From contig NZ_FNHG01000007.1 in assembly GCF_900103475.1 (NCBI RefSeq), positions 61,256 through 125,255 of the forward strand: a DNA stretch of 64,000 nt, written 5' to 3'. Positions 1 to 64,000 of the stretch are shown here, piece by piece. A program made the position numbers and the translations under genes. Below the pieces are notes generated by a model. It made no database searches. It saw nothing but the letters and a program-made list of their open reading frames with translations, and was not told the origin of the DNA. Source of the stretch: Maricaulis salignorans (GTDB lineage: Bacteria > Pseudomonadota > Alphaproteobacteria > Caulobacterales > Maricaulaceae). The number at the start of each line of letters is the position of its first letter. Position 1 is the first letter of the stretch.

Positions 1-999
1 CTGCCCCTGATTGCGGCCTTTGCGACGGCATTGCTGCTCGGCTGGGCGATGCGGCGGGCGGGGATTATTGACCGTCCCAATGCGCGTTCCAATCATGAGC
101 GGCCGACACCGCGTGGTGGTGGATTGGGGATTTTGGCGGGGTTTTTCATAGCCTTGGCCCTGATGCCACAGACTTCACCGGCGAGCGGAGCGATGCTGGC
201 GGGGTTGGCCCTGTGCGGGGGTGTTGCCGGTCTGATCGGGCTGCTCGACGATCTTTTCACCCTGTCGGAAACGCTCAAATTCATCATTCTGGCCGCCGTC
301 AGCCTTGCCCTGGCAGGGATTGCCGGACCTGTCCTGCACCTTGCCGTAAGCCTGCCATGGATTATCGGTCTGGCTGGCACTGGCCTATGGGTGTTTACCT
401 GCAGCAATGCCGTAAACTTCATGGATGGCTCGGACGGGCTGATTGCCGCCTGCCTGATCCCGGCCTGCCTCGTGCTCGCAACGGCTGGCGGCGGTGATAT
501 TGCGATGGCCAGCCTGGCGCTGGCCGCGGCCCTGGCCGGGTTTGCCGTCTGGAATGCGCCGCTGCTGCGGGCGCGCGGGACGCTGTTCGCCGGCGATGCC
601 GGTGCGCTGGGGGCCTCGGTCCTGTTCGCCGGGCTGGCGCTGCGCTGGGCGGCGACGGGGCCGGACGGAACGGTGTGGCTGGCCGCGCTGCTGATCCTGC
701 CCCTGCTCGGCGATGTCCTGTTGACGATGGCGGCGCGGGCCCGGGCCGGACGCCGCCTGTTCGCCCCGCACCGGGCGCATGCCTATCAACTTCTGATCCG
801 GATGGGCTGGAGCCATCGGCGTGTGGCGGCCATGTGGGCCGCGCTGAGCCTGGCCTGCGGCGCGCTGGTTCTGGTCGGCGCCGCTGGGCCGGAGGGGTTG
901 AAAATTGGCGTCTTCGTGATCGGTGTGGCCGGCTTCACGATTATCCATCGCATCGTGCGCAAGCGCGCCGCTGCGGCCGGTGAGGACATCACCCGATAA
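1..999 (+). CDS. WecA/MraY-like undecaprenyl-phosphate sugar-1-phosphate transferase, 5'-truncated
   Basis: Polytopic membrane protein of the glycosyltransferase 4 (MraY/WecA) family. It transfers a sugar-1-phosphate from a UDP-sugar to undecaprenyl phosphate at the cytoplasmic membrane, starting O-antigen, polysaccharide or peptidoglycan lipid intermediates. The reading frame is open from base 1, so the true start lies upstream of the window. Visible family signatures are IDRPNARSNHERPTPRGGG near the N-terminus, the LLDD aspartate pair, NAVNFMDGSDGL, FAGDAGALG and the late histidine motif PHRAHAYQ. About nine hydrophobic segments are present. The NFMDG and PHRAHAYQ style fits the WecA-like branch better than true MraY. 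Sugar specificity cannot be read from the sequence. Confidence 0.85.
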   Translation: MPLIAAFATALLLGWAMRRAGIIDRPNARSNHERPTPRGGGLGILAGFFIALALMPQTSPASGAMLAGLALCGGVAGLIGLLDDLFTLSETLKFIILAAVSLALAGIAGPVLHLAVSLPWIIGLAGTGLWVFTCSNAVNFMDGSDGLIAACLIPACLVLATAGGGDIAMASLALAAALAGFAVWNAPLLRARGTLFAGDAGALGASVLFAGLALRWAATGPDGTVWLAALLILPLLGDVLLTMAARARAGRRLFAPHRAHAYQLLIRMGWSHRRVAAMWAALSLACGALVLVGAAGPEGLKIGVFVIGVAGFTIIHRIVRKRAAAAGEDITR

Positions 1000-1007
1000 G
1001 CTGAAAA

Positions 1008-2039
1008 TCAGTGGGCGCGGGTGACGACGAAGCTGGCCAGCGCTTCCAGGGCGAGGCGCCATTCATTGGCCGGGAAGATCGCGAGCGCCTGGCGCGCCTT
1101 GGCGGCCCGGTTATGGGCCGCTTCAATGGTCGCCTCGATGGCCTTGTGTTCGCGCATATAGGCCAGGGCGGTCTCGAAATCGCCGTCGTGCTGGTCGAGC
1201 TGACCGATCACCCGATCCCAGAAAGCGCGCTGTTCGTCATCGGCGGAGAGTATGCTCAGTGCGACGGGCAGGGTCACCTTGCCTTCGCGGAAATCATCGC
1301 CGACCGATTTGCCCAGCTTGGCCGCGGCGCCGTCATAATCAAGCGCATCATCGACCAGCTGGAAGGCGAGGCCGAGTTCGCGGCCATAGGTTTCCAGCGC
1401 CTTTTCCTCGACGATGGGCCGGGCCGCGACAATGCCGGCGACCTGGGCGGCGGCGGCGAACAGGGCGGCGGTCTTGGCGTCGATGATCTCGAGATAGGTT
1501 TCAACCGAAACGCCGGTATCCTTGACGGCGGCGAGCTGGCGCACTTCGCCTTCGGCAATCGTCGAGGCGGCGGCGGAGAGCACGCCGAGTGCTTTCATCG
1601 AGCCGGCTTCGACCATCAGGGAGAAGGAGCGCGCAAACAGGAAATCACCGACCAGTACGCTCGAGGCATTGCCCCAGACCAGATTGGCAGCAGCCTTGCC
1701 GCGCCGCATGCCGCTCTCATCGACGACATCATCATGCAGCAGGGTGGCGGTGTGGATGAATTCAACAGCGGCGGCGAGCTTGATCGGCGCCTCGTCGCGG
1801 CAGCCAATCATATTGGCCGCGGCAATCGTGATCATCGGGCGCACGCGTTTGCCGCCGGCCTCGATCAGATAACGCGCTAGTTCGGGGATCAGGGTCACAT
1901 GGCTCTGCAGACGATCGAGAATCAGCGCATCGACCCGGCGCATATCGTCGAAAGCGAGCGTGGCGAGGCGCTCGGCGGCGTTAAGCTCTGCCGGTTCGGG
2001 CATGGGAGCCGTCGCTTTCACTTTCACAATGCTGTCCAC
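1008..2039 (-). CDS. Polyprenyl (probably octaprenyl or decaprenyl) diphosphate synthase
   Basis: Trans-prenyltransferase that condenses isopentenyl diphosphate units into the long chain used for the ubiquinone side tail; cytosolic, Mg-dependent. The first aspartate-rich motif is in LLHDDVVDESGMRRGKAAAN and the second is LVDDALDYDG, both intact. GGKRVRP near the N-terminus binds isopentenyl diphosphate. The chosen start is the GTG at 2039, preceded by AAGGGAA about 9 nt upstream; the frame stays open to 2132 without a better site. This gives 343 aa, normal for IspB-like enzymes. It converges on the WecA-like gene and is divergent from the DUF2007 gene. Chain length cannot be inferred. Confidence 0.92.
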   Translation of the reverse strand: MDSIVKVKATAPMPEPAELNAAERLATLAFDDMRRVDALILDRLQSHVTLIPELARYLIEAGGKRVRPMITIAAANMIGCRDEAPIKLAAAVEFIHTATLLHDDVVDESGMRRGKAAANLVWGNASSVLVGDFLFARSFSLMVEAGSMKALGVLSAAASTIAEGEVRQLAAVKDTGVSVETYLEIIDAKTAALFAAAAQVAGIVAARPIVEEKALETYGRELGLAFQLVDDALDYDGAAAKLGKSVGDDFREGKVTLPVALSILSADDEQRAFWDRVIGQLDQHDGDFETALAYMREHKAIEATIEAAHNRAAKARQALAIFPANEWRLALEALASFVVTRAH

Positions 2040-2149
2040 GCCTGGAGTTTCCCTTGAAGCTCGTAGAAACCTGATGACAATAGAAATCCCCGCCATGCCC
2101 GGCAAGCGGCCTTGTCGGTGGCAATTCAGCACAGGAGTTCGTGCCCGAT

Positions 2150-2365
2150 ATGAAAGAGGTCCTGAGAACCAATGATCCGGTGCGGCTGTCCTACGCGCAA
2201 AGCCTGCTGAATGATGCGGGAATTGAGGGGGTTGTGCTCGATGAAGGCATGTCGACCCTGTATGGAGGCGGTCTGCCTTTCATCAAGCGGCGGCTGATGG
2301 TGGTCGATGAAGACGAGGCCGAGGCGCTGCGTTTGCTCGCCGAAGCCTTGCCGGAGGAAGAATGA
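2150..2365 (+). CDS. DUF2007-family small protein
   Basis: 71-residue soluble protein starting MKEVLRTNDPVRLSYAQ, with the pattern of the DUF2007 (putative signal-transducing) family: LL.DAGI.....DE......GGLPF...R..V.D.D...A. The ATG at 2150 lies 12 nt after an AGGAG. A GTG at 2141 is only 3 nt from that site and is less likely. The stop overlaps the start of the next gene (ATGA at 2362-2365), so the two are translationally coupled; this DUF2007-TrmN6 pairing suggests a housekeeping link. The biochemical role is unknown. Confidence 0.8.
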   Translation: MKEVLRTNDPVRLSYAQSLLNDAGIEGVVLDEGMSTLYGGGLPFIKRRLMVVDEDEAEALRLLAEALPEEE

Positions 2366-3096
2366 ACGAGACCACGCTTGATCGCCTGCTCGACGGCCGG
2401 GTGGAATTGCGCCAGTCGGCGCGGGGCTATCGCGCCGGGATGGATGCCGTCCTGCTGGCCGCCAGTCTCTGTGCGAAGCCGGGCGAATTGCTGGTTGAAT
2501 TTGGCTGCGGGCCCGGTGCGGCCCTGCTGTGTGCGGCGCAGCGCATGCCGGGCAATAGTTTTCTCGGCCTGGAAATCGACCCGGACGCGGTCGAGCTGGC
2601 AACGCAGAATATCGCCGCCAACCGGCTGGGCGATCGGGTGAGGGTGCGCCAGGGCGATATCGCCGCGCCGATGGGCGCGCTGAGGGCCGCCCAGGTTTTC
2701 TTCAATCCACCCTATTTCGACGACCCCAGGGCGCTGCGCCTGCCCAAGGCGGAGAAACAACGCGCCTGGCTGGCCGGTGATGTGCCGCTGGCCGACTGGG
2801 TCGGGGCTGCGGCGCGCCTGCTTGAACCGAAAGGGCGGGTGACGCTGATCCACCGCGCCGATGCACTTGGCGATATCCTGGCCGCGCTGGCCCCGCGCTT
2901 CGGCTCGGTCGTGGTCCGCCCCATTCATCCCCGCGCCGACCGTCCGGCCAAGCGCGTGCTGGTCACGGCCCGGCTCGGCGGCAAGGCGCCGCTGGTCATT
3001 CTGCCCGCCCTGATGATGCATGATGAAGGTGAGGCCGCCCATACCGCCGAAGCCGACGCGATCATGCGCGGCGAGGCCGTGGTGACGATGGTCTAG
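2362..3096 (+). CDS. tRNA1(Val) A37 N6-methyltransferase-like protein (TrmN6/YfiC family)
   Basis: Class I SAM-dependent methyltransferase of 244 aa. The SAM-binding motif LLVEFGCGPGAALLCAA is followed by the acidic post-I strand (FLGLEIDPDAVELA) and the catalytic NPPYFD motif, characteristic of adenine N6 amino-methylation. The N-terminal stretch with LLDGRVELRQSARGYRAGMDAVLLAA matches the family's substrate-side signature. In related enzymes the target is A37 of tRNA-Val. The gene overlaps the preceding DUF2007 gene by 4 nt and converges tail-to-tail with the VOC protein, the two stops overlapping at 3093-3096. The exact tRNA substrate in this lineage is inferred. Confidence 0.85.
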   Translation: MNETTLDRLLDGRVELRQSARGYRAGMDAVLLAASLCAKPGELLVEFGCGPGAALLCAAQRMPGNSFLGLEIDPDAVELATQNIAANRLGDRVRVRQGDIAAPMGALRAAQVFFNPPYFDDPRALRLPKAEKQRAWLAGDVPLADWVGAAARLLEPKGRVTLIHRADALGDILAALAPRFGSVVVRPIHPRADRPAKRVLVTARLGGKAPLVILPALMMHDEGEAAHTAEADAIMRGEAVVTMV

Positions 3097-3569
3097 GGCG
3101 TCTCGCCGGGCTCGACCGTGGGCTGATAGAGAATAATGCCGACGCCGCTGGGGTCGGTGAGATAGAGATAGGTCAGGCCCCAGGGGCGCGGTTCCGGCCC
3201 CTCGCTCGGCCAGAGATCGCCGATGCGCGCCTGTTCGGCATAGACATCGTCCACCGCGATCTGGATCGAGACGCCGGCGGGATCGGGCGCGCCTGCAACA
3301 TCGCCCAGTTCGAGCTGGCCGCCGCCAGGGACATTGAATATCACGCCGCGATCCCCCTCATCGGACCAGGCCTCCTCGACGGGCAAGGCCAGCACCTCGC
3401 GATAGAAGGCGTCCATGGCGCCGAATTCATCCGTATCGATGCGGATCTTCAGGCCGGCCGGATTGTCGGCGCTGGCCGGCGCGGGCAGGAGCGCGCCAGC
3501 GAGGAGGAGGGTGGAGATGATGGCGGGGAGGATGGGGGACAAAATCTGGCCTTTCCGGCACGCATTCAT
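3093..3569 (-). CDS. Exported VOC (glyoxalase/bleomycin-resistance fold) protein
   Basis: 158 aa from an ATG at 3569, preceded by GCAGGAGCGG. The N-terminus MNACRKGQILSPILPAII followed by a hydrophobic stretch and APASA looks like a cleavable signal peptide, so the protein probably acts in the periplasm. The mature part is a single vicinal-oxygen-chelate unit: IRIDTDEFGAMDAFYREVLAL, then a V-rich beta strand, VDDVYAEQARI and LTDPSGVGIILYQP. One VOC module normally needs a dimer for a metal site. No substrate can be assigned. The longer frame up to 3752 lacks a start with a plausible ribosome-binding site. Confidence 0.7.
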   Translation of the reverse strand: MNACRKGQILSPILPAIISTLLLAGALLPAPASADNPAGLKIRIDTDEFGAMDAFYREVLALPVEEAWSDEGDRGVIFNVPGGGQLELGDVAGAPDPAGVSIQIAVDDVYAEQARIGDLWPSEGPEPRPWGLTYLYLTDPSGVGIILYQPTVEPGETP

Positions 3570-3845
3570 GGTTTGAGCCGCTCCTGCGGTGTGGCGCAGG
3601 CCGGTGGTCACTGTCTCGAGCCGGCGGAAAATATACCCGGACGACCGGGACCATTCAAGCGTCGGGCGGGCGCCGCGGCCTGAGCCCCGCGCGACCTCAT
3701 GCCGGGTGCGGAGGCGAGTCCCGGGCCCTCCGGGCGCGATGTTGCGTCGCAATAAAACAAGGACTCGCGCGCTTGATCCGGCGGGCTGACTTGCCTAGTG
3801 TCGGCGCGATTTTTTGATCTTGATTTTTCCAGCGGGAATAATGCC

Positions 3846-4748
3846 ATGGCCGCCGACAAAGCGCCGTCCTTCCAGGACCTCATCCTGCGTCTGCAGCATT
3901 ACTGGGCCAGCCATGGCTGCGCCATCCTGCAGCCCTATGATGTCGAGGTCGGTGCGGGCACGCTGCATCCGGCGACGACCCTGCGCTCGCTGGGCCCAAG
4001 GCCGTGGAATGCGGCCTATGTCCAGCCTTCGCGCCGTCCCGGCGATGGGCGCTATGGCGAAAACCCCAACCGGCTGCAGCATTACTACCAGTTCCAGGTG
4101 CTGCTCAAACCCTGTCCGGACAATCTGCAGGAACTCTATCTCGGCTCGCTCGATGCGATCGGGATTGATCGCGACCTGCATGATGTGCGCTTTGTCGAGG
4201 ATGATTGGGAAAACCCGACCGTCGGCGCCTGGGGGCTGGGCTGGGAAGTCTGGTGTGACGGGATGGAAGTCAGCCAGTTTACCTATTTCCAGCAGGTCGG
4301 CGGGCAGGATGTCGATCTCGTTTCCGGCGAGCTGACCTATGGGCTGGAGCGTCTGGCGATGTATGTCCAGGGCGTCGACAATGTCTACGATCTCGACTTC
4401 AACGGCGCCAAAGGGGCTGACGCTCTGAGCTATGGCGACATCTTCCAGGAAGCCGAGCGGCAATTCTCCGCCTTCAATTTCGAACACGCCGATGTCGATA
4501 TGCTGACGCGCTGGTTCGAAGACGCGGCCGGCCAGTGCAAAGCCCTGCTGGCGCTGGAAAAACCGCTGCCGCTGCCGGCCTATGATTTCTGCCTCAAGGC
4601 CTCGCACATCTTCAATCTGGTCGATGCCCGCGGCGCCATTTCGGTTGCCGAGCGCGCCAGCTGGATCGGCCGCGTGCGCGAACTGGCCAAGGGCTGTGCC
4701 GATGCCTGGGTGGCGTCGGAACGGGTATTGTTTGAAGGCGCGGCGTGA
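3846..4748 (+). CDS. glyQ: Glycine--tRNA ligase alpha subunit
   Basis: Catalytic subunit of the bacterial alpha2beta2 class II glycyl-tRNA synthetase, which charges tRNA-Gly in the cytosol. 300 aa, the normal size. Family signatures are present: [58 protein letters not shown] (class II motif 2 region) and [12 protein letters not shown] (motif 3). The start is the ATG at 3846; the frame is open to 3798 without conserved sequence. The stop overlaps the GFA-like gene start, which separates it from glyS; glyQ-x-glyS is a common alphaproteobacterial arrangement. Confidence 0.97.
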
Positions 4749-5206
4749 TGAAACTCCCCATGCGCGGTGGCTGTCAGTGCGGCGCCATTCGCTACGAGAT
4801 CACCAAACAGCCGATGACGCTGTATTGCTGCCATTGCACGGCGTGCCAGCAGCAATCCTCGAGCGCCTTCGGCATGTCGATGCTGGTTGAACGCGACGGC
4901 TTGCGCTTCCTCAAGGGCGCGCCGACCGCCTTCGCGATGGAAACCGGCAGCAAGACCGCCAAGATGGGCCTGTTCTGCGATGCCTGCGGCACGCGTATCG
5001 CCCATGATACCGAGGGCAAGCCGGCGCTCTCGCTCAAGGCCGGCACACTCGACGATCGCGCCCGGCTGCGCCCGGTCGGCCATATCTGGGTGCGCAGCGC
5101 CCAGGACTGGGTCGCCTTCCGCGATGACGACCTGATCTATGAAAACGCGCCCGATGATGGCTATTTCGCCCTCATGGAACGCTGGTCCTCCCAAGAACAT
5201 GCCTGA
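4748..5206 (+). CDS. GFA/CENP-V-fold zinc protein
   Basis: 152-residue protein of the glutathione-dependent formaldehyde-activating (GFA) domain family. The zinc ligands are laid out as [10 protein letters not shown] near the N-terminus, CCHCTACQQ around residue 36 and FCDACGTRI around residue 80, a complete set of paired cysteines. The start is the ATG at 4748, sharing bases with the glyQ stop (TGATG). It sits between glyQ and glyS and is probably co-transcribed with them. GFA-domain proteins rarely have a proven activity, so no reaction is claimed. Confidence 0.85.
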
Positions 5207-5220
5207 ACGGAACGCGTTTG

Positions 5221-7668
5221 ATGTCTGAACTCCTGTTTGAAATCTTCTGCGAAGAAATCCCCGCCCGCATGCAGGCGCGTGCCGAGGCTGATCTGGCGCG
5301 CCTGCTGGGCGACCGGCTCAAGGCCGCCGGGCTGGGCTGGAAGACACTGACCACATTTGCCGGTCCGCGCCGTCTCGGCCTGGCCATTACCGGCCTGCCG
5401 CTCAAGACCGAGGATGTCCGCGAAGAGCGCAAGGGGCCGCGCACCGATGCGCCGGAGAAGGCCGTTCAGGGCTTCCTGCGCGGTGCCGGGCTGGACAGTC
5501 TGGACGGCTGCGAGACGCGCGACGACAAGAAGGGCCAGTTCTGGGTCGCCATCATTGAAAAGCCGGGCCGCGCGACAGTCGATGTTGTCGCCGAAGCCAT
5601 TCCGGCGGTGATGAAGGAATTCCCCTGGCCCAAATCGATGAAGTTCGGCGAGGGCGAGAAACTGCAGCGCTGGGTGCGCCCGGTGCATCGTCTGCTCTGC
5701 CTGTTTGATGGCGCTGTCGTGCCGTTTGAGGTGTTCGGCATTGTCGCCTCAAACATCACCGAAGGCCATCGCCGCCACGGGCCGGGCCCGTTCGAGATCC
5801 GTGATTTCGCGCACTACACCCAGGTCCTGCGCGAACAGGGCCATGTCGTGCAGCAGCGCGAGGCGCGCGAGGCGATCATTCTCGAGGGTGCGCGCAAGGT
5901 CTGCCAGGACGCCGGTCTGGAACTGGTCGAGGATGCCGGCCTGCTCCACGAAGTCGCAGGTCTGGCCGAATGGCCGGTGCCGCTTCTGGGCAAGATGGAT
6001 CCCGATTTTCTCGATCTGCCGCCGGAAGTCATCACCCTGACGATGAAGACGCACCAGAAATACTTCGCCGTGCGCAAGCCGGGCGAAGAGGGCCTGGCGG
6101 CGCATTTCGTGGTCGTCGCCAACCAGGCCGCCCCCGATGGCGGCAAGGCCATCGCGGCCGGCAATGCCCGCGTGCTCTCGGCAAGGCTCTCTGATGCGCG
6201 GCATTTCTGGGATAATGACCGCAAGACGCCGCTCGACGAGATGGTGAAAGAGCTCGGCAAGGTCACCTTCCACGAAAAGCTCGGCTCCGTCGCCGACAAG
6301 GTCGAACGGGTCGCCGCCCTGGCGCGCGAACTGGCGCCAATCGTCGGCGCTGATCCGGACCTGGCTGAAAAGGCCGCCCGCCTGGCCAAGGCCGATCTGG
6401 TCTCCGAAATGGTCTATGAATTCCCTGAGCTGCAAGGCGCGATGGGGCGCTATTACGCGCTCGATCAATGGCGCGCGGCCCAGGCCCCCTCCGGCCCCTC
6501 CGGGGCCACCTCCCCCATGAATGGGGGAGGACAAAATGGCGATGCGCCTCGTCTTCCCCCGCTTGCGGGGGAAGTGGGCCGGGCAGGGCCCGGCTCGAAG
6601 GGGGGGCTTGATTGGGCCACGCTCTGCGAAGCCGATGCCTACGCCGTCGCCGATGCCTGTCGGGACCACTACAAACCGCAGGGCCCGACCGACGATGTGC
6701 CGACTGCGCCGGTGACCATCGCCGTCGCACTGGCGGACAAGCTCGATACGCTGGTTGGCTTCTGGGCGATTGATGAGAAGCCGACCGGCTCGAAAGATCC
6801 GTTTGCGCTGAGGCGGGCGGCGCTGGGGGTAATTCGGATATTGCTTGGCGGTAAAGCACGAATGCCGCTGGCTCCTGAAATCAAACAGGCTGTTTGGGAG
6901 CTGGTGCGCCCGAATTTCGACGAGCCCGGCAAAAATTGGCGGTTCCACGACCGTTGTAAGCACGTCCCTGACGGAAGGGAGCTTGGCGAACCCATTGCTG
7001 CCGAAGGCCAAATGGATTCCTCCTCCCACCGGCGGATGGGCCGATTTCAAGGGGGGCTGATGGAGGGGCACCAAATTTTCAAGGAGGATTGGACGGCTGC
7101 CTGTCTTGCCGACCGCCCGTCATGTGACGAAATTATCGCCGACCTCCTCGCCTTCTTCGCAGACCGCCTCAAAGTCCATCTCCGCGATGAGGGCATCCGC
7201 CATGACGTCCTCGACGCCGTGTTCGCGCTCGGCGATGACGATCTCGTCCGCGTCACCAACAAGGCGCGCGCGCTACAGGCCTTCCTCGATACCGATGACG
7301 GCGCGGCGCTGCTGGCCGGCTTCAACCGGGCGGCGAATATTCTCAAGTCTGAGGAGAAGAAGTCCGGCGAGACCTTTGACGGTGCGCCCGATGCGGCCTA
7401 TCTCGCTGGTGCACCGGAGGCGCCCGAACAGGCGCTGATCGCGGCGCTCGAGGCGGCGCGTCCCAAGGCCGATGCCGCACTCGCCGCCGAAGACTTCACC
7501 GCCGCCATGGCCGCGCTCGCGCTTCTACGTGCGCCAATCGACGCGTTTTTCGAGACTGTCACGGTCAATGCAGACGAGCCTGCATTGCGCCGCAACAGAC
7601 TCCTTTTATTGTCCGATATCCGGGCGGCGATCTGTGCCGTGGCGGATTTCAATCGGATTGATGGTTGA
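5221..7668 (+). CDS. glyS: Glycine--tRNA ligase beta subunit, with two in-frame insertions
   Basis: Beta subunit of tetrameric glycyl-tRNA synthetase, carrying the tRNA-binding B-type HD-like and anticodon-binding regions. [27 protein letters not shown] and [11 protein letters not shown] motifs, SDARHFW, and GVIRILL followed later by [21 protein letters not shown] identify it. Start at ATG 5221; TTG 5218 is not needed. At 815 aa it is about 120 residues longer than usual GlyS. The excess sits at about 6484-6610 (low-complexity Gly/Pro/Ala encoded by hairpin repeats) and about 6900-7100 (between GVIRILL and DLLAFF). The frame is open throughout, so it is probably functional, because glyS is essential. 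Confidence 0.95.
6484..6610 (+). repeat. Palindromic repeat element inserted in frame inside glyS
   Basis: Consecutive perfect hairpins lie inside the glyS frame: GGCCCC/GGGGCC (6493-6507), a 10-bp stem CCTCCCCCAT/ATGGGGGAGG with a 2-nt loop (6509-6530), CTTCCCCC/GGGGGAAG (6553-6574), and a GCCGGG...CCCGGC stem just after. The third hairpin plus flank agrees at all but three positions over 28 bases with the minus strand of the intergenic element near 49940-49967. This shows a dispersed repeat family. The insertion keeps the frame and encodes about 42 Gly/Pro/Ala-rich residues. Confidence 0.75.
6900..7095 (+). repeat. Second glyS insertion, partly repeat-like
   Basis: Between the GVIRILL and [10 protein letters not shown] motifs, where GlyS normally has a short linker, about 65-80 extra residues are encoded. 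Part of this (7018-7072) has TCCTCCCACC, GGGCCG and AAGGGGGGCT blocks reminiscent of the flank of the first element. The remainder has no obvious repeat structure. The exact borders cannot be fixed without an alignment. Confidence 0.4.
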
Positions 7669-7696
7669 TGACGATGCTTGAACAGGGATTGAAGTC

Positions 7697-10369
<2,673 letters not shown>

Positions 10370-10391
10370 TAACCTGTTGAACTTCGTGCGT

Positions 10392-10432
10392 GAAATGGCT
10401 CTTCTCTTGTTCGGGGAGAGTCATTTCTTATT
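10392..10432 (+). terminator. Probable terminator after ppdK
   Basis: Inverted arms GAAATGGCTCT (10392-10402) and AGAGTCATTTC (10417-10427) with one mismatch, followed by TTATTTG. It lies 23 nt after the ppdK stop. The T-run is short, so efficiency is uncertain. Confidence 0.55.
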
Positions 10433-10573
10433 TGTAATCGTGCCGCGTGCTTGACCAGATCGGTCTGTTCTCATAGAGGACAGCGCTAATTTTCAAGCAA
10501 AGGCGGGTTAGCTTTTGCGTGGTACGGTCATTGCAGCGCATTGATTCGACCGGGGTAGAAACCAGGAGTGCGA

Positions 10574-11341
10574 ATGAGTTCGGACGCAGTACGTAGACAG
10601 CAAGAGCAGGTCGCGACCGCCTTTTATACGGTGGCGTTCGTCCTGTTGTGCCTGCTGACCGTACTGGCGCTGAACGCCGCTTCCCAACGGGCCCGCGAGC
10701 AGGACGAGACCGTTCTCTGGCAGTCCCTGGCCCAGCGCTACCTGCATGCCGGCGATGTCGAGACCGCCTGGGACGCGCCGCGTACCCTGCAGATCGCCGC
10801 ACTTTCGCTTGAAGCCGATCGCGTCCGCGGTGCCGTCCTGACCGAGCGCCCGATCGATGATTTGCGCACGTTCGACAGCACGCATTTCTCGATGGCCGCC
10901 GATTTCACCGCCGAGCTGAATTGCCTCTCCCAGGCGATCTATTACGAATCACGCAGCGAGGCCTTTGTCGGCCAGCTCGCCGTCGCCCAGGTGATCATGA
11001 ACCGGGTTCGCCATTCGGCCTATCCGGACACGATTTGCGGCGTTGTCTATCAAGGTTCCGAGCGTAGCACGGGGTGCCAGTTCTCCTTCACCTGTGACGG
11101 GTCCGCCATGCGCACCCCGCGCGGCCGTGCCTGGCGCCGGGCCGAACTGATCGCGCAACATGCCTTCATGGGCTTCGGCCGTGATGTGACCCGCCGGGCC
11201 ACCCATTACCACACAGTCGCTGTTGACCCGCACTGGAGCGATACGCTGGTGCGGACCCGCCGGATCGGTACGCACATCTTCTACCGCTTCCCGACCCGCA
11301 CAGAGCGTTCGGCCGGTGTTGTGGCGGGGCGTGACGCCTGA
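10574..11341 (+). CDS. SleB-like cell-wall hydrolase
   Basis: 255 aa from ATG 10574, 5 nt after an AGGAG. Residues about 16-36 form one transmembrane helix (TAFYTVAFVLLCLLTVLAL), so the C-terminal domain is periplasmic. The latter is a Hydrolase_2/SleB domain: LNCLSQAIYYESRSEAFVGQLAVAQVIMNRV, with the glutamate in YYESR as the likely catalytic acid, then CGVVYQGS, CQFSFTCDG and THYHTVAVDPHWS. Such domains cleave peptidoglycan glycan strands. The gene stands alone with its own terminator downstream. The role here, wall remodelling, is inferred from the family. Confidence 0.88.
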   Translation: MSSDAVRRQQEQVATAFYTVAFVLLCLLTVLALNAASQRAREQDETVLWQSLAQRYLHAGDVETAWDAPRTLQIAALSLEADRVRGAVLTERPIDDLRTFDSTHFSMAADFTAELNCLSQAIYYESRSEAFVGQLAVAQVIMNRVRHSAYPDTICGVVYQGSERSTGCQFSFTCDGSAMRTPRGRAWRRAELIAQHAFMGFGRDVTRRATHYHTVAVDPHWSDTLVRTRRIGTHIFYRFPTRTERSAGVVAGRDA

Positions 11342-11376
11342 CCGGCGGCATCGCCAGGACGACGCGACAGAACAAG

Positions 11377-11402
11377 ACCCCGGAGCGATCCGGGGTTTTT
11401 CT
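11377..11402 (+). terminator. Rho-independent terminator after the SleB-like gene
   Basis: Perfect 8-bp stem ACCCCGGA / TCCGGGGT with GCGA tetraloop, followed by TTTTTCTTT. Classic intrinsic terminator on the plus strand. Confidence 0.9.
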
Positions 11403-11543
11403 TTGCCCGGGGCTCGGGGCCCTGGCGCGCGGGCTCAACGGGCCATGCGGGCCCGGCATGCTTAACGATATTGGTTATTAAGACATTGCTGCAAAGCTTC
11501 CGGCGTCAGGGATTGCATCAAACGTCCCGGTTTCGGATCAGGC

Positions 11544-12425
11544 ATGAGCGCTTCAACCTCTACCACCACCCCGCAACGGCTCTGGCTGTGCATGAATGAC
11601 AGCCCGCGCTTGCGGACCCTGTCGAGGGTCCTGGCGGAGGGCATGGATGTCACGGTGTATCTGGGGCCTCAATCGGTACCCGATGGTCCTGTCGCCGTGA
11701 TGCTGGTCGATGATGCCAATGCCGCCCTCGTGGAAACCGCGCGGGACCACGCGGCCACAGCACAAAAAATCGTCCTGGTGACGAGTGGTTCCCGGCGGGC
11801 CGGGGCGGCCGATCTCTACCTGCCCGGTGATATTGATGCCGGCCCGCTTGCGACGGTGATTGAAGGTCTGCTCGCCTATCGCGAGTTCGAGATCTCGCCG
11901 GCGGCGGCGCTTGAGCCGGTCATGACCCTGCACAATGCCACATTCAGCGTCCGGACCATGGCCGAGGCAAGCCGGCTGGCCAATTTCCTCGCCGCCACAC
12001 TGCCACGCGCCTGTGAAATGGCGGTCGGGCTCTATGTCCTGCTCGCCAATGCCATCGAATTTGGCAATCTCGGCTTTTCCGCTGCGGAGAAGGCCCAGGG
12101 TCTGGCAACCGGCAATTGGCGGCGCAAGCTCGCGCAGCGCCTGGCCGAGCCGGGCTTTGCCTCACGCTGTGCCAGTATCGAGTTTCAGCGCGGCGAGCGC
12201 CTGGTCACCATCCTCGTCCAGGATGATGGTGATGGCATCAGCGTGGAAGCTGACATGTCCGGTGATCCGGAACGGTCGAGCTATCGCAGCCGGATCGTGA
12301 AAGTTCTCAAATCGCTTGGCTTCGCCGAGCTGACCTGGCTGAGTGCGGGCGTCACTGCCGCGGCGAGTGTCGTGCTGGAGCCGACTGCAAGGCTGGTTAC
12401 CGGCCGCGCCGCACCGCGGCCCTGA
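11544..12425 (+). CDS. Degenerate receiver + HATPase-like signalling protein
   Basis: 293 aa. The N-terminal ~110 residues have the alternation of a receiver (LWLCMNDSPRL..., VAVMLVDDANAA, KIVLVTSGSRRAGAADLYLPG) but the usual DD pair and lysine are not in place, so phosphorylation is doubtful. The C-terminal part (about 135-275) looks like an anti-sigma/histidine-kinase-type ATPase: ACEMAVGLYVLLANAIEFGNLGF (N-box-like helix) and ILVQDDGDGIS (G1-like box). This resembles RsbW-like or CheY-HATPase proteins of alphaproteobacteria. No adjacent sigma factor or kinase was seen; the partner is unknown. Confidence 0.6.
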   Translation: MSASTSTTTPQRLWLCMNDSPRLRTLSRVLAEGMDVTVYLGPQSVPDGPVAVMLVDDANAALVETARDHAATAQKIVLVTSGSRRAGAADLYLPGDIDAGPLATVIEGLLAYREFEISPAAALEPVMTLHNATFSVRTMAEASRLANFLAATLPRACEMAVGLYVLLANAIEFGNLGFSAAEKAQGLATGNWRRKLAQRLAEPGFASRCASIEFQRGERLVTILVQDDGDGISVEADMSGDPERSSYRSRIVKVLKSLGFAELTWLSAGVTAAASVVLEPTARLVTGRAAPRP

Positions 12426-12829
12426 CCCGCCAGCCTCGTCCCCGGCACTTGCTGCCAGACACTCCCCGCCTGATACCGCCCGCCTGATACCGCCCGCCTG
12501 ACGTCGTCTGGCTGACGCCGTTTGCCTGGCCGTGCCGCCGCGATTCTGCGGTTTCAGCCGAACAGTCCCGAATCGGCCCCGGTTTGGCGTCGCCGATCCG
12601 CCCGGCTTGAGCGGGACCCGTATCGCCGGGATGGTCCATGCCCCCATATTGCTCGCGAGCCCGCGCAGGGCAGGACTTGTTTTTCAATAGTTTAGACGCG
12701 GACATCTGGCATTCATCGACCTGTCGGCTTTCTGAATGGCGCCCTCAGGATCGGCTCACATGGCTTCAACTAGAACAGCATCAGTCTTCGATGCATTGGG
12801 CGTCGGGCCACACCAAATGGAGTTAAGCC
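12426..12829 (+). other. 404-bp intergenic region upstream of the curlin gene
   Basis: No convincing gene. It holds a tandem 14-bp unit (12467-12480 and 12481-12494, with a partial third copy) and, nearer the curlin gene, a relatively AT-rich stretch (12675-12715) that may hold the promoter. No clear -35/-10 pair was resolved. Confidence 0.4.
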
Positions 12830-13342
12830 ATGAAAATTCGTCTTTTCCTCGCCAGCGCCCTCGTCGCTGTTTCTGTCCTCGGTACGGTTGGTGCTGCTGA
12901 AGCACAATCACGCAATCGCGTCGCCATCAGCCAGCAAGGCTATAATAACGACATCGCCGGTCGCCAGAATGGCCACCGCCAGTCGATGGTGATCAATCAG
13001 CGCGGCGATCGTCAATATGTCACCGTGATCCAGGACGGCGCCCGCAACGGCACCACGGTCGGTCAGTCCGGTCGCTATAACCAGGCCCATGTCGACCAGT
13101 TCGGCCGCAGCAATGATGCGGTGATCGGTCAGCAAGGCCGGAATAATTACGGCACCAGCGTCCAGACCGGCAATCGCAATCTTTCGGGCATCGCCCAGAT
13201 GGGCCGCAACAACACCGCGACGACGAACCAGTATGGTTCCAATAACGGTGTCGGCATCATCCAGGTTGGCAATGGCCAGAACGCCCACGTCAACCAATCC
13301 GGTAGTGGCAATGTCACCCTGGTCATCCAGGGCGAGCACTAA
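12830..13342 (+). CDS. Curlin-repeat amyloid subunit (CsgA/CsgB-like)
   Basis: 170 aa with a Sec signal peptide (MKIRLFLASALVAVSVLGTVGAAEAQ). The mature chain is built of about seven ~19-residue curlin repeats with the Gln-x-Gly-x-x-Asn pattern: ISQQGYNND, VINQRGDRQ, VIQDGARNG, VGQSGRYNQ, VDQFGRSND, IGQQGRNN, IAQMGRNN, NQYGSNN, IQVGNGQN and NQSGSGN. It is secreted to form extracellular amyloid fibres in biofilm matrix. The downstream csgH gene supports the call. Whether it is the major (CsgA) or nucleator (CsgB) subunit cannot be decided; no CsgG/E/F is in the window. The ATG at 12830 is preceded by GGAGTTAAGCC. Confidence 0.9.
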   Translation: MKIRLFLASALVAVSVLGTVGAAEAQSRNRVAISQQGYNNDIAGRQNGHRQSMVINQRGDRQYVTVIQDGARNGTTVGQSGRYNQAHVDQFGRSNDAVIGQQGRNNYGTSVQTGNRNLSGIAQMGRNNTATTNQYGSNNGVGIIQVGNGQNAHVNQSGSGNVTLVIQGEH

Positions 13343-13358
13343 CACCGGACGCAGGCTC

Positions 13359-13382
13359 GGGGAGGGCAGGTCAGCCCTCCCC
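13359..13382 (+). promoter_or_regulatory. Strong hairpin between curlin gene and csgH
   Basis: Perfect 9-bp GC-rich stem GGGGAGGGC / GCCCTCCCC with loop AGGTCA and no T-run. It lies 17 nt after the curlin stop and 60 nt before csgH. It could stabilise the curlin mRNA 3' end or partly attenuate read-through, giving more subunit than chaperone. Confidence 0.6.
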
Positions 13383-13442
13383 AAACGGCCATTCCGGCCA
13401 GCCCGCCACCCATGAAACCCCGCAGTCGAGAAGGAGACTGTC

Positions 13443-13841
13443 ATGAGCATGAATATTCTGGCTGCCAATGTCGCAGCAATCTCTGGCGCAGCCCTGCTGG
13501 CACTCCAGCCTGGAGAGCCTGATGGCTTTGCCCACTCGGCGGCCGATGCGGCCCGTTACGCGGACTCAGCCTGCCATATCGAGCTGGCCGCGACACCGGA
13601 CGGTCTGTTGATCACGGCCTGGGGTGAGGGTGAGGCGGGAAGCAATTACCGCATGGTTGTCACCCAGCGCACGGGCGGCGGTGGCTTCGACATTGTCCAG
13701 GAGGGCGATGTGCCGCTCAGCGGCAGTGAAGACACGCTGTTATCCGACATCCTGCTCGACACCGATGCGGATTTCTCGGCCCGGCTGTCGACCTGGAATG
13801 CCAGTGGCGACCCGGTCTGCAACTGGAATGAACGGGTCTGA
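13443..13841 (+). CDS. csgH: Curli assembly chaperone CsgH (alphaproteobacterial CsgC-like)
   Basis: 132 aa from ATG 13443, with AAGGAG 6 nt upstream. N-terminal hydrophobic segment (IAANVAA-like, residues 4-22) followed by a ~95-residue beta-sandwich domain starting CHIELAATPDGLLITAWG and ending DPVCNWNERV. The two cysteines bracket the domain and could form a disulfide, as in CsgC/CsgH periplasmic amyloid inhibitors. In the family it keeps curlin soluble in the periplasm before export. Position directly after the curlin gene supports the call. Confidence 0.8.
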   Translation: MSMNILAANVAAISGAALLALQPGEPDGFAHSAADAARYADSACHIELAATPDGLLITAWGEGEAGSNYRMVVTQRTGGGGFDIVQEGDVPLSGSEDTLLSDILLDTDADFSARLSTWNASGDPVCNWNERV

Positions 13842-13989
13842 TCGAGACCGGCCATTGCGGGCTTTCCGTGATGGCCGGTTCGCAGACCGCCAGGCCCGGA
13901 TCCGGCCATAGCAGGTATTCACCATCCCGCCTCTGGCCCTTTGTCTCGAACGGCCCCATCTGGTGGCTTCCAATCAAGGGGAAGTCATC

Positions 13990-14496
13990 ATGTCCATTCC
14001 ATTGTCATCCATTGCCAAAACCCAGCTCGACCAGACCTATCGCGCGCTGGACGGTATTCTCGCCAAGGCCGCGGCCCACGCCGCCGAGCACAAGGTCGAT
14101 GAGGCGGTTTATCTCGACTGGCGCCTGACGCCCGACATGTTTGCGCTCAAGCGCCAGGTCCAGCTGGTCAGCGATTTCTCTGTCCGCGGCCTGTCGCGCC
14201 TGGCCGGACAGGATCCGGTCTCCATCCCCGATACCGAAGCCACATTTGATGATCTGCGTGCCCGTCTGGCCGCCGCCCGCGCCGCCGTCTGGGCCCTGCC
14301 GGCCGCCGCGCTTGATGCCGAGCCCTCGGGCGAGGTCACCTTCCCGGCCGGCCCCGGCAAGGAAATGACCCTGCCGCGCCATGCCTTCGTGCAGAATTAC
14401 GTCCTCGCCAATGTCCTGTTCCACGCCTCGATGGTTTATGCGGTGCTGCGCAGTATCGGCGTTCCGGTCGGCAAGCGCGACTTCCTCGCCGTCTAG
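13990..14496 (+). CDS. DUF1993 family protein
   Basis: 168 aa from ATG 13990, preceded by GGGGAAG. All-alpha protein with the DUF1993 pattern: an initial helix (LDQTYRALDGILAKAAAHA), DEAVYLDWRLTPDMFALKRQVQLVSDF, ARLAGQDP, then FVQNYVLANVLFHASMVYAVLRSIGVPVGKRDFL at the C-terminus. The fold is related to the DinB four-helix bundle. Function unknown; no obvious link to the curli genes or the Lon-domain gene that flank it. Confidence 0.85.
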   Translation: MSIPLSSIAKTQLDQTYRALDGILAKAAAHAAEHKVDEAVYLDWRLTPDMFALKRQVQLVSDFSVRGLSRLAGQDPVSIPDTEATFDDLRARLAAARAAVWALPAAALDAEPSGEVTFPAGPGKEMTLPRHAFVQNYVLANVLFHASMVYAVLRSIGVPVGKRDFLAV

Positions 14497-14650
14497 GGCG
14501 AGGAGCGCTCACGCCTGTCCCGTCACCCCTGCGACCGGCATGCCTCAGCCCAGGCGGCGAGGCGTGCCGGTCCGGGGGCTGCGCCATCAGGGGCACAGAA
14601 ACCCCGGCCACACCCTTGGCGGCGGCGCCCGGCCTTCCTATCTCTGGAAC

Positions 14651-15298
14651 ATGAACGAGACACAGACACTGCCCGCCTCCCTGCCGCTCTTCCCGCTCGC
14701 CGGCTGTATCCTCCTGCCCGGGGAATTACTGCCGCTGAACGTGTTCGAGCCGCGCTATCTCAACATGGTCGATGATGCCCGCCGCGAGGGTGGGCATATC
14801 GGCATTATCCAGCCGCAATCCGGCGATGCCGCCGCGCCCGCGCCCGGACAGCCGGCCCTGCATCGGGTTGGCACGGCCGGGCGTATCAAATCCTTCGTCG
14901 AGACCCGTGATGGCCGCTATCTGCTGACCCTCGCCGGGGTCAGCCGTTTTGCCCTCAATGCCGAGGCGCAGGCCGCTAGGCCCTACCGGGTCGGCCGGGT
15001 CGACTATAGCGGTTTTGCCCAGGACCTGGCACCGCGTCCGGCGCTGCAGGGTGACCGCTCGCGGCTGATCCGCCTGCTCGGCGTCTGGCTGGCCGGCGAG
15101 AATATCCAGCTCGACTGGAGCGGGCTTGAACACATGCCTTTCGAGGCCCTGGTCGACCGCATTGCCATGCTCGCACCCTTGCCGCCCCAGACCCGCCAGG
15201 ACCTGCTCGAGGCGTCCGGCAGTGCGGCGCGTGCGGTGATGATTGAAGCGCTGGTGGCCGGCCTGATTGCCGCCCGGGCCGGTGGCCGGCCGCAATAG
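14651..15298 (+). CDS. Lon N-terminal (substrate-binding) domain protein
   Basis: 215 aa from ATG 14651. LPLFPLAGCILLPGELLPLNVFEPRYLNMVDDA is the hallmark opening of the Lon substrate-binding (LAN) domain, followed by HIGIIQPQ, RVGTAGRIKSF and the helical tail. No AAA+ ATPase or protease domain is present, so this is a stand-alone domain protein, widespread in alphaproteobacteria (often beside trxA, which is not the case here). It probably acts in protein quality control, but no mechanism is established. Confidence 0.88.
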   Translation: MNETQTLPASLPLFPLAGCILLPGELLPLNVFEPRYLNMVDDARREGGHIGIIQPQSGDAAAPAPGQPALHRVGTAGRIKSFVETRDGRYLLTLAGVSRFALNAEAQAARPYRVGRVDYSGFAQDLAPRPALQGDRSRLIRLLGVWLAGENIQLDWSGLEHMPFEALVDRIAMLAPLPPQTRQDLLEASGSAARAVMIEALVAGLIAARAGGRPQ

Positions 15299-15305
15299 GC
15301 TTGCC

Positions 15306-15761
15306 TCAGGGGCGCTGGGCGCGAAGCCAGGCGAGCGCCTGCTCGCGCGAGCGGAAGGCGCGGGCGACACCATCCATCTTGTCGATCACCTGCAGGGCGG
15401 TGCGCAACTGGTCCTGCTGGTCGCCGCGGCCGATGAAGGCCAGCGGCATGCCGCGGCACTGGCGGCCAATGTAGCGGATGCGGGTTTCCAGCTCGACCTT
15501 TGAGAAATTGAAGTCGGCGGCGCGGATGTCGAAGGCGGCGAGCCGGATAGATTCGCTACGCAAAAGACTGTTGAAGGCGCGCTCACCATCGCTGCCGGAT
15601 TTCGACACGCGCGGTCCCTCGCTCCGCATTTCCAGCAGACCGTTATCAATGCGTATCTCGAACTCACTGGTCGAATACGTGCGCAAACCGGATATTTTCC
15701 CCTGATCCTCAAAATCAACGACAGCGTATGGAGGTGAAGTTTGCAGAAAATGCGGCCACAA
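15306..15761 (-). CDS. STAS/SpoIIAA-like domain protein, unproven
   Basis: Up to 151 aa. The body reads FEIRIDNGLLEM, SIRLAAFDIRAADFNFSKVELETRIRYIGRQ and CRGMPLAFIGRGDQQDQLRTALQVIDKMDGVARAFRSREQALAWL, which fits the alpha/beta pattern of SpoIIAA-like STAS proteins: beta-strand, D-R-dipole, long helix, then AFIG strand and a final helix. The first ~30 residues from the ATG at 15761 are poorly convincing; a TTG start nearer 15690 is possible. It converges on the Lon-domain gene. Confidence 0.5.
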   Translation of the reverse strand: MWPHFLQTSPPYAVVDFEDQGKISGLRTYSTSEFEIRIDNGLLEMRSEGPRVSKSGSDGERAFNSLLRSESIRLAAFDIRAADFNFSKVELETRIRYIGRQCRGMPLAFIGRGDQQDQLRTALQVIDKMDGVARAFRSREQALAWLRAQRP

Positions 15762-15958
15762 CGCGACATTTTGCCCACTTTTGCCTTAATCTGGGGCGAA
15801 GAATTCCGCACGACAGCGGTGTGAGACAGAATTTTGTCCATACTTTCATGTGGTCAGCCCAAATCATGCGCACAGGACCAATGCCGGGGGCGTGCCAGGG
15901 CCAGGCGGGGCTGGAGCCGGCGAATGCCGACATAGGGCGCCTGGCGCCGGCGCGGCGT

Positions 15959-16339
15959 TCAGGGCTGTGACAGGTCTCGATCTCGCGGGAATAGCTTGCG
16001 GCGAAGATCATCGCGCAACTGCTCCGCTTCCGCTTCCGGCAGCCCGACCGGCTGAGGGTGCAGCGCCGCCTCGGCCGCCTCGACGGCCGTTGGCGGTTCG
16101 CCATCCTCATCGATCGGGTTGCCAGCCGGCCCGGCATCCATCTCCGGCGCGGCCGGCAAAACCTCCTGTATCAGATCCGCCTGCCGCCAATGCCCCCGCG
16201 CCGCCCATTGATACAGCGTCGAGACCGGCACCGACAACGCCCGAGAAATCTCCGCCATCCGACACCCCTCAGCGCGCATGGACCGCGCCCGGGCTTCCAG
16301 GCTTGCAACACGTTCAGGAGATCTGCGGGTTCCGGCCAT
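15959..16339 (-). CDS. Small helix-turn-helix protein
   Basis: 126 aa from the ATG at 16339. Residues about 10-50 (ARARSMRAEGCRMAEISRAL followed by SVPVSTLYQWAARGHW) form a homeodomain/Xre-like HTH of the kind in phage terminase small subunits and transposase-like regulators. The C-terminal half is acidic and disordered (PEMDAGPAGNPIDEDGEPP) and ends in a charged helix. It lies just beyond the inverted repeat at the edge of the restriction island and could be a mobile-element relic or a resident regulator. Confidence 0.55.
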   Translation of the reverse strand: MAGTRRSPERVASLEARARSMRAEGCRMAEISRALSVPVSTLYQWAARGHWRQADLIQEVLPAAPEMDAGPAGNPIDEDGEPPTAVEAAEAALHPQPVGLPEAEAEQLRDDLRRKLFPRDRDLSQP

Positions 16340-16464
16340 GCGGGGGAGTACAGGGCTGGACGGGGAGAGGGGGATGACAAGGTATTGATTTTTTTTGTTT
16401 GGTGTTGCTTTTGGGAGCAGGGTCCCAGCCCAGACCCGCCCATAATTCCCTTGCCTGGAACTCC

Positions 16465-16546
16465 GCCGTATCAAAGCCGCGCCGTCAAGGCGCATGCCCG
16501 CTTCGCGGCGCCGAAGGCGGCCTTGACGGCGCGGCTTTGATACGGC
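16465..16546. repeat. Perfect long inverted repeat at the island edge
   Basis: Left arm 16465-16491 and right arm 16520-16546 are perfect reverse complements over 27 bp, separated by a 28-nt spacer that itself contains CGCTTCGCGG-type short complementarity. The arms begin CCGTATCAAAGCC. The stem would be extremely stable in RNA. No T-run follows on either strand, so it is not a typical terminator. It sits 48 nt from the end of the restriction endonuclease gene. Confidence 0.9.
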
Positions 16547-16593
16547 CCGCTAGCTGGCATGGGGGTTGGGGGGAAATTGCGTGTGTCCCGCTT

Positions 16594-17448
16594 TCAATTG
16601 CTCACAAAGCCTGAGGCATGACGCTCTTTCTTGAGGATGATCTCACGGTCCCGCTGGTCGCGCGGTCGGAAGGCCATGACGTATTCCCGGCCAAGCTTGA
16701 TGCCTAGGTGGCGCAGGAGAGGGCCGTCTTGGGTCCCGCTCAATACGACGATGCCTCTCGGGTGCAATTGATCGCGTGCGCCGCCGTTCCGCCTAATGCG
16801 TTTCATGGGATCGAGCTGGTGGCCTACGGTCTGGATTACCGAGCGATGCAGGGGCTTGCCCAGGAAGAGTTCGAACAAGGCTAGCACGCGTTCGGTCCCG
16901 CTTTCGTGCAAGAATATCTGCTCCGCGTCGTTTGCGTTGACTGTTTCCCAGATATTGACCGGGAATGGCTCTTGGTAGGCCAGCCAGTGAATATTGTCCT
17001 TGCTGGCTTTGCTGAAGCTTCTCTTTCCATCCCGGTTCTTGCCAGGATTGAGGCTTCCGTCCACGGCCATTGCAAGTCCAAAGCTGAACAGTGATTTGGC
17101 GACATCGGCTTGGCAGAGGATGCAGGCATGGCCCACGGCTTCGGGCGGAATCATCCAGTTCTCGCGGGAGGTGAATTTGACATCGACATCATGGGCGCCG
17201 ATCCGGAAGTCGAGCTTGCCGCGGGGGAAGTTCAGCAATTGGCGCAACGCCGCCTCGACTTTAATGCCCAGAACAGCTTTCTCGTTTGGGTCTAGCTCCG
17301 CAAACCGAAGGCGGCGTGTGCGGGGCGCATCGATGAGCTCGTCGATCGCCTGTCTGAACAAAAACGGCAGTTCAGACAGTAGGGCCTGCTCACCACCGGC
17401 AGCTGCCACTATCCGTCGCCGAATTTCAAAAATTGGAGTGTCTGGCAT
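16594..17448 (-). CDS. NaeI-family type II restriction endonuclease
   Basis: 284 aa from ATG 17448, with GGAG just upstream. The endonuclease core has LDFRIGAHDVDVKFTSREN: D80, D89 and K91 with E65 upstream keep almost the same spacing as the acidic residues and lysine of the NaeI active site. The conserved WMIPPEAVGHACIL block follows. The C-terminal half carries MKRIRRNGGARDQL, then HPRGIVVLSGTQDG, matching the NaeI DNA-binding/allosteric domain. NaeI cuts GCCGGC and needs a second site. It follows the C5 methyltransferase gene by 57 nt, as expected for an R-M pair. Specificity here is inferred only. Confidence 0.8.
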   Translation of the reverse strand: MPDTPIFEIRRRIVAAAGGEQALLSELPFLFRQAIDELIDAPRTRRLRFAELDPNEKAVLGIKVEAALRQLLNFPRGKLDFRIGAHDVDVKFTSRENWMIPPEAVGHACILCQADVAKSLFSFGLAMAVDGSLNPGKNRDGKRSFSKASKDNIHWLAYQEPFPVNIWETVNANDAEQIFLHESGTERVLALFELFLGKPLHRSVIQTVGHQLDPMKRIRRNGGARDQLHPRGIVVLSGTQDGPLLRHLGIKLGREYVMAFRPRDQRDREIILKKERHASGFVSN

Positions 17449-17505
17449 CTCTCCGCCCCCCGGGGTTGCACGGGAAACAGATATCAGGCCGACTTAACCA
17501 AACCT

Positions 17506-18501
17506 TTAAGCGACCGTCCTGACGGGATAAACCAGTTTTGCGGATTGGAGCGCGGTGGCCAGCTTGGTTGCAACGGCCTGCGCCACCGGCGGCGGGAATG
17601 CATTCCCAACCTGCCGGTAGGCCGCCGTCTTCTTGCCGGTAAACTCCCACTCGTCCGGGAAGCCCTGGATGCGGGCGACCATTGGGACGGTGAGGCGCGG
17701 CATGCCCACGAAGTCCGGGTCGGGCGCTTCGTTGGCGATGGTCTTGCCATTGACGCCGAGCGCGGCCCAGGCGGCCTTGGCGCGGGTCGGGCCGAGGTCG
17801 GGGCCACCATGCTTCTTGGAGCCGCCGACAATGGTCGGGGCGATGGTATTGGCGCGCTCGCGCCAGAGATCGGCACCAAGCCAGCCGCGCGCGGCCATTT
17901 GGTCATGCAAGGTCTCGCCAACCGTGGCGGCTTTGCCCGGGCTTGCGCCGGGCCAGGCGAAATCATCTTTGAAGGCGTCTTTGATGGCGACGATAATGAC
18001 GCGCGGGCGCAATTGCGGGACGCCATAGTCGGACGCGTTCAGCAATTTCCATTGAGTGTGGTAGCCCAGCTTGCGGAGCTCAGCCTTCAGATGAGCGCGA
18101 TAGTCTTCGAATGCGGGGCTAAGAAAGCCGCGCACATTTTCGATCATCACGGCGCCAGGGCGGATCTCGTCGATAATGTCGAGGGCGGCGGGGAAGAGAT
18201 TGCGTTCATCGAGCTCACCAAGCTGTTTGCCGGCGACGGAGAAGGGCGGGCAGGGCAGGCCGCCGGCCACGAGGTCAACGCCTTTATAGGCGCTGACGTC
18301 AAACTGGCGGATATCGCCTTCCCAGACATTCCATTCCGGCCGGTTGTGCCGCAGCGTGCGGCAGGCATCGGCATCAATCTCGGCGACACACTCATGGGAA
18401 AAGCCCGCACCCTCCAGGCCAAGCGCCTGGCCGCCGGCGCCGGCGCAGAGCTCGACTGAGCTGAGCATGTTGGAGAGATTGAATTGGCTTTGACGCGACA
18501 T
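17506..18501 (-). CDS. dcm: DNA (cytosine-5) methyltransferase
   Basis: 331 aa from the ATG at 18501, with GGGGA 7 nt upstream. Motif I SVELCAGAGGQALGLEGAGF binds SAM; motif IV GGLPCPPFS contains the catalytic Cys84; motif VI is ENVRGF; motif VIII is QLRPRVIIVA; motif X is YRQVGNAFPPPVA. The variable target-recognition region lies between VIII and X and is short. It presumably protects the sequence cut by the adjacent NaeI-like enzyme. No Vsr mismatch endonuclease is nearby. The frame is open further upstream to 18633, but that part lacks motifs and a good ribosome site. Confidence 0.93.
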   Translation of the reverse strand: MSRQSQFNLSNMLSSVELCAGAGGQALGLEGAGFSHECVAEIDADACRTLRHNRPEWNVWEGDIRQFDVSAYKGVDLVAGGLPCPPFSVAGKQLGELDERNLFPAALDIIDEIRPGAVMIENVRGFLSPAFEDYRAHLKAELRKLGYHTQWKLLNASDYGVPQLRPRVIIVAIKDAFKDDFAWPGASPGKAATVGETLHDQMAARGWLGADLWRERANTIAPTIVGGSKKHGGPDLGPTRAKAAWAALGVNGKTIANEAPDPDFVGMPRLTVPMVARIQGFPDEWEFTGKKTAAYRQVGNAFPPPVAQAVATKLATALQSAKLVYPVRTVA

Positions 18502-18531
18502 ATTGTGTCCCCAAGTGTTGCCCCACACTAA

Positions 18532-18600
18532 ATACTGTGGCTGAAGTGAACAATAGAACAAATAGGGAACATACTGTGTTATACACAAGATGTCTAGCGT
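18532..18600 (-). promoter_or_regulatory. Probable promoter/control region of the R-M pair
   Basis: An AT-rich 149-bp gap separates dcm from the upstream gene. Two copies of the octamer CACAGTAT (minus strand; 18532-18539 and 18571-18578) lie 39 bp apart. A TTGTGT and CTATTT pair with a 17-nt spacer lies between and upstream. Independent transcription of dcm-REase, perhaps with feedback control, is likely. No C-protein gene was found. Confidence 0.4.
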
Positions 18601-18650
18601 TTCGGCGCAGCGCCCCTGCCCGTGCGCGATCAAAATAAACTAAGCTTGGT

Positions 18651-19820
18651 CTATCGGGCGCGCAGGCCCTGCCTGGCATGCCTGTCTACCCACGTCTGCC
18701 AAGCGTCTACGTCATAGTTGCTCGCTAGCAGCAGTTTACGCGTTCCGGAGATTGCCGCCTCCCTGGTCTTCTCGTCACTATCCATCGCTTGATCGATATC
18801 CCAGAAGCGCACTTCGACCTTCTTCGCGACTGCCGCGGCCGCAGCGGCCTCGACCAGAGGCGCTGAGGCCGGCTCGGCCAGGAGTGTTTGAGGTCCCGTG
18901 TTCAATCGGAAGGCAACGGCAAGCATATCTGGCTCCGTGTGGGCGACGCGATAGGCATAGCAACTGATCATCTCAACGGATCCCGGAAAATTGGGTTGCC
19001 GGGACAAGACGGCCAACAAGAACTTTCCAACACCGACTGCAAAAAGGCGTACAAGACGTTCGTCTGGCGCGGACAGAATGTTGCGCACACACTCCTCAAA
19101 GTCGCCAAAATCAGCCCCGACAGCGGCCGAGATTTCTACATCAAAGTTGCTCTCGGGACGTGCTAAATTGTCCTTAATTGCGTTCCAGATTTCTTGTATG
19201 TCTCCAACCAATCCGTCCGTAGTGACACGGGTGGTAAGGTACAGCAACCAGGGTTGGGCGGCGCCCAGTTGATGCGTGATCAATGCTTTGAGCGAAGCCA
19301 TATTTGTTGGGCGCTCGACGGTTCCATTGCCGGTCAAGTGATCACAGAAATCCAAATTCACAACATCGAATTTTCGAGACCCTTTCAGTAGCTGAGCGGC
19401 TTGTGACGACGGGACGGCAATTTGTTCTAGGCGGTCCGGTGTTATTTGGCTGGCATCGGATACTCTATCGGCCTGCTTTAACGCTGCCTCAGCGGGGAAC
19501 CAAAACTCATTCCCCCTCGGTTCGGCCTCGCCAGTGCCGATAAAGCCAAGATATTCCAGCTCGATGGTGAATTTTGCACATATGTCGCTCAATACTCGCA
19601 CGTCCCACATATCTGGGCCCGGAAGCGTGAGGTAATTCAATCGGCGGTTGGCGCAGGGGTACTTTTTTAGGTGACTCGTGAGTGCGGAGCCCCACTGGTA
19701 GTCTCGGACTATTTGCTTCACAGGCAGGTGCCATGGTGCAAAATCCCGAGAGCCAGCGGGAACGTCTTCAGGACGTTGACCATAGATTTCATCCAGGTCG
19801 ATATCAGGAACGTCGCTCAA
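18651..19820 (-). CDS. Unrecognised protein coupled to the GHKL ATPase (Rossmann/methyltransferase-like?)
   Basis: 389 aa. It starts with TTG at 19820, overlapping the GHKL gene's stop (TTGA), so the two are translationally coupled. I do not recognise a named family. The segment LNYLTLPGPDMWDVRVLSD (61-79), then FTIELEYLGFIG (84-95), and FDVVNLDFCDHL (151-162) with PWLLYLTTRVT (190-200) looks like a Rossmann-type alpha/beta domain of SAM-methyltransferase style. No complete SAM motif I (GxGxG) is visible. The C-terminal region is helical and Ala-rich. It may be a substrate or effector partner of the ATPase. Confidence 0.6.
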   Translation of the reverse strand: MSDVPDIDLDEIYGQRPEDVPAGSRDFAPWHLPVKQIVRDYQWGSALTSHLKKYPCANRRLNYLTLPGPDMWDVRVLSDICAKFTIELEYLGFIGTGEAEPRGNEFWFPAEAALKQADRVSDASQITPDRLEQIAVPSSQAAQLLKGSRKFDVVNLDFCDHLTGNGTVERPTNMASLKALITHQLGAAQPWLLYLTTRVTTDGLVGDIQEIWNAIKDNLARPESNFDVEISAAVGADFGDFEECVRNILSAPDERLVRLFAVGVGKFLLAVLSRQPNFPGSVEMISCYAYRVAHTEPDMLAVAFRLNTGPQTLLAEPASAPLVEAAAAAAVAKKVEVRFWDIDQAMDSDEKTREAAISGTRKLLLASNYDVDAWQTWVDRHARQGLRAR

Positions 19821-21802
19821 CGGACGACCTTCAATATTTGCGCTACAATTTCTGCATGTTGGTCAAACGACTTTTCAGTCAATAAATCGAAAGCAAGTAA
19901 GATTTCATATATGGCCGTTGCTTGACGCTTCACTTCAGGGTCAAGCGTCGAAGCCCCAATTGACTTGGAAATTTCCGATTCATCCAGTGTCAGATTGCCA
20001 TCGTCTCGGGAGCGATTTATCTCTGCAAATTCAGAAAAAACTTCAATACTTGGTCGTGGCTCGTCTCCACGCTCTCGTTGCCAGAGCTCTTCTAGGCTTG
20101 ATTCAATAAAATCTTCATTGTTTTCTATAAAATGCAGCTTGCGCGTATCCCGCAGTCGCCTGGAAATTTCTTTATGCTTGTTGGTTAGTTTTCTAAGTGA
20201 TCTGTGAAGCCAACTCTGTACGAACTGTATATGGGGGTGGGCATAATTGAAGGACTCTCGGTCGATATTCAACGCAGCATCGACACCATCATGAACAAAA
20301 ATCTCCGACACAATTTGCCGTAATCTTGTGGTCTCAGAGATCTTGTAGTTCAAAAAGCTTTCATCAAAATACGCGGAGCTTGCGCCACGAATTCTGATTA
20401 AAACGCCATTATTGTCTCGTGGAATTACGCGCCCATTCCAAAACAAATATCCGTCAAAGGATAGATCGCCACCCCGAATAGTCGGGTCAACCTTTGATAG
20501 GTCGGGTTTGAATTTGCCAACAAACAACAGTGAGTTGGGCAGCCCGCGTTCGCCTGTGGAAATGTGGCGGTACCGAATCGGGCGTCGGAGGAGAATTCCA
20601 TCGACATCCACATCGAAGCTACCGACTGGCGTTTGCTCGTTCTCCATCAGCAGCGGGGCGCCAGCTACTTGATCCCGGGCGGCCTCCCTGACGGTACAGC
20701 CTGAGGTCAAGTCCAACTCCTGGGCTGGAGTGCTGGAATCTGGTGGCAACCAAAAGGCTTTGATCGAGTCTTTCGCTGAGAGCTCGAATGGGGACGGTCC
20801 CACGTAGCGAACTGGCGACGACAGCGCTAGGTTCCAAACCATGTGGAGGTAGGCGTCCAGCGAGGATGAAAGATCTGGCCGTTGAACTCTGGTTGTTTGG
20901 CTTTCGACAGCATCCATCAAAAGCGACATCCGCTCATCGGCGGGCGTGTCGCTGCTCCATGGAAGCGACGGCCCACGCTTTATCTCTCCCTCGCGAGTGG
21001 CGCCAACGAATTGCCCAATATGGTGAGCAGGGACAGATTCTTTTATGCTGGCGAAGGTGTCCCAATCATTTGAAAGGGCAGCTTTGTCTTTTTCGTCGAT
21101 GAGGCGCCAGCGGTCGGTCGAGGAGAGAATTTTTCGTACGTTTGGTTTGACATAGCTAATAATTATGTCGGTCCCGTGCGCATATGTGTCCTCCGTGGGT
21201 TCGGTTTTTATGAAGACCTTCCCCGATCGAAACGAGTCTTCGCCATCTCTTGAGTCGCCCTGCGCGCTATTGTCCTCTTCGTAGGTTCGAAGGTGAATCT
21301 CGGCTATCGTACGGTAAGATTCACCCTCAACCTTTGTTGCGATTGTGAACTGCCTTGCGAGTTGGCTAACGGCGAACATGCCAACGCCGATTTTGCCTAT
21401 AATTGGTCGTCCGTTTGGCGTGAGGCCGACATCGGCTTTTGAGGTGATGCCGAGTTCCTTGCCCTCATGTGTCCGTTTGGCACTTCCACCAATGGACTTG
21501 ATCAACCGAGTGAGGGTCTGAAGGGACATTCCCCTTCCGTCGTCACTCACCGTAACCCTGGAAAATCTAGGGGCGTCCGTGTGGATAGTAACGCGCGACG
21601 CGTCTGCATCCCAAGCGTTCGAAATTAGTTCCCGAAATGCTGCTGCTGGTTCGCGGTAAATTCCGTCGGTGACGCGGGCGATCACCCGATCGCTTGCTTC
21701 CAAGTCCGTCACGACAAAGCCACCGTCGTAGCTTTCACTGCGGAGGTAGTCTTGAACTTCTTGGCCGTCCTTGCGGAATGGGATGGGCTCTGCGTCCTGC
21801 AT
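19817..21802 (-). CDS. GHKL (HSP90/MutL/MORC-like) ATPase
   Basis: 661 aa. The ATP-binding Bergerat fold is at the N-terminus: N-box FRELISNAWDADA (57-69; E58 and N62), G1 box DDGRGM (87-92) and G2 GKIGVGM (136-142). An S5-like transducer follows (FWNGRVIPRDNNG, IRGASSAYFDESF about residue 480), then a charged helical C-terminus. Related prokaryotic MORC/HSP90-like ATPases sit in restriction and other defence loci. The start ATG at 21802 has only a weak ribosome site. The gene is visibly less GC-rich than its neighbours, with many A/T-ending codons, which points to horizontal transfer. Confidence 0.85.
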   Translation of the reverse strand: MQDAEPIPFRKDGQEVQDYLRSESYDGGFVVTDLEASDRVIARVTDGIYREPAAAFRELISNAWDADASRVTIHTDAPRFSRVTVSDDGRGMSLQTLTRLIKSIGGSAKRTHEGKELGITSKADVGLTPNGRPIIGKIGVGMFAVSQLARQFTIATKVEGESYRTIAEIHLRTYEEDNSAQGDSRDGEDSFRSGKVFIKTEPTEDTYAHGTDIIISYVKPNVRKILSSTDRWRLIDEKDKAALSNDWDTFASIKESVPAHHIGQFVGATREGEIKRGPSLPWSSDTPADERMSLLMDAVESQTTRVQRPDLSSSLDAYLHMVWNLALSSPVRYVGPSPFELSAKDSIKAFWLPPDSSTPAQELDLTSGCTVREAARDQVAGAPLLMENEQTPVGSFDVDVDGILLRRPIRYRHISTGERGLPNSLLFVGKFKPDLSKVDPTIRGGDLSFDGYLFWNGRVIPRDNNGVLIRIRGASSAYFDESFLNYKISETTRLRQIVSEIFVHDGVDAALNIDRESFNYAHPHIQFVQSWLHRSLRKLTNKHKEISRRLRDTRKLHFIENNEDFIESSLEELWQRERGDEPRPSIEVFSEFAEINRSRDDGNLTLDESEISKSIGASTLDPEVKRQATAIYEILLAFDLLTEKSFDQHAEIVAQILKVVR

Positions 21803-21915
21803 TTTTTAAAGTTGCATAGACATTGGTACGATAGTCAACCAATTCTGCACTCAATTCTGTCGATTCCTGCGTGCGCTGGATAATGCTCCAGGGATGAAAA
21901 CTTGATGGCTTTCAC

Positions 21916-24081
<2,166 letters not shown>

Positions 24082-24235
24082 GGCCGAGATATACGCACGC
24101 CAGGCCGCCGCGACCAGAGGGGCCGGGTGCGATGCTGACGTCAGGCTGTCAGGAGGCGCTCATATCGAATTAACCACGGGTAGGCGGATATTAAGCCGCA
24201 GGCGCTAGTCTGCGGGTTCTGTTCTGGAGATCCCG

Positions 24236-24670
24236 ATGTCTGCGTTTGACCTGTCCGGCCTTAATATTCTGCTGCTCGATGACAGCCGCTCGATCCGGCA
24301 GGTGCTCACAACCCTGTTGCGGGGGCTGGGCGTGACACGGATTTATGAAAGCCGCGACGCCGATGAGGCCCTCGTCACCGCGCGCCTGTGCCGGCCTGAT
24401 CTGGCGCTGGTCGATTATGATCTCGGCCTGACCAGCGGGCTGGAGGCGGTCCGGCGCTTCCGGGATGCGCGTTGCAGTCCGCGGCCGGACCTGCCGATCA
24501 TCCTGCTGGCGCCGCCGAACTTGCCGCACGTCTCGCGCGGTGCCGAGGCCGCCGGGATCGACGCCATCCTGCCCAAGCCGGTCAATGCAACGACATTGGC
24601 GGCGCACATTCACCAGATCGCGCAGGCCGGTGCCTTGCGCGCGCTCTCGCCGCTATCCCGTACCGCTTAA
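24236..24670 (+). CDS. Single-domain response regulator (CheY-like)
   Basis: 144 aa, one receiver domain with no output domain. Acidic pair in LNILLLDDSRSIRQVL, phospho-acceptor aspartate in PDLALVDYDLG, and conserved lysine in DAILPKPVNATTL; the usual T/S is replaced in IILLAPPNLPHV. It is followed by 20 residues of tail. No kinase is adjacent. It probably works in a phosphorelay or as a soluble partner, as do many orphan CheY-like proteins in Caulobacterales relatives. Confidence 0.88.
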   Translation: MSAFDLSGLNILLLDDSRSIRQVLTTLLRGLGVTRIYESRDADEALVTARLCRPDLALVDYDLGLTSGLEAVRRFRDARCSPRPDLPIILLAPPNLPHVSRGAEAAGIDAILPKPVNATTLAAHIHQIAQAGALRALSPLSRTA

Positions 24671-24725
24671 TCAGTAATTCAGTTCTTTCAGGCTACTGAA
24701 AGGCACCAGCACGCCGAGGTTCGCA

Positions 24726-25181
24726 ATGCCAAATCAAATTCTGCTAGGAGTTCGCATCCTGATTGTCGAGGACGTTGCCGCGACCCGACGCCTGATCGCA
24801 CGCTTGCTTGGCAGTCTCGGTTGCCATGACCTGATTGAGGCAGATGGTGTCGAAGGCGCCTGGCAGCACCTTAACCGGCAACAGATTGATTTGATGCTGC
24901 TCGATTATGAACTCCTCGATGGAACCGGCATCAAGCTGATGCAGGAATTGCGTGCCAATTCCGCCTCGCCCAACCAGTCCGTTCCGACCATCATGTTGAC
25001 CGGTCATTCCGAGGCGGCGGTTGTCGAGCAATCCATCCGCGCCGGCGCCGATGGCTTTCTGGTGAAGCCGGTCATGCCGGACAAGCTGGGGCGGCGCATC
25101 CTGGAAGTCCTGTCCAGTCGAAAAAGCGATATCGTCCGGGCGGCCGGACAAGGTCCAAAGACTGAAGTGCAGTGGATCTAG
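24726..25181 (+). CDS. Single-domain response regulator
   Basis: 151 aa receiver with all catalytic residues: VRILIVEDVAATRRLI (ED), LMLLDYELLDG (phospho-Asp), IMLTGHSEA (Thr) and DGFLVKPVMPDKL (Lys). It lies 55 nt after the previous receiver on the same strand, so the two may share a transcript and arose by duplication, although identity between them is only moderate. The partner kinase is unknown. Confidence 0.88.
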   Translation: MPNQILLGVRILIVEDVAATRRLIARLLGSLGCHDLIEADGVEGAWQHLNRQQIDLMLLDYELLDGTGIKLMQELRANSASPNQSVPTIMLTGHSEAAVVEQSIRAGADGFLVKPVMPDKLGRRILEVLSSRKSDIVRAAGQGPKTEVQWI

Positions 25182-25206
25182 ACTCGCCTGTCCCGGCGCG
25201 CCGGTA

Positions 25207-25599
25207 TCATGCGTCGTCGAACACCCCGGCCTCGATCACGGCGTCCAGACCCGTTTCCAGATAATCGCCCAGCATGGGCGCTCCGAGCAGGTATTCGGCG
25301 GTTGGTGAGCTGCGGCGCGCCAGGGCTTCCCTGACCGCAGCGATGAATTCGCTGCCATCGAAATCGCCCCGGCCGATCCAGTACAGGGCCACCAGTTCGA
25401 CCTGGCTCTCCTCATCAAGGCAATCGATCCAGTTCTTGATCTCGTCGCGGATGGGGTCACGATCTCCGGTCAGCATCGATTCGACAAAATCAACTTCGGA
25501 ACTGTCCGGGTCCGATTGAAAATCGTCGATTTGTTCCTTGCTGTCATAGGCTCGGGCCCGAAAGATCAGGCTGCGGACTGACTTTTCTGCCATATTCAT
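25207..25599 (-). CDS. DUF3775 family protein
   Basis: 130 aa from the ATG at 25599, with AAAGGA 7 nt upstream (a GTG at 25605 is in frame). It has the DUF3775 pattern: acidic linker, WIDCLDEESQVELVALYWIGRGDF and TAEYLLGAPMLGDYLETGLDAV at the C-terminus. Soluble and acidic. Function unknown; it is embedded among orphan receivers but on the opposite strand. Confidence 0.82.
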   Translation of the reverse strand: MNMAEKSVRSLIFRARAYDSKEQIDDFQSDPDSSEVDFVESMLTGDRDPIRDEIKNWIDCLDEESQVELVALYWIGRGDFDGSEFIAAVREALARRSSPTAEYLLGAPMLGDYLETGLDAVIEAGVFDDA

Positions 25600-25866
25600 G
25601 GCCACGTCCTTTTCCTCATTTGCCGTGTCGGCGGCTGGCCGGGCGATGTTAGCATAATGGGCGCGCGAAAGTGAGCCGGTGGCCTGGCGCGCGCGAAGCG
25701 TGAAGGGCAGCGGCAGGGTGCGGCTCCGCTAACCCACTGGAAACTGGTGCCGCACTGCACAAACTGGCGCTCAAGCCAAACTGGCGCATGCCGGGGCAAG
25801 ACTTGGTTAAGGTCAAACGGGCAGACTCGAACCGTCCAGAGATTCACCACTGCTCAGTGAGACCCC

Positions 25867-26376
25867 ATGTCCGGCAGTTTCGACCGCATCCGTGTCCTGA
25901 TCGTTGAGGACAATGCGCACATGTCGACGATCCTGCGCACCATCCTGCAAGGGTTTGGTGTCCGCACGATTATCGAGGTGCGCGACGCCGCCGATGCGTT
26001 TGAAACCATGCGCGACGTCAATCCGGATTTTGCGCTGGTCGATTACATGCTGGGCGATCTGAACGGCCTGGAATTCACGCGCCTGGTCCGCACCGCATCC
26101 GATAGTGCCAACAAGTATCTGCCGATTATCATGGTCACCGGTCACACCGACCGTTCCAAGGTCATCGAGGCGATCAATGCCGGCGTCAATGAATACCTCG
26201 CCAAGCCGGTTCGTCCGGTTGACCTGTTCCGCCGCATCTCGGCACTGATCGAACGGCCGCGCCGCTTCGTGAAGGCGTCGACCTATTTCGGCCCCGACCG
26301 CCGCCGCCGGCAGGATCCGCGCTTTGCCGGTCCCTGGCGCCGTTCCACCGATGATGAAGAGGCCGAGGCCTCCTGA
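25867..26376 (+). CDS. Single-domain response regulator with basic C-terminal tail
   Basis: 169 aa. The receiver has IRVLIVEDNAHMSTIL (ED), FALVDYMLGDLNG (phospho-Asp), IIMVTGHTDRS (Thr) and NEYLAKPVRPVDL (Lys). After the domain there is a conserved-looking tail STYFGPDRRRRQDPRF, similar to the tail of many alphaproteobacterial CheY-like proteins. It is the third orphan receiver within 2.2 kb. Confidence 0.88.
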   Translation: MSGSFDRIRVLIVEDNAHMSTILRTILQGFGVRTIIEVRDAADAFETMRDVNPDFALVDYMLGDLNGLEFTRLVRTASDSANKYLPIIMVTGHTDRSKVIEAINAGVNEYLAKPVRPVDLFRRISALIERPRRFVKASTYFGPDRRRRQDPRFAGPWRRSTDDEEAEAS

Positions 26377-26385
26377 GCCCGGTCC

Positions 26386-26724
26386 CTAAGGTGAGGCCCG
26401 CTCGCTGCTGGCCATCTCCCTGTAAATATTGAAGACGATCACAACTTCTTCGGCACCGACGGCCTTGCGCTTGCGGATGATCGAGGCGAAGTCTGCGTTA
26501 TTGACCAGTAGTTCCGGTCCGACCCTGACCAATTCCTCCCGGGTGATCAGGGCGGTGTCGCAGCTTAGCGGCGCACCGCAGCCGGACCGGCAGCTGATCG
26601 CGTCCGCCTGACTCAGCATTTCCCCAAGTGCGATGGACGCGTCGCGGTCAGCAATGAAGACGCGGCCGAAAGGATCAAAGCCCACCGAACTGAGATGAAA
26701 CAATACTCCACGACCTTGTGCCAT
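26386..26724 (-). CDS. Conserved-looking hypothetical protein
   Basis: 112 aa from ATG 26724, with a strong GGAGGGAG site. The centre has ISCRSGCGAPLSCDTALITREEL with three cysteines, preceded by a GVLFHLSSVGFDPFGRVFIADRD strand region. The C-terminus is a helix with EEVVIVFNIYREM. I do not recognise the family. It converges on the receiver gene and precedes the threonine aldolase on the same strand with a gap of about 50 nt in the opposite order. Confidence 0.6.
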   Translation of the reverse strand: MAQGRGVLFHLSSVGFDPFGRVFIADRDASIALGEMLSQADAISCRSGCGAPLSCDTALITREELVRVGPELLVNNADFASIIRKRKAVGAEEVVIVFNIYREMASSERASP

Positions 26725-26776
26725 GGCTCCCTCCTGTCGATTGAGACACAAGGTGTACACCTTTTGTTCCGCAATC

Positions 26777-27808
26777 TCAAGGCGAGAATCGATTCGCGGC
26801 GGCGATCAGGCCCCGGATCTCATCGGCCAGGGTGCACCAGCTGGTGACGAAGCGGGCAGAGCCGTCGGGCCATTGGTAGAAGCGGGCACCAGCGGCGCGC
26901 ATACGGTCTGCGAGGGGTTCCGGAATGCGGGCGAAAACCTCATTGCCATCAACCGAATGCAGAATCTCGACGCGCGGGAGGGCGGCCAGTCCGGCGGCGA
27001 GCTCGCCGGCACGGGCATTGGCAGCCCGCGCCAGGTCCAGCCAGAGATCATCGTCCAGCCAGGCTTCGAACTGTGCGGCCATGAAGCGCATTTTTGGCGC
27101 CATATGACCCCCACGTTTCTGCCGCCCCTGCAGGGCTTCGAACCGGTCGAGCACGGACGGGAAGAGCACGACCGCCTCGGCCCCGAGCGCCCCGTTCTTG
27201 GTCGCGCCGAAGCACAAGGCATCGACGCCGGCCTTCCAGGTCAGTTCCGCCGGTGTGCAGCCCAGCGAAACCAGCGCGTTGGCAAAGCGGGCTCCGTCCA
27301 TGTGGACCAGGGCCGGGCGTTGCCTGAGCCGCCCTGTGCGTTCGGTGACTTCAGAGACCGAGTAGGCGGTGCCGCTTTCAGTCAGATTGGACAGTGAGAG
27401 CACGCGCACCGGGCTGGTGTGGACAAAGCCTTCGGGGATTTCTGCCAGGGCCCGGTCGAGCGCGGACAGGTCGATCTTGGCATGCGCCCCGGTCAGCGGG
27501 ATGAGCTTGGCACCGCCGGTGAAGAATTCCGGTGCACCGCGCTCGTCGCGATGGATATGGGCCTCGTCATGACACAGGATGGCACCATCGGGCGGGCACA
27601 GGACGGACAGCGCCAGAGCGTTCGAGGCGGTTCCGGAAACCGCGAACAAGACCTTGAGATCGCACTCGAATATCTCGCGCAGCCGGGTCTCGACCCGGGC
27701 GGAAATCGCGTCATGGCCATAGCTGGACTCGAAGCCGGTATTGGCGGCGGCGATGGCTTCGATCAGTCGGGGATGGGCGGGGGCGGTGGTGTCGGACAGG
27801 AAGTTCAT
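26777..27808 (-). CDS. ltaE: Low-specificity L-threonine aldolase
   Basis: 343 aa PLP enzyme that cleaves threonine/allo-threonine to glycine and acetaldehyde in the cytosol. MNFLSDTTAPAHPRLIEAI opens the fold (fold-type I, beta-eliminating lyase/aldolase group). HDEAHIHRDERGAPEFF, VHMDGARFANALVSLG (PLP aspartate) and LCFGATKNGALGAEAVVLF (Lys Schiff base in the ATKNG motif) identify it. Full length. Glycine supply would fit the nearby glyQS only loosely. Confidence 0.9.
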   Translation of the reverse strand: MNFLSDTTAPAHPRLIEAIAAANTGFESSYGHDAISARVETRLREIFECDLKVLFAVSGTASNALALSVLCPPDGAILCHDEAHIHRDERGAPEFFTGGAKLIPLTGAHAKIDLSALDRALAEIPEGFVHTSPVRVLSLSNLTESGTAYSVSEVTERTGRLRQRPALVHMDGARFANALVSLGCTPAELTWKAGVDALCFGATKNGALGAEAVVLFPSVLDRFEALQGRQKRGGHMAPKMRFMAAQFEAWLDDDLWLDLARAANARAGELAAGLAALPRVEILHSVDGNEVFARIPEPLADRMRAAGARFYQWPDGSARFVTSWCTLADEIRGLIAAANRFSP

Positions 27809-27841
27809 GGGCGGCAGAAGAAACCGGCTTGCCGCGGATCG

Positions 27842-28606
27842 TCAATCTCGAAACGCCGGATCGGGGTGGCGCGGCGGCAGGCTGTCGCGCATCTGATCGG
27901 CGGATGAGGTCGGGCTCTGGCGGGTATCTGCGAGGGTTGGCTGACCGGACAGATCAGCAAGCGGCAGGCCATCCCCTTCAAATAAAGCACGAATTTGCTC
28001 CGGACTCATATCGCGACCGATCGCGGCGCGCTGTCCGGCCTCCAGATTGGCATCGCTGGCATAGCGCAGCATGGACAGCCCGTCGGGATGGGGATCATCC
28101 GGGCAATGACCGGCTTCGCGGGTGGCCTCTGATGAGGTGAGGCAGAAGATTTCGCGGATGACGAAGGGCGTTCCGGTCAGGGCCGCACTCTCGGGGAGCG
28201 CCCCGATTGCGTAGTCGGCAAGCGCGGTCGGCTCGTCGGCTATAACGCTGCTATTGACCAGGCTTTCATCATCGGTTGGCCTCGCATTGGCCTGCTGTTG
28301 GTCCGCTATTGCCTCGCGGCTTTGCGGATCGTTGGCGTCCTCGGGGTCTGATGGCGGTACGGGGACAAGGTCGGGCGAAACCTCCTGCGGTTCGATTTCC
28401 GGTTCCGGCTCCGGTTCAGGCTCCGGTTCAGGCGCGATCTCGGCGACCAGCTGCAGATCGATGACGTTGAGGGGCGGGGTCGCAATCGGTGCCTGTGGCA
28501 GCAACAGGATGATTGCGAGCAAAACCCCATTGGCCAGCACGGCCAGCGCCCAGGCGAGGACACGGCGCGTGCGCACAAATGCGGGTCGGACGGCGGCCTG
28601 GCCCAA
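27842..28606 (-). CDS. TonB-like N-terminal, Glu-Pro-rich membrane protein
   Basis: 254 aa from a TTG at 28606 with GGGAG 6 nt upstream. Residues 13-38 form one TM anchor (RRVLAWALAVLANGVLLAI), then a periplasmic EPEPEPEPEPE repeat (about 58-70) as in TonB-type linkers. The C-terminal part holds FVIREIFCLTSSEATREAGHCPD with two cysteines and an acidic tail, and lacks the TonB C-terminal domain. It may span the periplasm as a rod. Function unknown. Confidence 0.6.
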   Translation of the reverse strand: MGQAAVRPAFVRTRRVLAWALAVLANGVLLAIILLLPQAPIATPPLNVIDLQLVAEIAPEPEPEPEPEPEIEPQEVSPDLVPVPPSDPEDANDPQSREAIADQQQANARPTDDESLVNSSVIADEPTALADYAIGALPESAALTGTPFVIREIFCLTSSEATREAGHCPDDPHPDGLSMLRYASDANLEAGQRAAIGRDMSPEQIRALFEGDGLPLADLSGQPTLADTRQSPTSSADQMRDSLPPRHPDPAFRD

Positions 28607-28811
28607 ACAAAACTCCCAACAGCCCCCGCCGTGGCTCTATCGCTAGCCGACGGAGCGCGCAGACGCCAGCCTGACAACATGACAATCCGGTAAACCTGCA
28701 CGCGCACTTTGTGCGCGCAGAGGGGCGTTATACTCTGTGCGCCGACCGTGCGGCCCCTGGCACAGCAGGTTGCATGCGCCCATGATACCGGAACCCAGTC
28801 TCGGACCCGCC

Positions 28812-29252
28812 ATGACGGAACGTTATTACAATAAGGGCATTGCCCCGAAACTGGTCCTGGCCTGTCCGAAATGCGGCGCCGGGGCCCGGTTCGAGAGCCT
28901 GTATGGCGATCAGCCGCTGCCGGTCCTGCTCGCCGACGGCAAGGCCGGAACGAAACAGTCCTGGGCCGGTCGGCTCAGCTGTCTGGGTTGCGGCCTCAAC
29001 CGGACGCATGAGGTCGACTGGCCGCGCGAGGCCTTCTACCAGCTGGAGTATCGCGGCGAGACGCTTTGGGCCTTCGACCGGGCGATGATGGCGGACATTG
29101 CGGCCTATCTCGGTGCCGGCCCGGACCGCGATACGGTGCGCCGCCAGAGCCCGCATGCGACGCGCCTGATGCGTCTGCCCAAGACGTTTCTGTCGGCCAG
29201 GGCGCGCGAGACGCTGATCACGAAGATCGAGGCCTTGCTGGGGCGCGGCTGA
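28812..29252 (+). CDS. Zinc-ribbon hypothetical protein
   Basis: 146 aa from ATG 28812 (alternatives at 28782 and 28737; none has a strong ribosome site). The paired cysteines ACPKCGAG and LSCLGCGLNRTHEVDWP suggest one zinc ribbon, followed by WPREAFYQLEYRGETLWAFDRAMM. The tail is helical and basic. I do not recognise the family. Confidence 0.6.
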   Translation: MTERYYNKGIAPKLVLACPKCGAGARFESLYGDQPLPVLLADGKAGTKQSWAGRLSCLGCGLNRTHEVDWPREAFYQLEYRGETLWAFDRAMMADIAAYLGAGPDRDTVRRQSPHATRLMRLPKTFLSARARETLITKIEALLGRG

Positions 29253-29552
29253 AGGTCAGGTCGATGACCGCCAACAATTCCAGAACCGGCATGAATTCCA
29301 TCGTCAAACGGTATGCGGGATGCGACAGGACCATGCCGGGAAGCGGTTATTGCCATCATCGCCGGGATTGAGCCGCAATGAGATCGGACGGTCGGCGATA
29401 AAGGGGAGGTCGAAGATCAGCCGGCAATCGCCGGTGCGTGCCCTGCGCGGGATGGGCCTTGCGCCATGTCGATCATTCCCGTCAGCGCATCCCCGATGGG
29501 GTCCGTGCCCACGGCGCGTCAATCATGGCCCATCGCTCTGGCGGCGCCTGGA
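29253..29552. other. 300-bp intergenic region with repeat-like remnant
   Basis: No convincing gene. The stretch 29304-29440 encodes in one minus frame an RPISLRLNPGDDGNNRF-type peptide without a ribosome site. It reads like a dispersed repeat or decayed sequence rather than a gene. Confidence 0.4.
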
Positions 29553-30125
29553 TCAGGCCTGCCCCTGTTTCTCCGCCCAGACCACATAGCGTTCCGGCCC
29601 GGGGACCAGCGCCCCGAACGGCCAGCATGTCACCAGCGCCAGCCTGGATGGGCCTGTCTGCGGCTCAATGCCGGACCGGGTCGCGTCGACGATCTGGGTA
29701 TGGGTGACGCGGTACTCGATCCGGTGGCCCGACGCGGTTTCCAGCATCACGGTATCGCCGGCGGTCAGGTCCTTGAGAAATTCGAAATGCGTGTCGCGAT
29801 GGGCGGCGATGATGGCGGTGCCCGGTTCGCCGGGGGCGGCGGAGACATTCAGCAGGGCGGGACCGAAGGCGAGGGCTTCGCCGCCGGCTTCGGCGAGGAC
29901 GATGGCGTGTTGCCCGAGGGCAGGGACGGAGAGCCGGGCCACGGGCCAGGTATCGGCCCAGGGCCATGGTGTCGCCGCGACCTCTCCGTCGATCGCACGC
30001 GTCCAGGCCCTTGCGAGCAGGACTTGTGCGAGCTCCGCTTTCGCGGTCAGGACGAGGCCCTGACCGAAGATCGCGGCACCGGTGATGAGCATCAGTGCCG
30101 CGATGAGGGTGGAGCGGTTCACCAC
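29553..30125 (-). CDS. Class GN sortase
   Basis: 190 aa from a GTG at 30125 (GTG 30122 is possible). N-terminal TM helix STLIAALMLITGAAIFGQG, then a sortase catalytic domain: IAAHRDTHFEFLKDL supplies the catalytic His, LVTCWPF the Cys, and PERYVVW the late strand. It cleaves an LPxTx sorting signal. Its only visible substrate is the preceding VIT/VWA protein, whose stop overlaps by 7 nt. Class GN sortases with such a dedicated target are typical of marine Gram-negatives; the acceptor is not established. Confidence 0.9.
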   Translation of the reverse strand: MVNRSTLIAALMLITGAAIFGQGLVLTAKAELAQVLLARAWTRAIDGEVAATPWPWADTWPVARLSVPALGQHAIVLAEAGGEALAFGPALLNVSAAPGEPGTAIIAAHRDTHFEFLKDLTAGDTVMLETASGHRIEYRVTHTQIVDATRSGIEPQTGPSRLALVTCWPFGALVPGPERYVVWAEKQGQA

Positions 30126-32371
30126 AGACGCCGCTCGCGATTGGTGATGAGCCAGACCAGGGCGATCAGCATCATCAGGCCGCCGAGCCCCATCAGAAGC
30201 TCACGTGGCGTTGCGGTGGCGGGCAGCGGGACACCATCGGCGTCGAGCGGCACGGCATCGGGGGCCTGGCCCGGCCGCAGCCGGGACAGCATCGACGGAT
30301 CAAGTCCGGCGTGCTGCACCGGCCCGATGCGATCATCCATGACGGCCTCGAAATCCCAGCCATGCGGCACCATCAGTGGCACATCGCGCTGGACGAGTTG
30401 ATCGCCAACCGGGCGTGCCGGGGTCGCATCGACGGCGACGAGGCTGGTCAGCCGGGTGACGAGGTGGAAGTCGAGAGCGGTCTCCAGCACTGAGGCGTCG
30501 ATGGCGGTCGGCGTGGCGCCCTGGAAGCGCATTTCCTCCAGCGCCCGGATGCGGTTGCGGGCCCAGAGCGTGGCGACACCTCTGGCGGGCCGGGCTTCAG
30601 CCAGGGCGATGTCCTGCTGCCAGGTCGATCCGGCGAGCGCGCCTTCGAGCCGCATCACGCCGTCGGGGCCGGCGAGGCGTGCGGTCAGCAGGACCGGTTC
30701 GCCATAATAGAGATCGGGCAGGGGAGCCGGCCAGATCTCGCTCAGGGCCCCGGCCGGGAAAAGCGCGTCGAGATCGGTCATCACCGGGCGTTCCAGAGCC
30801 GTGAACAGGGCATCCATGGCGCCAGCGACTTCATTGACATCACCGATATGGGTGAAGGTGCCGCGGCCCAGCCGCGCCGCGCGGCTCATGAAATAGGTAT
30901 TCGGTGCGGCGCCAATCCCGACAGGGAAGAGGCGCGACCGGCCCAGCCCTTGATCGATGGCGGTGAAGAGTTCGGCCTCATTGCCAATGGCACCGTCGGT
31001 GAGGAAGACCACCTGGCGGACGCGGGCTGTGTCTTGCGGCGTGTTGTCGACGAGAGCAGCCCTCAGCGCCGGCAGCATCACGGTGCCGCCTTCGGCTTCC
31101 AGCCTTGAGGCAAAGCGCCGGGCCCGGGCGATATTGGCTGGCGTGGCATCGACGGCGGCGGGAAAGACGCGCTCCATCGTGTTGTCAAAGCGGATCAGGT
31201 TGAAGCGATCGCCGGGCTCGAGCCGGCTGAGGGCGGCGACGAGGGCCTCGCGGGCCTGGCGCATGGAGGCGCCGGCCATCGAGCCGGAATTATCGATCAC
31301 GAAAATCGTTTCCCGCGGCCGGCGCGGCGTGTCGGCGCCGAGCGTCGCGGGCGGCAGGATCTGGGCGAGGAGATAGGTTTGCCCGTCGACCGCTTCGGTG
31401 AAGAGTGCCGCGCTGGGGGCGGTTTCGTCGGCGGGGCGCCAGGTGAGCACGAAATCGCGATTGGCGGGGATGGGGCCATCGGCCAGCGAGATGATGGCGT
31501 GGCCAGGCTGCGACCGGTCGACCAGGGTGGCGTGATACTGGCTGGCGACCTGTCCGAGCGCGAAGCCCGGCTGGAGGTCGGCGCGGATGCTGACGGGCAG
31601 GCGCAAATAGGCGCCAGGTTCGGCAGATGGGTGCATCAAGGGCGGTGTGATCCGCATGGCGTCGGCAAGCGCCGCCAGATCCTCACCACCATCCGCGGCG
31701 AAGACGAAGCCTTCCGGCTGCGGGATATAACGCGGCGTGATTGCCAGCGGCACGCGAAGTTCGAATGTGCCGTCATTCAGACGCGCGACATCCTGGTATT
31801 CAATCTGGACGATAATGGTGTCGCCGGGGCCGATATTCGCCACCGAAGTGGTGAACATATTGGGCCTTTCCTGTTCAACCAGGCTGGCCCGCTGGCCATT
31901 GGCGCGCGCGGCCTCATAAATCTGGCGCGCCTGTTCGCGTTCATGGATTTCTCCTTCGATGAAGCGGTCACCAATCTGCATCCGCAACCGGTCGACACCG
32001 CTATCGGCGGGCATCGGGAAGACATAGGTCGCTTCAACCCAGGCGTCGGACGGGTTCTCGAAGCGCTGGGTGATGATGGCGCGCACGATGGGGCCGGCGA
32101 TGTCGAGGCGGATATCGGTCGCCACCAGCGGTGCCGGGACGTAGAGCCCGCCGTCCACGGTCTTGAGCAGGAGCGCGCCCTCATTGATCTCGCTGAGGCG
32201 GACCATGCCGGCCTGGGCGAATTCTGCAGATGTGAGTTGCGATTCAGCTGGCGCCGCATCGGCGTGCGCCTCCGACCAGAAGAAGAGGCTGGCGCCAAAA
32301 ACGGCGATTGCGGTGATCAGCCCCAGCCAGGCCTGTCCGCCAGCGGGTCTGTGTGAGTGTCCGGATGCCAT
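30119..32371 (-). CDS. Marine-type sortase target protein (VIT + VWA domains)
   Basis: 750 aa. N-terminal hydrophobic segment and cleavage region (WLGLITAIAVFGASLFFWSEAHADA), VIT domain about 50-170, VWA domain from about 350 with the MIDAS motif DNSGSM, and a C-terminal sorting signal LPATATP at 716-722 followed by a hydrophobic helix and RERRLW. GGGAAG-like ribosome site before ATG 32371. Processed by the downstream sortase. VIT/VWA proteins bind ligands through the metal site; the partner is unknown. Confidence 0.92.
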   Translation of the reverse strand: MASGHSHRPAGGQAWLGLITAIAVFGASLFFWSEAHADAAPAESQLTSAEFAQAGMVRLSEINEGALLLKTVDGGLYVPAPLVATDIRLDIAGPIVRAIITQRFENPSDAWVEATYVFPMPADSGVDRLRMQIGDRFIEGEIHEREQARQIYEAARANGQRASLVEQERPNMFTTSVANIGPGDTIIVQIEYQDVARLNDGTFELRVPLAITPRYIPQPEGFVFAADGGEDLAALADAMRITPPLMHPSAEPGAYLRLPVSIRADLQPGFALGQVASQYHATLVDRSQPGHAIISLADGPIPANRDFVLTWRPADETAPSAALFTEAVDGQTYLLAQILPPATLGADTPRRPRETIFVIDNSGSMAGASMRQAREALVAALSRLEPGDRFNLIRFDNTMERVFPAAVDATPANIARARRFASRLEAEGGTVMLPALRAALVDNTPQDTARVRQVVFLTDGAIGNEAELFTAIDQGLGRSRLFPVGIGAAPNTYFMSRAARLGRGTFTHIGDVNEVAGAMDALFTALERPVMTDLDALFPAGALSEIWPAPLPDLYYGEPVLLTARLAGPDGVMRLEGALAGSTWQQDIALAEARPARGVATLWARNRIRALEEMRFQGATPTAIDASVLETALDFHLVTRLTSLVAVDATPARPVGDQLVQRDVPLMVPHGWDFEAVMDDRIGPVQHAGLDPSMLSRLRPGQAPDAVPLDADGVPLPATATPRELLMGLGGLMMLIALVWLITNRERRLW

Positions 32372-33888
<1,517 letters not shown>

Positions 33889-33999
33889 AAAAAATCTATC
33901 GCTCCGCCAATGTTTCCTGATTGGAATTATGTGGTGGGGTCGGGCATGTTGTTTTTAACCACAGCGGCCCCCGCCGCAGGTGACAAAAGGAGATAGAAC

Positions 34000-34467
34000 A
34001 TGAGCATCAATATGGGCCTTACAGACGATCAGCGCACGGCCATGGCCAACGCCGTCACGGCAGTCCTGGCAGATACTTATGCGCTGTATTTCAAGACGCA
34101 TGTCTACCACTGGAACGTCACCGGCCCGCGTTTCCACGACCTGCATCTCCTGTTCGAACAGCAGTATAACGAGCTGTGGCTGGCGACCGACGATATTGCC
34201 GAGCGTGTCCGCGCGCTCGATTTCAAGGCACCGGCCTCCTACGCCGCCATGGCTGCCGCCGCGACGGTGAATTCCGAGGGCAAGGCCCAGAAGGCCGATG
34301 TGATGATTGCCGATCTTCTGCGCGGTCACGAGGCGGTTGTCGCCACGATCCGCAAGGCCCTGGAACTGGCCGCCGAGCATGGCGATGACGCCACGGCCGA
34401 CGTGCTCAGCCCGCGCCTGACGACGCACGAAAAATACGCCTGGATGCTGCGCTCCACCCTGGGCTGA
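34000..34467 (+). CDS. dps: Dps-family ferritin-like DNA-protection protein
   Basis: 155 aa. Oligomeric iron-storing protein that oxidises Fe(II) with peroxide and protects DNA in stress. The inter-subunit ferroxidase residues are in FKTHVYHWNVTGPRFHDLHLLFEQQYNELWLATDDIAERVRALD (His, His, Asp, Glu pattern). ATG at 34000 with AAAGGAGAT upstream. A GC-rich hairpin follows. Expression probably depends on OxyR or the general stress sigma factor, but no site was identified. Confidence 0.93.
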   Translation: MSINMGLTDDQRTAMANAVTAVLADTYALYFKTHVYHWNVTGPRFHDLHLLFEQQYNELWLATDDIAERVRALDFKAPASYAAMAAAATVNSEGKAQKADVMIADLLRGHEAVVATIRKALELAAEHGDDATADVLSPRLTTHEKYAWMLRSTLG

Positions 34468-34500
34468 TCTGACCCGGCAATCGCGCCTGAATACAAAGAT

Positions 34501-34528
34501 GCCCCGGCCAACAGGCCGGGGCAGTTTC
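34501..34528 (+). terminator. Terminator-like hairpin after dps
   Basis: Perfect 9-bp stem GCCCCGGCC / GGCCGGGGC with AACA loop and a short AGTTTCG tail. It lies 34 nt after the dps stop. The weak T-run makes the strength uncertain. Confidence 0.6.
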
Positions 34529-34548
34529 GTGTCTGGGCTCGGGTAAGC

Positions 34549-34670
34549 CAAAATGAGGGCGCCGGACCCGGGGGGAGGGGAGGGTCCGGCGCAATTTGCA
34601 TACCTCACGGGGAGGAGGGGTATGCGAATCCCATTGGAGGGAAGGAGGCGGTGTCGCCACCGCGTCTGTG
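34549..34670 (-). ncRNA. Candidate small RNA with C-rich (anti-Shine-Dalgarno-like) loops
   Basis: On the minus strand, a short hairpin GCGGTG/CACCGC (34648-34663) is followed by the unpaired C-rich stretch CCTCCTTCCCTCC. Next is a stem GCATACC/GGTATGC enclosing CCCTCCTCCCCGTGA, and then an 11-bp stem GCGCCGGACCC/GGGTCCGGCGC enclosing TCCCCTCCCCCC, with TTTT soon after. This matches the layout of CUCCUCCC-motif (cuckoo/CcsR or GsrN-like) alphaproteobacterial sRNAs. A CATATAG at 34675-34681 could be the -10. No gene is encoded here. Confidence 0.4.
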
Positions 34671-34886
34671 AGAGCTATATGAGCCATGTTGCACCGCAGC
34701 ACCAGACGCGATCCGGCATATTGGTCATGCAGAAATGAAGCGTCACTCTGGATGATCCATGCAGAAGCTTGATGGCTGGGCGAGCCATCAAACCGTGCCG
34801 GCAAATCCACCCTCAACCCGGCCCTTCCGGAAACACGCAAAGAAGTGGTCCGCCCGACGTGCTGTGGGTCTGAGGCCGGCGCCGAC

Positions 34887-35780
34887 TCAGCTTTCCCAGC
34901 GGCGCGCCTGTTCGATCAGGAAGTCGCGGAAGGCGACGATGCGCCGCGATCCGCGCAATTCGCTGGGATAGACGAAATAGACCTCGAAATTCGGACCGCG
35001 CAGATCCGGCAGAACCTGGTGCAGCCCGCTATTCTCCCGCGCGACATAGTCCGGCAGGGCACCGATACCCATGCCGGCCTCGATCGACTTCATCACACCA
35101 TGAATCGTATTGACCTCGACCACGGCAGGGCGCGGCGGCTGCCCTTCGGCCCGGCCGACCCGGGCGGCCCAGTCCAGCCCCGGGATGGGCGCCAGCTGCG
35201 GCGGTCCGTAATGGATGATCGAGTGCCCATCCAGATCGGCGGCGGTGACGGGTGCCGGATGCTTCTCGAGGTAGGCCGCGCTGGCATAGAGATGCTGGTC
35301 CACGCTGAGCAGTTTGCGCTGGACCAGATCATTCTGGGTCGAGGGCCAGGGGCGGATGCCGACCTCGGCCTCGAGACCGGCCAGATCCAGTTCATGATCG
35401 TCGAGCATCAGGCGAATGCGGATTTGCGGGTATTGATCATGAAAACCGGCCAGGCGCGGGGCCAGCCAGATCGCTCCGAGCGCCATCGGCGCTGTCACTT
35501 TCAGCTCGCCGCAGGGTTCGTCGCGCGCATCCTGCACACGCGCTTCGGCGATCGCGGCCTTGGCGGCGATTTCCTTGGCGGCCTCGAACAGGAGATTGCC
35601 CGGCTCGGTCCGGATCAGACCACGCGCATGGCGGTGGAACAGGGCGGCACCCAGATCATCCTCAAGCGCCGCAATCTGCCGGCTGACCGCTGACTGCGAC
35701 AGGCCGAGCATCTCCGCCGCCTTGGTCAGCGAGCCGGCCTGCGCGGCCGCATGAAAGGTCTTCAACTTGTCCCAGTCCAT
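34887..35780 (-). CDS. LysR-family transcriptional regulator
   Basis: 297 aa from the ATG at 35780, since GGGAGG lies at ideal distance (an upstream ATG at 35789 touches it). N-terminal winged HTH: LKTFHAAAQAGSLTKAAEMLGLSQSAVSRQIAALEDDLG. The C-terminal co-inducer domain starts GELKVTAPMALGAIWLAPRL and has the LysR_substrate pattern. Neither target nor ligand can be read; it is not divergent from a neighbour, so autoregulation from a remote promoter is possible. Confidence 0.9.
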   Translation of the reverse strand: MDWDKLKTFHAAAQAGSLTKAAEMLGLSQSAVSRQIAALEDDLGAALFHRHARGLIRTEPGNLLFEAAKEIAAKAAIAEARVQDARDEPCGELKVTAPMALGAIWLAPRLAGFHDQYPQIRIRLMLDDHELDLAGLEAEVGIRPWPSTQNDLVQRKLLSVDQHLYASAAYLEKHPAPVTAADLDGHSIIHYGPPQLAPIPGLDWAARVGRAEGQPPRPAVVEVNTIHGVMKSIEAGMGIGALPDYVARENSGLHQVLPDLRGPNFEVYFVYPSELRGSRRIVAFRDFLIEQARRWES

Positions 35781-35864
35781 GCGCGGCATCCTCCCGGCGG
35801 TCCATCATTGCCGCACTCTACAGGCAGGACCGCGCCGGGTGAAAGCTCAACCTGCTCCCCGGGC

Positions 35865-35890
35865 AAATCGGGGGCGCGTCAACGCCCCCG
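35865..35890 (-). terminator. Terminator of the DUF547 gene
   Basis: Minus strand stem CGGGGGCG / CGCCCCCG (35869-35876 and 35883-35890) with a 6-nt loop, followed by ATTTG. It is just past the stop of the DUF547 gene (35895). Weak T-run. Confidence 0.65.
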
Positions 35891-35894
35891 GTGC

Positions 35895-37079
35895 TCAGCC
35901 TTCCGGCGTCTCTTCGCGAGCGCCACCGAAGCTGGGTGTCATGTTGATGACCGGCTGTTCGCTGGGCGTCTCGATATCGATCGTGTCGACCGTGCCAAGT
36001 GCATTTTCCCGGATCAGACGCAGGCGCTGCTCGAACACGTATTGCAACAGCACCAGACCGGTCTGCGGCAGGATGTTGCAATTCATCGATGCGAGATTGA
36101 CGACATTGGGATTGGAGGTGCCGCTGACTTCGACCGGGCTGCCGCTGCCGGTACAGCCGGTGACGCCATTGGTCATGTCCGCAATATGCCACTCAACGAC
36201 ATCGGTCGCGACCGGGCGATTGCCCTCCAGCTGACGGGCGGTGTTGTCATTGGCGAACCGGGTCAGGTGGGCGCGGAGATCGGTCTCGAAATCGGGGAAG
36301 AGCGGACGCGCTTCGCCGTAGATCTGGGAGACGCGCAATTCAGTGTCGCTCAGTTCAACGCCGCGCAGTGAATTGACGAAATCCGTCGCATTGCTGTCGA
36401 GCTGACGCCAGACCTGGGTGCCGCGGAAAGCTTCCCGGCGAATATTCGGTCCACCGATCGAACCATTGTGAAAGCCGTAGATCACGCGCGGATCGTCCCA
36501 TTGCGGGTAGACGATGCGCAGGCGGATATCGTCAAGGCTCAGCGGGACGCCGGCGACGTTGAGGATTTTCGCTTCGAACAGAGACTGGTTGGTGCCGATG
36601 GCGCGGGTGCGGTTGATGCGGCTTTCCGGGTATCGCCCGATCACCTGTTCGATGACGGCGGCATTGTAGAGATTGAACCAGTAGGCCAGCTGCTGGTCAC
36701 TGTTCAGGCTGCCGAAATCGACCCGGTTGGGCAGGTCTTCCATGGCAATGCGGAACTCGCGTATCGCCTCTTCATAACCGTCATCCATCAGGTGATAGAT
36801 GACCCGGTTGCCCTCATAGCGGTAGCGTGAGGTATTGCCCCGATAGATCGCGGTGCCGGTCTGTTGCGGGCGGCCGCGGGCCACCTGACGCCGCGAGGCG
36901 GGGACACGCAGGACAATATCATTGAGAATTTCGGACCAGGCCTCGAAGTTGAGAACCTGTGTGGATTCGGGGTCATAGGCCTGGAATTGCTCGAGGCTGG
37001 CCGGGGTCGCAGCGGTCTGGGCCGAGGCAGCGCCGAGCAGAAGCACCGGGATGAAAACACAGGATAGAATGCGCAGCAT
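35895..37079 (-). CDS. DUF547-domain exported protein
   Basis: 394 aa with a signal peptide (MLRILSCVFIPVLLLGAASAQ). The DUF547 region covers about 130-250 with RVDFGSLNSDQQLAYWFNLYNAAVIEQVIGRYP, TNQSLFEAKILNVAGVPLSLDDI, DPRVIYGFHNGSIGGPNIRREAF and ALRGV-type motifs; in this family a Cys/His-type active site is proposed but not proven. A Ser/Thr/Cys-containing extension NGVTGCTGSGSP lies downstream. Likely periplasmic; function unknown. Confidence 0.85.
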   Translation of the reverse strand: MLRILSCVFIPVLLLGAASAQTAATPASLEQFQAYDPESTQVLNFEAWSEILNDIVLRVPASRRQVARGRPQQTGTAIYRGNTSRYRYEGNRVIYHLMDDGYEEAIREFRIAMEDLPNRVDFGSLNSDQQLAYWFNLYNAAVIEQVIGRYPESRINRTRAIGTNQSLFEAKILNVAGVPLSLDDIRLRIVYPQWDDPRVIYGFHNGSIGGPNIRREAFRGTQVWRQLDSNATDFVNSLRGVELSDTELRVSQIYGEARPLFPDFETDLRAHLTRFANDNTARQLEGNRPVATDVVEWHIADMTNGVTGCTGSGSPVEVSGTSNPNVVNLASMNCNILPQTGLVLLQYVFEQRLRLIRENALGTVDTIDIETPSEQPVINMTPSFGGAREETPEG

Positions 37080-37185
37080 GATGGAATAACCCCAACCGGT
37101 CGTGAAAAGCAGTCAGTCTCCTAACAGCAAGCCCGCCAGATTTCTAATTTCTATTTGGACATATTTGGACGGCCAGCGGCCCGGC

Positions 37186-38130
37186 TTATTCCTGGCTGGC
37201 CAGATAGCGTTCCGCCTCGAGCGCCGCCATACAGCCCATCCCCGCCGCCGTGACGGCCTGGCGATAGATGTCGTCGGTCACATCGCCGGCCGCAAACACG
37301 CCCGGGATCGAGGTTTTCGGCGTACCCGGCTCGGTGACCAGATAGCCGCCCTGCTTGGTTTCCAGCTGGTCCAGGAAGAGCTCGGTCGCGGGCGCATGGC
37401 CAATGGCGACGAAAAAGCCATGCGCCGGGATATCGCTGACCACATCGGTCTTGAGATTGCGGATCCGCACGCCGGTAACGCCGGGCGGGTCCATCTCGCC
37501 GAGGACTTCGACGACTTCGCTGTCCCAGACGATTTCGATCTTGGGGTGTTTGAACAGGCGGTCCTGCATGATTTTTTCCGCACGCAGGCTGTCGCGGCGA
37601 TGGACCAGTGTCACCTTGGAGGCAAAATTGGTCAGGAAGAGCGCTTCCTCAACAGCGGTATTGCCGCCGCCAACCACGACGATTTCCTTGCCGCGATAGA
37701 AGAAGCCATCGCAAGTGGCGCAGGCGGAAACGCCGAAGCCCTGGAATTTCTGTTCGCTTTCCAGCCCGAGCCATTTGGCCTGGGCACCGGTGGCGATGAT
37801 CACGGCGTCGGCAGTGTAGATCGTGCCGCCATCGCCCTCGAGCACGAAGGGGCGGGTCTTCAGATCGACATCGGTGATGATGTCGGAGATGATTTCAGTG
37901 CCCATTTTCTCGGCCTGGTCGCGCATCTGCTCCATCAGCCAGGGGCCCTGGATGACATCGGCGAAGCCGGGATAATTCTCGACATCCGTGGTGATAGTCA
38001 GCTGACCGCCGGGCTGCAGGCCGGAAATCAGCACGGGCTCAAGCATGGCGCGGGCGGCATAGATGGCGGCGGTATAGCCGGCAGCACCGGAGCCGATGAT
38101 GATCAGGCGCGAATGGCGCGTCTCGGACAT
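37186..38130 (-). CDS. trxB: Thioredoxin-disulfide reductase
   Basis: 314 aa flavoenzyme that reduces thioredoxin with NADPH in the cytosol. FAD site [16 protein letters not shown], redox-active CATC in [18 protein letters not shown] site [13 protein letters not shown] and HRRDSLRA, and the C-terminal [23 protein letters not shown]. Full length. The preceding gene on the strand is the phosphatase at 38233. Confidence 0.96.
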
Positions 38131-38232
38131 GGGAATTCCTCAATCTGGCAGGCGCGGCCATGGCCGCCGCATTTCGTGTTGCGCTCTATATAGTGGCTCG
38201 CGCCGGTCTTGCTGCGTGGTTTCGCAGCACGA

Positions 38233-38721
38233 TTACTCGACCGGGGGCGGTGTAAGGGCGCGCACCATGCCCATATCGCGCCCGCCGGGCCAGTTCATGG
38301 TGTCGAATGGTGTCGAAAGCGCCCGGTCCCCGGTGATCAGATAGGCCGCATAGAGATGGGCCGAGCGCGTGCCGGAGCGGCAATGCATGACCACCGGTCC
38401 GTCGGATGCGGCGAGCAGGCGGGCCAGCTCGCCGGTGAGGGCCGGGCTCGCGCCGGAGGCACCGCCAATCGGCAGTTCGGCATAGCGCATTCCGCGGCTT
38501 TCGACGGCGGCACGCATGTCGAAGGGCAGGGATGCGGTCTCTTCCGGAGTGCGTGAATTGACCACCAGTACGGCGCCGGCCGCGGCCCAGGCGTCAAGAT
38601 CGGCTTCGCTGGGCTGACTGGCCAGCCAGACTTCGCCGTGGCGGCTGACGATTGAATCTGAATTGGGTTCCGACATGGCGACTCCGAACAGGGACAGGAG
38701 GGATACAAGGAAATGGGTCAT
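38233..38721 (-). CDS. BLH/TIGR01244-type dual-specificity phosphatase-like protein
   Basis: 162 aa if started at 38721, where the ATG overlaps the upstream stop (ATGA) and has GGAG at 7 nt; 147 aa from the ATG at 38676, which also has GGAG. The P-loop is VVMHCRSGTRSAHLYAAYL with the Cys-x5-Arg signature, and SQPSEADLDAWAAAGAVLVVNSRTPEE is the family's N-terminal part. The family contains beta-lactamase-hydrolase-like phosphatases and sulfide-pathway sulfurtransferase relatives. Which substrate it handles is unknown. Confidence 0.75.
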   Translation of the reverse strand: MTHFLVSLLSLFGVAMSEPNSDSIVSRHGEVWLASQPSEADLDAWAAAGAVLVVNSRTPEETASLPFDMRAAVESRGMRYAELPIGGASGASPALTGELARLLAASDGPVVMHCRSGTRSAHLYAAYLITGDRALSTPFDTMNWPGGRDMGMVRALTPPPVE

Positions 38722-39695
38722 GCGGCGTCTCCGCTAGCGGCGTGGGATTGCAATGGCGGCTCCCAGCGATTGATCAGCAGGCCGGCAGCGCGGTCGGTTT
38801 CCGCCAGCGGTGTATAGGACCATTTTTCGAGTCTGCCGAGCCAGGGCCGCATGGCGCCGTGCGCTTCCAGCGCGGCGTGCAGCCGGGTGAATTTGCCCGC
38901 CGAGCCGTCCATGGGCAGGGCATAGACGGGTTTCCCGGTGGCGCTCGCCTCGACCAGCATATTGGTCGATTCCTCGGTGACGAAAATCCAGTCGGCCGCC
39001 GCGAGAAAGGCGAAATACGGATTCTCGCCCTCGCCATCAAACAGCCAGACGCGGGGATGGCCGGCGAAGGCCTGGCTCAGCCGGTCGCTCAACGCCTTCG
39101 GCGTGCGCCGCGATGCCGTGATCATCAGGCTGACATTATCTGCGAGCAATCCCTCGAGCCGCTCGACCAGATAGTCGGCAATGCGCGGTGTCAGGCGGAA
39201 GCGCTTCGAATCGCCGCCGATCAGCACCGCCGCGCGCGGCGGCGCCAGGGCCTCGATCTGCGCCGCAAATCCGGCGCGCCCGTCTTCGAGCAAAGTCGCG
39301 GAAATCCGGTTGGGCGAACCGATCATGGCCAGCGCATTGGGCCGGGTCAGCCGGTCATGGGCGGGCGCAAGGATCAGGTCGAAGTCCCGGTAGCGGGTGC
39401 GTGGATCCTGGACATAGGTGAAGAAGCAGCGCGTGAAGGTGCGGCGATGCCGGCCGGCCAGCTTGATCGCAGCCCGCCCGCAGCCGATCCAAAGATCCGG
39501 AGGGCCGCAGTCGGGCAGGGCAACCGAACCATCCTTGTGGGCGACGGCACGCCCGATCCGCATCCCGGTTCCGGCCGCAGCCAATTGCGCCTGCACGGCC
39601 TCGGCCAGGCCCAAGGCCTGGTTCTCGATCCCGCGGCGGCCGTCTGAGACGACCCAGCAGATCAGCGAAGGGGGCGGGGACTGGGTTTGCGACAT
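38718..39695 (-). CDS. ELM1-family (mitochondrial-fission-protein-like) GT-B protein
   Basis: 325 aa from the ATG at 39695. SLICWVVSDGRRGIENQALGLAEAV and LPDLWIGCGRAAIKLAGRHRR and QDPRTRYRDFDLILAPAHDR mark the ELM1 family; the C-terminal part has FVTEESTNMLVEASATGKPVYALPM, a GT-B-like nucleotide-sugar binding pattern. In plants ELM1 recruits a dynamin, while in alphaproteobacteria it probably acts as a glycosyltransferase-like protein. Overlaps the phosphatase gene, so both are co-transcribed. Confidence 0.85.
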   Translation of the reverse strand: MSQTQSPPPSLICWVVSDGRRGIENQALGLAEAVQAQLAAAGTGMRIGRAVAHKDGSVALPDCGPPDLWIGCGRAAIKLAGRHRRTFTRCFFTYVQDPRTRYRDFDLILAPAHDRLTRPNALAMIGSPNRISATLLEDGRAGFAAQIEALAPPRAAVLIGGDSKRFRLTPRIADYLVERLEGLLADNVSLMITASRRTPKALSDRLSQAFAGHPRVWLFDGEGENPYFAFLAAADWIFVTEESTNMLVEASATGKPVYALPMDGSAGKFTRLHAALEAHGAMRPWLGRLEKWSYTPLAETDRAAGLLINRWEPPLQSHAASGDAA

Positions 39696-39745
39696 GGTGC
39701 GAGTTAAACGGCGCGGCCCTGTTCCGGTCAAGCGCGGCAAACCCC

Positions 39746-39788
39746 TTGACAGAGGTGCGCTACAGATGTCACATGAGTTACAAGTGTA
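39746..39788 (+). promoter_or_regulatory. BlaI-type operators and promoter of the blaI operon
   Basis: TTGACA at 39746-39751 is a likely -35, with a TCACAT -10 at 39769 (17-nt spacer). Over and just after it lie TACAGATGTC (39761-39770, one mismatch) and a perfect TACAAGTGTA (39779-39788), the TACA-N2-TGTA core bound by BlaI/MecI repressors. Placement implies autorepression. Confidence 0.65.
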
Positions 39789-39812
39789 GCGTAACTGTGA
39801 CGGGAGCCACGC

Positions 39813-40226
39813 ATGACGCAATCCGCCCCATCCCCCGCCGAACTGGCAATCCTGAAGCATTTATGGAGCGCCGGGCCGCAGAGTGCGCGCGAAGTCCAGA
39901 CCGGGATCGAGCGCGAGACCGGCTGGTCTTACTCCACCACGCGGACCCTGATTTCACGCATGACCGAGAAAGGCCTGGTTGAGCGCGCCGATGTCCACGG
40001 CCTGTCTGTCTTCAAGGCCCGGGTCGGCAAGGTGGCGCTGATGGGGCAGATGATCCGCGACTTCGCCGCCAATGTGCTCGACCTGGATGGCCCGCTTCCA
40101 GCCACTGCATTTGCCGGCAGCCGCCTGTTTTCCGATGAGGAGGCTGCGGCCCTGACGCGTTTGCTTGAAACTGAAACGTCGCCGGATGTGGCAGAGGAAG
40201 CTGACGCCGGGGAGGATGAGGCATGA
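39813..40226 (+). CDS. blaI: BlaI/MecI/CopY-family repressor
   Basis: 137 aa. The N-terminal winged helix has LAILKHLWSAGPQSAREVQTGIERETGWSYSTTRTLISRMTEKGLVERAD, the classic BlaI signature, and the C-terminal part forms the dimerisation helix with an acidic tail. Its stop overlaps the following ATG (ATGA at 40223). By homology it dimerises on TACA-type operators and is inactivated when the linked M56 protease is activated. Confidence 0.9.
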   Translation: MTQSAPSPAELAILKHLWSAGPQSAREVQTGIERETGWSYSTTRTLISRMTEKGLVERADVHGLSVFKARVGKVALMGQMIRDFAANVLDLDGPLPATAFAGSRLFSDEEAAALTRLLETETSPDVAEEADAGEDEA

Positions 40227-41932
40227 GTGGCTTGCTCACAGCTCTTCTCCTCGGAGGCGCACTCACCCTGCTGGCAGCCGGGCTCACCTGGCTGGCCGGA
40301 CTGGTCCTGCAGGCCCGCGCCGGGCAATCATCCCCGGCCTTGTGGCGCAGCGCCCGCCTGGTGGCGATATTGCCGCTCCTGTTGGCACCGGTGCTGTTTG
40401 CCATCCCGCAAACCCTGCCGCCCCTGCCGGCGCTCGAATTCATGGATGAGCTCGCCCTGGATCGGCCCGAGACGGCACCGGTGCGCGATGTCCCGGCGGT
40501 AACGCCTGCCGCGGTAACGCTGCCAGCGCTGCAAACCCTGCTGGCGGCTGTCTATGCGATCGGCCTGATGGCCTCGCTCCTGTTTGCCCTGCGGCGTCAC
40601 TATCATCGCCGCCATTTGCTGGCGCACAGCCGGGTCGCCGATGCGTCAGAGCGCAGCCTGCTGGATCGCGAGGCCGGCAAGCTGGGCCTGTCGGCGCCGG
40701 AAATGCGCCTGTGCCCCAATGCGGTGTCCCCCTTTCTGACCGGGTGGCGTGGTGTGATTGTCGCCCCGGAGCGCTTGATGCAGTCACCGGAACGGGCCCG
40801 GCATGCCCTGGTGCACGAGCTTTGCCATTTGCGCCGCGGCGATGAGCGCGACCGCCTGCTCGGCTCGGCCCTGACCATTTTGCTCTGGTTCAACTGGCCA
40901 CTGCGCCAGATCGAATGCGAACTCGACGCCGCCCGCGAGATCGCCTGCGACAGCGATGCCGTCGAAGCACTCGGACGCACCCAGTGCAAGGCCTATGCGG
41001 CAACACTGATCGAATCCATGCGGAGCTCGGCGCAGCCGGTTTCTGCCTTCGGTCCTCACAACAGGAGACAACGGGAAATGCGTATCAGATCAATCCTGTC
41101 CGGCGGTCAGACCGTCAAACATTCACTTCTAACGGCCGGTGCCCTGCTGCTCCTTGCCGTCCCTGTGGCCTATGCCCAGACAACACTCACGCCGCGTCGT
41201 GTGGTCAGCGCACCGGTTGAACAGATTGCGCCGTTGGTCGAAGCCCGCGTGCTCGCTCAAGCCTATGGCCAGGCGGAGCGCTTCGAAGCGGCGCTCCCCA
41301 ACGCCGCCGCCGTGGACCGGACTGCGCCGGATGACGGGCAGAACCAGTCTCTGATGCTGGCTCACCGGCTGCAATCGGGAATGAATGTTGAGGCCTCCAC
41401 CTCTGCGGCTCTGATCGCGGAGCCTGTCGCACCGGAAGTCGCACCCCGGCAAAAGGCGTCATCGCCGTCTCCGGCTCCCGTCGCGGCGGCGGCTCCGGCT
41501 GCCACACCGCAACCGGTCGCCGCGCCGGATCTGTCCGGTTCGATCGTGACCGGCCGCATTACCAGCGCCTACGGTCCCCGTCCGGCCCGGCCTGCTGGCT
41601 CGCCGGTCTTTCATGGCGGCACCGATATCGCGGCGTCGACCGGAACCGCCATTTCCGCGCCCGGCGCCGGCACGGTGGTCCATGCGGAGATGGGCTATAA
41701 TGGCTCGGAGCGCTGGGGCAATACGGTCGAGATCGATCATGGCGATGGCTGGTCGACGGTCTATGCCCATCTCGACGCAATCGGGGTCGCGTCCGGACAG
41801 TCGGTGGCGCCGGGCCAGCAGATCGGTACGGTCGGCACGACCGGGGCTTCGACGGGACCGCACGTCCATGTCGAACTCCACTTCAATGGCGAGCGGGTCG
41901 ATCCGGCCGGCTATCTGACCGGCCTCGATTGA
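40223..41932 (+). CDS. M56-type membrane metalloprotease fused to an M23 (LytM) domain
   Basis: 569 aa. N-terminal membrane part with four TM segments and the zinc motif ALVHELCHLRRGDERD (HExxH-like) typical of BlaR1/MecR1-type M56 peptidases, with ECELDAAREIACDSDAV after it. A linker rich in Ala/Pro/Val follows, then an M23 domain with FHGGTDIAA and GPHVHVELHF (complete zinc ligands). BlaR1 normally carries a penicillin-binding sensor here; this protein instead has a peptidoglycan endopeptidase domain, perhaps as a cell-wall sensor/effector. Confidence 0.85.
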   Translation: MSGLLTALLLGGALTLLAAGLTWLAGLVLQARAGQSSPALWRSARLVAILPLLLAPVLFAIPQTLPPLPALEFMDELALDRPETAPVRDVPAVTPAAVTLPALQTLLAAVYAIGLMASLLFALRRHYHRRHLLAHSRVADASERSLLDREAGKLGLSAPEMRLCPNAVSPFLTGWRGVIVAPERLMQSPERARHALVHELCHLRRGDERDRLLGSALTILLWFNWPLRQIECELDAAREIACDSDAVEALGRTQCKAYAATLIESMRSSAQPVSAFGPHNRRQREMRIRSILSGGQTVKHSLLTAGALLLLAVPVAYAQTTLTPRRVVSAPVEQIAPLVEARVLAQAYGQAERFEAALPNAAAVDRTAPDDGQNQSLMLAHRLQSGMNVEASTSAALIAEPVAPEVAPRQKASSPSPAPVAAAAPAATPQPVAAPDLSGSIVTGRITSAYGPRPARPAGSPVFHGGTDIAASTGTAISAPGAGTVVHAEMGYNGSERWGNTVEIDHGDGWSTVYAHLDAIGVASGQSVAPGQQIGTVGTTGASTGPHVHVELHFNGERVDPAGYLTGLD

Positions 41933-41964
41933 CGAGGCGTGCAGCCTGAAGCGTTCGGGAATGA

Positions 41965-41995
41965 GGCCGGGGCCATGCTCCGGCCGTTTTCGTTT
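41965..41995 (+). terminator. Terminator after the M56-M23 gene
   Basis: GGCCGG / CCGGCC stem (41965-41970 and 41980-41985), with a GTTTTCGTTT tail. Intrinsic terminator on the plus strand. Confidence 0.8.
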
Positions 41996-42054
41996 GACCG
42001 GTAGGGCGGCCGGCGGGCACCTTCTGGTCACAAAAACCTGTCATACCCGGATCG

Positions 42055-42627
42055 ATGACTTTTCCGCGACAAATCATACTGGCCTATTCGGAAGTTGTGC
42101 CAGGCGCCGATGATGCGCTCATCCGGGTGCGGGCCTGGCGGGTGGTGGCGAGCGCCTTGCTGCTCGCAGCCCTGCTGGCGCTTGTTCTGGTGGCTTGTGC
42201 TTCGGTGCCGTCAAACCGCGCGCGCTTCAATGCGCCGGTCGCCGACGCCGTCGTCTACAGCGCCTTCGGCGATACCCGGCAACGCAGTGGCGGCCGGGTG
42301 GGGCATCATGGCGGGATTGATCTGGCCGCGCCCTATGGCACGCCGGTCCATGCCGCCGGTGATGGCGAAGTGGTCTTTGCCGGCTGGGGCTATCATGGTT
42401 CGCCGCACTGGGGCCTGCTGATCGCGATCGATCACGGCGAGGGCTGGACGACCCTCTATGCGCATCTGTCCGAGGCCGGCGTCGAGGTTGGTGACCGGGT
42501 TCGTGGCGGCGAGCCGATCGGGCATATCGGCACCAGCGGCAATGCCACCGGACCGCATGTCCATCTGGAAGTGCGCCATGAGGGCGAACCCGTCGATCCG
42601 GTGGGCCATATACCCGGCCTCAACTAG
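42055..42627 (+). CDS. M23 peptidase-domain lipoprotein
   Basis: 190 aa from ATG 42055. A TM/signal stretch ALLLAALLALVLVACAS with a lipobox-like LVAC suggests lipidation. The M23 domain has HHGGIDLAAPYGTPVHAAGDG and GPHVHLEVRHEGEPV with the His and Asp zinc ligands intact, so it may be an active endopeptidase. Similar in layout to the M23 domain of the preceding fusion; perhaps a duplicate. Confidence 0.85.
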   Translation: MTFPRQIILAYSEVVPGADDALIRVRAWRVVASALLLAALLALVLVACASVPSNRARFNAPVADAVVYSAFGDTRQRSGGRVGHHGGIDLAAPYGTPVHAAGDGEVVFAGWGYHGSPHWGLLIAIDHGEGWTTLYAHLSEAGVEVGDRVRGGEPIGHIGTSGNATGPHVHLEVRHEGEPVDPVGHIPGLN

Positions 42628-42648
42628 GCGATCCCTGGCACCACGGAA

Positions 42649-42675
42649 AACGGCCGGAGCATCGCCCCGGCCGTT
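42649..42675. terminator. Bidirectional terminator between M23 gene and greA
   Basis: AACGGCCGG (42649-42657) and CCGGCCGTT (42667-42675) form a 9-bp stem. On the minus strand it is followed by TTTTCC, so it terminates greA better than the plus-strand gene. Confidence 0.75.
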
Positions 42676-42701
42676 CTGAAATTATCTGGTTTGCGAAGGG
42701 C

Positions 42702-43175
42702 TCAGCCCCACTCGACTTTCATGATCTCATAGGATTTCAGCCCGCCGGGCGCATTGACCTCGGCGACATCGCCGACTTCCTTGTTGATCATCGAGCGCGC
42801 GATAGGCGAGGAGATCGAAATCTTGCCCGCATGCACATCGGCCTCGTCTTCACCAACGATCTGATAGGTCGCCTGCTCTTCAGTGTCTTCGTCGAGCACG
42901 GTGACAGTGGCGCCAAACTTGACGGTGGAACCGCCCATCTTGGTGACATCGATCACCTGCGCGCGGGCCAGCTTGTCTTCAAGCTCCTGCACGCGGCCTT
43001 CGATATAGCCCTGGCGCTCCTTGGCGGCATGATATTCGGCGTTCTCGGAGAGATCGCCGTGCTCACGTGCCTCGGAGATCGCCGCGATCACCGCCGGGCG
43101 TTCTTCACTTTTGAGACGTCTCAGTTCTTCGTCGAGGGCTTTTTGCCCTCCGACGGTCATAGGGATCTTGTTCAT
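42702..43175 (-). CDS. greA: Transcription elongation factor GreA
   Basis: 157 aa. Coiled-coil N-terminus [48 protein letters not shown] with the acidic tip DLSENAEY, and a C-terminal FKBP-like domain ([30 protein letters not shown]). It rescues backtracked RNA polymerase. Normal length; downstream of carB on the same strand. Confidence 0.97.
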
Positions 43176-43229
43176 GCGACCACTTAACTACGGGAAATCA
43201 GAACAGGCTAGCGCCAGAGCTGCATACCA

Positions 43230-46200
43230 TCAAGAGTAGGTCTGCAGAGCACGCGGTTCCAGCGCGCCTTCCTCAATGCGCCGCATCGACATGATCGCCG
43301 CCCGTGCTGCCGAAGCTGTTGTATAGCAAGGGATTTTCATCTCCAGCGCGGTCCGTCGAATGGAATAGCTGTCGAGATGTGATTGGCGGCCCTCAGTGGT
43401 GTTGAAAATCAGCTGGACCTCGCCATTCTTCATCAGATCGACGATATGGGGACGCCCCTCGAACACCTTGTTGACCCGGGTGACCGGCACGCCGGCATCG
43501 GAAAAGGTCTTGGCTGTCCCGCCGGTTGCGAGAATCGTGAAGCCGAGCATCGCGAGCACGCGCGCCGGTTCGATCATCGCCGCCTTGTCTCCTTCGCGCA
43601 GCGAGATGAAGACGCCCCCCTTGCGCGGCAGGTGAATCCCGGCACCGAGCTCCGCCTTGGCGAAGGCCGCCTCGAATGTGGTGTCGATGCCCATCACTTC
43701 ACCGGTCGAGCGCATTTCCGGCCCGAGCACCGGATCGACGCCCGGGAAGCGCGCGAATGGCATCACGGCTTCCTTGACCGAGACATGTTTCGGTGCCGGA
43801 TCCTTCAGCTTGAAATCGGCGAGGCGGGCGCCGGCCATGACCTTGGCGGCGAGCTTGGCGACCGGCTGGCCGATCGCCTTGGCGACGAAGGGCACGGTAC
43901 GCGAGGCGCGCGGATTGACTTCGAGCACGAAGATATCGCCATCCTTGACCGCAAACTGGACATTCATCAGCCCCTTGACGCCAATCGCCATCGCCATGGC
44001 GACGGTCTGGCGCTTGAGCTCGGTGATCATCTCTGCCGACAGCGAATAGGGCGGCAGCGAGCAGGCGCTGTCGCCGGAATGCACACCGGCCTCTTCGATA
44101 TGCTGCATCACGCCGGCGACCCAGACTGTCTCGCCATCACAGATCGCGTCGACATCCACCTCATCGGCATCGGTCAGATAGCGGTCGAGCAGGAGCGGGG
44201 ACTTGCCCGAGACATTGACGGCATCGCGCAAATAACGCTCGAGGCTGTCGGTCTCGCGGATGATTTCCATGGCCCGGCCACCGAGCACATAGGAGGGGCG
44301 CAGCACCAGCGGGAAGCCGAGCTTTTCGGCCGCAGCGCGCGCCTCGTCCTCGGAATGGACGATCACATTGGGCGGTTGGCGCAGGTCGAGCTGGTTGAGC
44401 AATTCCTTGAAGCGCTCGCGGTCTTCGGCCAGATCGATCGCGTCCGGCGCGGTGCCGAGGATCGGCACGCCTTCCGCTTCCAGTTCGCTGGCCAGCTTGA
44501 GCGGGGTCTGGCCGCCATACTGGACGACGACGCCGAGCAGGGTGCCGTTCGAACGCTCTGTCTCGATCAGTTCGAGCGTGTCCTCGATCGTCAGCGGCTC
44601 GAAATACAGCCGGTCGGCGGTGTCATAATCGGTCGAGACGGTTTCCGGATTGCAATTCACCATGATGGATTCGATGTCCATGTCGGCGAAGGCAAAGGCG
44701 GCATGGCAGCAGCAATAATCGAACTCGATGCCCTGACCGATCCGGTTGGGTCCGCCGCCGAGGATGATCGCTTTCTTGCGACCGGTCGGTTCGGACTCGC
44801 ACTCGACGCTGCCATCAAAGGCCGGCGTCTCGTAGCTGGAATACATGTAGGGCGTTGGTGATGCGAACTCGGCGGCGCAGGTGTCGACGCGCTTGAAGAC
44901 GGGGCGGACGCCCAGGGCGCGGCGGGCGCGGCGCACGGCGGTTTCGTCCTGGCCGGTCAATTGCGCCAGGCGTGCATCGGAAAAACCCATCGCCTTGAGG
45001 GCGCGGAAGGCACTGGCCTCGGCCGGCAGGCCGAGCGTCGAGATGTCACCCTCGACCAGGACGATCTCCTCGATCTGGCGCAGGAACCAGGGCTCGTAGA
45101 GCGAGGCCGCACGGATTTCCTCAAGCGTCAGTCCTTCGCGGAAGGCCTGGGCAATGACCAGGAGGCGGTCCGGGCTGGCAATTGCCAGCGCGGCGCGGAC
45201 CGCCTGTTTGCGCGCCGTCTCGTCAACGGCCTCTTCAACGCCGGGCAGGACCATATCGTCAAAGCCCGACAGGCCGGTTTCCAGCGAGCGCAGGGCTTTT
45301 TGCATGCTTTCCTGGAAGGTGCGACCGATCGCCATCGCTTCGCCGACGGATTTCATCGAGGTCGAGAGTGTCGCCTCGGCACCGGGATATTTCTCGAAGG
45401 CAAAGCGCGGGATCTTGGTGACGACATAATCGATCGTCGGCTCGAAACTGGCCGGGGTCGCGCCGCGGGTGATGTCATTGTCGATTTCGTCGAGCGTATA
45501 GCCGACAGCCAGCTTGGCGGCGACCTTTGCGATCGGGAAACCGGTCGCCTTCGAGGCCAGCGCCGAGGAGCGTGAAACGCGTGGGTTCATCTCGATGACG
45601 ACCATGCGTCCGTCCGCCGGATTGACCGCGAACTGGACATTGGAACCACCAGTCTCGACACCGATTTCGCGCAACACGGCGATCGAGGCCGAGCGCATGA
45701 TCTGGTATTCCTTGTCGGTCAGCGTCATGGCCGGGGCGACGGTGATGGAATCGCCGGTATGAACGCCCATCGGGTCGATATTCTCGATCGAGCAGATGAT
45801 GATGCAATTATCCGCTTTGTCGCGGACGACTTCCATCTCGAACTCTTTCCAGCCGACAATGCTTTCCTCGACAAGGATTTCATCGACCGGCGAGGCGTCG
45901 AGCCCGCTCTGGCAGATCAGGCGGAATTCCTCGACATTATAGGCAATGCCGCCGCCGGTGCCGCCGAGCGTGAAGGAGGGGCGGATGATGGTCGGCAGAC
46001 CGATCTCGATCATCGCGGCCTCGGCTTCTTCCATCGTGTGGACGACGGCCGAACGCGGGCTTTCCAGGCCGATTTTTTCCATCGCAGTGCGGAAGCGCTG
46101 GCGGTTTTCCGCCTTGTCGATGACATCCGCCTTGGCACCGATCATCTCGACCTTGAACAATTCCAGCACGCCGCGCCGGTCGAGCTCAAGGGCGCAATTG

Positions 46201-46487
46201 AGCGCCGTCTGACCGCCCATGGTCGGCAGCAGCGCGTCAGGGCGCTCGATTTCGATCACCTTGGTGACCATTTCCGGCGTGATCGGCTCGATATAGGTCG
46301 CGTCGGCCAGTTCCGGATCGGTCATGATTGTCGCCGGATTGGAATTGACCAGGATCACCCGGTAGCCCTCGGCCTTCAGCGCCTTCACCGCCTGCACCCC
46401 GGAATAATCGAATTCGCAAGCCTGGCCGATGACGATCGGGCCGGCGCCAATGATCAGGATGGATTTGATGTCGGTGCGTTTGGGCAT
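43230..46487 (-). CDS. carB: Carbamoyl-phosphate synthase large chain
   Basis: 1085 aa. Duplicated ATP-grasp halves produce carbamoyl phosphate from bicarbonate, ammonia (from CarA) and two ATP, feeding pyrimidine and arginine synthesis. The first half opens [29 protein letters not shown], the second half [20 protein letters not shown]; the C-terminal MGS-type allosteric domain begins around [25 protein letters not shown]. Full length. It is separated from carA by three unrelated genes. Confidence 0.97.
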
Positions 46488-46718
46488 GGGGTTCCAGTCT
46501 CACGTGCGCGCGCGTCCGGCCTGCCGCTGCGGGTGGCAGCGCCGGGTGGACGGAATGATTTAGTGCTGAAGCGGGTTCCTAACCGGGAATCGCTCCCATG
46601 GCGAGACAGAAATGCCGGGAATGACAGACAATCTGCTTGGGGACACGCTCAATAGTCCTGGGGCTGGACGGTGTCGTTGGCGTGGCAGAGCTTGGGGCGC
46701 TGCTTGTCGGCAGTGTGA

Positions 46719-47453
46719 CTACGGGCTCCGGAAAATGGTCGCCGCTGCCCCGAAGATGGAAACCCCCAAAGATATTACTCGCGTAACCGGGTGCACAAAA
46801 CGGGCGAATCGCGCCGCGCCCACGACCCGTCGAAGGAAAGCGTTGATTCTCCGTTCCACCGCGCGACCGGCCAGCTCTCCTGCGGCCAATTCGACGATCA
46901 CATCACGAACCTCCCGGGTCTCGGTGCGGGCAGCGCGAAGCTCACGTCTGGCTTCGACGAATTCACGCCGTTCCGGGGCATCAGCCGGTAAAAGGTCAAG
47001 AGGCGGGTCGATGGAGAGGCCTTCATCCTGCAGGGCAAGGATATCGTCCAAATACTGCCTGACCGCGTGGAGATACGCATTTTGTGCATTCGACAGTGCG
47101 GGAAGGCTGGCCGCTCTGCGCAGCAGGGCCGAGCGGCGGCTGTCGAGCGCATCAATCTCCCGATTGAGTGAAGCCAGGCGTCGCCGCAATCGTCGGTTTT
47201 CCGCCTGCAACTGATCAATGCGGGCATGGGATTGCGCGTTCCTGCCTTCTGCCTGACGCGCCTGGCTCGCTAGGTTTTGCTGGCGGTCAACATACTGCTG
47301 CCTGCATCGTAAGTAGCGACCGATTCCCGCATTGGCGGGGTTGCAGTCATCGGTGCCAGGCGTCGCACAGCTGGCCAGGGCCGCACCGCCTGATAACAAG
47401 GCGGCCCGTCTTGAAAGCTTGCCGAGGCCCGCAATTTCAGACTCGTGGCGCAT
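46719..47453 (-). CDS. Coiled-coil lipoprotein
   Basis: 244 aa from the ATG at 47453, overlapping the preceding gene by 17 nt (a longer start at 47483 is possible). A signal with lipobox (LSRRAALLSGGAALASCATP) is followed by Arg/Gln/Ala-rich coiled-coil (about 60-120, RIDQLQAENRRLRRRLASLNREIDALDSRR) and a C-terminal hydrophobic tail. Probably periplasmic, attached to a membrane. It pairs with the glycine-zipper gene; function unknown. Confidence 0.6.
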   Translation of the reverse strand: MRHESEIAGLGKLSRRAALLSGGAALASCATPGTDDCNPANAGIGRYLRCRQQYVDRQQNLASQARQAEGRNAQSHARIDQLQAENRRLRRRLASLNREIDALDSRRSALLRRAASLPALSNAQNAYLHAVRQYLDDILALQDEGLSIDPPLDLLPADAPERREFVEARRELRAARTETREVRDVIVELAAGELAGRAVERRINAFLRRVVGAARFARFVHPVTRVISLGVSIFGAAATIFRSP

Positions 47454-48105
47454 TTGCCAATTCCGCGAGGATGTTTCGGGCATTGCTCAGAGCGCGTTCG
47501 TGACGGCGCAGAAGGGCAAGTTCAGCCCTTGGTGCATTCGCCCGCGAGCGCTCACGAATCTGATTGCGAACTGACTGCAGGTTGCCGTCAACAATTCTCA
47601 TGCGATCTCGCGCCTCGGATCGACGAGCATCAATCGCGCGGACCGCTTCAAAATATCTGGAGGAGCGGCTGGCCCGCTCCCGTTCGGCAACTTCAATTTC
47701 GTAATTCAGGCGGCGCTGGTCTTGCTCAAGTTCAGCGGTTTCGAGCTCGAGTTGGTTTGCTTCGATTTCCAGTTGTCCGATGTATGAATTGTATTGCGTT
47801 TCTGAACTTTCGAACTCTGCTTGTCGTTCGCCGGTCTCGCAGCCAATAGCGCCGCCCATCGTCGCCCCGACGATGGCGCCAAGAGTCGTCCGGTTGTCAT
47901 TATTCGAGTCGACCTGATCGCCCAGCAAGGCACCGAATAACCCTCCTACCAGGGCGCCCTGCGCGGCGTTGCGTCGTCCTTGTTCGGTTTCAAGGCAATT
48001 CCCCGGATCCTGATTTTCATTGGCCGGCTGCTTTTGAAGGCCTTCAGCCGGACCTGAAACTGCGACGGCGACTACGCAACAACACAATAAGAATGACCGT
48101 TTCAT
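47437..48105 (-). CDS. Glycine-zipper coiled-coil envelope protein
   Basis: 222 aa from the ATG at 48105. Signal peptide SFLLCCCVVAVAVSGPAEG, then a glycine zipper GALVGGLFGALLGDQ and TLGAIVGATMGGAIG with an acidic linker between (about 47-85), as in proteins that insert into or bridge membranes. A Glu/Arg coiled coil follows (LEIEANQLELETAELEQDQRRLN). Forms a two-gene operon with the coiled-coil lipoprotein. Unknown function. Confidence 0.65.
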   Translation of the reverse strand: MKRSFLLCCCVVAVAVSGPAEGLQKQPANENQDPGNCLETEQGRRNAAQGALVGGLFGALLGDQVDSNNDNRTTLGAIVGATMGGAIGCETGERQAEFESSETQYNSYIGQLEIEANQLELETAELEQDQRRLNYEIEVAERERASRSSRYFEAVRAIDARRSEARDRMRIVDGNLQSVRNQIRERSRANAPRAELALLRRHERALSNARNILAELANAPRV

Positions 48106-48205
48106 CAATCCCCCCTTAAGCGGCAACTTGGCCCAACTCTACTGGTGATTGTTTCAAGGGTCCAGACTCGTGCGTCCCCACCGCATGCACGCCGGTCCCG
48201 ATCGT

Positions 48206-49720
48206 CTAGAGATGTGCAATTTCCAGATCGCGCCACAACATGGGCTGGATGTCGGGCCGTGTCCCCGTAATGCCGTCGCTGACCAGCCAGTGCGCGCGCT
48301 CATGCAACAGCGGAATGACGGCCTGGTCGGCGAGCAGAATGCGCTCGGCTTCGCGATAGGCGATGGCGCGGACCACCGGATCGCTCTCGCGCCGGGCCAT
48401 TTCCATGGCGGCCGCGAAATCAGGGCTGTCCCAGTTGAAATTGGCCGCAAATCCGCCCGGTCCGAACGGGTCGAGCATGAAGAAGGGATCGGCTTTCAGT
48501 CCGCGATTGAAACTGGCGACCGCGATGTCGAAATCGCCGCTATCGACGGCCTGGTAGAGATCGGTCGGGTAGCTGACCAGGAGCACGGCCTCGACGCCGA
48601 TGCGGCGCCAGTCATCGGCAATGGCGATCGCGATCTGTTCGCTGACACCGGGCACGGTGCGGATCTCGACACGGCCGGGCAGTGCCGGATCGGTGGTCGG
48701 GCGCTGATCGACCGGGGCCATCATCCCGTCGGTCGGCGGAATGATGCGGTGTGTGATGCTGGCCGTATTGTCGAAGAAATTCGCGGCGATGAAATCGCGA
48801 TCAATGGCGGCGGACAGCGCCTGGCGTGTCGCAGGCGGCGCCAGTCCGGGACGGGCATGATTGACCTTGAGATAGCGCAGGATCGGTGCGTCGAAGCTTC
48901 GGAACCGCTCCCCCAGGCGCTCGCGCCAATAGCCGATCTGATTGCCTGGAGGCTTTTCGGCGAGATCATATTCGCCGGCCCGGAACATGCGCGTCCGGGT
49001 GCCGGCATCGCGCACGGCATCGATGCGGATGCGCTCGATCGCTACGCCAGCCGCGCCGGCATAATGCGGGTTCTTTGCCAGATCGAGGCTCATCTGACTG
49101 GCCGCCGTGACGGTATAGGCGCCGGCGGTGACGATGTTTTCCGGACGGATCCAGTCGCGGCCATGCGCGTCGATGGCATGGCGCGGGAAGGGGTAAAATT
49201 CGCGCATCAGCGTCGGCAGCAGGCCGAGCGGCGTGTCGAGCCGGACTTCGATGGTGTGATCGTCCAGGGCGGTAAAGCCCATCGCCTCTGGCGGCATCTC
49301 CCCGGCCAGTACGGCGCGGGCATTCGCGACGGCGAAGAAATCGCCCAGATTGGCAAAGCTCTGCTGCGGGTCGACCAGGCGCCGGGCCGACCAGACAACA
49401 TCATCAGCCGTCAGCGGGTGGCTGTCTGACCAGCGTGCGTCCTCGCGCAGGGCGAAGACCCAGCTCAGCCCGTCAGGCGCGACCCGCCAGCGGGTCGCGA
49501 TGCCGGGCGCAACCGAGCCATCGGGGGCGTAGTCGGTCAGTCCGGCATGGATTTGTTTGTAGACCAGCGCCGCGGAGGCAAATTCGCCCAGTGCCGGGTC
49601 GAGACTGTCGGGCAGGGTCTCGATCGCGACGCGCAGCATGTCCGCAGGCGTGTCGGTGCGGGCGCAGGCGGCCAGACCCGTGGCGGCAGAGGCGGCAATG
49701 AGGGCGCGACGTGAAAACAT
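48206..49720 (-). CDS. Peptide-type ABC transporter solute-binding lipoprotein
   Basis: 504 aa from the ATG at 49720. Signal MFSRRALIAASAATGLAACA has a twin arginine and a lipobox. It is a family 5 extracellular solute-binding protein (MppA/OppA/DppA type): TLPDSLDPALGEFASAALVYKQIHAGLTDYAPDGSV, WRVAPDGLSWVFALREDARWSDSHPLTADDVVWSARR and VNHARPGLAPPATRQALSAAIDRD. No permease or ATPase is beside it. Inserted between carA and carB. Confidence 0.88.
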   Translation of the reverse strand: MFSRRALIAASAATGLAACARTDTPADMLRVAIETLPDSLDPALGEFASAALVYKQIHAGLTDYAPDGSVAPGIATRWRVAPDGLSWVFALREDARWSDSHPLTADDVVWSARRLVDPQQSFANLGDFFAVANARAVLAGEMPPEAMGFTALDDHTIEVRLDTPLGLLPTLMREFYPFPRHAIDAHGRDWIRPENIVTAGAYTVTAASQMSLDLAKNPHYAGAAGVAIERIRIDAVRDAGTRTRMFRAGEYDLAEKPPGNQIGYWRERLGERFRSFDAPILRYLKVNHARPGLAPPATRQALSAAIDRDFIAANFFDNTASITHRIIPPTDGMMAPVDQRPTTDPALPGRVEIRTVPGVSEQIAIAIADDWRRIGVEAVLLVSYPTDLYQAVDSGDFDIAVASFNRGLKADPFFMLDPFGPGGFAANFNWDSPDFAAAMEMARRESDPVVRAIAYREAERILLADQAVIPLLHERAHWLVSDGITGTRPDIQPMLWRDLEIAHL

Positions 49721-49798
49721 GGACGCACTATGGGGTGATTTGACCGGGCGAGGGAAGCGGCAGCTCTGGGTCCGAACGCCGGTCGGCGCATACTCCTG

Positions 49799-49975
49799 AT
49801 GGCCGCACTTTCCTTCCCGGTTTACCGGGGAGGGGGACCATCCGTAGCTTTGGCGAAGGATGGTGGAGGGGCGGCGCGCGCAGCGAGCCGAGACGCCGCC
49901 TGCGGCCCCCATCGACCCTGCTTCGCCTTCGGCTGTGCAGGGCCACTTCCCCGGCAAGCCGGGGAAGAAAGTGTG
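49799..49975. repeat. Intergenic palindromic repeat element
   Basis: Series of hairpins: CTTCCCCGGC / GCCGGGGAAG with AA between (49946-49967), CTTCCCGGTTTACCGGGGAGG-type (49811-49832), and others. Minus strand of the 49940-49967 part agrees at all but three positions with 28 bases of the glyS insertion at 6553-6580. A GC-rich multi-hairpin REP-like element. Confidence 0.75.
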
Positions 49976-49989
49976 GTGTCTGATCGAAT

Positions 49990-51162
49990 CTAGGCCGGTT
50001 CGCTGACCTTCAGGGATCCGACAAAGCGGGTGAAGACGCCGAAACTGTCTTGCGGGCCCGGCGAGGCTTCCGGGTGGTGCTGCACGGCCTCGACGGGTTT
50101 GCCGGTCAGGCGGAAGCCGCAATTACTGCCGTCGAACAGCGAGACATGGGTCTCGACGGCGTCCTCGGGCAGGCTGGCACCATCGACGGCGAAGCCGTGA
50201 TTCATCGACACGATCTCGACCTGGCCGGTCTCGTGATTCTTGACCGGGTGATTGGCGCCGTGATGGCCTTGCGGCATTTTCACGGTGCGGCCACCCAGGG
50301 CGAGGGCGAGCATTTGATGGCCCAGGCAAATGCCGAGGATCGGGATATTGCTGTCGATCAGCGTGCGCAGGGTCGGCAGGGCATAGGCCCCGGTCGCCGC
50401 CGGATCACCCGGACCGTTGGAGACGACAATGCCGTCCGGCGAGAGTTTGAGAATATCGGCGGCAGGCGTATTGCCCGGCACGACTGCGACGCGGGCACCG
50501 GCGGACACCAGCAGGCGAAGGATATTCGCTTTCACACCATAATCGAGCACGACAACGCGTGGGCCCGTCGTGGCACCTCGTCCATGACCGCTATCCCAGT
50601 TCCAGGCGCTCTCATCCCACTCGCCCGCCGCTTCGCGGGTGACGGCGGCCGCGAGCTCGCGGCCCTCCATTGTTGCGGCGGCGCGGGCGCTGGCTTTCAG
50701 GTCTTCGATATCGATATTGCCCGCCGGGTCATGGGCGACGGCACACATCGGCATGCCGTGCTCGCGAATGCGGCGGGTCAGGGCGCGCGTATCGACGCCG
50801 GTCAGCGAGATGATGCCCCGTGTACGCAGCCACTCGCCAAAGCTCTCCGTGGCGCGGTAATTGGCCGGCGGCGTGAGCGGGGCGCGGCTGATCATGCCGA
50901 CAGCAGCGTGGCGAGCCGGGGCGCTGGCCGATTCCTCGTCTTCGCTATTGGCGCCGACATTGCCGACATGCGGGAAGGTGAAGCAGACGACCTGGCCGGC
51001 ATAGGAGGGATCGGAGAGGATTTCCTGCTGGCCGGTCATCGCGGTATTAAAACATAATTCGCCGATCGCGATTCCCGAGGCACCACACCCCTGTCCCACG
51101 AAGACGCTGCCATCGGCGAGCGCCAGGGCTCCGGTCGGATTAGGCTGCGAGATCTGGGACAT
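49990..51162 (-). CDS. carA: Carbamoyl-phosphate synthase small chain
   Basis: 390 aa from the ATG at 51162, with AGGAG 8 nt upstream; the open frame continues to 51705 but is without homology. N-terminal half ALALADGSVFVGQGCGASGIAIGELCFNTAMTGQQEIL; the class I glutaminase has ILGICLGHQMLALALGG (catalytic Cys) and AVQHHPEASPGPQD. It supplies ammonia to CarB. Confidence 0.96.
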   Translation of the reverse strand: MSQISQPNPTGALALADGSVFVGQGCGASGIAIGELCFNTAMTGQQEILSDPSYAGQVVCFTFPHVGNVGANSEDEESASAPARHAAVGMISRAPLTPPANYRATESFGEWLRTRGIISLTGVDTRALTRRIREHGMPMCAVAHDPAGNIDIEDLKASARAAATMEGRELAAAVTREAAGEWDESAWNWDSGHGRGATTGPRVVVLDYGVKANILRLLVSAGARVAVVPGNTPAADILKLSPDGIVVSNGPGDPAATGAYALPTLRTLIDSNIPILGICLGHQMLALALGGRTVKMPQGHHGANHPVKNHETGQVEIVSMNHGFAVDGASLPEDAVETHVSLFDGSNCGFRLTGKPVEAVQHHPEASPGPQDSFGVFTRFVGSLKVSEPA

Positions 51163-51493
51163 GGCTGTGCTCCTGAAGCCGGTTTGCCGTAAGGGACATA
51201 CGCGCCATGAGGCGGGTGCGGCCAAACGGTCGCGTAGGTAGTCAGAGACGCCCTTCCGGTCAATCCCGCAACACCGATTTCGATAAGCCTTGATTCTTCG
51301 GCAAAGACAGCATATCTCCGCCGGTCTTGAAACGGGCGTATGATCGCACCGCAAGAATCGGCTCGATGGATGAGCCTGGAAGACAATGGACCTGAGCAGA
51401 CGCGCAAACTCAACCGCTCTGAGAAATTCCACTGCAAAATCAAAATATTGACATTTTAGGCGCTTTGCAGCGCCAGAAACGGTAGCCTGAGTG
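51163..51493. other. 331-bp divergent intergenic region (carA / yqeY)
   Basis: Contains a palindrome GGCGC/GCGCC with TTTGCA loop (51459-51474) just upstream of yqeY, and TTGACA at 51448-51453 on the plus strand without a clear -10. No convincing open frame. Confidence 0.45.
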
Positions 51494-51961
51494 ATGTCTC
51501 TTCGTGATCGAATCGCCACCGATATGAAATCGGCCCTGAAAGCACAGGACAAACCGCGCCTGTCGACGCTGCGCCTGATTGCTGCCGCGGTTAAGGACCG
51601 CGATATCGCTGCCCGCGCTGAAGATCGTTGTTGCGGCTGTGATGAGGCTGAAATCCTCGCCATCCTGCAAAAGCTGATGAAGCAGCGTGAAGAAAGCGCC
51701 GACACCTATGAAAAGGCTGGCCGGCTCGATCTCGCCGAGGCCGAGCGTGCCGAGGCGGAAATCGTTCGCGAATATCTGCCGACGCCGATGGACGAGGCTG
51801 AAATCGCCGACGCCGCCGTCGATGTCGTCACCGAACTCGATGCGGCCGGCCTCAAGGATATGGGCCGCTGCATGGGCGAGCTGAAAACCCGCTATGCCGG
51901 GCGGATGGATTTCGGCAAGGCCGGCGCCAAGGTCAAGGACCTGCTTGCCGGTACGGCCTGA
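51494..51961 (+). CDS. YqeY/GatB-domain protein
   Basis: 155 aa from ATG 51494 (GTG at 51491 also in frame). YqeY domain: MSLRDRIATDMKSALKAQDKPRLSTLRLIAAAVKDRDIAAR, LQKLMKQREESADTYEKAGR and the C-terminal RYAGRMDFGKAGAKVKDLL. Related to the tail domain of GatB that binds tRNA. It precedes dnaG and rpoD as in most alphaproteobacteria. Confidence 0.92.
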   Translation: MSLRDRIATDMKSALKAQDKPRLSTLRLIAAAVKDRDIAARAEDRCCGCDEAEILAILQKLMKQREESADTYEKAGRLDLAEAERAEAEIVREYLPTPMDEAEIADAAVDVVTELDAAGLKDMGRCMGELKTRYAGRMDFGKAGAKVKDLLAGTA

Positions 51962-52134
51962 CGGGGGCTCTGCGCGGGCCGGGCCTGACCCCGGCTTGCG
52001 ATTGCAGCGTGACGCGCCCGGGATTCCGGCGCAACATGTGACCTGGAATTTGACGGCCATGCCAACCCGGATTGCGGACCCGTCGGGCTTGTGTTCGCAG
52101 TCAGGGCTGCGCCTTTGAGGATTGCCAAACCAAA

Positions 52135-53961
52135 ATGCGTCTGGGCGAGGACTTCATCGACGAAATCAAGGCGCGCGTGCGCCCGTCGGACCTGATCGGC
52201 CGCACGGTCGGGCTGAAGCGCCAGGGCCGCGAATTCGTTGGCCTGTCGCCCTTCAAGAAAGAGCGTTCGCCCTCCTTCTTCGTCAATGACGAGAAGCGTT
52301 TCTACCACTGCTTCGCCTCGGGCAAGCATGGCGATGTCTTTACCTGGCTGGAAGAAATGGAAGGCCTCTCCTTCATGGAGGCGGCCGAGCGGCTGGCCGG
52401 CGAGGCAGGCCTGAGCCTGCCGGCGCCCGATCCGCAGGCGCAACAGACTACCCAGCATCGCAAATCCCTGGTCGAGTGGATGGAGGCCGCCCAGGCCTTC
52501 TATCTGCGCGCCCTGCGCACGCCCGCGGCCGAGGATGCGCGCCGCTATCTCAAATCGCGCGGGCTGTCGGGCGAGGATTGCGTCCGTTTCGGCATTGGCT
52601 ATGCGCCGGAAAGCCGGACCGCCCTGAAGGACGAGCTGGTCACGGCCGGGGCGCCGATCGGCGATCTGGTCGAGTGTGGCCTGCTGATCGAGCCGGATAG
52701 TGGCTCGCCCTATGACCGTTTCCGCCACCGCATCATGTTCCCGATCCAGGATCCGCGCGGCCGTCTGGTGGCCTTTGGCGGCCGGGCCCTGTCGAGCGAG
52801 GCGAGGGCGAAATATCTCAATTCGCCGGAAACGCCGATCTTCCACAAGGGCTCGATGCTCTATCGCTTCCCCGAAGCGCGCCGGGCGGCGGCCGACCCGA
52901 AAGCCGATATCCGTGGCCTGATCGTTGCCGAGGGTTATCTCGATGTGATCGCCCTGGCGCGGGCCGGGCTCGAGCAGGGCGTTGCGCCGCTGGGGACGGC
53001 GATCACGGAAGAACAATTGCAATTGCTCTGGCGCGCCGGCGGCGAACCGGTGATGTGTCTGGACGGCGATAGCGCCGGCCGGGCGGCGGCGCTGAAAGCC
53101 GCCGATCGCGCCTTGCCGCTGCTGCAGGCCGGCCACACGCTGCGCTTTGCCTTCATGCCCGATGGCAAGGATCCCGATGATATCCTGCGCGAGCAGGGCG
53201 CAGGCGCCCTGCGTGAGGTTTTCAAGCAGACGCGTTCGCTGGCGGATTTGCTCTGGGAGCGCGAGATCGGCGTTGAGCCGCTTGATGATCCTGATCGCCG
53301 CGCCAGCTTCCGCCGCCGGATCCGCACCCTGCTGGCGCAGATTGCCGAGCCCGATATCCGCGCCGAGTACAAGCGCGAATTCGACAATCGCATGGAGGCC
53401 GCGTTCGGCACCACGCCGCAACGCGCGCCGTGGACCGGCAAGGGTAAAAAGGGCTTGCCGCGGCTTGGCCCGAGCGCCGAACTGCGTCGCGCTGCCAAGG
53501 GCTCTCCGGGCGCGTCCGATGCCCGAATACTGTTGCTGGCTGTGATTGAATGGCCCGAACTGGCCGCCGATCAGGTTGAAACCCTGGCGCATTTGACTCT
53601 CGGTTCGCTTGACTTACTACGCGACACCGTTCTAGACGCCTGCTCTTCTGGACAATCTGTGCAATCGGATTGGCTACGCGCGAAGCTTGCGGAAATGGGC
53701 TTTGCGGCGGAGCTCAGGCGGTTGGACGGTGAACGGGGACCGATGAGGGCAGCAATTGGCGGGGCAGATGCTTCCGGCGAACAGCGCAGTGAGGCTTGGA
53801 TTAAGCTCGCGGCTGCCTATATGGAAAGAAATGAAGCGACTGATCGTCGCGAAGAGATTCGCGCGCGATTGGTCGAAGAAATTGGCAGGGATGATTCGGA
53901 AGGTGTGCGTCGACTGGTGGAAGCCTATCGACGCGAAACCAGCCGTTCCGAATCTTCCTGA
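52135..53961 (+). CDS. dnaG: DNA primase
   Basis: 608 aa. Makes RNA primers for replication. N-terminal CHC2 region FIDEIKARVRPSDLIGRTV and GLSPFKKERSPSFFVNDEKRFYHCFASGKHGDVF, where only one of the four zinc ligands (the Cys in YHCF) remains. Toprim core: GLIVAEGYLDVIALARAGLEQG and VMCLDGDSAGRAAALKA. C-terminal helicase-binding part follows. Start at ATG 52135; frame open to 52072. Likely co-transcribed with yqeY and rpoD. Confidence 0.95.
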   Translation: MRLGEDFIDEIKARVRPSDLIGRTVGLKRQGREFVGLSPFKKERSPSFFVNDEKRFYHCFASGKHGDVFTWLEEMEGLSFMEAAERLAGEAGLSLPAPDPQAQQTTQHRKSLVEWMEAAQAFYLRALRTPAAEDARRYLKSRGLSGEDCVRFGIGYAPESRTALKDELVTAGAPIGDLVECGLLIEPDSGSPYDRFRHRIMFPIQDPRGRLVAFGGRALSSEARAKYLNSPETPIFHKGSMLYRFPEARRAAADPKADIRGLIVAEGYLDVIALARAGLEQGVAPLGTAITEEQLQLLWRAGGEPVMCLDGDSAGRAAALKAADRALPLLQAGHTLRFAFMPDGKDPDDILREQGAGALREVFKQTRSLADLLWEREIGVEPLDDPDRRASFRRRIRTLLAQIAEPDIRAEYKREFDNRMEAAFGTTPQRAPWTGKGKKGLPRLGPSAELRRAAKGSPGASDARILLLAVIEWPELAADQVETLAHLTLGSLDLLRDTVLDACSSGQSVQSDWLRAKLAEMGFAAELRRLDGERGPMRAAIGGADASGEQRSEAWIKLAAAYMERNEATDRREEIRARLVEEIGRDDSEGVRRLVEAYRRETSRSESS

Positions 53962-54012
53962 GTTGGATATTGTCGATTGGCGCCGTTCAGCGGCGCGACC
54001 AGGGACGAATAC

Positions 54013-56151
<2,139 letters not shown>

Positions 56152-56228
56152 CGCTTGGCGTCGTCCCGGAATTGTTCCGGGATCGCGTAGCGTCAATCGG
56201 CGCACTCCGCTGTGTGAAGATTGATTGG

Positions 56229-56265
56229 AGAAAGCGCTTCGGTTTACCGTGGCGCTTTCTTTTTA
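56229..56265 (+). terminator. rpoD terminator
   Basis: GAAAGCGC (56230-56237) pairs with GCGCTTTC (56252-56259), with a TTTTT run right after (56260-56264). Strong intrinsic terminator ending the yqeY-dnaG-rpoD unit. Confidence 0.93.
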
Positions 56266-56304
56266 GCCCAAATCGGCGGAGCTGGATCAGCGGGAGCACT
56301 CAAG

Positions 56305-57069
56305 ATGGACGTCACCGCAAATTCCGCCGATTTGAAGGAACGGTTGCATCCGATAGAGGTGTTCGTGTCCGAGTTGGAGCGATCACTCCCAAAGCCGAAT
56401 TTTGACCGCGAACAGCTTGGATACCGCTACGAGTCGCCAGAAGTTACCCATTTTTGTCTGCTGAAGTTGGCCCGCGCAGTCAGCGCGCTCAACGCATGCA
56501 TCGAGCTTTATAGGGCAGGGTACATTCAGGAAGTCTGCGTGCTAATCCGAACCATTATCGAATGCACGACGCACATAGATTTTGTGATTGCTGGAAGGCA
56601 GTCTTCAACGGGTTCCCAACGAGCTGACCGATATCTATCAGACTATTTTGCAGATATTCACCGAGGAGATTCGGCGAGGAAGACGGTGCATGTCCGACAA
56701 GAGAATGTTCACAAGGATGTTGCACGCGCCCTTGACGAAGCATTGGACGGGATCCCAGAAGCATCTCATTACACGGACGTCGATACGTTGGAGCTCCTTT
56801 CGACCGTCTATCGGACGTACTCAAACTATGTGCACGCCCGCTACCCCGAGGTCATGGAAATGTACGGCGGTTCGCGCCAGAGTTTCCACACTCAGGGCAT
56901 GCTTGGGACGCCGAAGGATCAAGAATGCTACCAGATAATCAGGTCGTATTCAGACACGATTTCCAATTCTGCGCGGTCGATGATCGTGTACCTTGATATC
57001 GGCGAACTCGTCAGATCGAACAGTCTTTTGGTCGATTGGTTTGCGACATTTGCGCTGGAGGGTGAGTGA
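56305..57069 (+). CDS. DUF5677-like hypothetical protein
   Basis: 254 aa from ATG 56305, with GGGAG upstream. All-helical protein with LKLARAVSALNACIELYRAGYIQEVCVLIRTIIECTTHIDFV, the pattern of DUF5677-type proteins. Base composition is visibly less GC-rich than its neighbours, which suggests recent gain. It lies 7 nt before YjbQ but with different style; function unknown. Confidence 0.6.
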   Translation: MDVTANSADLKERLHPIEVFVSELERSLPKPNFDREQLGYRYESPEVTHFCLLKLARAVSALNACIELYRAGYIQEVCVLIRTIIECTTHIDFVIAGRQSSTGSQRADRYLSDYFADIHRGDSARKTVHVRQENVHKDVARALDEALDGIPEASHYTDVDTLELLSTVYRTYSNYVHARYPEVMEMYGGSRQSFHTQGMLGTPKDQECYQIIRSYSDTISNSARSMIVYLDIGELVRSNSLLVDWFATFALEGE

Positions 57070-57076
57070 ACTGACC

Positions 57077-57499
57077 ATGCCCCTCACCACACTCACCCTC
57101 CCAACCACCGGCCCGGGCCTCTACGATTTCACGCGCGCGGCACAAAGCTTCGTCTCCGAACAAGCTCCCGGCGAGGCGCTGCTCACCGTTTTCGTGCGCC
57201 ACACCTCCTGCTCGCTGACAATCCAGGAGAATGCTGATCCGGATGTGCAGCGCGACCTCAACGAATTCTTCGCGCGGCTGGTGCCTGATGGCGATGATCC
57301 GTCAATGGCGTGGCTGGCGCATACTGCCGAGGGGCCGGATGACATGCCGGCGCATATCAAATCGGCGCTGACGCAGACCTCGATCGGGATTCCGGTGGCG
57401 CATGGTGAGCTCCTGCTCGGCACCTGGCAGGGGATCTATCTGTTCGAGCACCGCGACCGGCCGCAGCGCCGCGAGGTGGTGTTGCATCTGACGGGGTGA
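57077..57499 (+). CDS. YjbQ family (secondary thiamine-phosphate synthase-like) protein
   Basis: 140 aa from ATG 57077. The UPF0047/YjbQ fold shows GEALLTVFVRHTSCSLTIQENADPDVQRDL, MAWLAHTAEGPDDMPAHIKSALTQTSIGIPVAHGELLLGTWQGIYLFEHRD. The His in HTAEGPDDMPAHIK is characteristic. Weak thiamine-phosphate synthase activity is known for some members; physiological role is unclear. Confidence 0.9.
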   Translation: MPLTTLTLPTTGPGLYDFTRAAQSFVSEQAPGEALLTVFVRHTSCSLTIQENADPDVQRDLNEFFARLVPDGDDPSMAWLAHTAEGPDDMPAHIKSALTQTSIGIPVAHGELLLGTWQGIYLFEHRDRPQRREVVLHLTG

Positions 57500-57537
57500 C
57501 ACCCGGCCGGCGCGCCGCACCAGCCGGGCCGGGATGA

Positions 57538-58476
57538 CTATTCGGCCTTGGCAGTCTTCGCCTCACGGCGCGCCTTGAACAGGCCGCGCAGCCAGCGGCT
57601 CAGCAGCCAGAAGAGCGGCACGATCACCAAGAGCCAGGGTGCGAAGCCGGCGATGAAGGTGATGACATTGGCCAGACCAGCAGCCAGTTCGCGGAAGACA
57701 TTGGTCAGGGCCGAGGTCAGCGGGTCGAAGGCGCCCGGGCTGACCGGTTCAACGCGTGAGGCGTAGTTCAGGCCCAGTGCCGACATCGAGACGCGGCCGC
57801 GCATGACCCGGATCTGGGCTTCGGCGCCCTCGATCTCGCCCTGGACATTGGCCAGTTCGCGTTCGACCTGGACCAGTTCCTCGACGCTGGCAGTTTCGCG
57901 CTCCAGCAGCGAAATCAGTCGCGTGCGAAGTACCCGCTTCGCTTCAAGCCGGGCTTCCATGTCATAGATGGCTGAAGTGAGATCATCGGCCGATTGCGAC
58001 TGGTTCTGGATCCGTCCACCGGCTGTTTCAAGCTCGGCCTCAAGTCCGCTACGAAATGTTTCGACCCAGGCCGGGCTGGCGCGTAATTGCACACTGGCCG
58101 AAATCGAGCCGCGGCCATCATCATAGATATTCGCCGACACGATCTGGCATTGCTGGGCGCCGGCCTGGGTACAGGCGTTCTGGTGTCTTTCGACCAGGCC
58201 CGGGGTTGTGTCGGCCGGTGTTTCGAAGCGGTAATCATAGCGATAGGCAATCAGGCGCTCGACCACACCATCTGCCGGGGCTGAACCCGGGGCAGGCGGC
58301 GGTGGTGATGGCGATGGCGCCGGAGCTGCCCTGGAGCGGCCGACGGCAAAGTCGTCGGCCATTTCCGCGACGCCGCCTATGCCGGCACGATTGCCATCCT
58401 CATGGCGCGTGGCGTCTTCGCAGGCGCTCAGTGTCAGTGCTGCCAGGGCGGTTGCCAGCCAGATCCGTATCGTCAT
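57538..58476 (-). CDS. DUF4349 lipoprotein with coiled coil
   Basis: 312 aa from the ATG at 58476 (58485 alternative). Signal MTIRIWLATALAALTLSACED has a lipobox LSAC. The DUF4349 region shows SASVQLRASPAWVETFRSGLE, a coiled coil (LEAKRVLRTRLISLLERETASVEELVQVERELANVQGEIEGAEAQI) and a C-terminal TM helix FAPWLLVIVPLFWLLSRWL. Likely a periplasmic protein anchored at both ends. Confidence 0.85.
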   Translation of the reverse strand: MTIRIWLATALAALTLSACEDATRHEDGNRAGIGGVAEMADDFAVGRSRAAPAPSPSPPPPAPGSAPADGVVERLIAYRYDYRFETPADTTPGLVERHQNACTQAGAQQCQIVSANIYDDGRGSISASVQLRASPAWVETFRSGLEAELETAGGRIQNQSQSADDLTSAIYDMEARLEAKRVLRTRLISLLERETASVEELVQVERELANVQGEIEGAEAQIRVMRGRVSMSALGLNYASRVEPVSPGAFDPLTSALTNVFRELAAGLANVITFIAGFAPWLLVIVPLFWLLSRWLRGLFKARREAKTAKAE

Positions 58477-58562
58477 GTCCGTCATTCCCTCACGAAGCCC
58501 GCCGCAATCCGGCGCGCGGTAAAAACTCTTGCGGTTAGATATTGCGTGCGCAGTCCCGAGAC

Positions 58563-59477
58563 CTAGTCTTCCTCGCCCTCGAGCAGGCGTTGATAACTGT
58601 CCACCAGCGCCAGATAGGGCGGCACCGAGGTATTCTGGATACCGCCGCCGGTCTCGACCGCCATCTTGATCTCGAAATGCAGATGGATGGTGGTTGCGGT
58701 GTCACCAAACTCATTGGAGACAAAACCGAGGGCCTGGCCGCGCGTGACATGATCACCGACGGCAACTTGCAGGGTCGGCTTGTCGAGATGGAGATAGGTG
58801 TAGCGCACGCCATTATCGCTCATCAGCCGTACCGAGTAACTGCCGATTGAGGTGATCGTGCCATCGGCGGCCGCGAGCGCCTGGTGGACGCCGTCATTGC
58901 AGGTCGCCGGGCGAATATCCTGGCCCTGATGGCCATGCCCGCTCGGGCACATCGGCGTGCCATAGCCGCGGGTCTCGCAGAAATTATCGCGCCAGGAATA
59001 GGCATAATTGGCCGCATTGCACTGGCCGCCGGCAGGGCCGAGATAGCCGCCATAACCATAGACCTGGCTATTGGCATAGGCCTGGCCGGCCTCGATCGGG
59101 AAGCGCATGCCAGGCGCGTAATTGATCTGCAGGATCTGGCCGGTACCGGAATCCTCGACCAGATCGCCGGCAGGCATCCAGGAGAAGGCGATGCCGGCAT
59201 CGTCCAGCAGAGGTTCGGCGGGTGGTTCCTCAATTTGATCAGGCTCGGCTACTGCTTCCGGTTCGGCCTCCTCGTCAGGCTCATCCGCCTCGGCCGCCTC
59301 GCCAGGTTCGCCCTCGGGCTCCTCCGTTGCTTCGGGGGCCGGCTCTTCCAGGGCAGGTTCGTCCGGCGCTGCCTCGCCCGGGGCGCCGGTGTCGGCGGCG
59401 GGCCACCAGATCATGGCGGCGATACCGGCGGCCGCGACAGCGGCGGCGAGGGCGCGTTCGATCTCGCGGGTCGACAT
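58563..59477 (-). CDS. M23 peptidase-domain membrane protein
   Basis: 304 aa from ATG 59477, 2 nt after the previous gene. N-terminal TM helix (ALAAAVAAAGIAAMIWW), acidic Glu/Pro/Ala linker (EEPAPEATEEPEGEPG), then M23: GHGHQGQDIRPATC with His and Asp, and TTIHLHFEIKMAVETGGGI. Zinc ligands intact, so potentially active on peptidoglycan. Probably an operon with the upstream exported protein. Confidence 0.85.
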   Translation of the reverse strand: MSTREIERALAAAVAAAGIAAMIWWPAADTGAPGEAAPDEPALEEPAPEATEEPEGEPGEAAEADEPDEEAEPEAVAEPDQIEEPPAEPLLDDAGIAFSWMPAGDLVEDSGTGQILQINYAPGMRFPIEAGQAYANSQVYGYGGYLGPAGGQCNAANYAYSWRDNFCETRGYGTPMCPSGHGHQGQDIRPATCNDGVHQALAAADGTITSIGSYSVRLMSDNGVRYTYLHLDKPTLQVAVGDHVTRGQALGFVSNEFGDTATTIHLHFEIKMAVETGGGIQNTSVPPYLALVDSYQRLLEGEED

Positions 59478-59479
59478 GA

Positions 59480-60157
59480 TCAGCCTCCCTCGCCGGGCGA
59501 GCCGGCAGCGATCACCAGCGAGCGGGCCAGACGGCGGACCAGCACATCATCGGCGCACCGCGGATCGCTTTGGGGATTGTCGCATTCCAGCGTGACGCTA
59601 TAGGCGGCGCCATAGCGGTTGAAGTCGGCGACCTGGCCATATTCAGTCGCGGAGACGCGCAGCGCGTCCGGTCCCGTCGCTCGCAATTGCCGCGCTGTGA
59701 CCGCGTCGGGTGCCACGGCATGGGCGAGGCGGGTGCCGAAGACTTCGATCACGAGGCCGTCGCCGCTGATGGACAGCGTGTAGAAATCGGGACGCGGAAA
59801 CAGCAATACGGCAGGCGGCGGCGACGCGCTCAGCACCGCCATGTTCGGGACCAGTACCGGCAGGCGTGTATTGGCGACTTCAGCGGCTTCACGATTGCTC
59901 GGCCGGGGCATTTCCGGTGCCAGGCGGGCGGCCGCGACCGGCGCGCCGTTGGCGGCACCCTGGCGGCGGGCATCGGCCCTCGCCTGATCCCAGTTGATCG
60001 TCATGCTGCGCGGTGCGTCGGGGCTTGCCGGCTCAGCGGCAGGCCGGGTTTGCTGGACCGCCAGAAGATTGGGCGCCGGCGCGGTCTGTGCCTGCGTGCC
60101 GCTGCTGGCGAGCAATGCCAGTGCCAGTGGGGTCAAAAGCTTGCGTGTTCCGAACAT
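59480..60157 (-). CDS. Exported hypothetical protein
   Basis: 225 aa from the ATG at 60157, with GGGAGG upstream. Signal peptide LLTPLALALLASSGTQAQ. The mature part has a Pro/Ala-rich low-complexity linker, then FPRPDFYTLSISGDGLVIEVFGTRLAHAV and ATEYGQVADFNRYGAAYSVTLECDNPQSDPRC with two cysteines. I do not recognise the family. Coupled with the M23 gene. Confidence 0.65.
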   Translation of the reverse strand: MFGTRKLLTPLALALLASSGTQAQTAPAPNLLAVQQTRPAAEPASPDAPRSMTINWDQARADARRQGAANGAPVAAARLAPEMPRPSNREAAEVANTRLPVLVPNMAVLSASPPPAVLLFPRPDFYTLSISGDGLVIEVFGTRLAHAVAPDAVTARQLRATGPDALRVSATEYGQVADFNRYGAAYSVTLECDNPQSDPRCADDVLVRRLARSLVIAAGSPGEGG

Positions 60158-60347
60158 GTCACCCTCCCGAGGTCTGCAAGATACACTATTTTGTCGGCAC
60201 ATGCATGAATGGCGTTTGAAACCGTGAGTAGGCTCCCATTCATGTGACGGCGGTTGCGGCTGATAAAATCAACGTGTCTGGGCGTTGAAATCGGCGGCGG
60301 GGACACGTATGTGCAGTGCAGCAATAATCCGCACGGAGTTGAGCGCG

Positions 60348-60713
60348 ATGCGTCTCACCATGATGAAATGCAAACTTCACCGGGCCACTGTGACCCAGGC
60401 GGACCTGCATTATGAAGGCTCGATCTCGATCGATAGCGATCTGCTCGATGCTGCCGGCATCCTGCCTTATGAGCAGGTCGATGTGCTGAACATCAATAAT
60501 GGCGAGCGTTTCACCACCTATGCCATCGAGGCGCCGCGTGGCAGCCGCATGTTCGGCATTAATGGCGCCGCCGCCCGTCTGGCCCAGATCGGTGACCGGA
60601 TCATCGTCGTCGCCTATGCCGATATGGACGCCGCCGAAGCGCGCCAGCACGACCCGGTCGTGGTCCTGTTCGATGAACACAACCAGGTCGTCGCCAAGCC
60701 GGACGCTGCCTGA
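60348..60713 (+). CDS. panD: Aspartate 1-decarboxylase
   Basis: 121 aa from ATG 60348. Makes beta-alanine for pantothenate. [31 protein letters not shown] contains the Gly-Ser self-cleavage site (YEGSIS) that yields the pyruvoyl group; [19 protein letters not shown] and [21 protein letters not shown] complete the family. The stop is adjacent to the end of the SIMPL gene (convergent). Confidence 0.96.
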
Positions 60714-61412
60714 TCAGTCGTCGCTGATGCAGAAATCGGCATTGATCGTCGCCGTAACCGAAAGCTGACCGGCGGCAACCGGCGTCGATTCCGAATCCAT
60801 CCGGGCCATCATCATCGGTACCGCAGGCCGGGCGAAGTTTTCGCTTATCCGGGTAATCCCGCACAATTCGAAACCGGCCGCATCGGCGAACAGGTCGGCG
60901 CGCGCCAGCAGGCTGGTGATCGCTTCACGGCGCGCCTGGTCCATCGCCTCGGAAGTATCCTCGGCGCCGAAGCTGACATCCTGGATATTATTGGCGCCGG
61001 CAGACACCATGGCGTCGATCGCATTGCCGACGCGCGAGGTGTCACGCACCTTGGCGGTCACCGTATTGCGGGTTTCATAGGCGATGATCTCGTACTGGCT
61101 CTGGTTCTGCCGCGGCTCGCTGCGGTCGGCATAGACCGGCGTGACGCTCAATTGCGAGGTCTGGACATCATTGCCGGTGACACCGGCGCGGCGCAGCGCG
61201 TCGAATACAGCGGTCATGGCGCGGGCATTGTCCTGCATGGCCTGTTGCGCTGTCGCGGCGCGAGTGACGACGCCGGACTGGACTGTGGCGTAATCGGGGG
61301 TGACCTGCACATCGGCGCTGGCCGAGAGCGACAGGGTCGGGTTGACCTCTTCGGCCAGTGCAGGGCTGGCAGCGAGAAGCAGGGCGGTGGAGGCAAGAAG
61401 GGCGCGAATCAT
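60714..61412 (-). CDS. SIMPL (DUF541) domain exported protein
   Basis: 232 aa from ATG 61412 with AGGAG 9 nt upstream. Signal peptide MIRALLASTALLLAASPALAE, then the SIMPL domain: LSLSASADVQVTPDYATVQSGVVTRAATAQQAMQDNARAMTAV, VQTSQLSVTPVY and the family tail. Periplasmic; related proteins affect oxidative-stress or signalling, mechanism unknown. Confidence 0.9.
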   Translation of the reverse strand: MIRALLASTALLLAASPALAEEVNPTLSLSASADVQVTPDYATVQSGVVTRAATAQQAMQDNARAMTAVFDALRRAGVTGNDVQTSQLSVTPVYADRSEPRQNQSQYEIIAYETRNTVTAKVRDTSRVGNAIDAMVSAGANNIQDVSFGAEDTSEAMDQARREAITSLLARADLFADAAGFELCGITRISENFARPAVPMMMARMDSESTPVAAGQLSVTATINADFCISDD

Positions 61413-61648
61413 AAATCATGGCTCCTGGGTTGTGGATCGGTATGGACCGGGGTGATGATCATAGGCTGATATCGATCACGCCGGTAGGATTGTTGTGCCG
61501 AGTCAGACACAGCCAACCTGTCTGCAAGCTGAACGGCGCCGCCCCGGAATGACCCCTGACCGCCGCAATCTCGGCGCATTTGCACCCAGCTTTGAACGCA
61601 TGCAGCCGCAAGATAGGCGGCTTGTGATGCTGGGGAGCACGCCCTCCA

Positions 61649-63406
61649 ATGATTATGCGCCTGACAATATTGCTGACCGCCTTCTGGGCCGCACTGGTTT
61701 ATCCGCTTCATGGCGAGATCAGTGCGGAGACCGAAGCGGGCAGCATGCCGCAACGCTCCAGCGTGCTGGTCCTCTATCCCGATGAGGGCGAGGATCAGGC
61801 GCTGGGCGAATTGCATGCGGTCAATATTGCCAATCTGGCCGGGCGTCATGCCGAGGCGGCGCTGGCGGGCATCTCCCAATACCAACCCAATGATCGCGAC
61901 GCCCATGACGCGCTGATTGTTGTCAACTCGACCTATGGCCAGACTGTACCGGCCGCGCTGCTGGACGATGCCATGAGTGGCGAGGGCACGACGGTCTGGA
62001 TCCAGCCTGACCCGGCGAGCCTGCAGGCCTCTGCGCCCGGACTGGCGGCACAGATCGGCTGGCTGGCCGAGGCGGCGACGACCAAGATCTTCCCCGAAGT
62101 GGTGTATCGCGGCGAACATTTCACCCGCTCGCCTGACAGTACCGATCTGGTTGCCGGCATTCGTGTCACCGATCCTGACCGCGTTGAAGTGCTGGCCGAA
62201 ATGCAGGCGGCCGATGGCGAACGCATGCCCTGGGCGCTGCGCTCCGGCGCGCTGACCTGGGTCAGCGAGAGCCCGATGCCTTATGCCAGCGAAGATGATC
62301 GCTACATGGTGTTCGCCGATATCCTCTCGCGCACCCTGGAGCCTGATGCCCCGGATGTGCGCCAGGCCTTGATGCGGATCGAGGATATCGGACCGGATGC
62401 CGATCCGGCGCAGATCCGAACCCTGCTGGCGGCGATCGAGGCGCTCAACGTGCCTTTTGCCGCGACCGTCTACGACACATTTGTCGACCCGAACGGCCAT
62501 TTTTCCGATGGCCGCGAGCGCCGCTTCAGCCTCAATGAACGGCCGTATCTGGCCAGCGCACTGCGCGATATGGCGCGGGCCGGTGGCACATTGATCATGC
62601 ACGGCCAGACGCACCAGCACGGTGATATTCCCAATCCGAATTTCGGTGTCAGTGGCGGCGATTATGAGTTCTTCCGTGCCGGACTCGATGCCGGGGGCCG
62701 GTTCGATCTGCTCGGCCCGCTCGAGGATGATGATGGCGCCATGTGGGATGAACGCCTCGATCTGGCGTTTTCCAACTGGGACGAGGCCGGTCTGCCGCAG
62801 CCCTGGCTGTTCACTTCGCCGCACTATGCCGCCTCGCAATCGGCCTATCGCTCGATCGGTGAACGTTTCCCGGCGCGGCTGGAGAGGGTGCTGTATTTTG
62901 GCGGTGAAGCGTCCGGCGTGGTCGATGGCCTCGACCCCCTCTATGGCGAGCAATTCTTCCCCTATCCGGTCCGCGATATCCGCGGTGATGTGATCCTGCC
63001 GGAAACGCTGGGCAATTGGGCGCCGCAAGGCAGTGTGCACGGGCGCTCGATGGAGGCGATGCTGGAGACGGCACGGCGCAATCTTGTGCTGCGTGACAGC
63101 TATGCCAGCTTCTTCTTTCACTGGTATCTCGACCCGGCCCGCCTGACCGAGCTGACGACATCCTTGCAGGCGATGGGCTATGAATTTGTCTCGCCGCAAT
63201 TGGCCGCCGCAGTGATCCCGGCCCGTCTGCCGCTGGCCGGCGCTTCGGAGACGACGCGTGCATCGCGGGCCTATTGGAGTGAGGTCGACAGTCTGCGTTT
63301 CTGGCTGCGTGACCAGATCGAACTGATCATTCTGGCCCTCGTCCTGCTGGCGCATCTGCTGGTGTTCAGCATCGGACCGAAACGGCGCCGCGCTGTCGCG
63401 CACTGA
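61649..63406 (+). CDS. DUF2334 (polysaccharide-deacetylase-like) membrane protein
   Basis: 585 aa from ATG 61649 (61655 alternative). N-terminal signal/TM stretch MIMRLTILLTAFWAALVYP. DUF2334 part: ALMRIEDIGPDADPAQIRTLLAAIEALNVPFA, and GTLIMHGQTHQHGDIPNPNFG with the Asp and His metal ligands of the NodB-like fold. C-terminal TM helix QIELIILALVLLAHLLVFSIG. Likely a polysaccharide-processing enzyme of the envelope; substrate unknown. Confidence 0.87.
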   Translation: MIMRLTILLTAFWAALVYPLHGEISAETEAGSMPQRSSVLVLYPDEGEDQALGELHAVNIANLAGRHAEAALAGISQYQPNDRDAHDALIVVNSTYGQTVPAALLDDAMSGEGTTVWIQPDPASLQASAPGLAAQIGWLAEAATTKIFPEVVYRGEHFTRSPDSTDLVAGIRVTDPDRVEVLAEMQAADGERMPWALRSGALTWVSESPMPYASEDDRYMVFADILSRTLEPDAPDVRQALMRIEDIGPDADPAQIRTLLAAIEALNVPFAATVYDTFVDPNGHFSDGRERRFSLNERPYLASALRDMARAGGTLIMHGQTHQHGDIPNPNFGVSGGDYEFFRAGLDAGGRFDLLGPLEDDDGAMWDERLDLAFSNWDEAGLPQPWLFTSPHYAASQSAYRSIGERFPARLERVLYFGGEASGVVDGLDPLYGEQFFPYPVRDIRGDVILPETLGNWAPQGSVHGRSMEAMLETARRNLVLRDSYASFFFHWYLDPARLTELTTSLQAMGYEFVSPQLAAAVIPARLPLAGASETTRASRAYWSEVDSLRFWLRDQIELIILALVLLAHLLVFSIGPKRRRAVAH

Positions 63407-63475
63407 GATCGCCTGCCGCAACGTCTTGGCCTGCGCGCCAAGACGCAGTATCGATGACGGCCTCGCTTGTCGAGC

Positions 63476-63552
63476 GGGCCTGTAGCTCAACTGGTTAGAG
63501 CCGGCGGCTCATAACCGCTTGGTTGGGGGTTCGAGTCCCTCCGGGCCTACCA
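63476..63552 (+). tRNA. tRNA with CAT anticodon (Ile2 or elongator Met)
   Basis: 77 nt, encoded CCA. Acceptor GGGCCTG / CGGGCCT with G-U at the end, D-stem GCTC/GAGC, anticodon stem GGCGG/CCGCT around loop CTCATAA, and T-arm GGGGG TTCGAGT CCCTC. The sequence resembles the alphaproteobacterial lysidine-modified tRNA-Ile(CAU) more than elongator tRNA-Met, but this cannot be decided by eye. Confidence 0.92.
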
Positions 63553-63577
63553 TTTTCCTTTTTCGATGCACGAAAGT

Positions 63578-63693
63578 CTCCACGCCGCAAGCGGCTGGAG
63601 GTTTGAGTGGCCCTCCCCGGTTTGGGAGGTGTGCGGGACGCCGGCGAATGCCGGGTTTTGAGTAATTTAGGGGGCATCCGAGACGTCCCGCAC
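63578..63693 (+). other. Strongly structured intergenic segment after the tRNA
   Basis: Hairpins: CTCCA-C-GCCGC/GCGGC-TGGAG (63578-63600), CCTCCC/GGGAGG with CGGTTT loop (63612-63629), and a 10-bp stem GTGCGGGACG/CGTCCCGCAC (63631-63640, 63684-63693) enclosing CCGGC/GCCGG. It could be a structured RNA, a REP-like element or a degenerate integration site. Not a protein gene. Confidence 0.45.
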
Positions 63694-64000
63694 GTGGAGA
63701 TTTGCTCAGGTCCCTCGCGGGCCCTGCCTCGAAATGACCGTGGACGAACAGTCGAGCATTCATGCTGCCCTTCCCCGATCATGGCCTCACCAGAGCGCGG
63801 GATGTCACCCCTCTGCCCGGACGAGCTCCACGCTCCCGATCGCCGCGAATGACTGAGCTCACGCCTCCCGTGCAACCGGAACGGCTGAAGTATGCGCGCA
63901 GGTTGGTGGGGTGGGGATAAGTTTGATGATTTATCGTCATCCGGACGAAAGCCGGGAGATCGATCGACCGGGCTCCGTGCTTGTCCCGCCTGGGTCCTGA
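63694..64000. other. Window end, no gene seen
   Basis: About 300 bp without a convincing open frame. Short GTCATCCGG / GAAAGCCGGG repeat-like strings are present near 63938-63970, of the kind seen in dispersed intergenic repeats. Confidence 0.35.

Follow-up and report, generated by a model that had tools for sequence, protein, structure and literature searches.

What holds a GHKL ATPase, its partner protein, a C5 cytosine methyltransferase (MTase) and a NaeI-like nuclease together in one island of Maricaulis salignorans? The island lies in a 64,000-nt stretch of contig NZ_FNHG01000007.1 (positions 61,256 to 125,255; hereafter the window), and the original prediction had offered two answers, a compact restriction system with an ATP-driven sensor or two adjacent defense systems. 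Reading frames at 21802-16594 confirm that all four genes are on the minus strand (Table 1) and that the ATPase stop and the TTG start of the partner share TTGA at 19820-19817, which is the 4-nt overlap described earlier. The MTase reading frame had been listed from 18633; the gene is real, but its start is probably ATG 18468 or 18501, and with these starts the spacing between partner and MTase is 150-180 nt. As had also been claimed, none of the four genes encodes a helicase.

Table 1. Features of the four-gene island, in window coordinates.
Feature	Coordinates	Strand	Remarks
GHKL ATPase, 661 aa	19817..21802	-	PF13589
Partner, 389 aa, NF047698 family	18651..19820	-	TTG start
C5 cytosine methyltransferase (MTase), NaeI clade	17506..18468	-	ATG 18468; 18501 also possible
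NaeI-like type II restriction endonuclease, 284 aa	16594..17448	-	PF09126
Partner-MTase gap	18469..18650		GC content shifts here

Base composition divides the island. The GC content is 51.3% for the ATPase, 55.1% for the partner, 64.7% for the MTase, 57.7% for the NaeI-like gene and 62.3% for the adjoining uvrB; the low GC that had been attributed to the ATPase genes is borne out and belongs to ATPase and partner, and the boundary from partner to MTase is a GC step because 55.1% gives way there to 64.7%. By composition and descent, the ATPase/partner pair is distinct from the restriction-modification (R-M) pair. The gap between them contains a sigma-70-like match at 18596-18568, one of 3 matches that a promoter scan returned for the region against 2.7 expected. 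An Rfam scan of 15000-22500 gave no match, and when the ORF at 15309-15761 was used for an empty-site comparison across 41 genomes of the order, the sole match was to the genome of the window.

The MTase scores 231 bits against PF00145. The nuclease matches PF09126 with 170.5 bits (cutoff 25) and PDB entry 1ev7 with an E value of 3e-27, and it retains all of the residues aligned to E70, D86, D95 and K97 of NaeI, which we take to be the catalytic residues of that enzyme. Judged by these similarities, the two proteins are a NaeI-type R-M unit and belong to the family of NaeI, a type IIE system; type IIE enzymes use a second site as effector. In the class sample, MTase and nuclease adjoin on one strand in all five NaeI genomes besides that of the window, and the window's unit differs in that it adjoins the ATPase pair and supplies the genome's only C5 MTase, the NaeI-type enzyme being the sole PF00145 match there. 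The sequence GCCGGC, the site of NaeI itself, occurs 135 times in the window against 77 expected and is not avoided.

How regular is the ATPase/partner pair itself? It was followed through 80 loci, the best 80 of 144, which were recovered with two exact ATPase peptides and are biased to this subfamily and not independent. The partner comes after the ATPase in 76 of the 80; three of the remaining four run to the contig end and one is a broken copy. ATPase and partner are thus a regular pair, and their usual third gene is a C5 MTase. With an MTase profile seeded from matches to the window's own MTase, such a gene was found within 500 bp of the pair in 58 of 80 loci, mostly from one clade (the pair's own clade), and within 2 kb in 63, and its density is 0.77 per kb over the nearest 500 bp but 0.004-0.006 per kb at a distance of 6-10 kb. 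Locus L071 entered both counts by way of a relic, and it has a complete NaeI-clade MTase at 301 bp, so the counts are unchanged. All 13 nearest relatives of the window's pair among the 80 loci have an own-clade MTase within 620 bp of the pair, and L043 and L076 have no MTase in about 9 kb downstream. The likeness of the own-clade MTase to HaeIII has locus L002 as its sole basis. The original prediction had set itself against two views, that the pair almost never accompanies a methyltransferase or nuclease and that it is a housekeeping pair, and both fail on the 63 loci just given and on the rarity of the partner family, which a search of 385 genomes of the class found in a single one, that of the window.

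The ATPase has an N-terminal GHKL domain, an Hsp90/MORC-like transducer to about residue 550 and long C-terminal helices. It matches PF13589 with 55.6 bits (cutoff 25), as do all 51 ATPases scanned, and E58, N62, D87, G89, G91, G136, G139, G141, G210 and T211 are invariant in the 51; these residues represent ATP-site motifs I-IV. The partner had been called unrecognized, which holds for the copies of Pfam and PADLOC searched (PADLOC models match 0 of 67 partners at E up to 0.001), but it does have a family, NCBIfam NF047698 or 'PP_RS20740 family' (335.5 bits, cutoff 200), matched by all 67 partners scanned (E up to 0.01). PF28273 is a precomputed annotation on 54 listed partner relatives. The partner is predicted to adopt a class I methyltransferase fold, in a comparison made with VIA-align in which solved folds outside its listing could still resemble the partner. 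SAM-binding motif I is GxGxG-like; the loop after the partner's first strand is LPGxD, conserved in 96-100% of 67 sequences, and the partner is predicted to lack a recognizable SAM motif. A PDB sequence search with the partner profile gave no match, and no nuclease domain was recognized in either protein. In plasmid and phage collections, tblastn with the window's partner found no match, and the ATPase matches were partial GHKL only (7 and 2 records).

The window contains no own-clade MTase, and other genomes indicate what may take its place. Where no intact own-clade MTase stands beside the pair, all 13 genomes searched have a NaeI-clade MTase somewhere, against a background of 16 of 195 (8%). 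Twelve of the 13 belong to Actinomycetota and one to Armatimonadota, whereas the background was drawn solely from actinomycetes; eight further loci with no MTase within 2 kb (L026, L028, L032, L043, L052, L069, L074 and L076) lie outside this genome-wide count. The NaeI-clade MTase lies outside the stretch around the pair in six of the 13; the underlying PF00145 search listed 42 matches, of which 30 were given loci and classed. Two of the 13 genomes retain an own-clade MTase relic at the old place with its catalytic middle gone, and such relics accompany a complete NaeI-clade MTase. Repeated swaps between the MTase clades also appear in the ATPase tree, a quickly built tree of 74 rows with SH-aLRT as its only support measure, from which seven loci were dropped for ATPase ORFs below 450 aa. 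Since a NaeI-clade MTase is present in 13 of 13 and relics in two, either clade seems able to stand in for the other beside the pair, and the 13 of 13 make the MTase the probable link between the pair and the R-M unit. Against interchange, the expected target regions of the two clades differ in sequence. No own-clade relic was found at 14000-26000 of the window, where all 66 matches fall at 17410-18633, that is, on the present MTase and its margins; the window's pair and R-M unit differ in GC content and may have arrived separately.

It is likely, though by no great measure, that two modules share one MTase in the window, the NaeI-like R-M system and the ATPase pair as a methylation-gated, restriction-like clamp. 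The pair is likely a defense system attacking unmethylated DNA. One possible mechanism is that the ATPase uses its GHKL and transducer domains to dimerize around DNA, as predicted on an Hsp90/MORC/topoisomerase VI-like model, and that the partner, also by prediction, reads the target site or its methylation state. The clamp would close on unmethylated incoming DNA and would then block it or pass it to a nuclease, for which Vsr in some loci and NaeI or host nucleases in the window's genome would be candidates. Methylated host DNA would be spared, and in the window's genome, the NaeI-type MTase would confer this protection in place of an own-clade enzyme. A bolder version, which we put forward tentatively as plausible but short of probable, is restriction without a nuclease: the GHKL clamp and a pseudo-methyltransferase reader would attack DNA that lacks the C5 mark, and the antidote methylase would be swappable, repeatedly exchanged for that of NaeI in cis or in trans with relics left behind, so that two defenses end up addicted to a single mark. 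The literature searched contains no assay of the pair family for phage defense or restriction.

An alternative explanation is that two independent defense systems stand side by side, a NaeI-like R-M system and an ATPase pair that works without an MTase or has lost it. We regard this as unlikely but deserving of real weight. Two class samples yielded 15 NaeI genomes, 12 of which have no pair in the stretch around NaeI, and in pair genomes three NaeI loci stand apart from the pair (the NaeI stretches examined exclude those known to contain the pair, namely L021, L040, L045, L049, L055 and L062); the modules differ in GC, the intergenic gap lies ahead of the MTase, and clustering of defense genes has many causes, with HsdR, DruE and an MkoA-like gene found by the pair in other loci. 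Independence leaves unexplained, however, the NaeI-clade MTase in 13 of 13 genomes, six of them with the gene outside the pair stretch, as well as the repeated swaps in the tree and the own-clade relics beside complete NaeI-clade MTases. The view of two adjacent systems accordingly stands as to origin, given the 12 of 15. One four-gene machine, in which the ATPase pair would drive or license a NaeI-like nuclease that needs two sites and DNA looping, is the least probable of the explanations considered here. NaeI is described as a type IIE, DNA-looping enzyme with a link to topoisomerases (PMC4081073), and a genome-wide search of 38 genomes (that of the window and those of 37 of the 80 loci) found it enriched in actinobacterial-type pair genomes, with 9 of 21 (4 of the 21 being Acidimicrobiia) versus 7 of 195 in the actinomycete sample, a background that becomes 9 of 197 if the two pair genomes are kept. 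But the stretch around the pair contains NaeI in 6 of 80 loci, the nuclease was found in 0 of the 16 other pair genomes searched, and NaeI R-M exists without the pair, which rules out the four genes as one obligate unit. What survives of the compact restriction system is the MTase as probable link (13 of 13). Nothing marks the NaeI nuclease as a working part of the ATPase system; 8 of the 13 genomes gave a match to it and the other five gave none.

It is also conceivable that the pair reads the methyl mark, as a methylation-dependent sensor that attacks or silences DNA whose C5 methylation is in the wrong state, for instance hemimethylated, in the way of MORC on methylated chromatin. Eukaryotic MORCs have been linked to methylated-DNA silencing, the partner's predicted methyltransferase-like fold would suit such a role, and dependence on a particular MTase clade would give an identical genomic pattern: that genomes with a NaeI-clade MTase have lost the own-clade enzyme agrees with protection by methylation, yet the same loss is expected of a pair that reads methylated DNA. 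We consider this decidedly doubtful, reasoning that the host's own MTase marks each genomic site, so that self-avoidance would need another signal. A role in repair is very unlikely. A MutL-like GHKL ATPase as helper and Vsr would fix mismatches left by deaminated 5-methylcytosine of the adjacent C5 MTase, and this agrees with the MutL-like GHKL domain, with the 26 of 80 loci that have a Vsr-type gene no more than 6 kb from the pair and with the possible recruitment of such proteins to mismatch repair noted by Iyer et al. (2008; PMC2292703). Against it are 53 of 80 stretches, some of them short, with no Vsr match, the absence of any Vsr match at 10001-30000 of the window, and a distribution that is patchy and rare, with 1 of 385 genomes of the class.

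On the favored reading, a GHKL restriction module gated by methylation and sharing a NaeI-type methylase, the island would be a new variant within the GHKL/paraMORC R-M systems. GHKL ATPases have been known in bacterial R-M loci since 2008 and were proposed as ancestors of the eukaryotic MORC silencing proteins (PMC2292703). The paraMORC/MORC proteins described there by Iyer, Abhiman and Aravind are ATPases with GHKL and S5-like transducer domains, accompanied by DNA cytosine methylases and Vsr in patchy loci, a minority of such operons lacking helicases, and DNA looping was proposed for them. The pair has in common with them the GHKL and transducer ATPase, the C5 methylase, Vsr in some loci and the patchy spread, whereas a regular methyltransferase-fold partner and a swap of methylase clades are not described in sections 4-6 or the abstract of that paper. 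The ATPase is not MORC proper, as the GhXhhpXXRhl S5 motif of PMC2292703 occurs in 2 of 51 ATPases, at residues 103 and 87 and outside S5, and is absent from the window's. Nor is it paraMORC2, since the ExxxH of the S5 domain is missing (at 90% conservation, the 51 ATPases have no E followed by H at a spacing of four), or paraMORC3/Shedu, as none of the 51 has a Pfam match to a C-terminal RE-fold nuclease or DUF4263 at E up to 0.01, although a very divergent domain could escape. H522-P-H524, which is conserved in the ATPase family, recalls the HxH of the paraMORC5 C-terminal domain and is a lead only. How the GHKL ATPases of R-M loci might discriminate DNA is the wider question that the pair addresses, and so small a system, consisting of a single ATPase, a partner with a methyltransferase fold and an exchangeable methylase, would offer a clean test of whether such a clamp discriminates by methylation only. 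If the pair does depend on the methylase of a second system, two defenses would clearly be sharing a single self-marking enzyme, which would go some way to explaining the clustering of such modules.

Other known systems resemble parts of the island. In the HEF_HK/Response_reg_2 system (Bellieny-Rabelo 2021, PMC8011034), the same plan of C5 MTase, GHKL protein and partner, in that order in adjacent genes, was found in 7 of 7 loci examined, and the GHKL domains of the two systems are related (hhalign probability 96 over 129 columns). The GHKL protein of that system measures about 1000 aa and its partner, as called, 567-721 aa, against 661 and 389 aa in the window; PF19192 is found in 0 of 67 partners, with an hhalign probability of 0.2 to Response_reg_2, and PF19191 in 0 of 51 ATPases, so that neither protein belongs to it. 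The BbrUII/HgiDII restriction enzymes (NF050001) were likewise rejected, with 65.3 bits over residues 48-228 only (cutoff 550). Mutants of VcSduA, a Shedu protein with a GHKL domain, show that the GHKL ATPase is needed for antiphage activity (PMC12137116); VcSduA has its own DUF4263 nuclease domain, whereas the window's ATPase has no DUF4263 Pfam match. Druantia type II is made up of DruE and DruF with DruM and DruG (PMC8565338), and the island is not such a system, as there is no DruE match in the window and neither protein of the pair matches DruF or DruG. What the pair has in common with Druantia types II and IV is a C5 MTase together with the helicase DruE, which lies near the pair in 3 of 80 relatives (an SNF2 helicase lies near it in some), and the window's MTase scores best on the PADLOC DruM models, with 497 bits.

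The ORFs of the island fill 21802-16594 of the window as the four minus-strand genes of the original prediction, with uvrB adjoining, and the claimed ATPase/partner overlap is present. GC content is 51% in the ATPase gene and 55% in the partner gene versus 65% in the methyltransferase (MTase) gene and 58% in the nuclease gene. The partner is NCBIfam NF047698. PP_RS20740 is called a hypothetical protein in a P. putida furfural-tolerance study, the only paper found that names it.

Features of the island, its flank and related loci in other genomes (L numbers)
Feature	Stretch	Coordinates	Strand	Description
GHKL ATPase	window	19817-21802	minus	661 aa; first of four ORFs
Partner	window	18651-19820	minus	389 aa; overlaps ATPase by TTGA
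C5 MTase	window	17506-18468	minus	third ORF; start at 18468 probable, 18501 also possible
NaeI-like nuclease	window	16594-17448	minus	last ORF
Inverted repeat	window	16468-16491/16520-16543		perfect, 24-base arms
ORF between island and orphan ORF	window	15959-16495	minus	178 aa
Orphan ORF	window	15306-15761	minus	151 aa
MTase relic	L071	9415-9987		190-aa ORF directly upstream of ATPase
MTase relic	L040	9598-9762		directly upstream of ATPase
Four-gene run	L040	13474-19792		beyond pair and NaeI-clade MTase
Four-gene run	L071	13392-19708		beyond pair and NaeI-clade MTase
DruE helicase	L018	4350-9872		long; directly upstream of ATPase
DruE helicase	L066	4373-9874		long; directly upstream of ATPase
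HNH-like protein	L049	7424-8314		adjoins NaeI-clade MTase
HNH-like protein	L059	8331-8807		adjoins NaeI-clade MTase

A species-genome collection was scanned with an ATPase alignment, and the best 80 of 144 relatives were kept as loci. The ATPase and the 389-aa protein do co-occur, as 76 of these 80 encode the partner downstream of the ATPase. In 72 of the 76 the two ORFs overlap or the partner ORF starts no more than 60 nt past the ATPase end (further off or split in four), and 32 would allow a 4-nt overlap in frame. Three of the four loci lacking a partner have a contig edge at most 115 bases away, and the ATPase is broken in the other. ATPase and partner distances are correlated (0.90, 53 loci). 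Few genomes carry the family (1 of 385 in the window's class), and the window partner had no match among 72,556 plasmid and 50,697 phage records (E 1e-5). Two-ORF splits of the ATPase or partner in L072, L074 and L042 suggest that some copies have decayed or were misassembled.

The pair belongs with the GHKL ATPases of restriction-modification (R-M) systems (PMC2292703), and its loci have a gene order in common with the HEF_HK/Response_reg_2 loci (PMC8011034). The pair fails the features tested for HEF_HK/Response_reg_2, and likewise those for MORC proper, paraMORC2 and paraMORC3. No PADLOC 2023 model matches the partners (0/67), and the literature searched, which covered few subscription papers and no bioRxiv preprints, yielded no account of the pair with a methylase.

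In the best 80 of 144 relatives a C5 MTase is the usual third gene: 58 loci have one no more than 500 bp from the pair, and 63 have one within 2 kb. MTase density falls from 0.77 per kb over the first 500 bp to 0.004-0.006 per kb at 6-10 kb. Nearby complete MTases are mostly upstream on the same strand (32) or downstream and convergent (26), more rarely downstream on the same strand (3) or upstream on the other (2), and each of the 63 nearby MTases on the tree carries PCQ or PCP. One clade, hereafter the pair's own, unites 51 of them (bootstrap 87, SH-aLRT 94), and seven gammaproteobacterial ones are part of another. For the single own-clade member compared (L002), M.HaeIII is the most similar enzyme (full length, 111 bits). 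The expected target-recognition stretch of the own clade is conserved at least as well as most of the remaining sequence, which hints at one target common to the clade.

The window MTase is of a different clade, which accompanies NaeI. Within the window's class 6 of 385 genomes have a NaeI homologue, the window's genome being one of the six, as do 9 of 197 actinomycetes (a sample centred on G568); three of these 15 genomes carry the pair (the window's, G568 and G564). The ATPase and partner are absent from 11-20 kb around NaeI in the other 12, and from L115-L117, NaeI stretches of pair genomes in which NaeI lies far from the pair. In 14 of these 15 NaeI stretches without the pair a C5 MTase is close to NaeI, 13 times in the clade of the window MTase, which shares 71% identity with one of the 13; NaeI-clade MTases conserve the block KHGGPDLGPTRAK where the target region is expected. 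Since NaeI and this MTase are neighbours elsewhere without the pair, the window MTase forms an ordinary NaeI-like R-M unit with the nuclease. It is the sole PF00145 match in the window's genome.

A complete NaeI-clade MTase lies within 2 kb of the pair in four of the 80 loci (L040, L049, L059, L071) and at 5-7 kb in three (L045, L055, L062); a further 14 have no MTase within 2 kb. A genome-wide PF00145 search covered 13 genomes without an intact own-clade MTase beside the pair, namely these seven and L021, L046, L048, L060, L064 and L081, leaving out L026 and L052 (MTase at 2.2-2.6 kb), L028, L032, L043, L069, L074 and L076. A NaeI-clade MTase was found in all 13, as the sole PF00145 match in six (L021, L040, L046, L060, L062, L071), and the NaeI nuclease in eight. 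A check HMM built only from MTases of NaeI genomes without the pair scored these MTases at 414-528 bits and other clades at no more than 148. The actinomycete background is 18/197, or 16/195 minus two pair genomes in the sample (Fisher p = 4.5e-13 for all 13); a C5 MTase of any kind occurs in 100/197. For the six genomes beyond the first seven (L021, L046, L048, L060, L064 and L081), whose pair flanks (7.7-9.9 kb each side, only 0.5 kb upstream in L060) contained no NaeI-clade MTase, p = 8.8e-7. At L064, 8 kb separate the pair from an MTase of a distant clade.

Two loci carry what looks, from sequence comparison, like MTase replacement caught midway. Compared with the 347-aa own-clade MTase of L080, the L071 relic covers residues 4-54 and 177-346; missing is the catalytic middle, with the PCQ and ENV motifs. 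In the L040 relic only about the first 53 residues are recognisable. In each locus the partner is followed, 300-400 bp downstream, by a complete NaeI-clade MTase. Mapped on the ATPase tree, the NaeI-MTase state requires five changes, at least four of them forced by well-supported branches. The window ATPase sits apart, in a 14-member clade (SH-aLRT 100); each of its 13 clade mates has an own-clade MTase no more than 620 bp away, and thus the window is an additional swap case. A search of window 14000-26000 found no own-clade relic. Judged from the ATPase tree, the swap to a NaeI-clade MTase is recurrent.

On balance we lean slightly towards an island of two modules that likely share one MTase, the pair being a methylation-gated restriction-like module. 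The MTase mark would spare host DNA, the partner would read the target site, and the ATPase would close on unmarked DNA, with attack possibly by blocking, looping or handing over to a nuclease; looping is a proposal of Iyer and colleagues (PMC2292703). The protective direction of the mark is inferred from the own-clade MTase being missing or broken, and a NaeI-clade MTase present, in all 13 genomes searched. A system in which the pair senses the methyl mark would yield a similar pattern, so much of the doubt lies in this direction. A nuclease-less restriction system, in which the pair attacks unmethylated DNA and its antidote MTase is swappable with that of NaeI, is a tentative possibility. 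The relics raised both this reading and the shared MTase, and slightly lowered their rivals. Among the latter, two independent defence systems lying side by side would accommodate a NaeI unit that occurs elsewhere without the pair, but are improbable, a little more so given the own-clade relics in L071 and L040.

Several observations concern the flank and other loci. The inverted repeat lies about 50 nt past the nuclease gene, its stem extends further, and no T run follows; 16440-16570 folds as RNA at -82.6 kcal/mol (z -7.9), and the arm has no other copy in the genome. The 178-aa ORF scores weakly as a gpP-like terminase/HTH protein (E 6e-4, narrowly below cutoff), and the 151-aa ORF matches only the window's own genome (0/40 others of the order). 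The DruE assignments in two Sphingomonas loci rest on 1783 PADLOC bits in L018 and similarity to L018 in L066; in L005 a relative, cut by the stretch end, lies downstream. The HNH-like proteins of L049 and L059 (weak Pfam scores) might be a further nuclease that relies on the same mark. The four-gene run encodes an unknown 468-aa protein, an SNF2 helicase, a NO VEIN C-terminal protein and a REase_II-like protein, and all four protein clusters are also represented close to the pair in L045 and L055.
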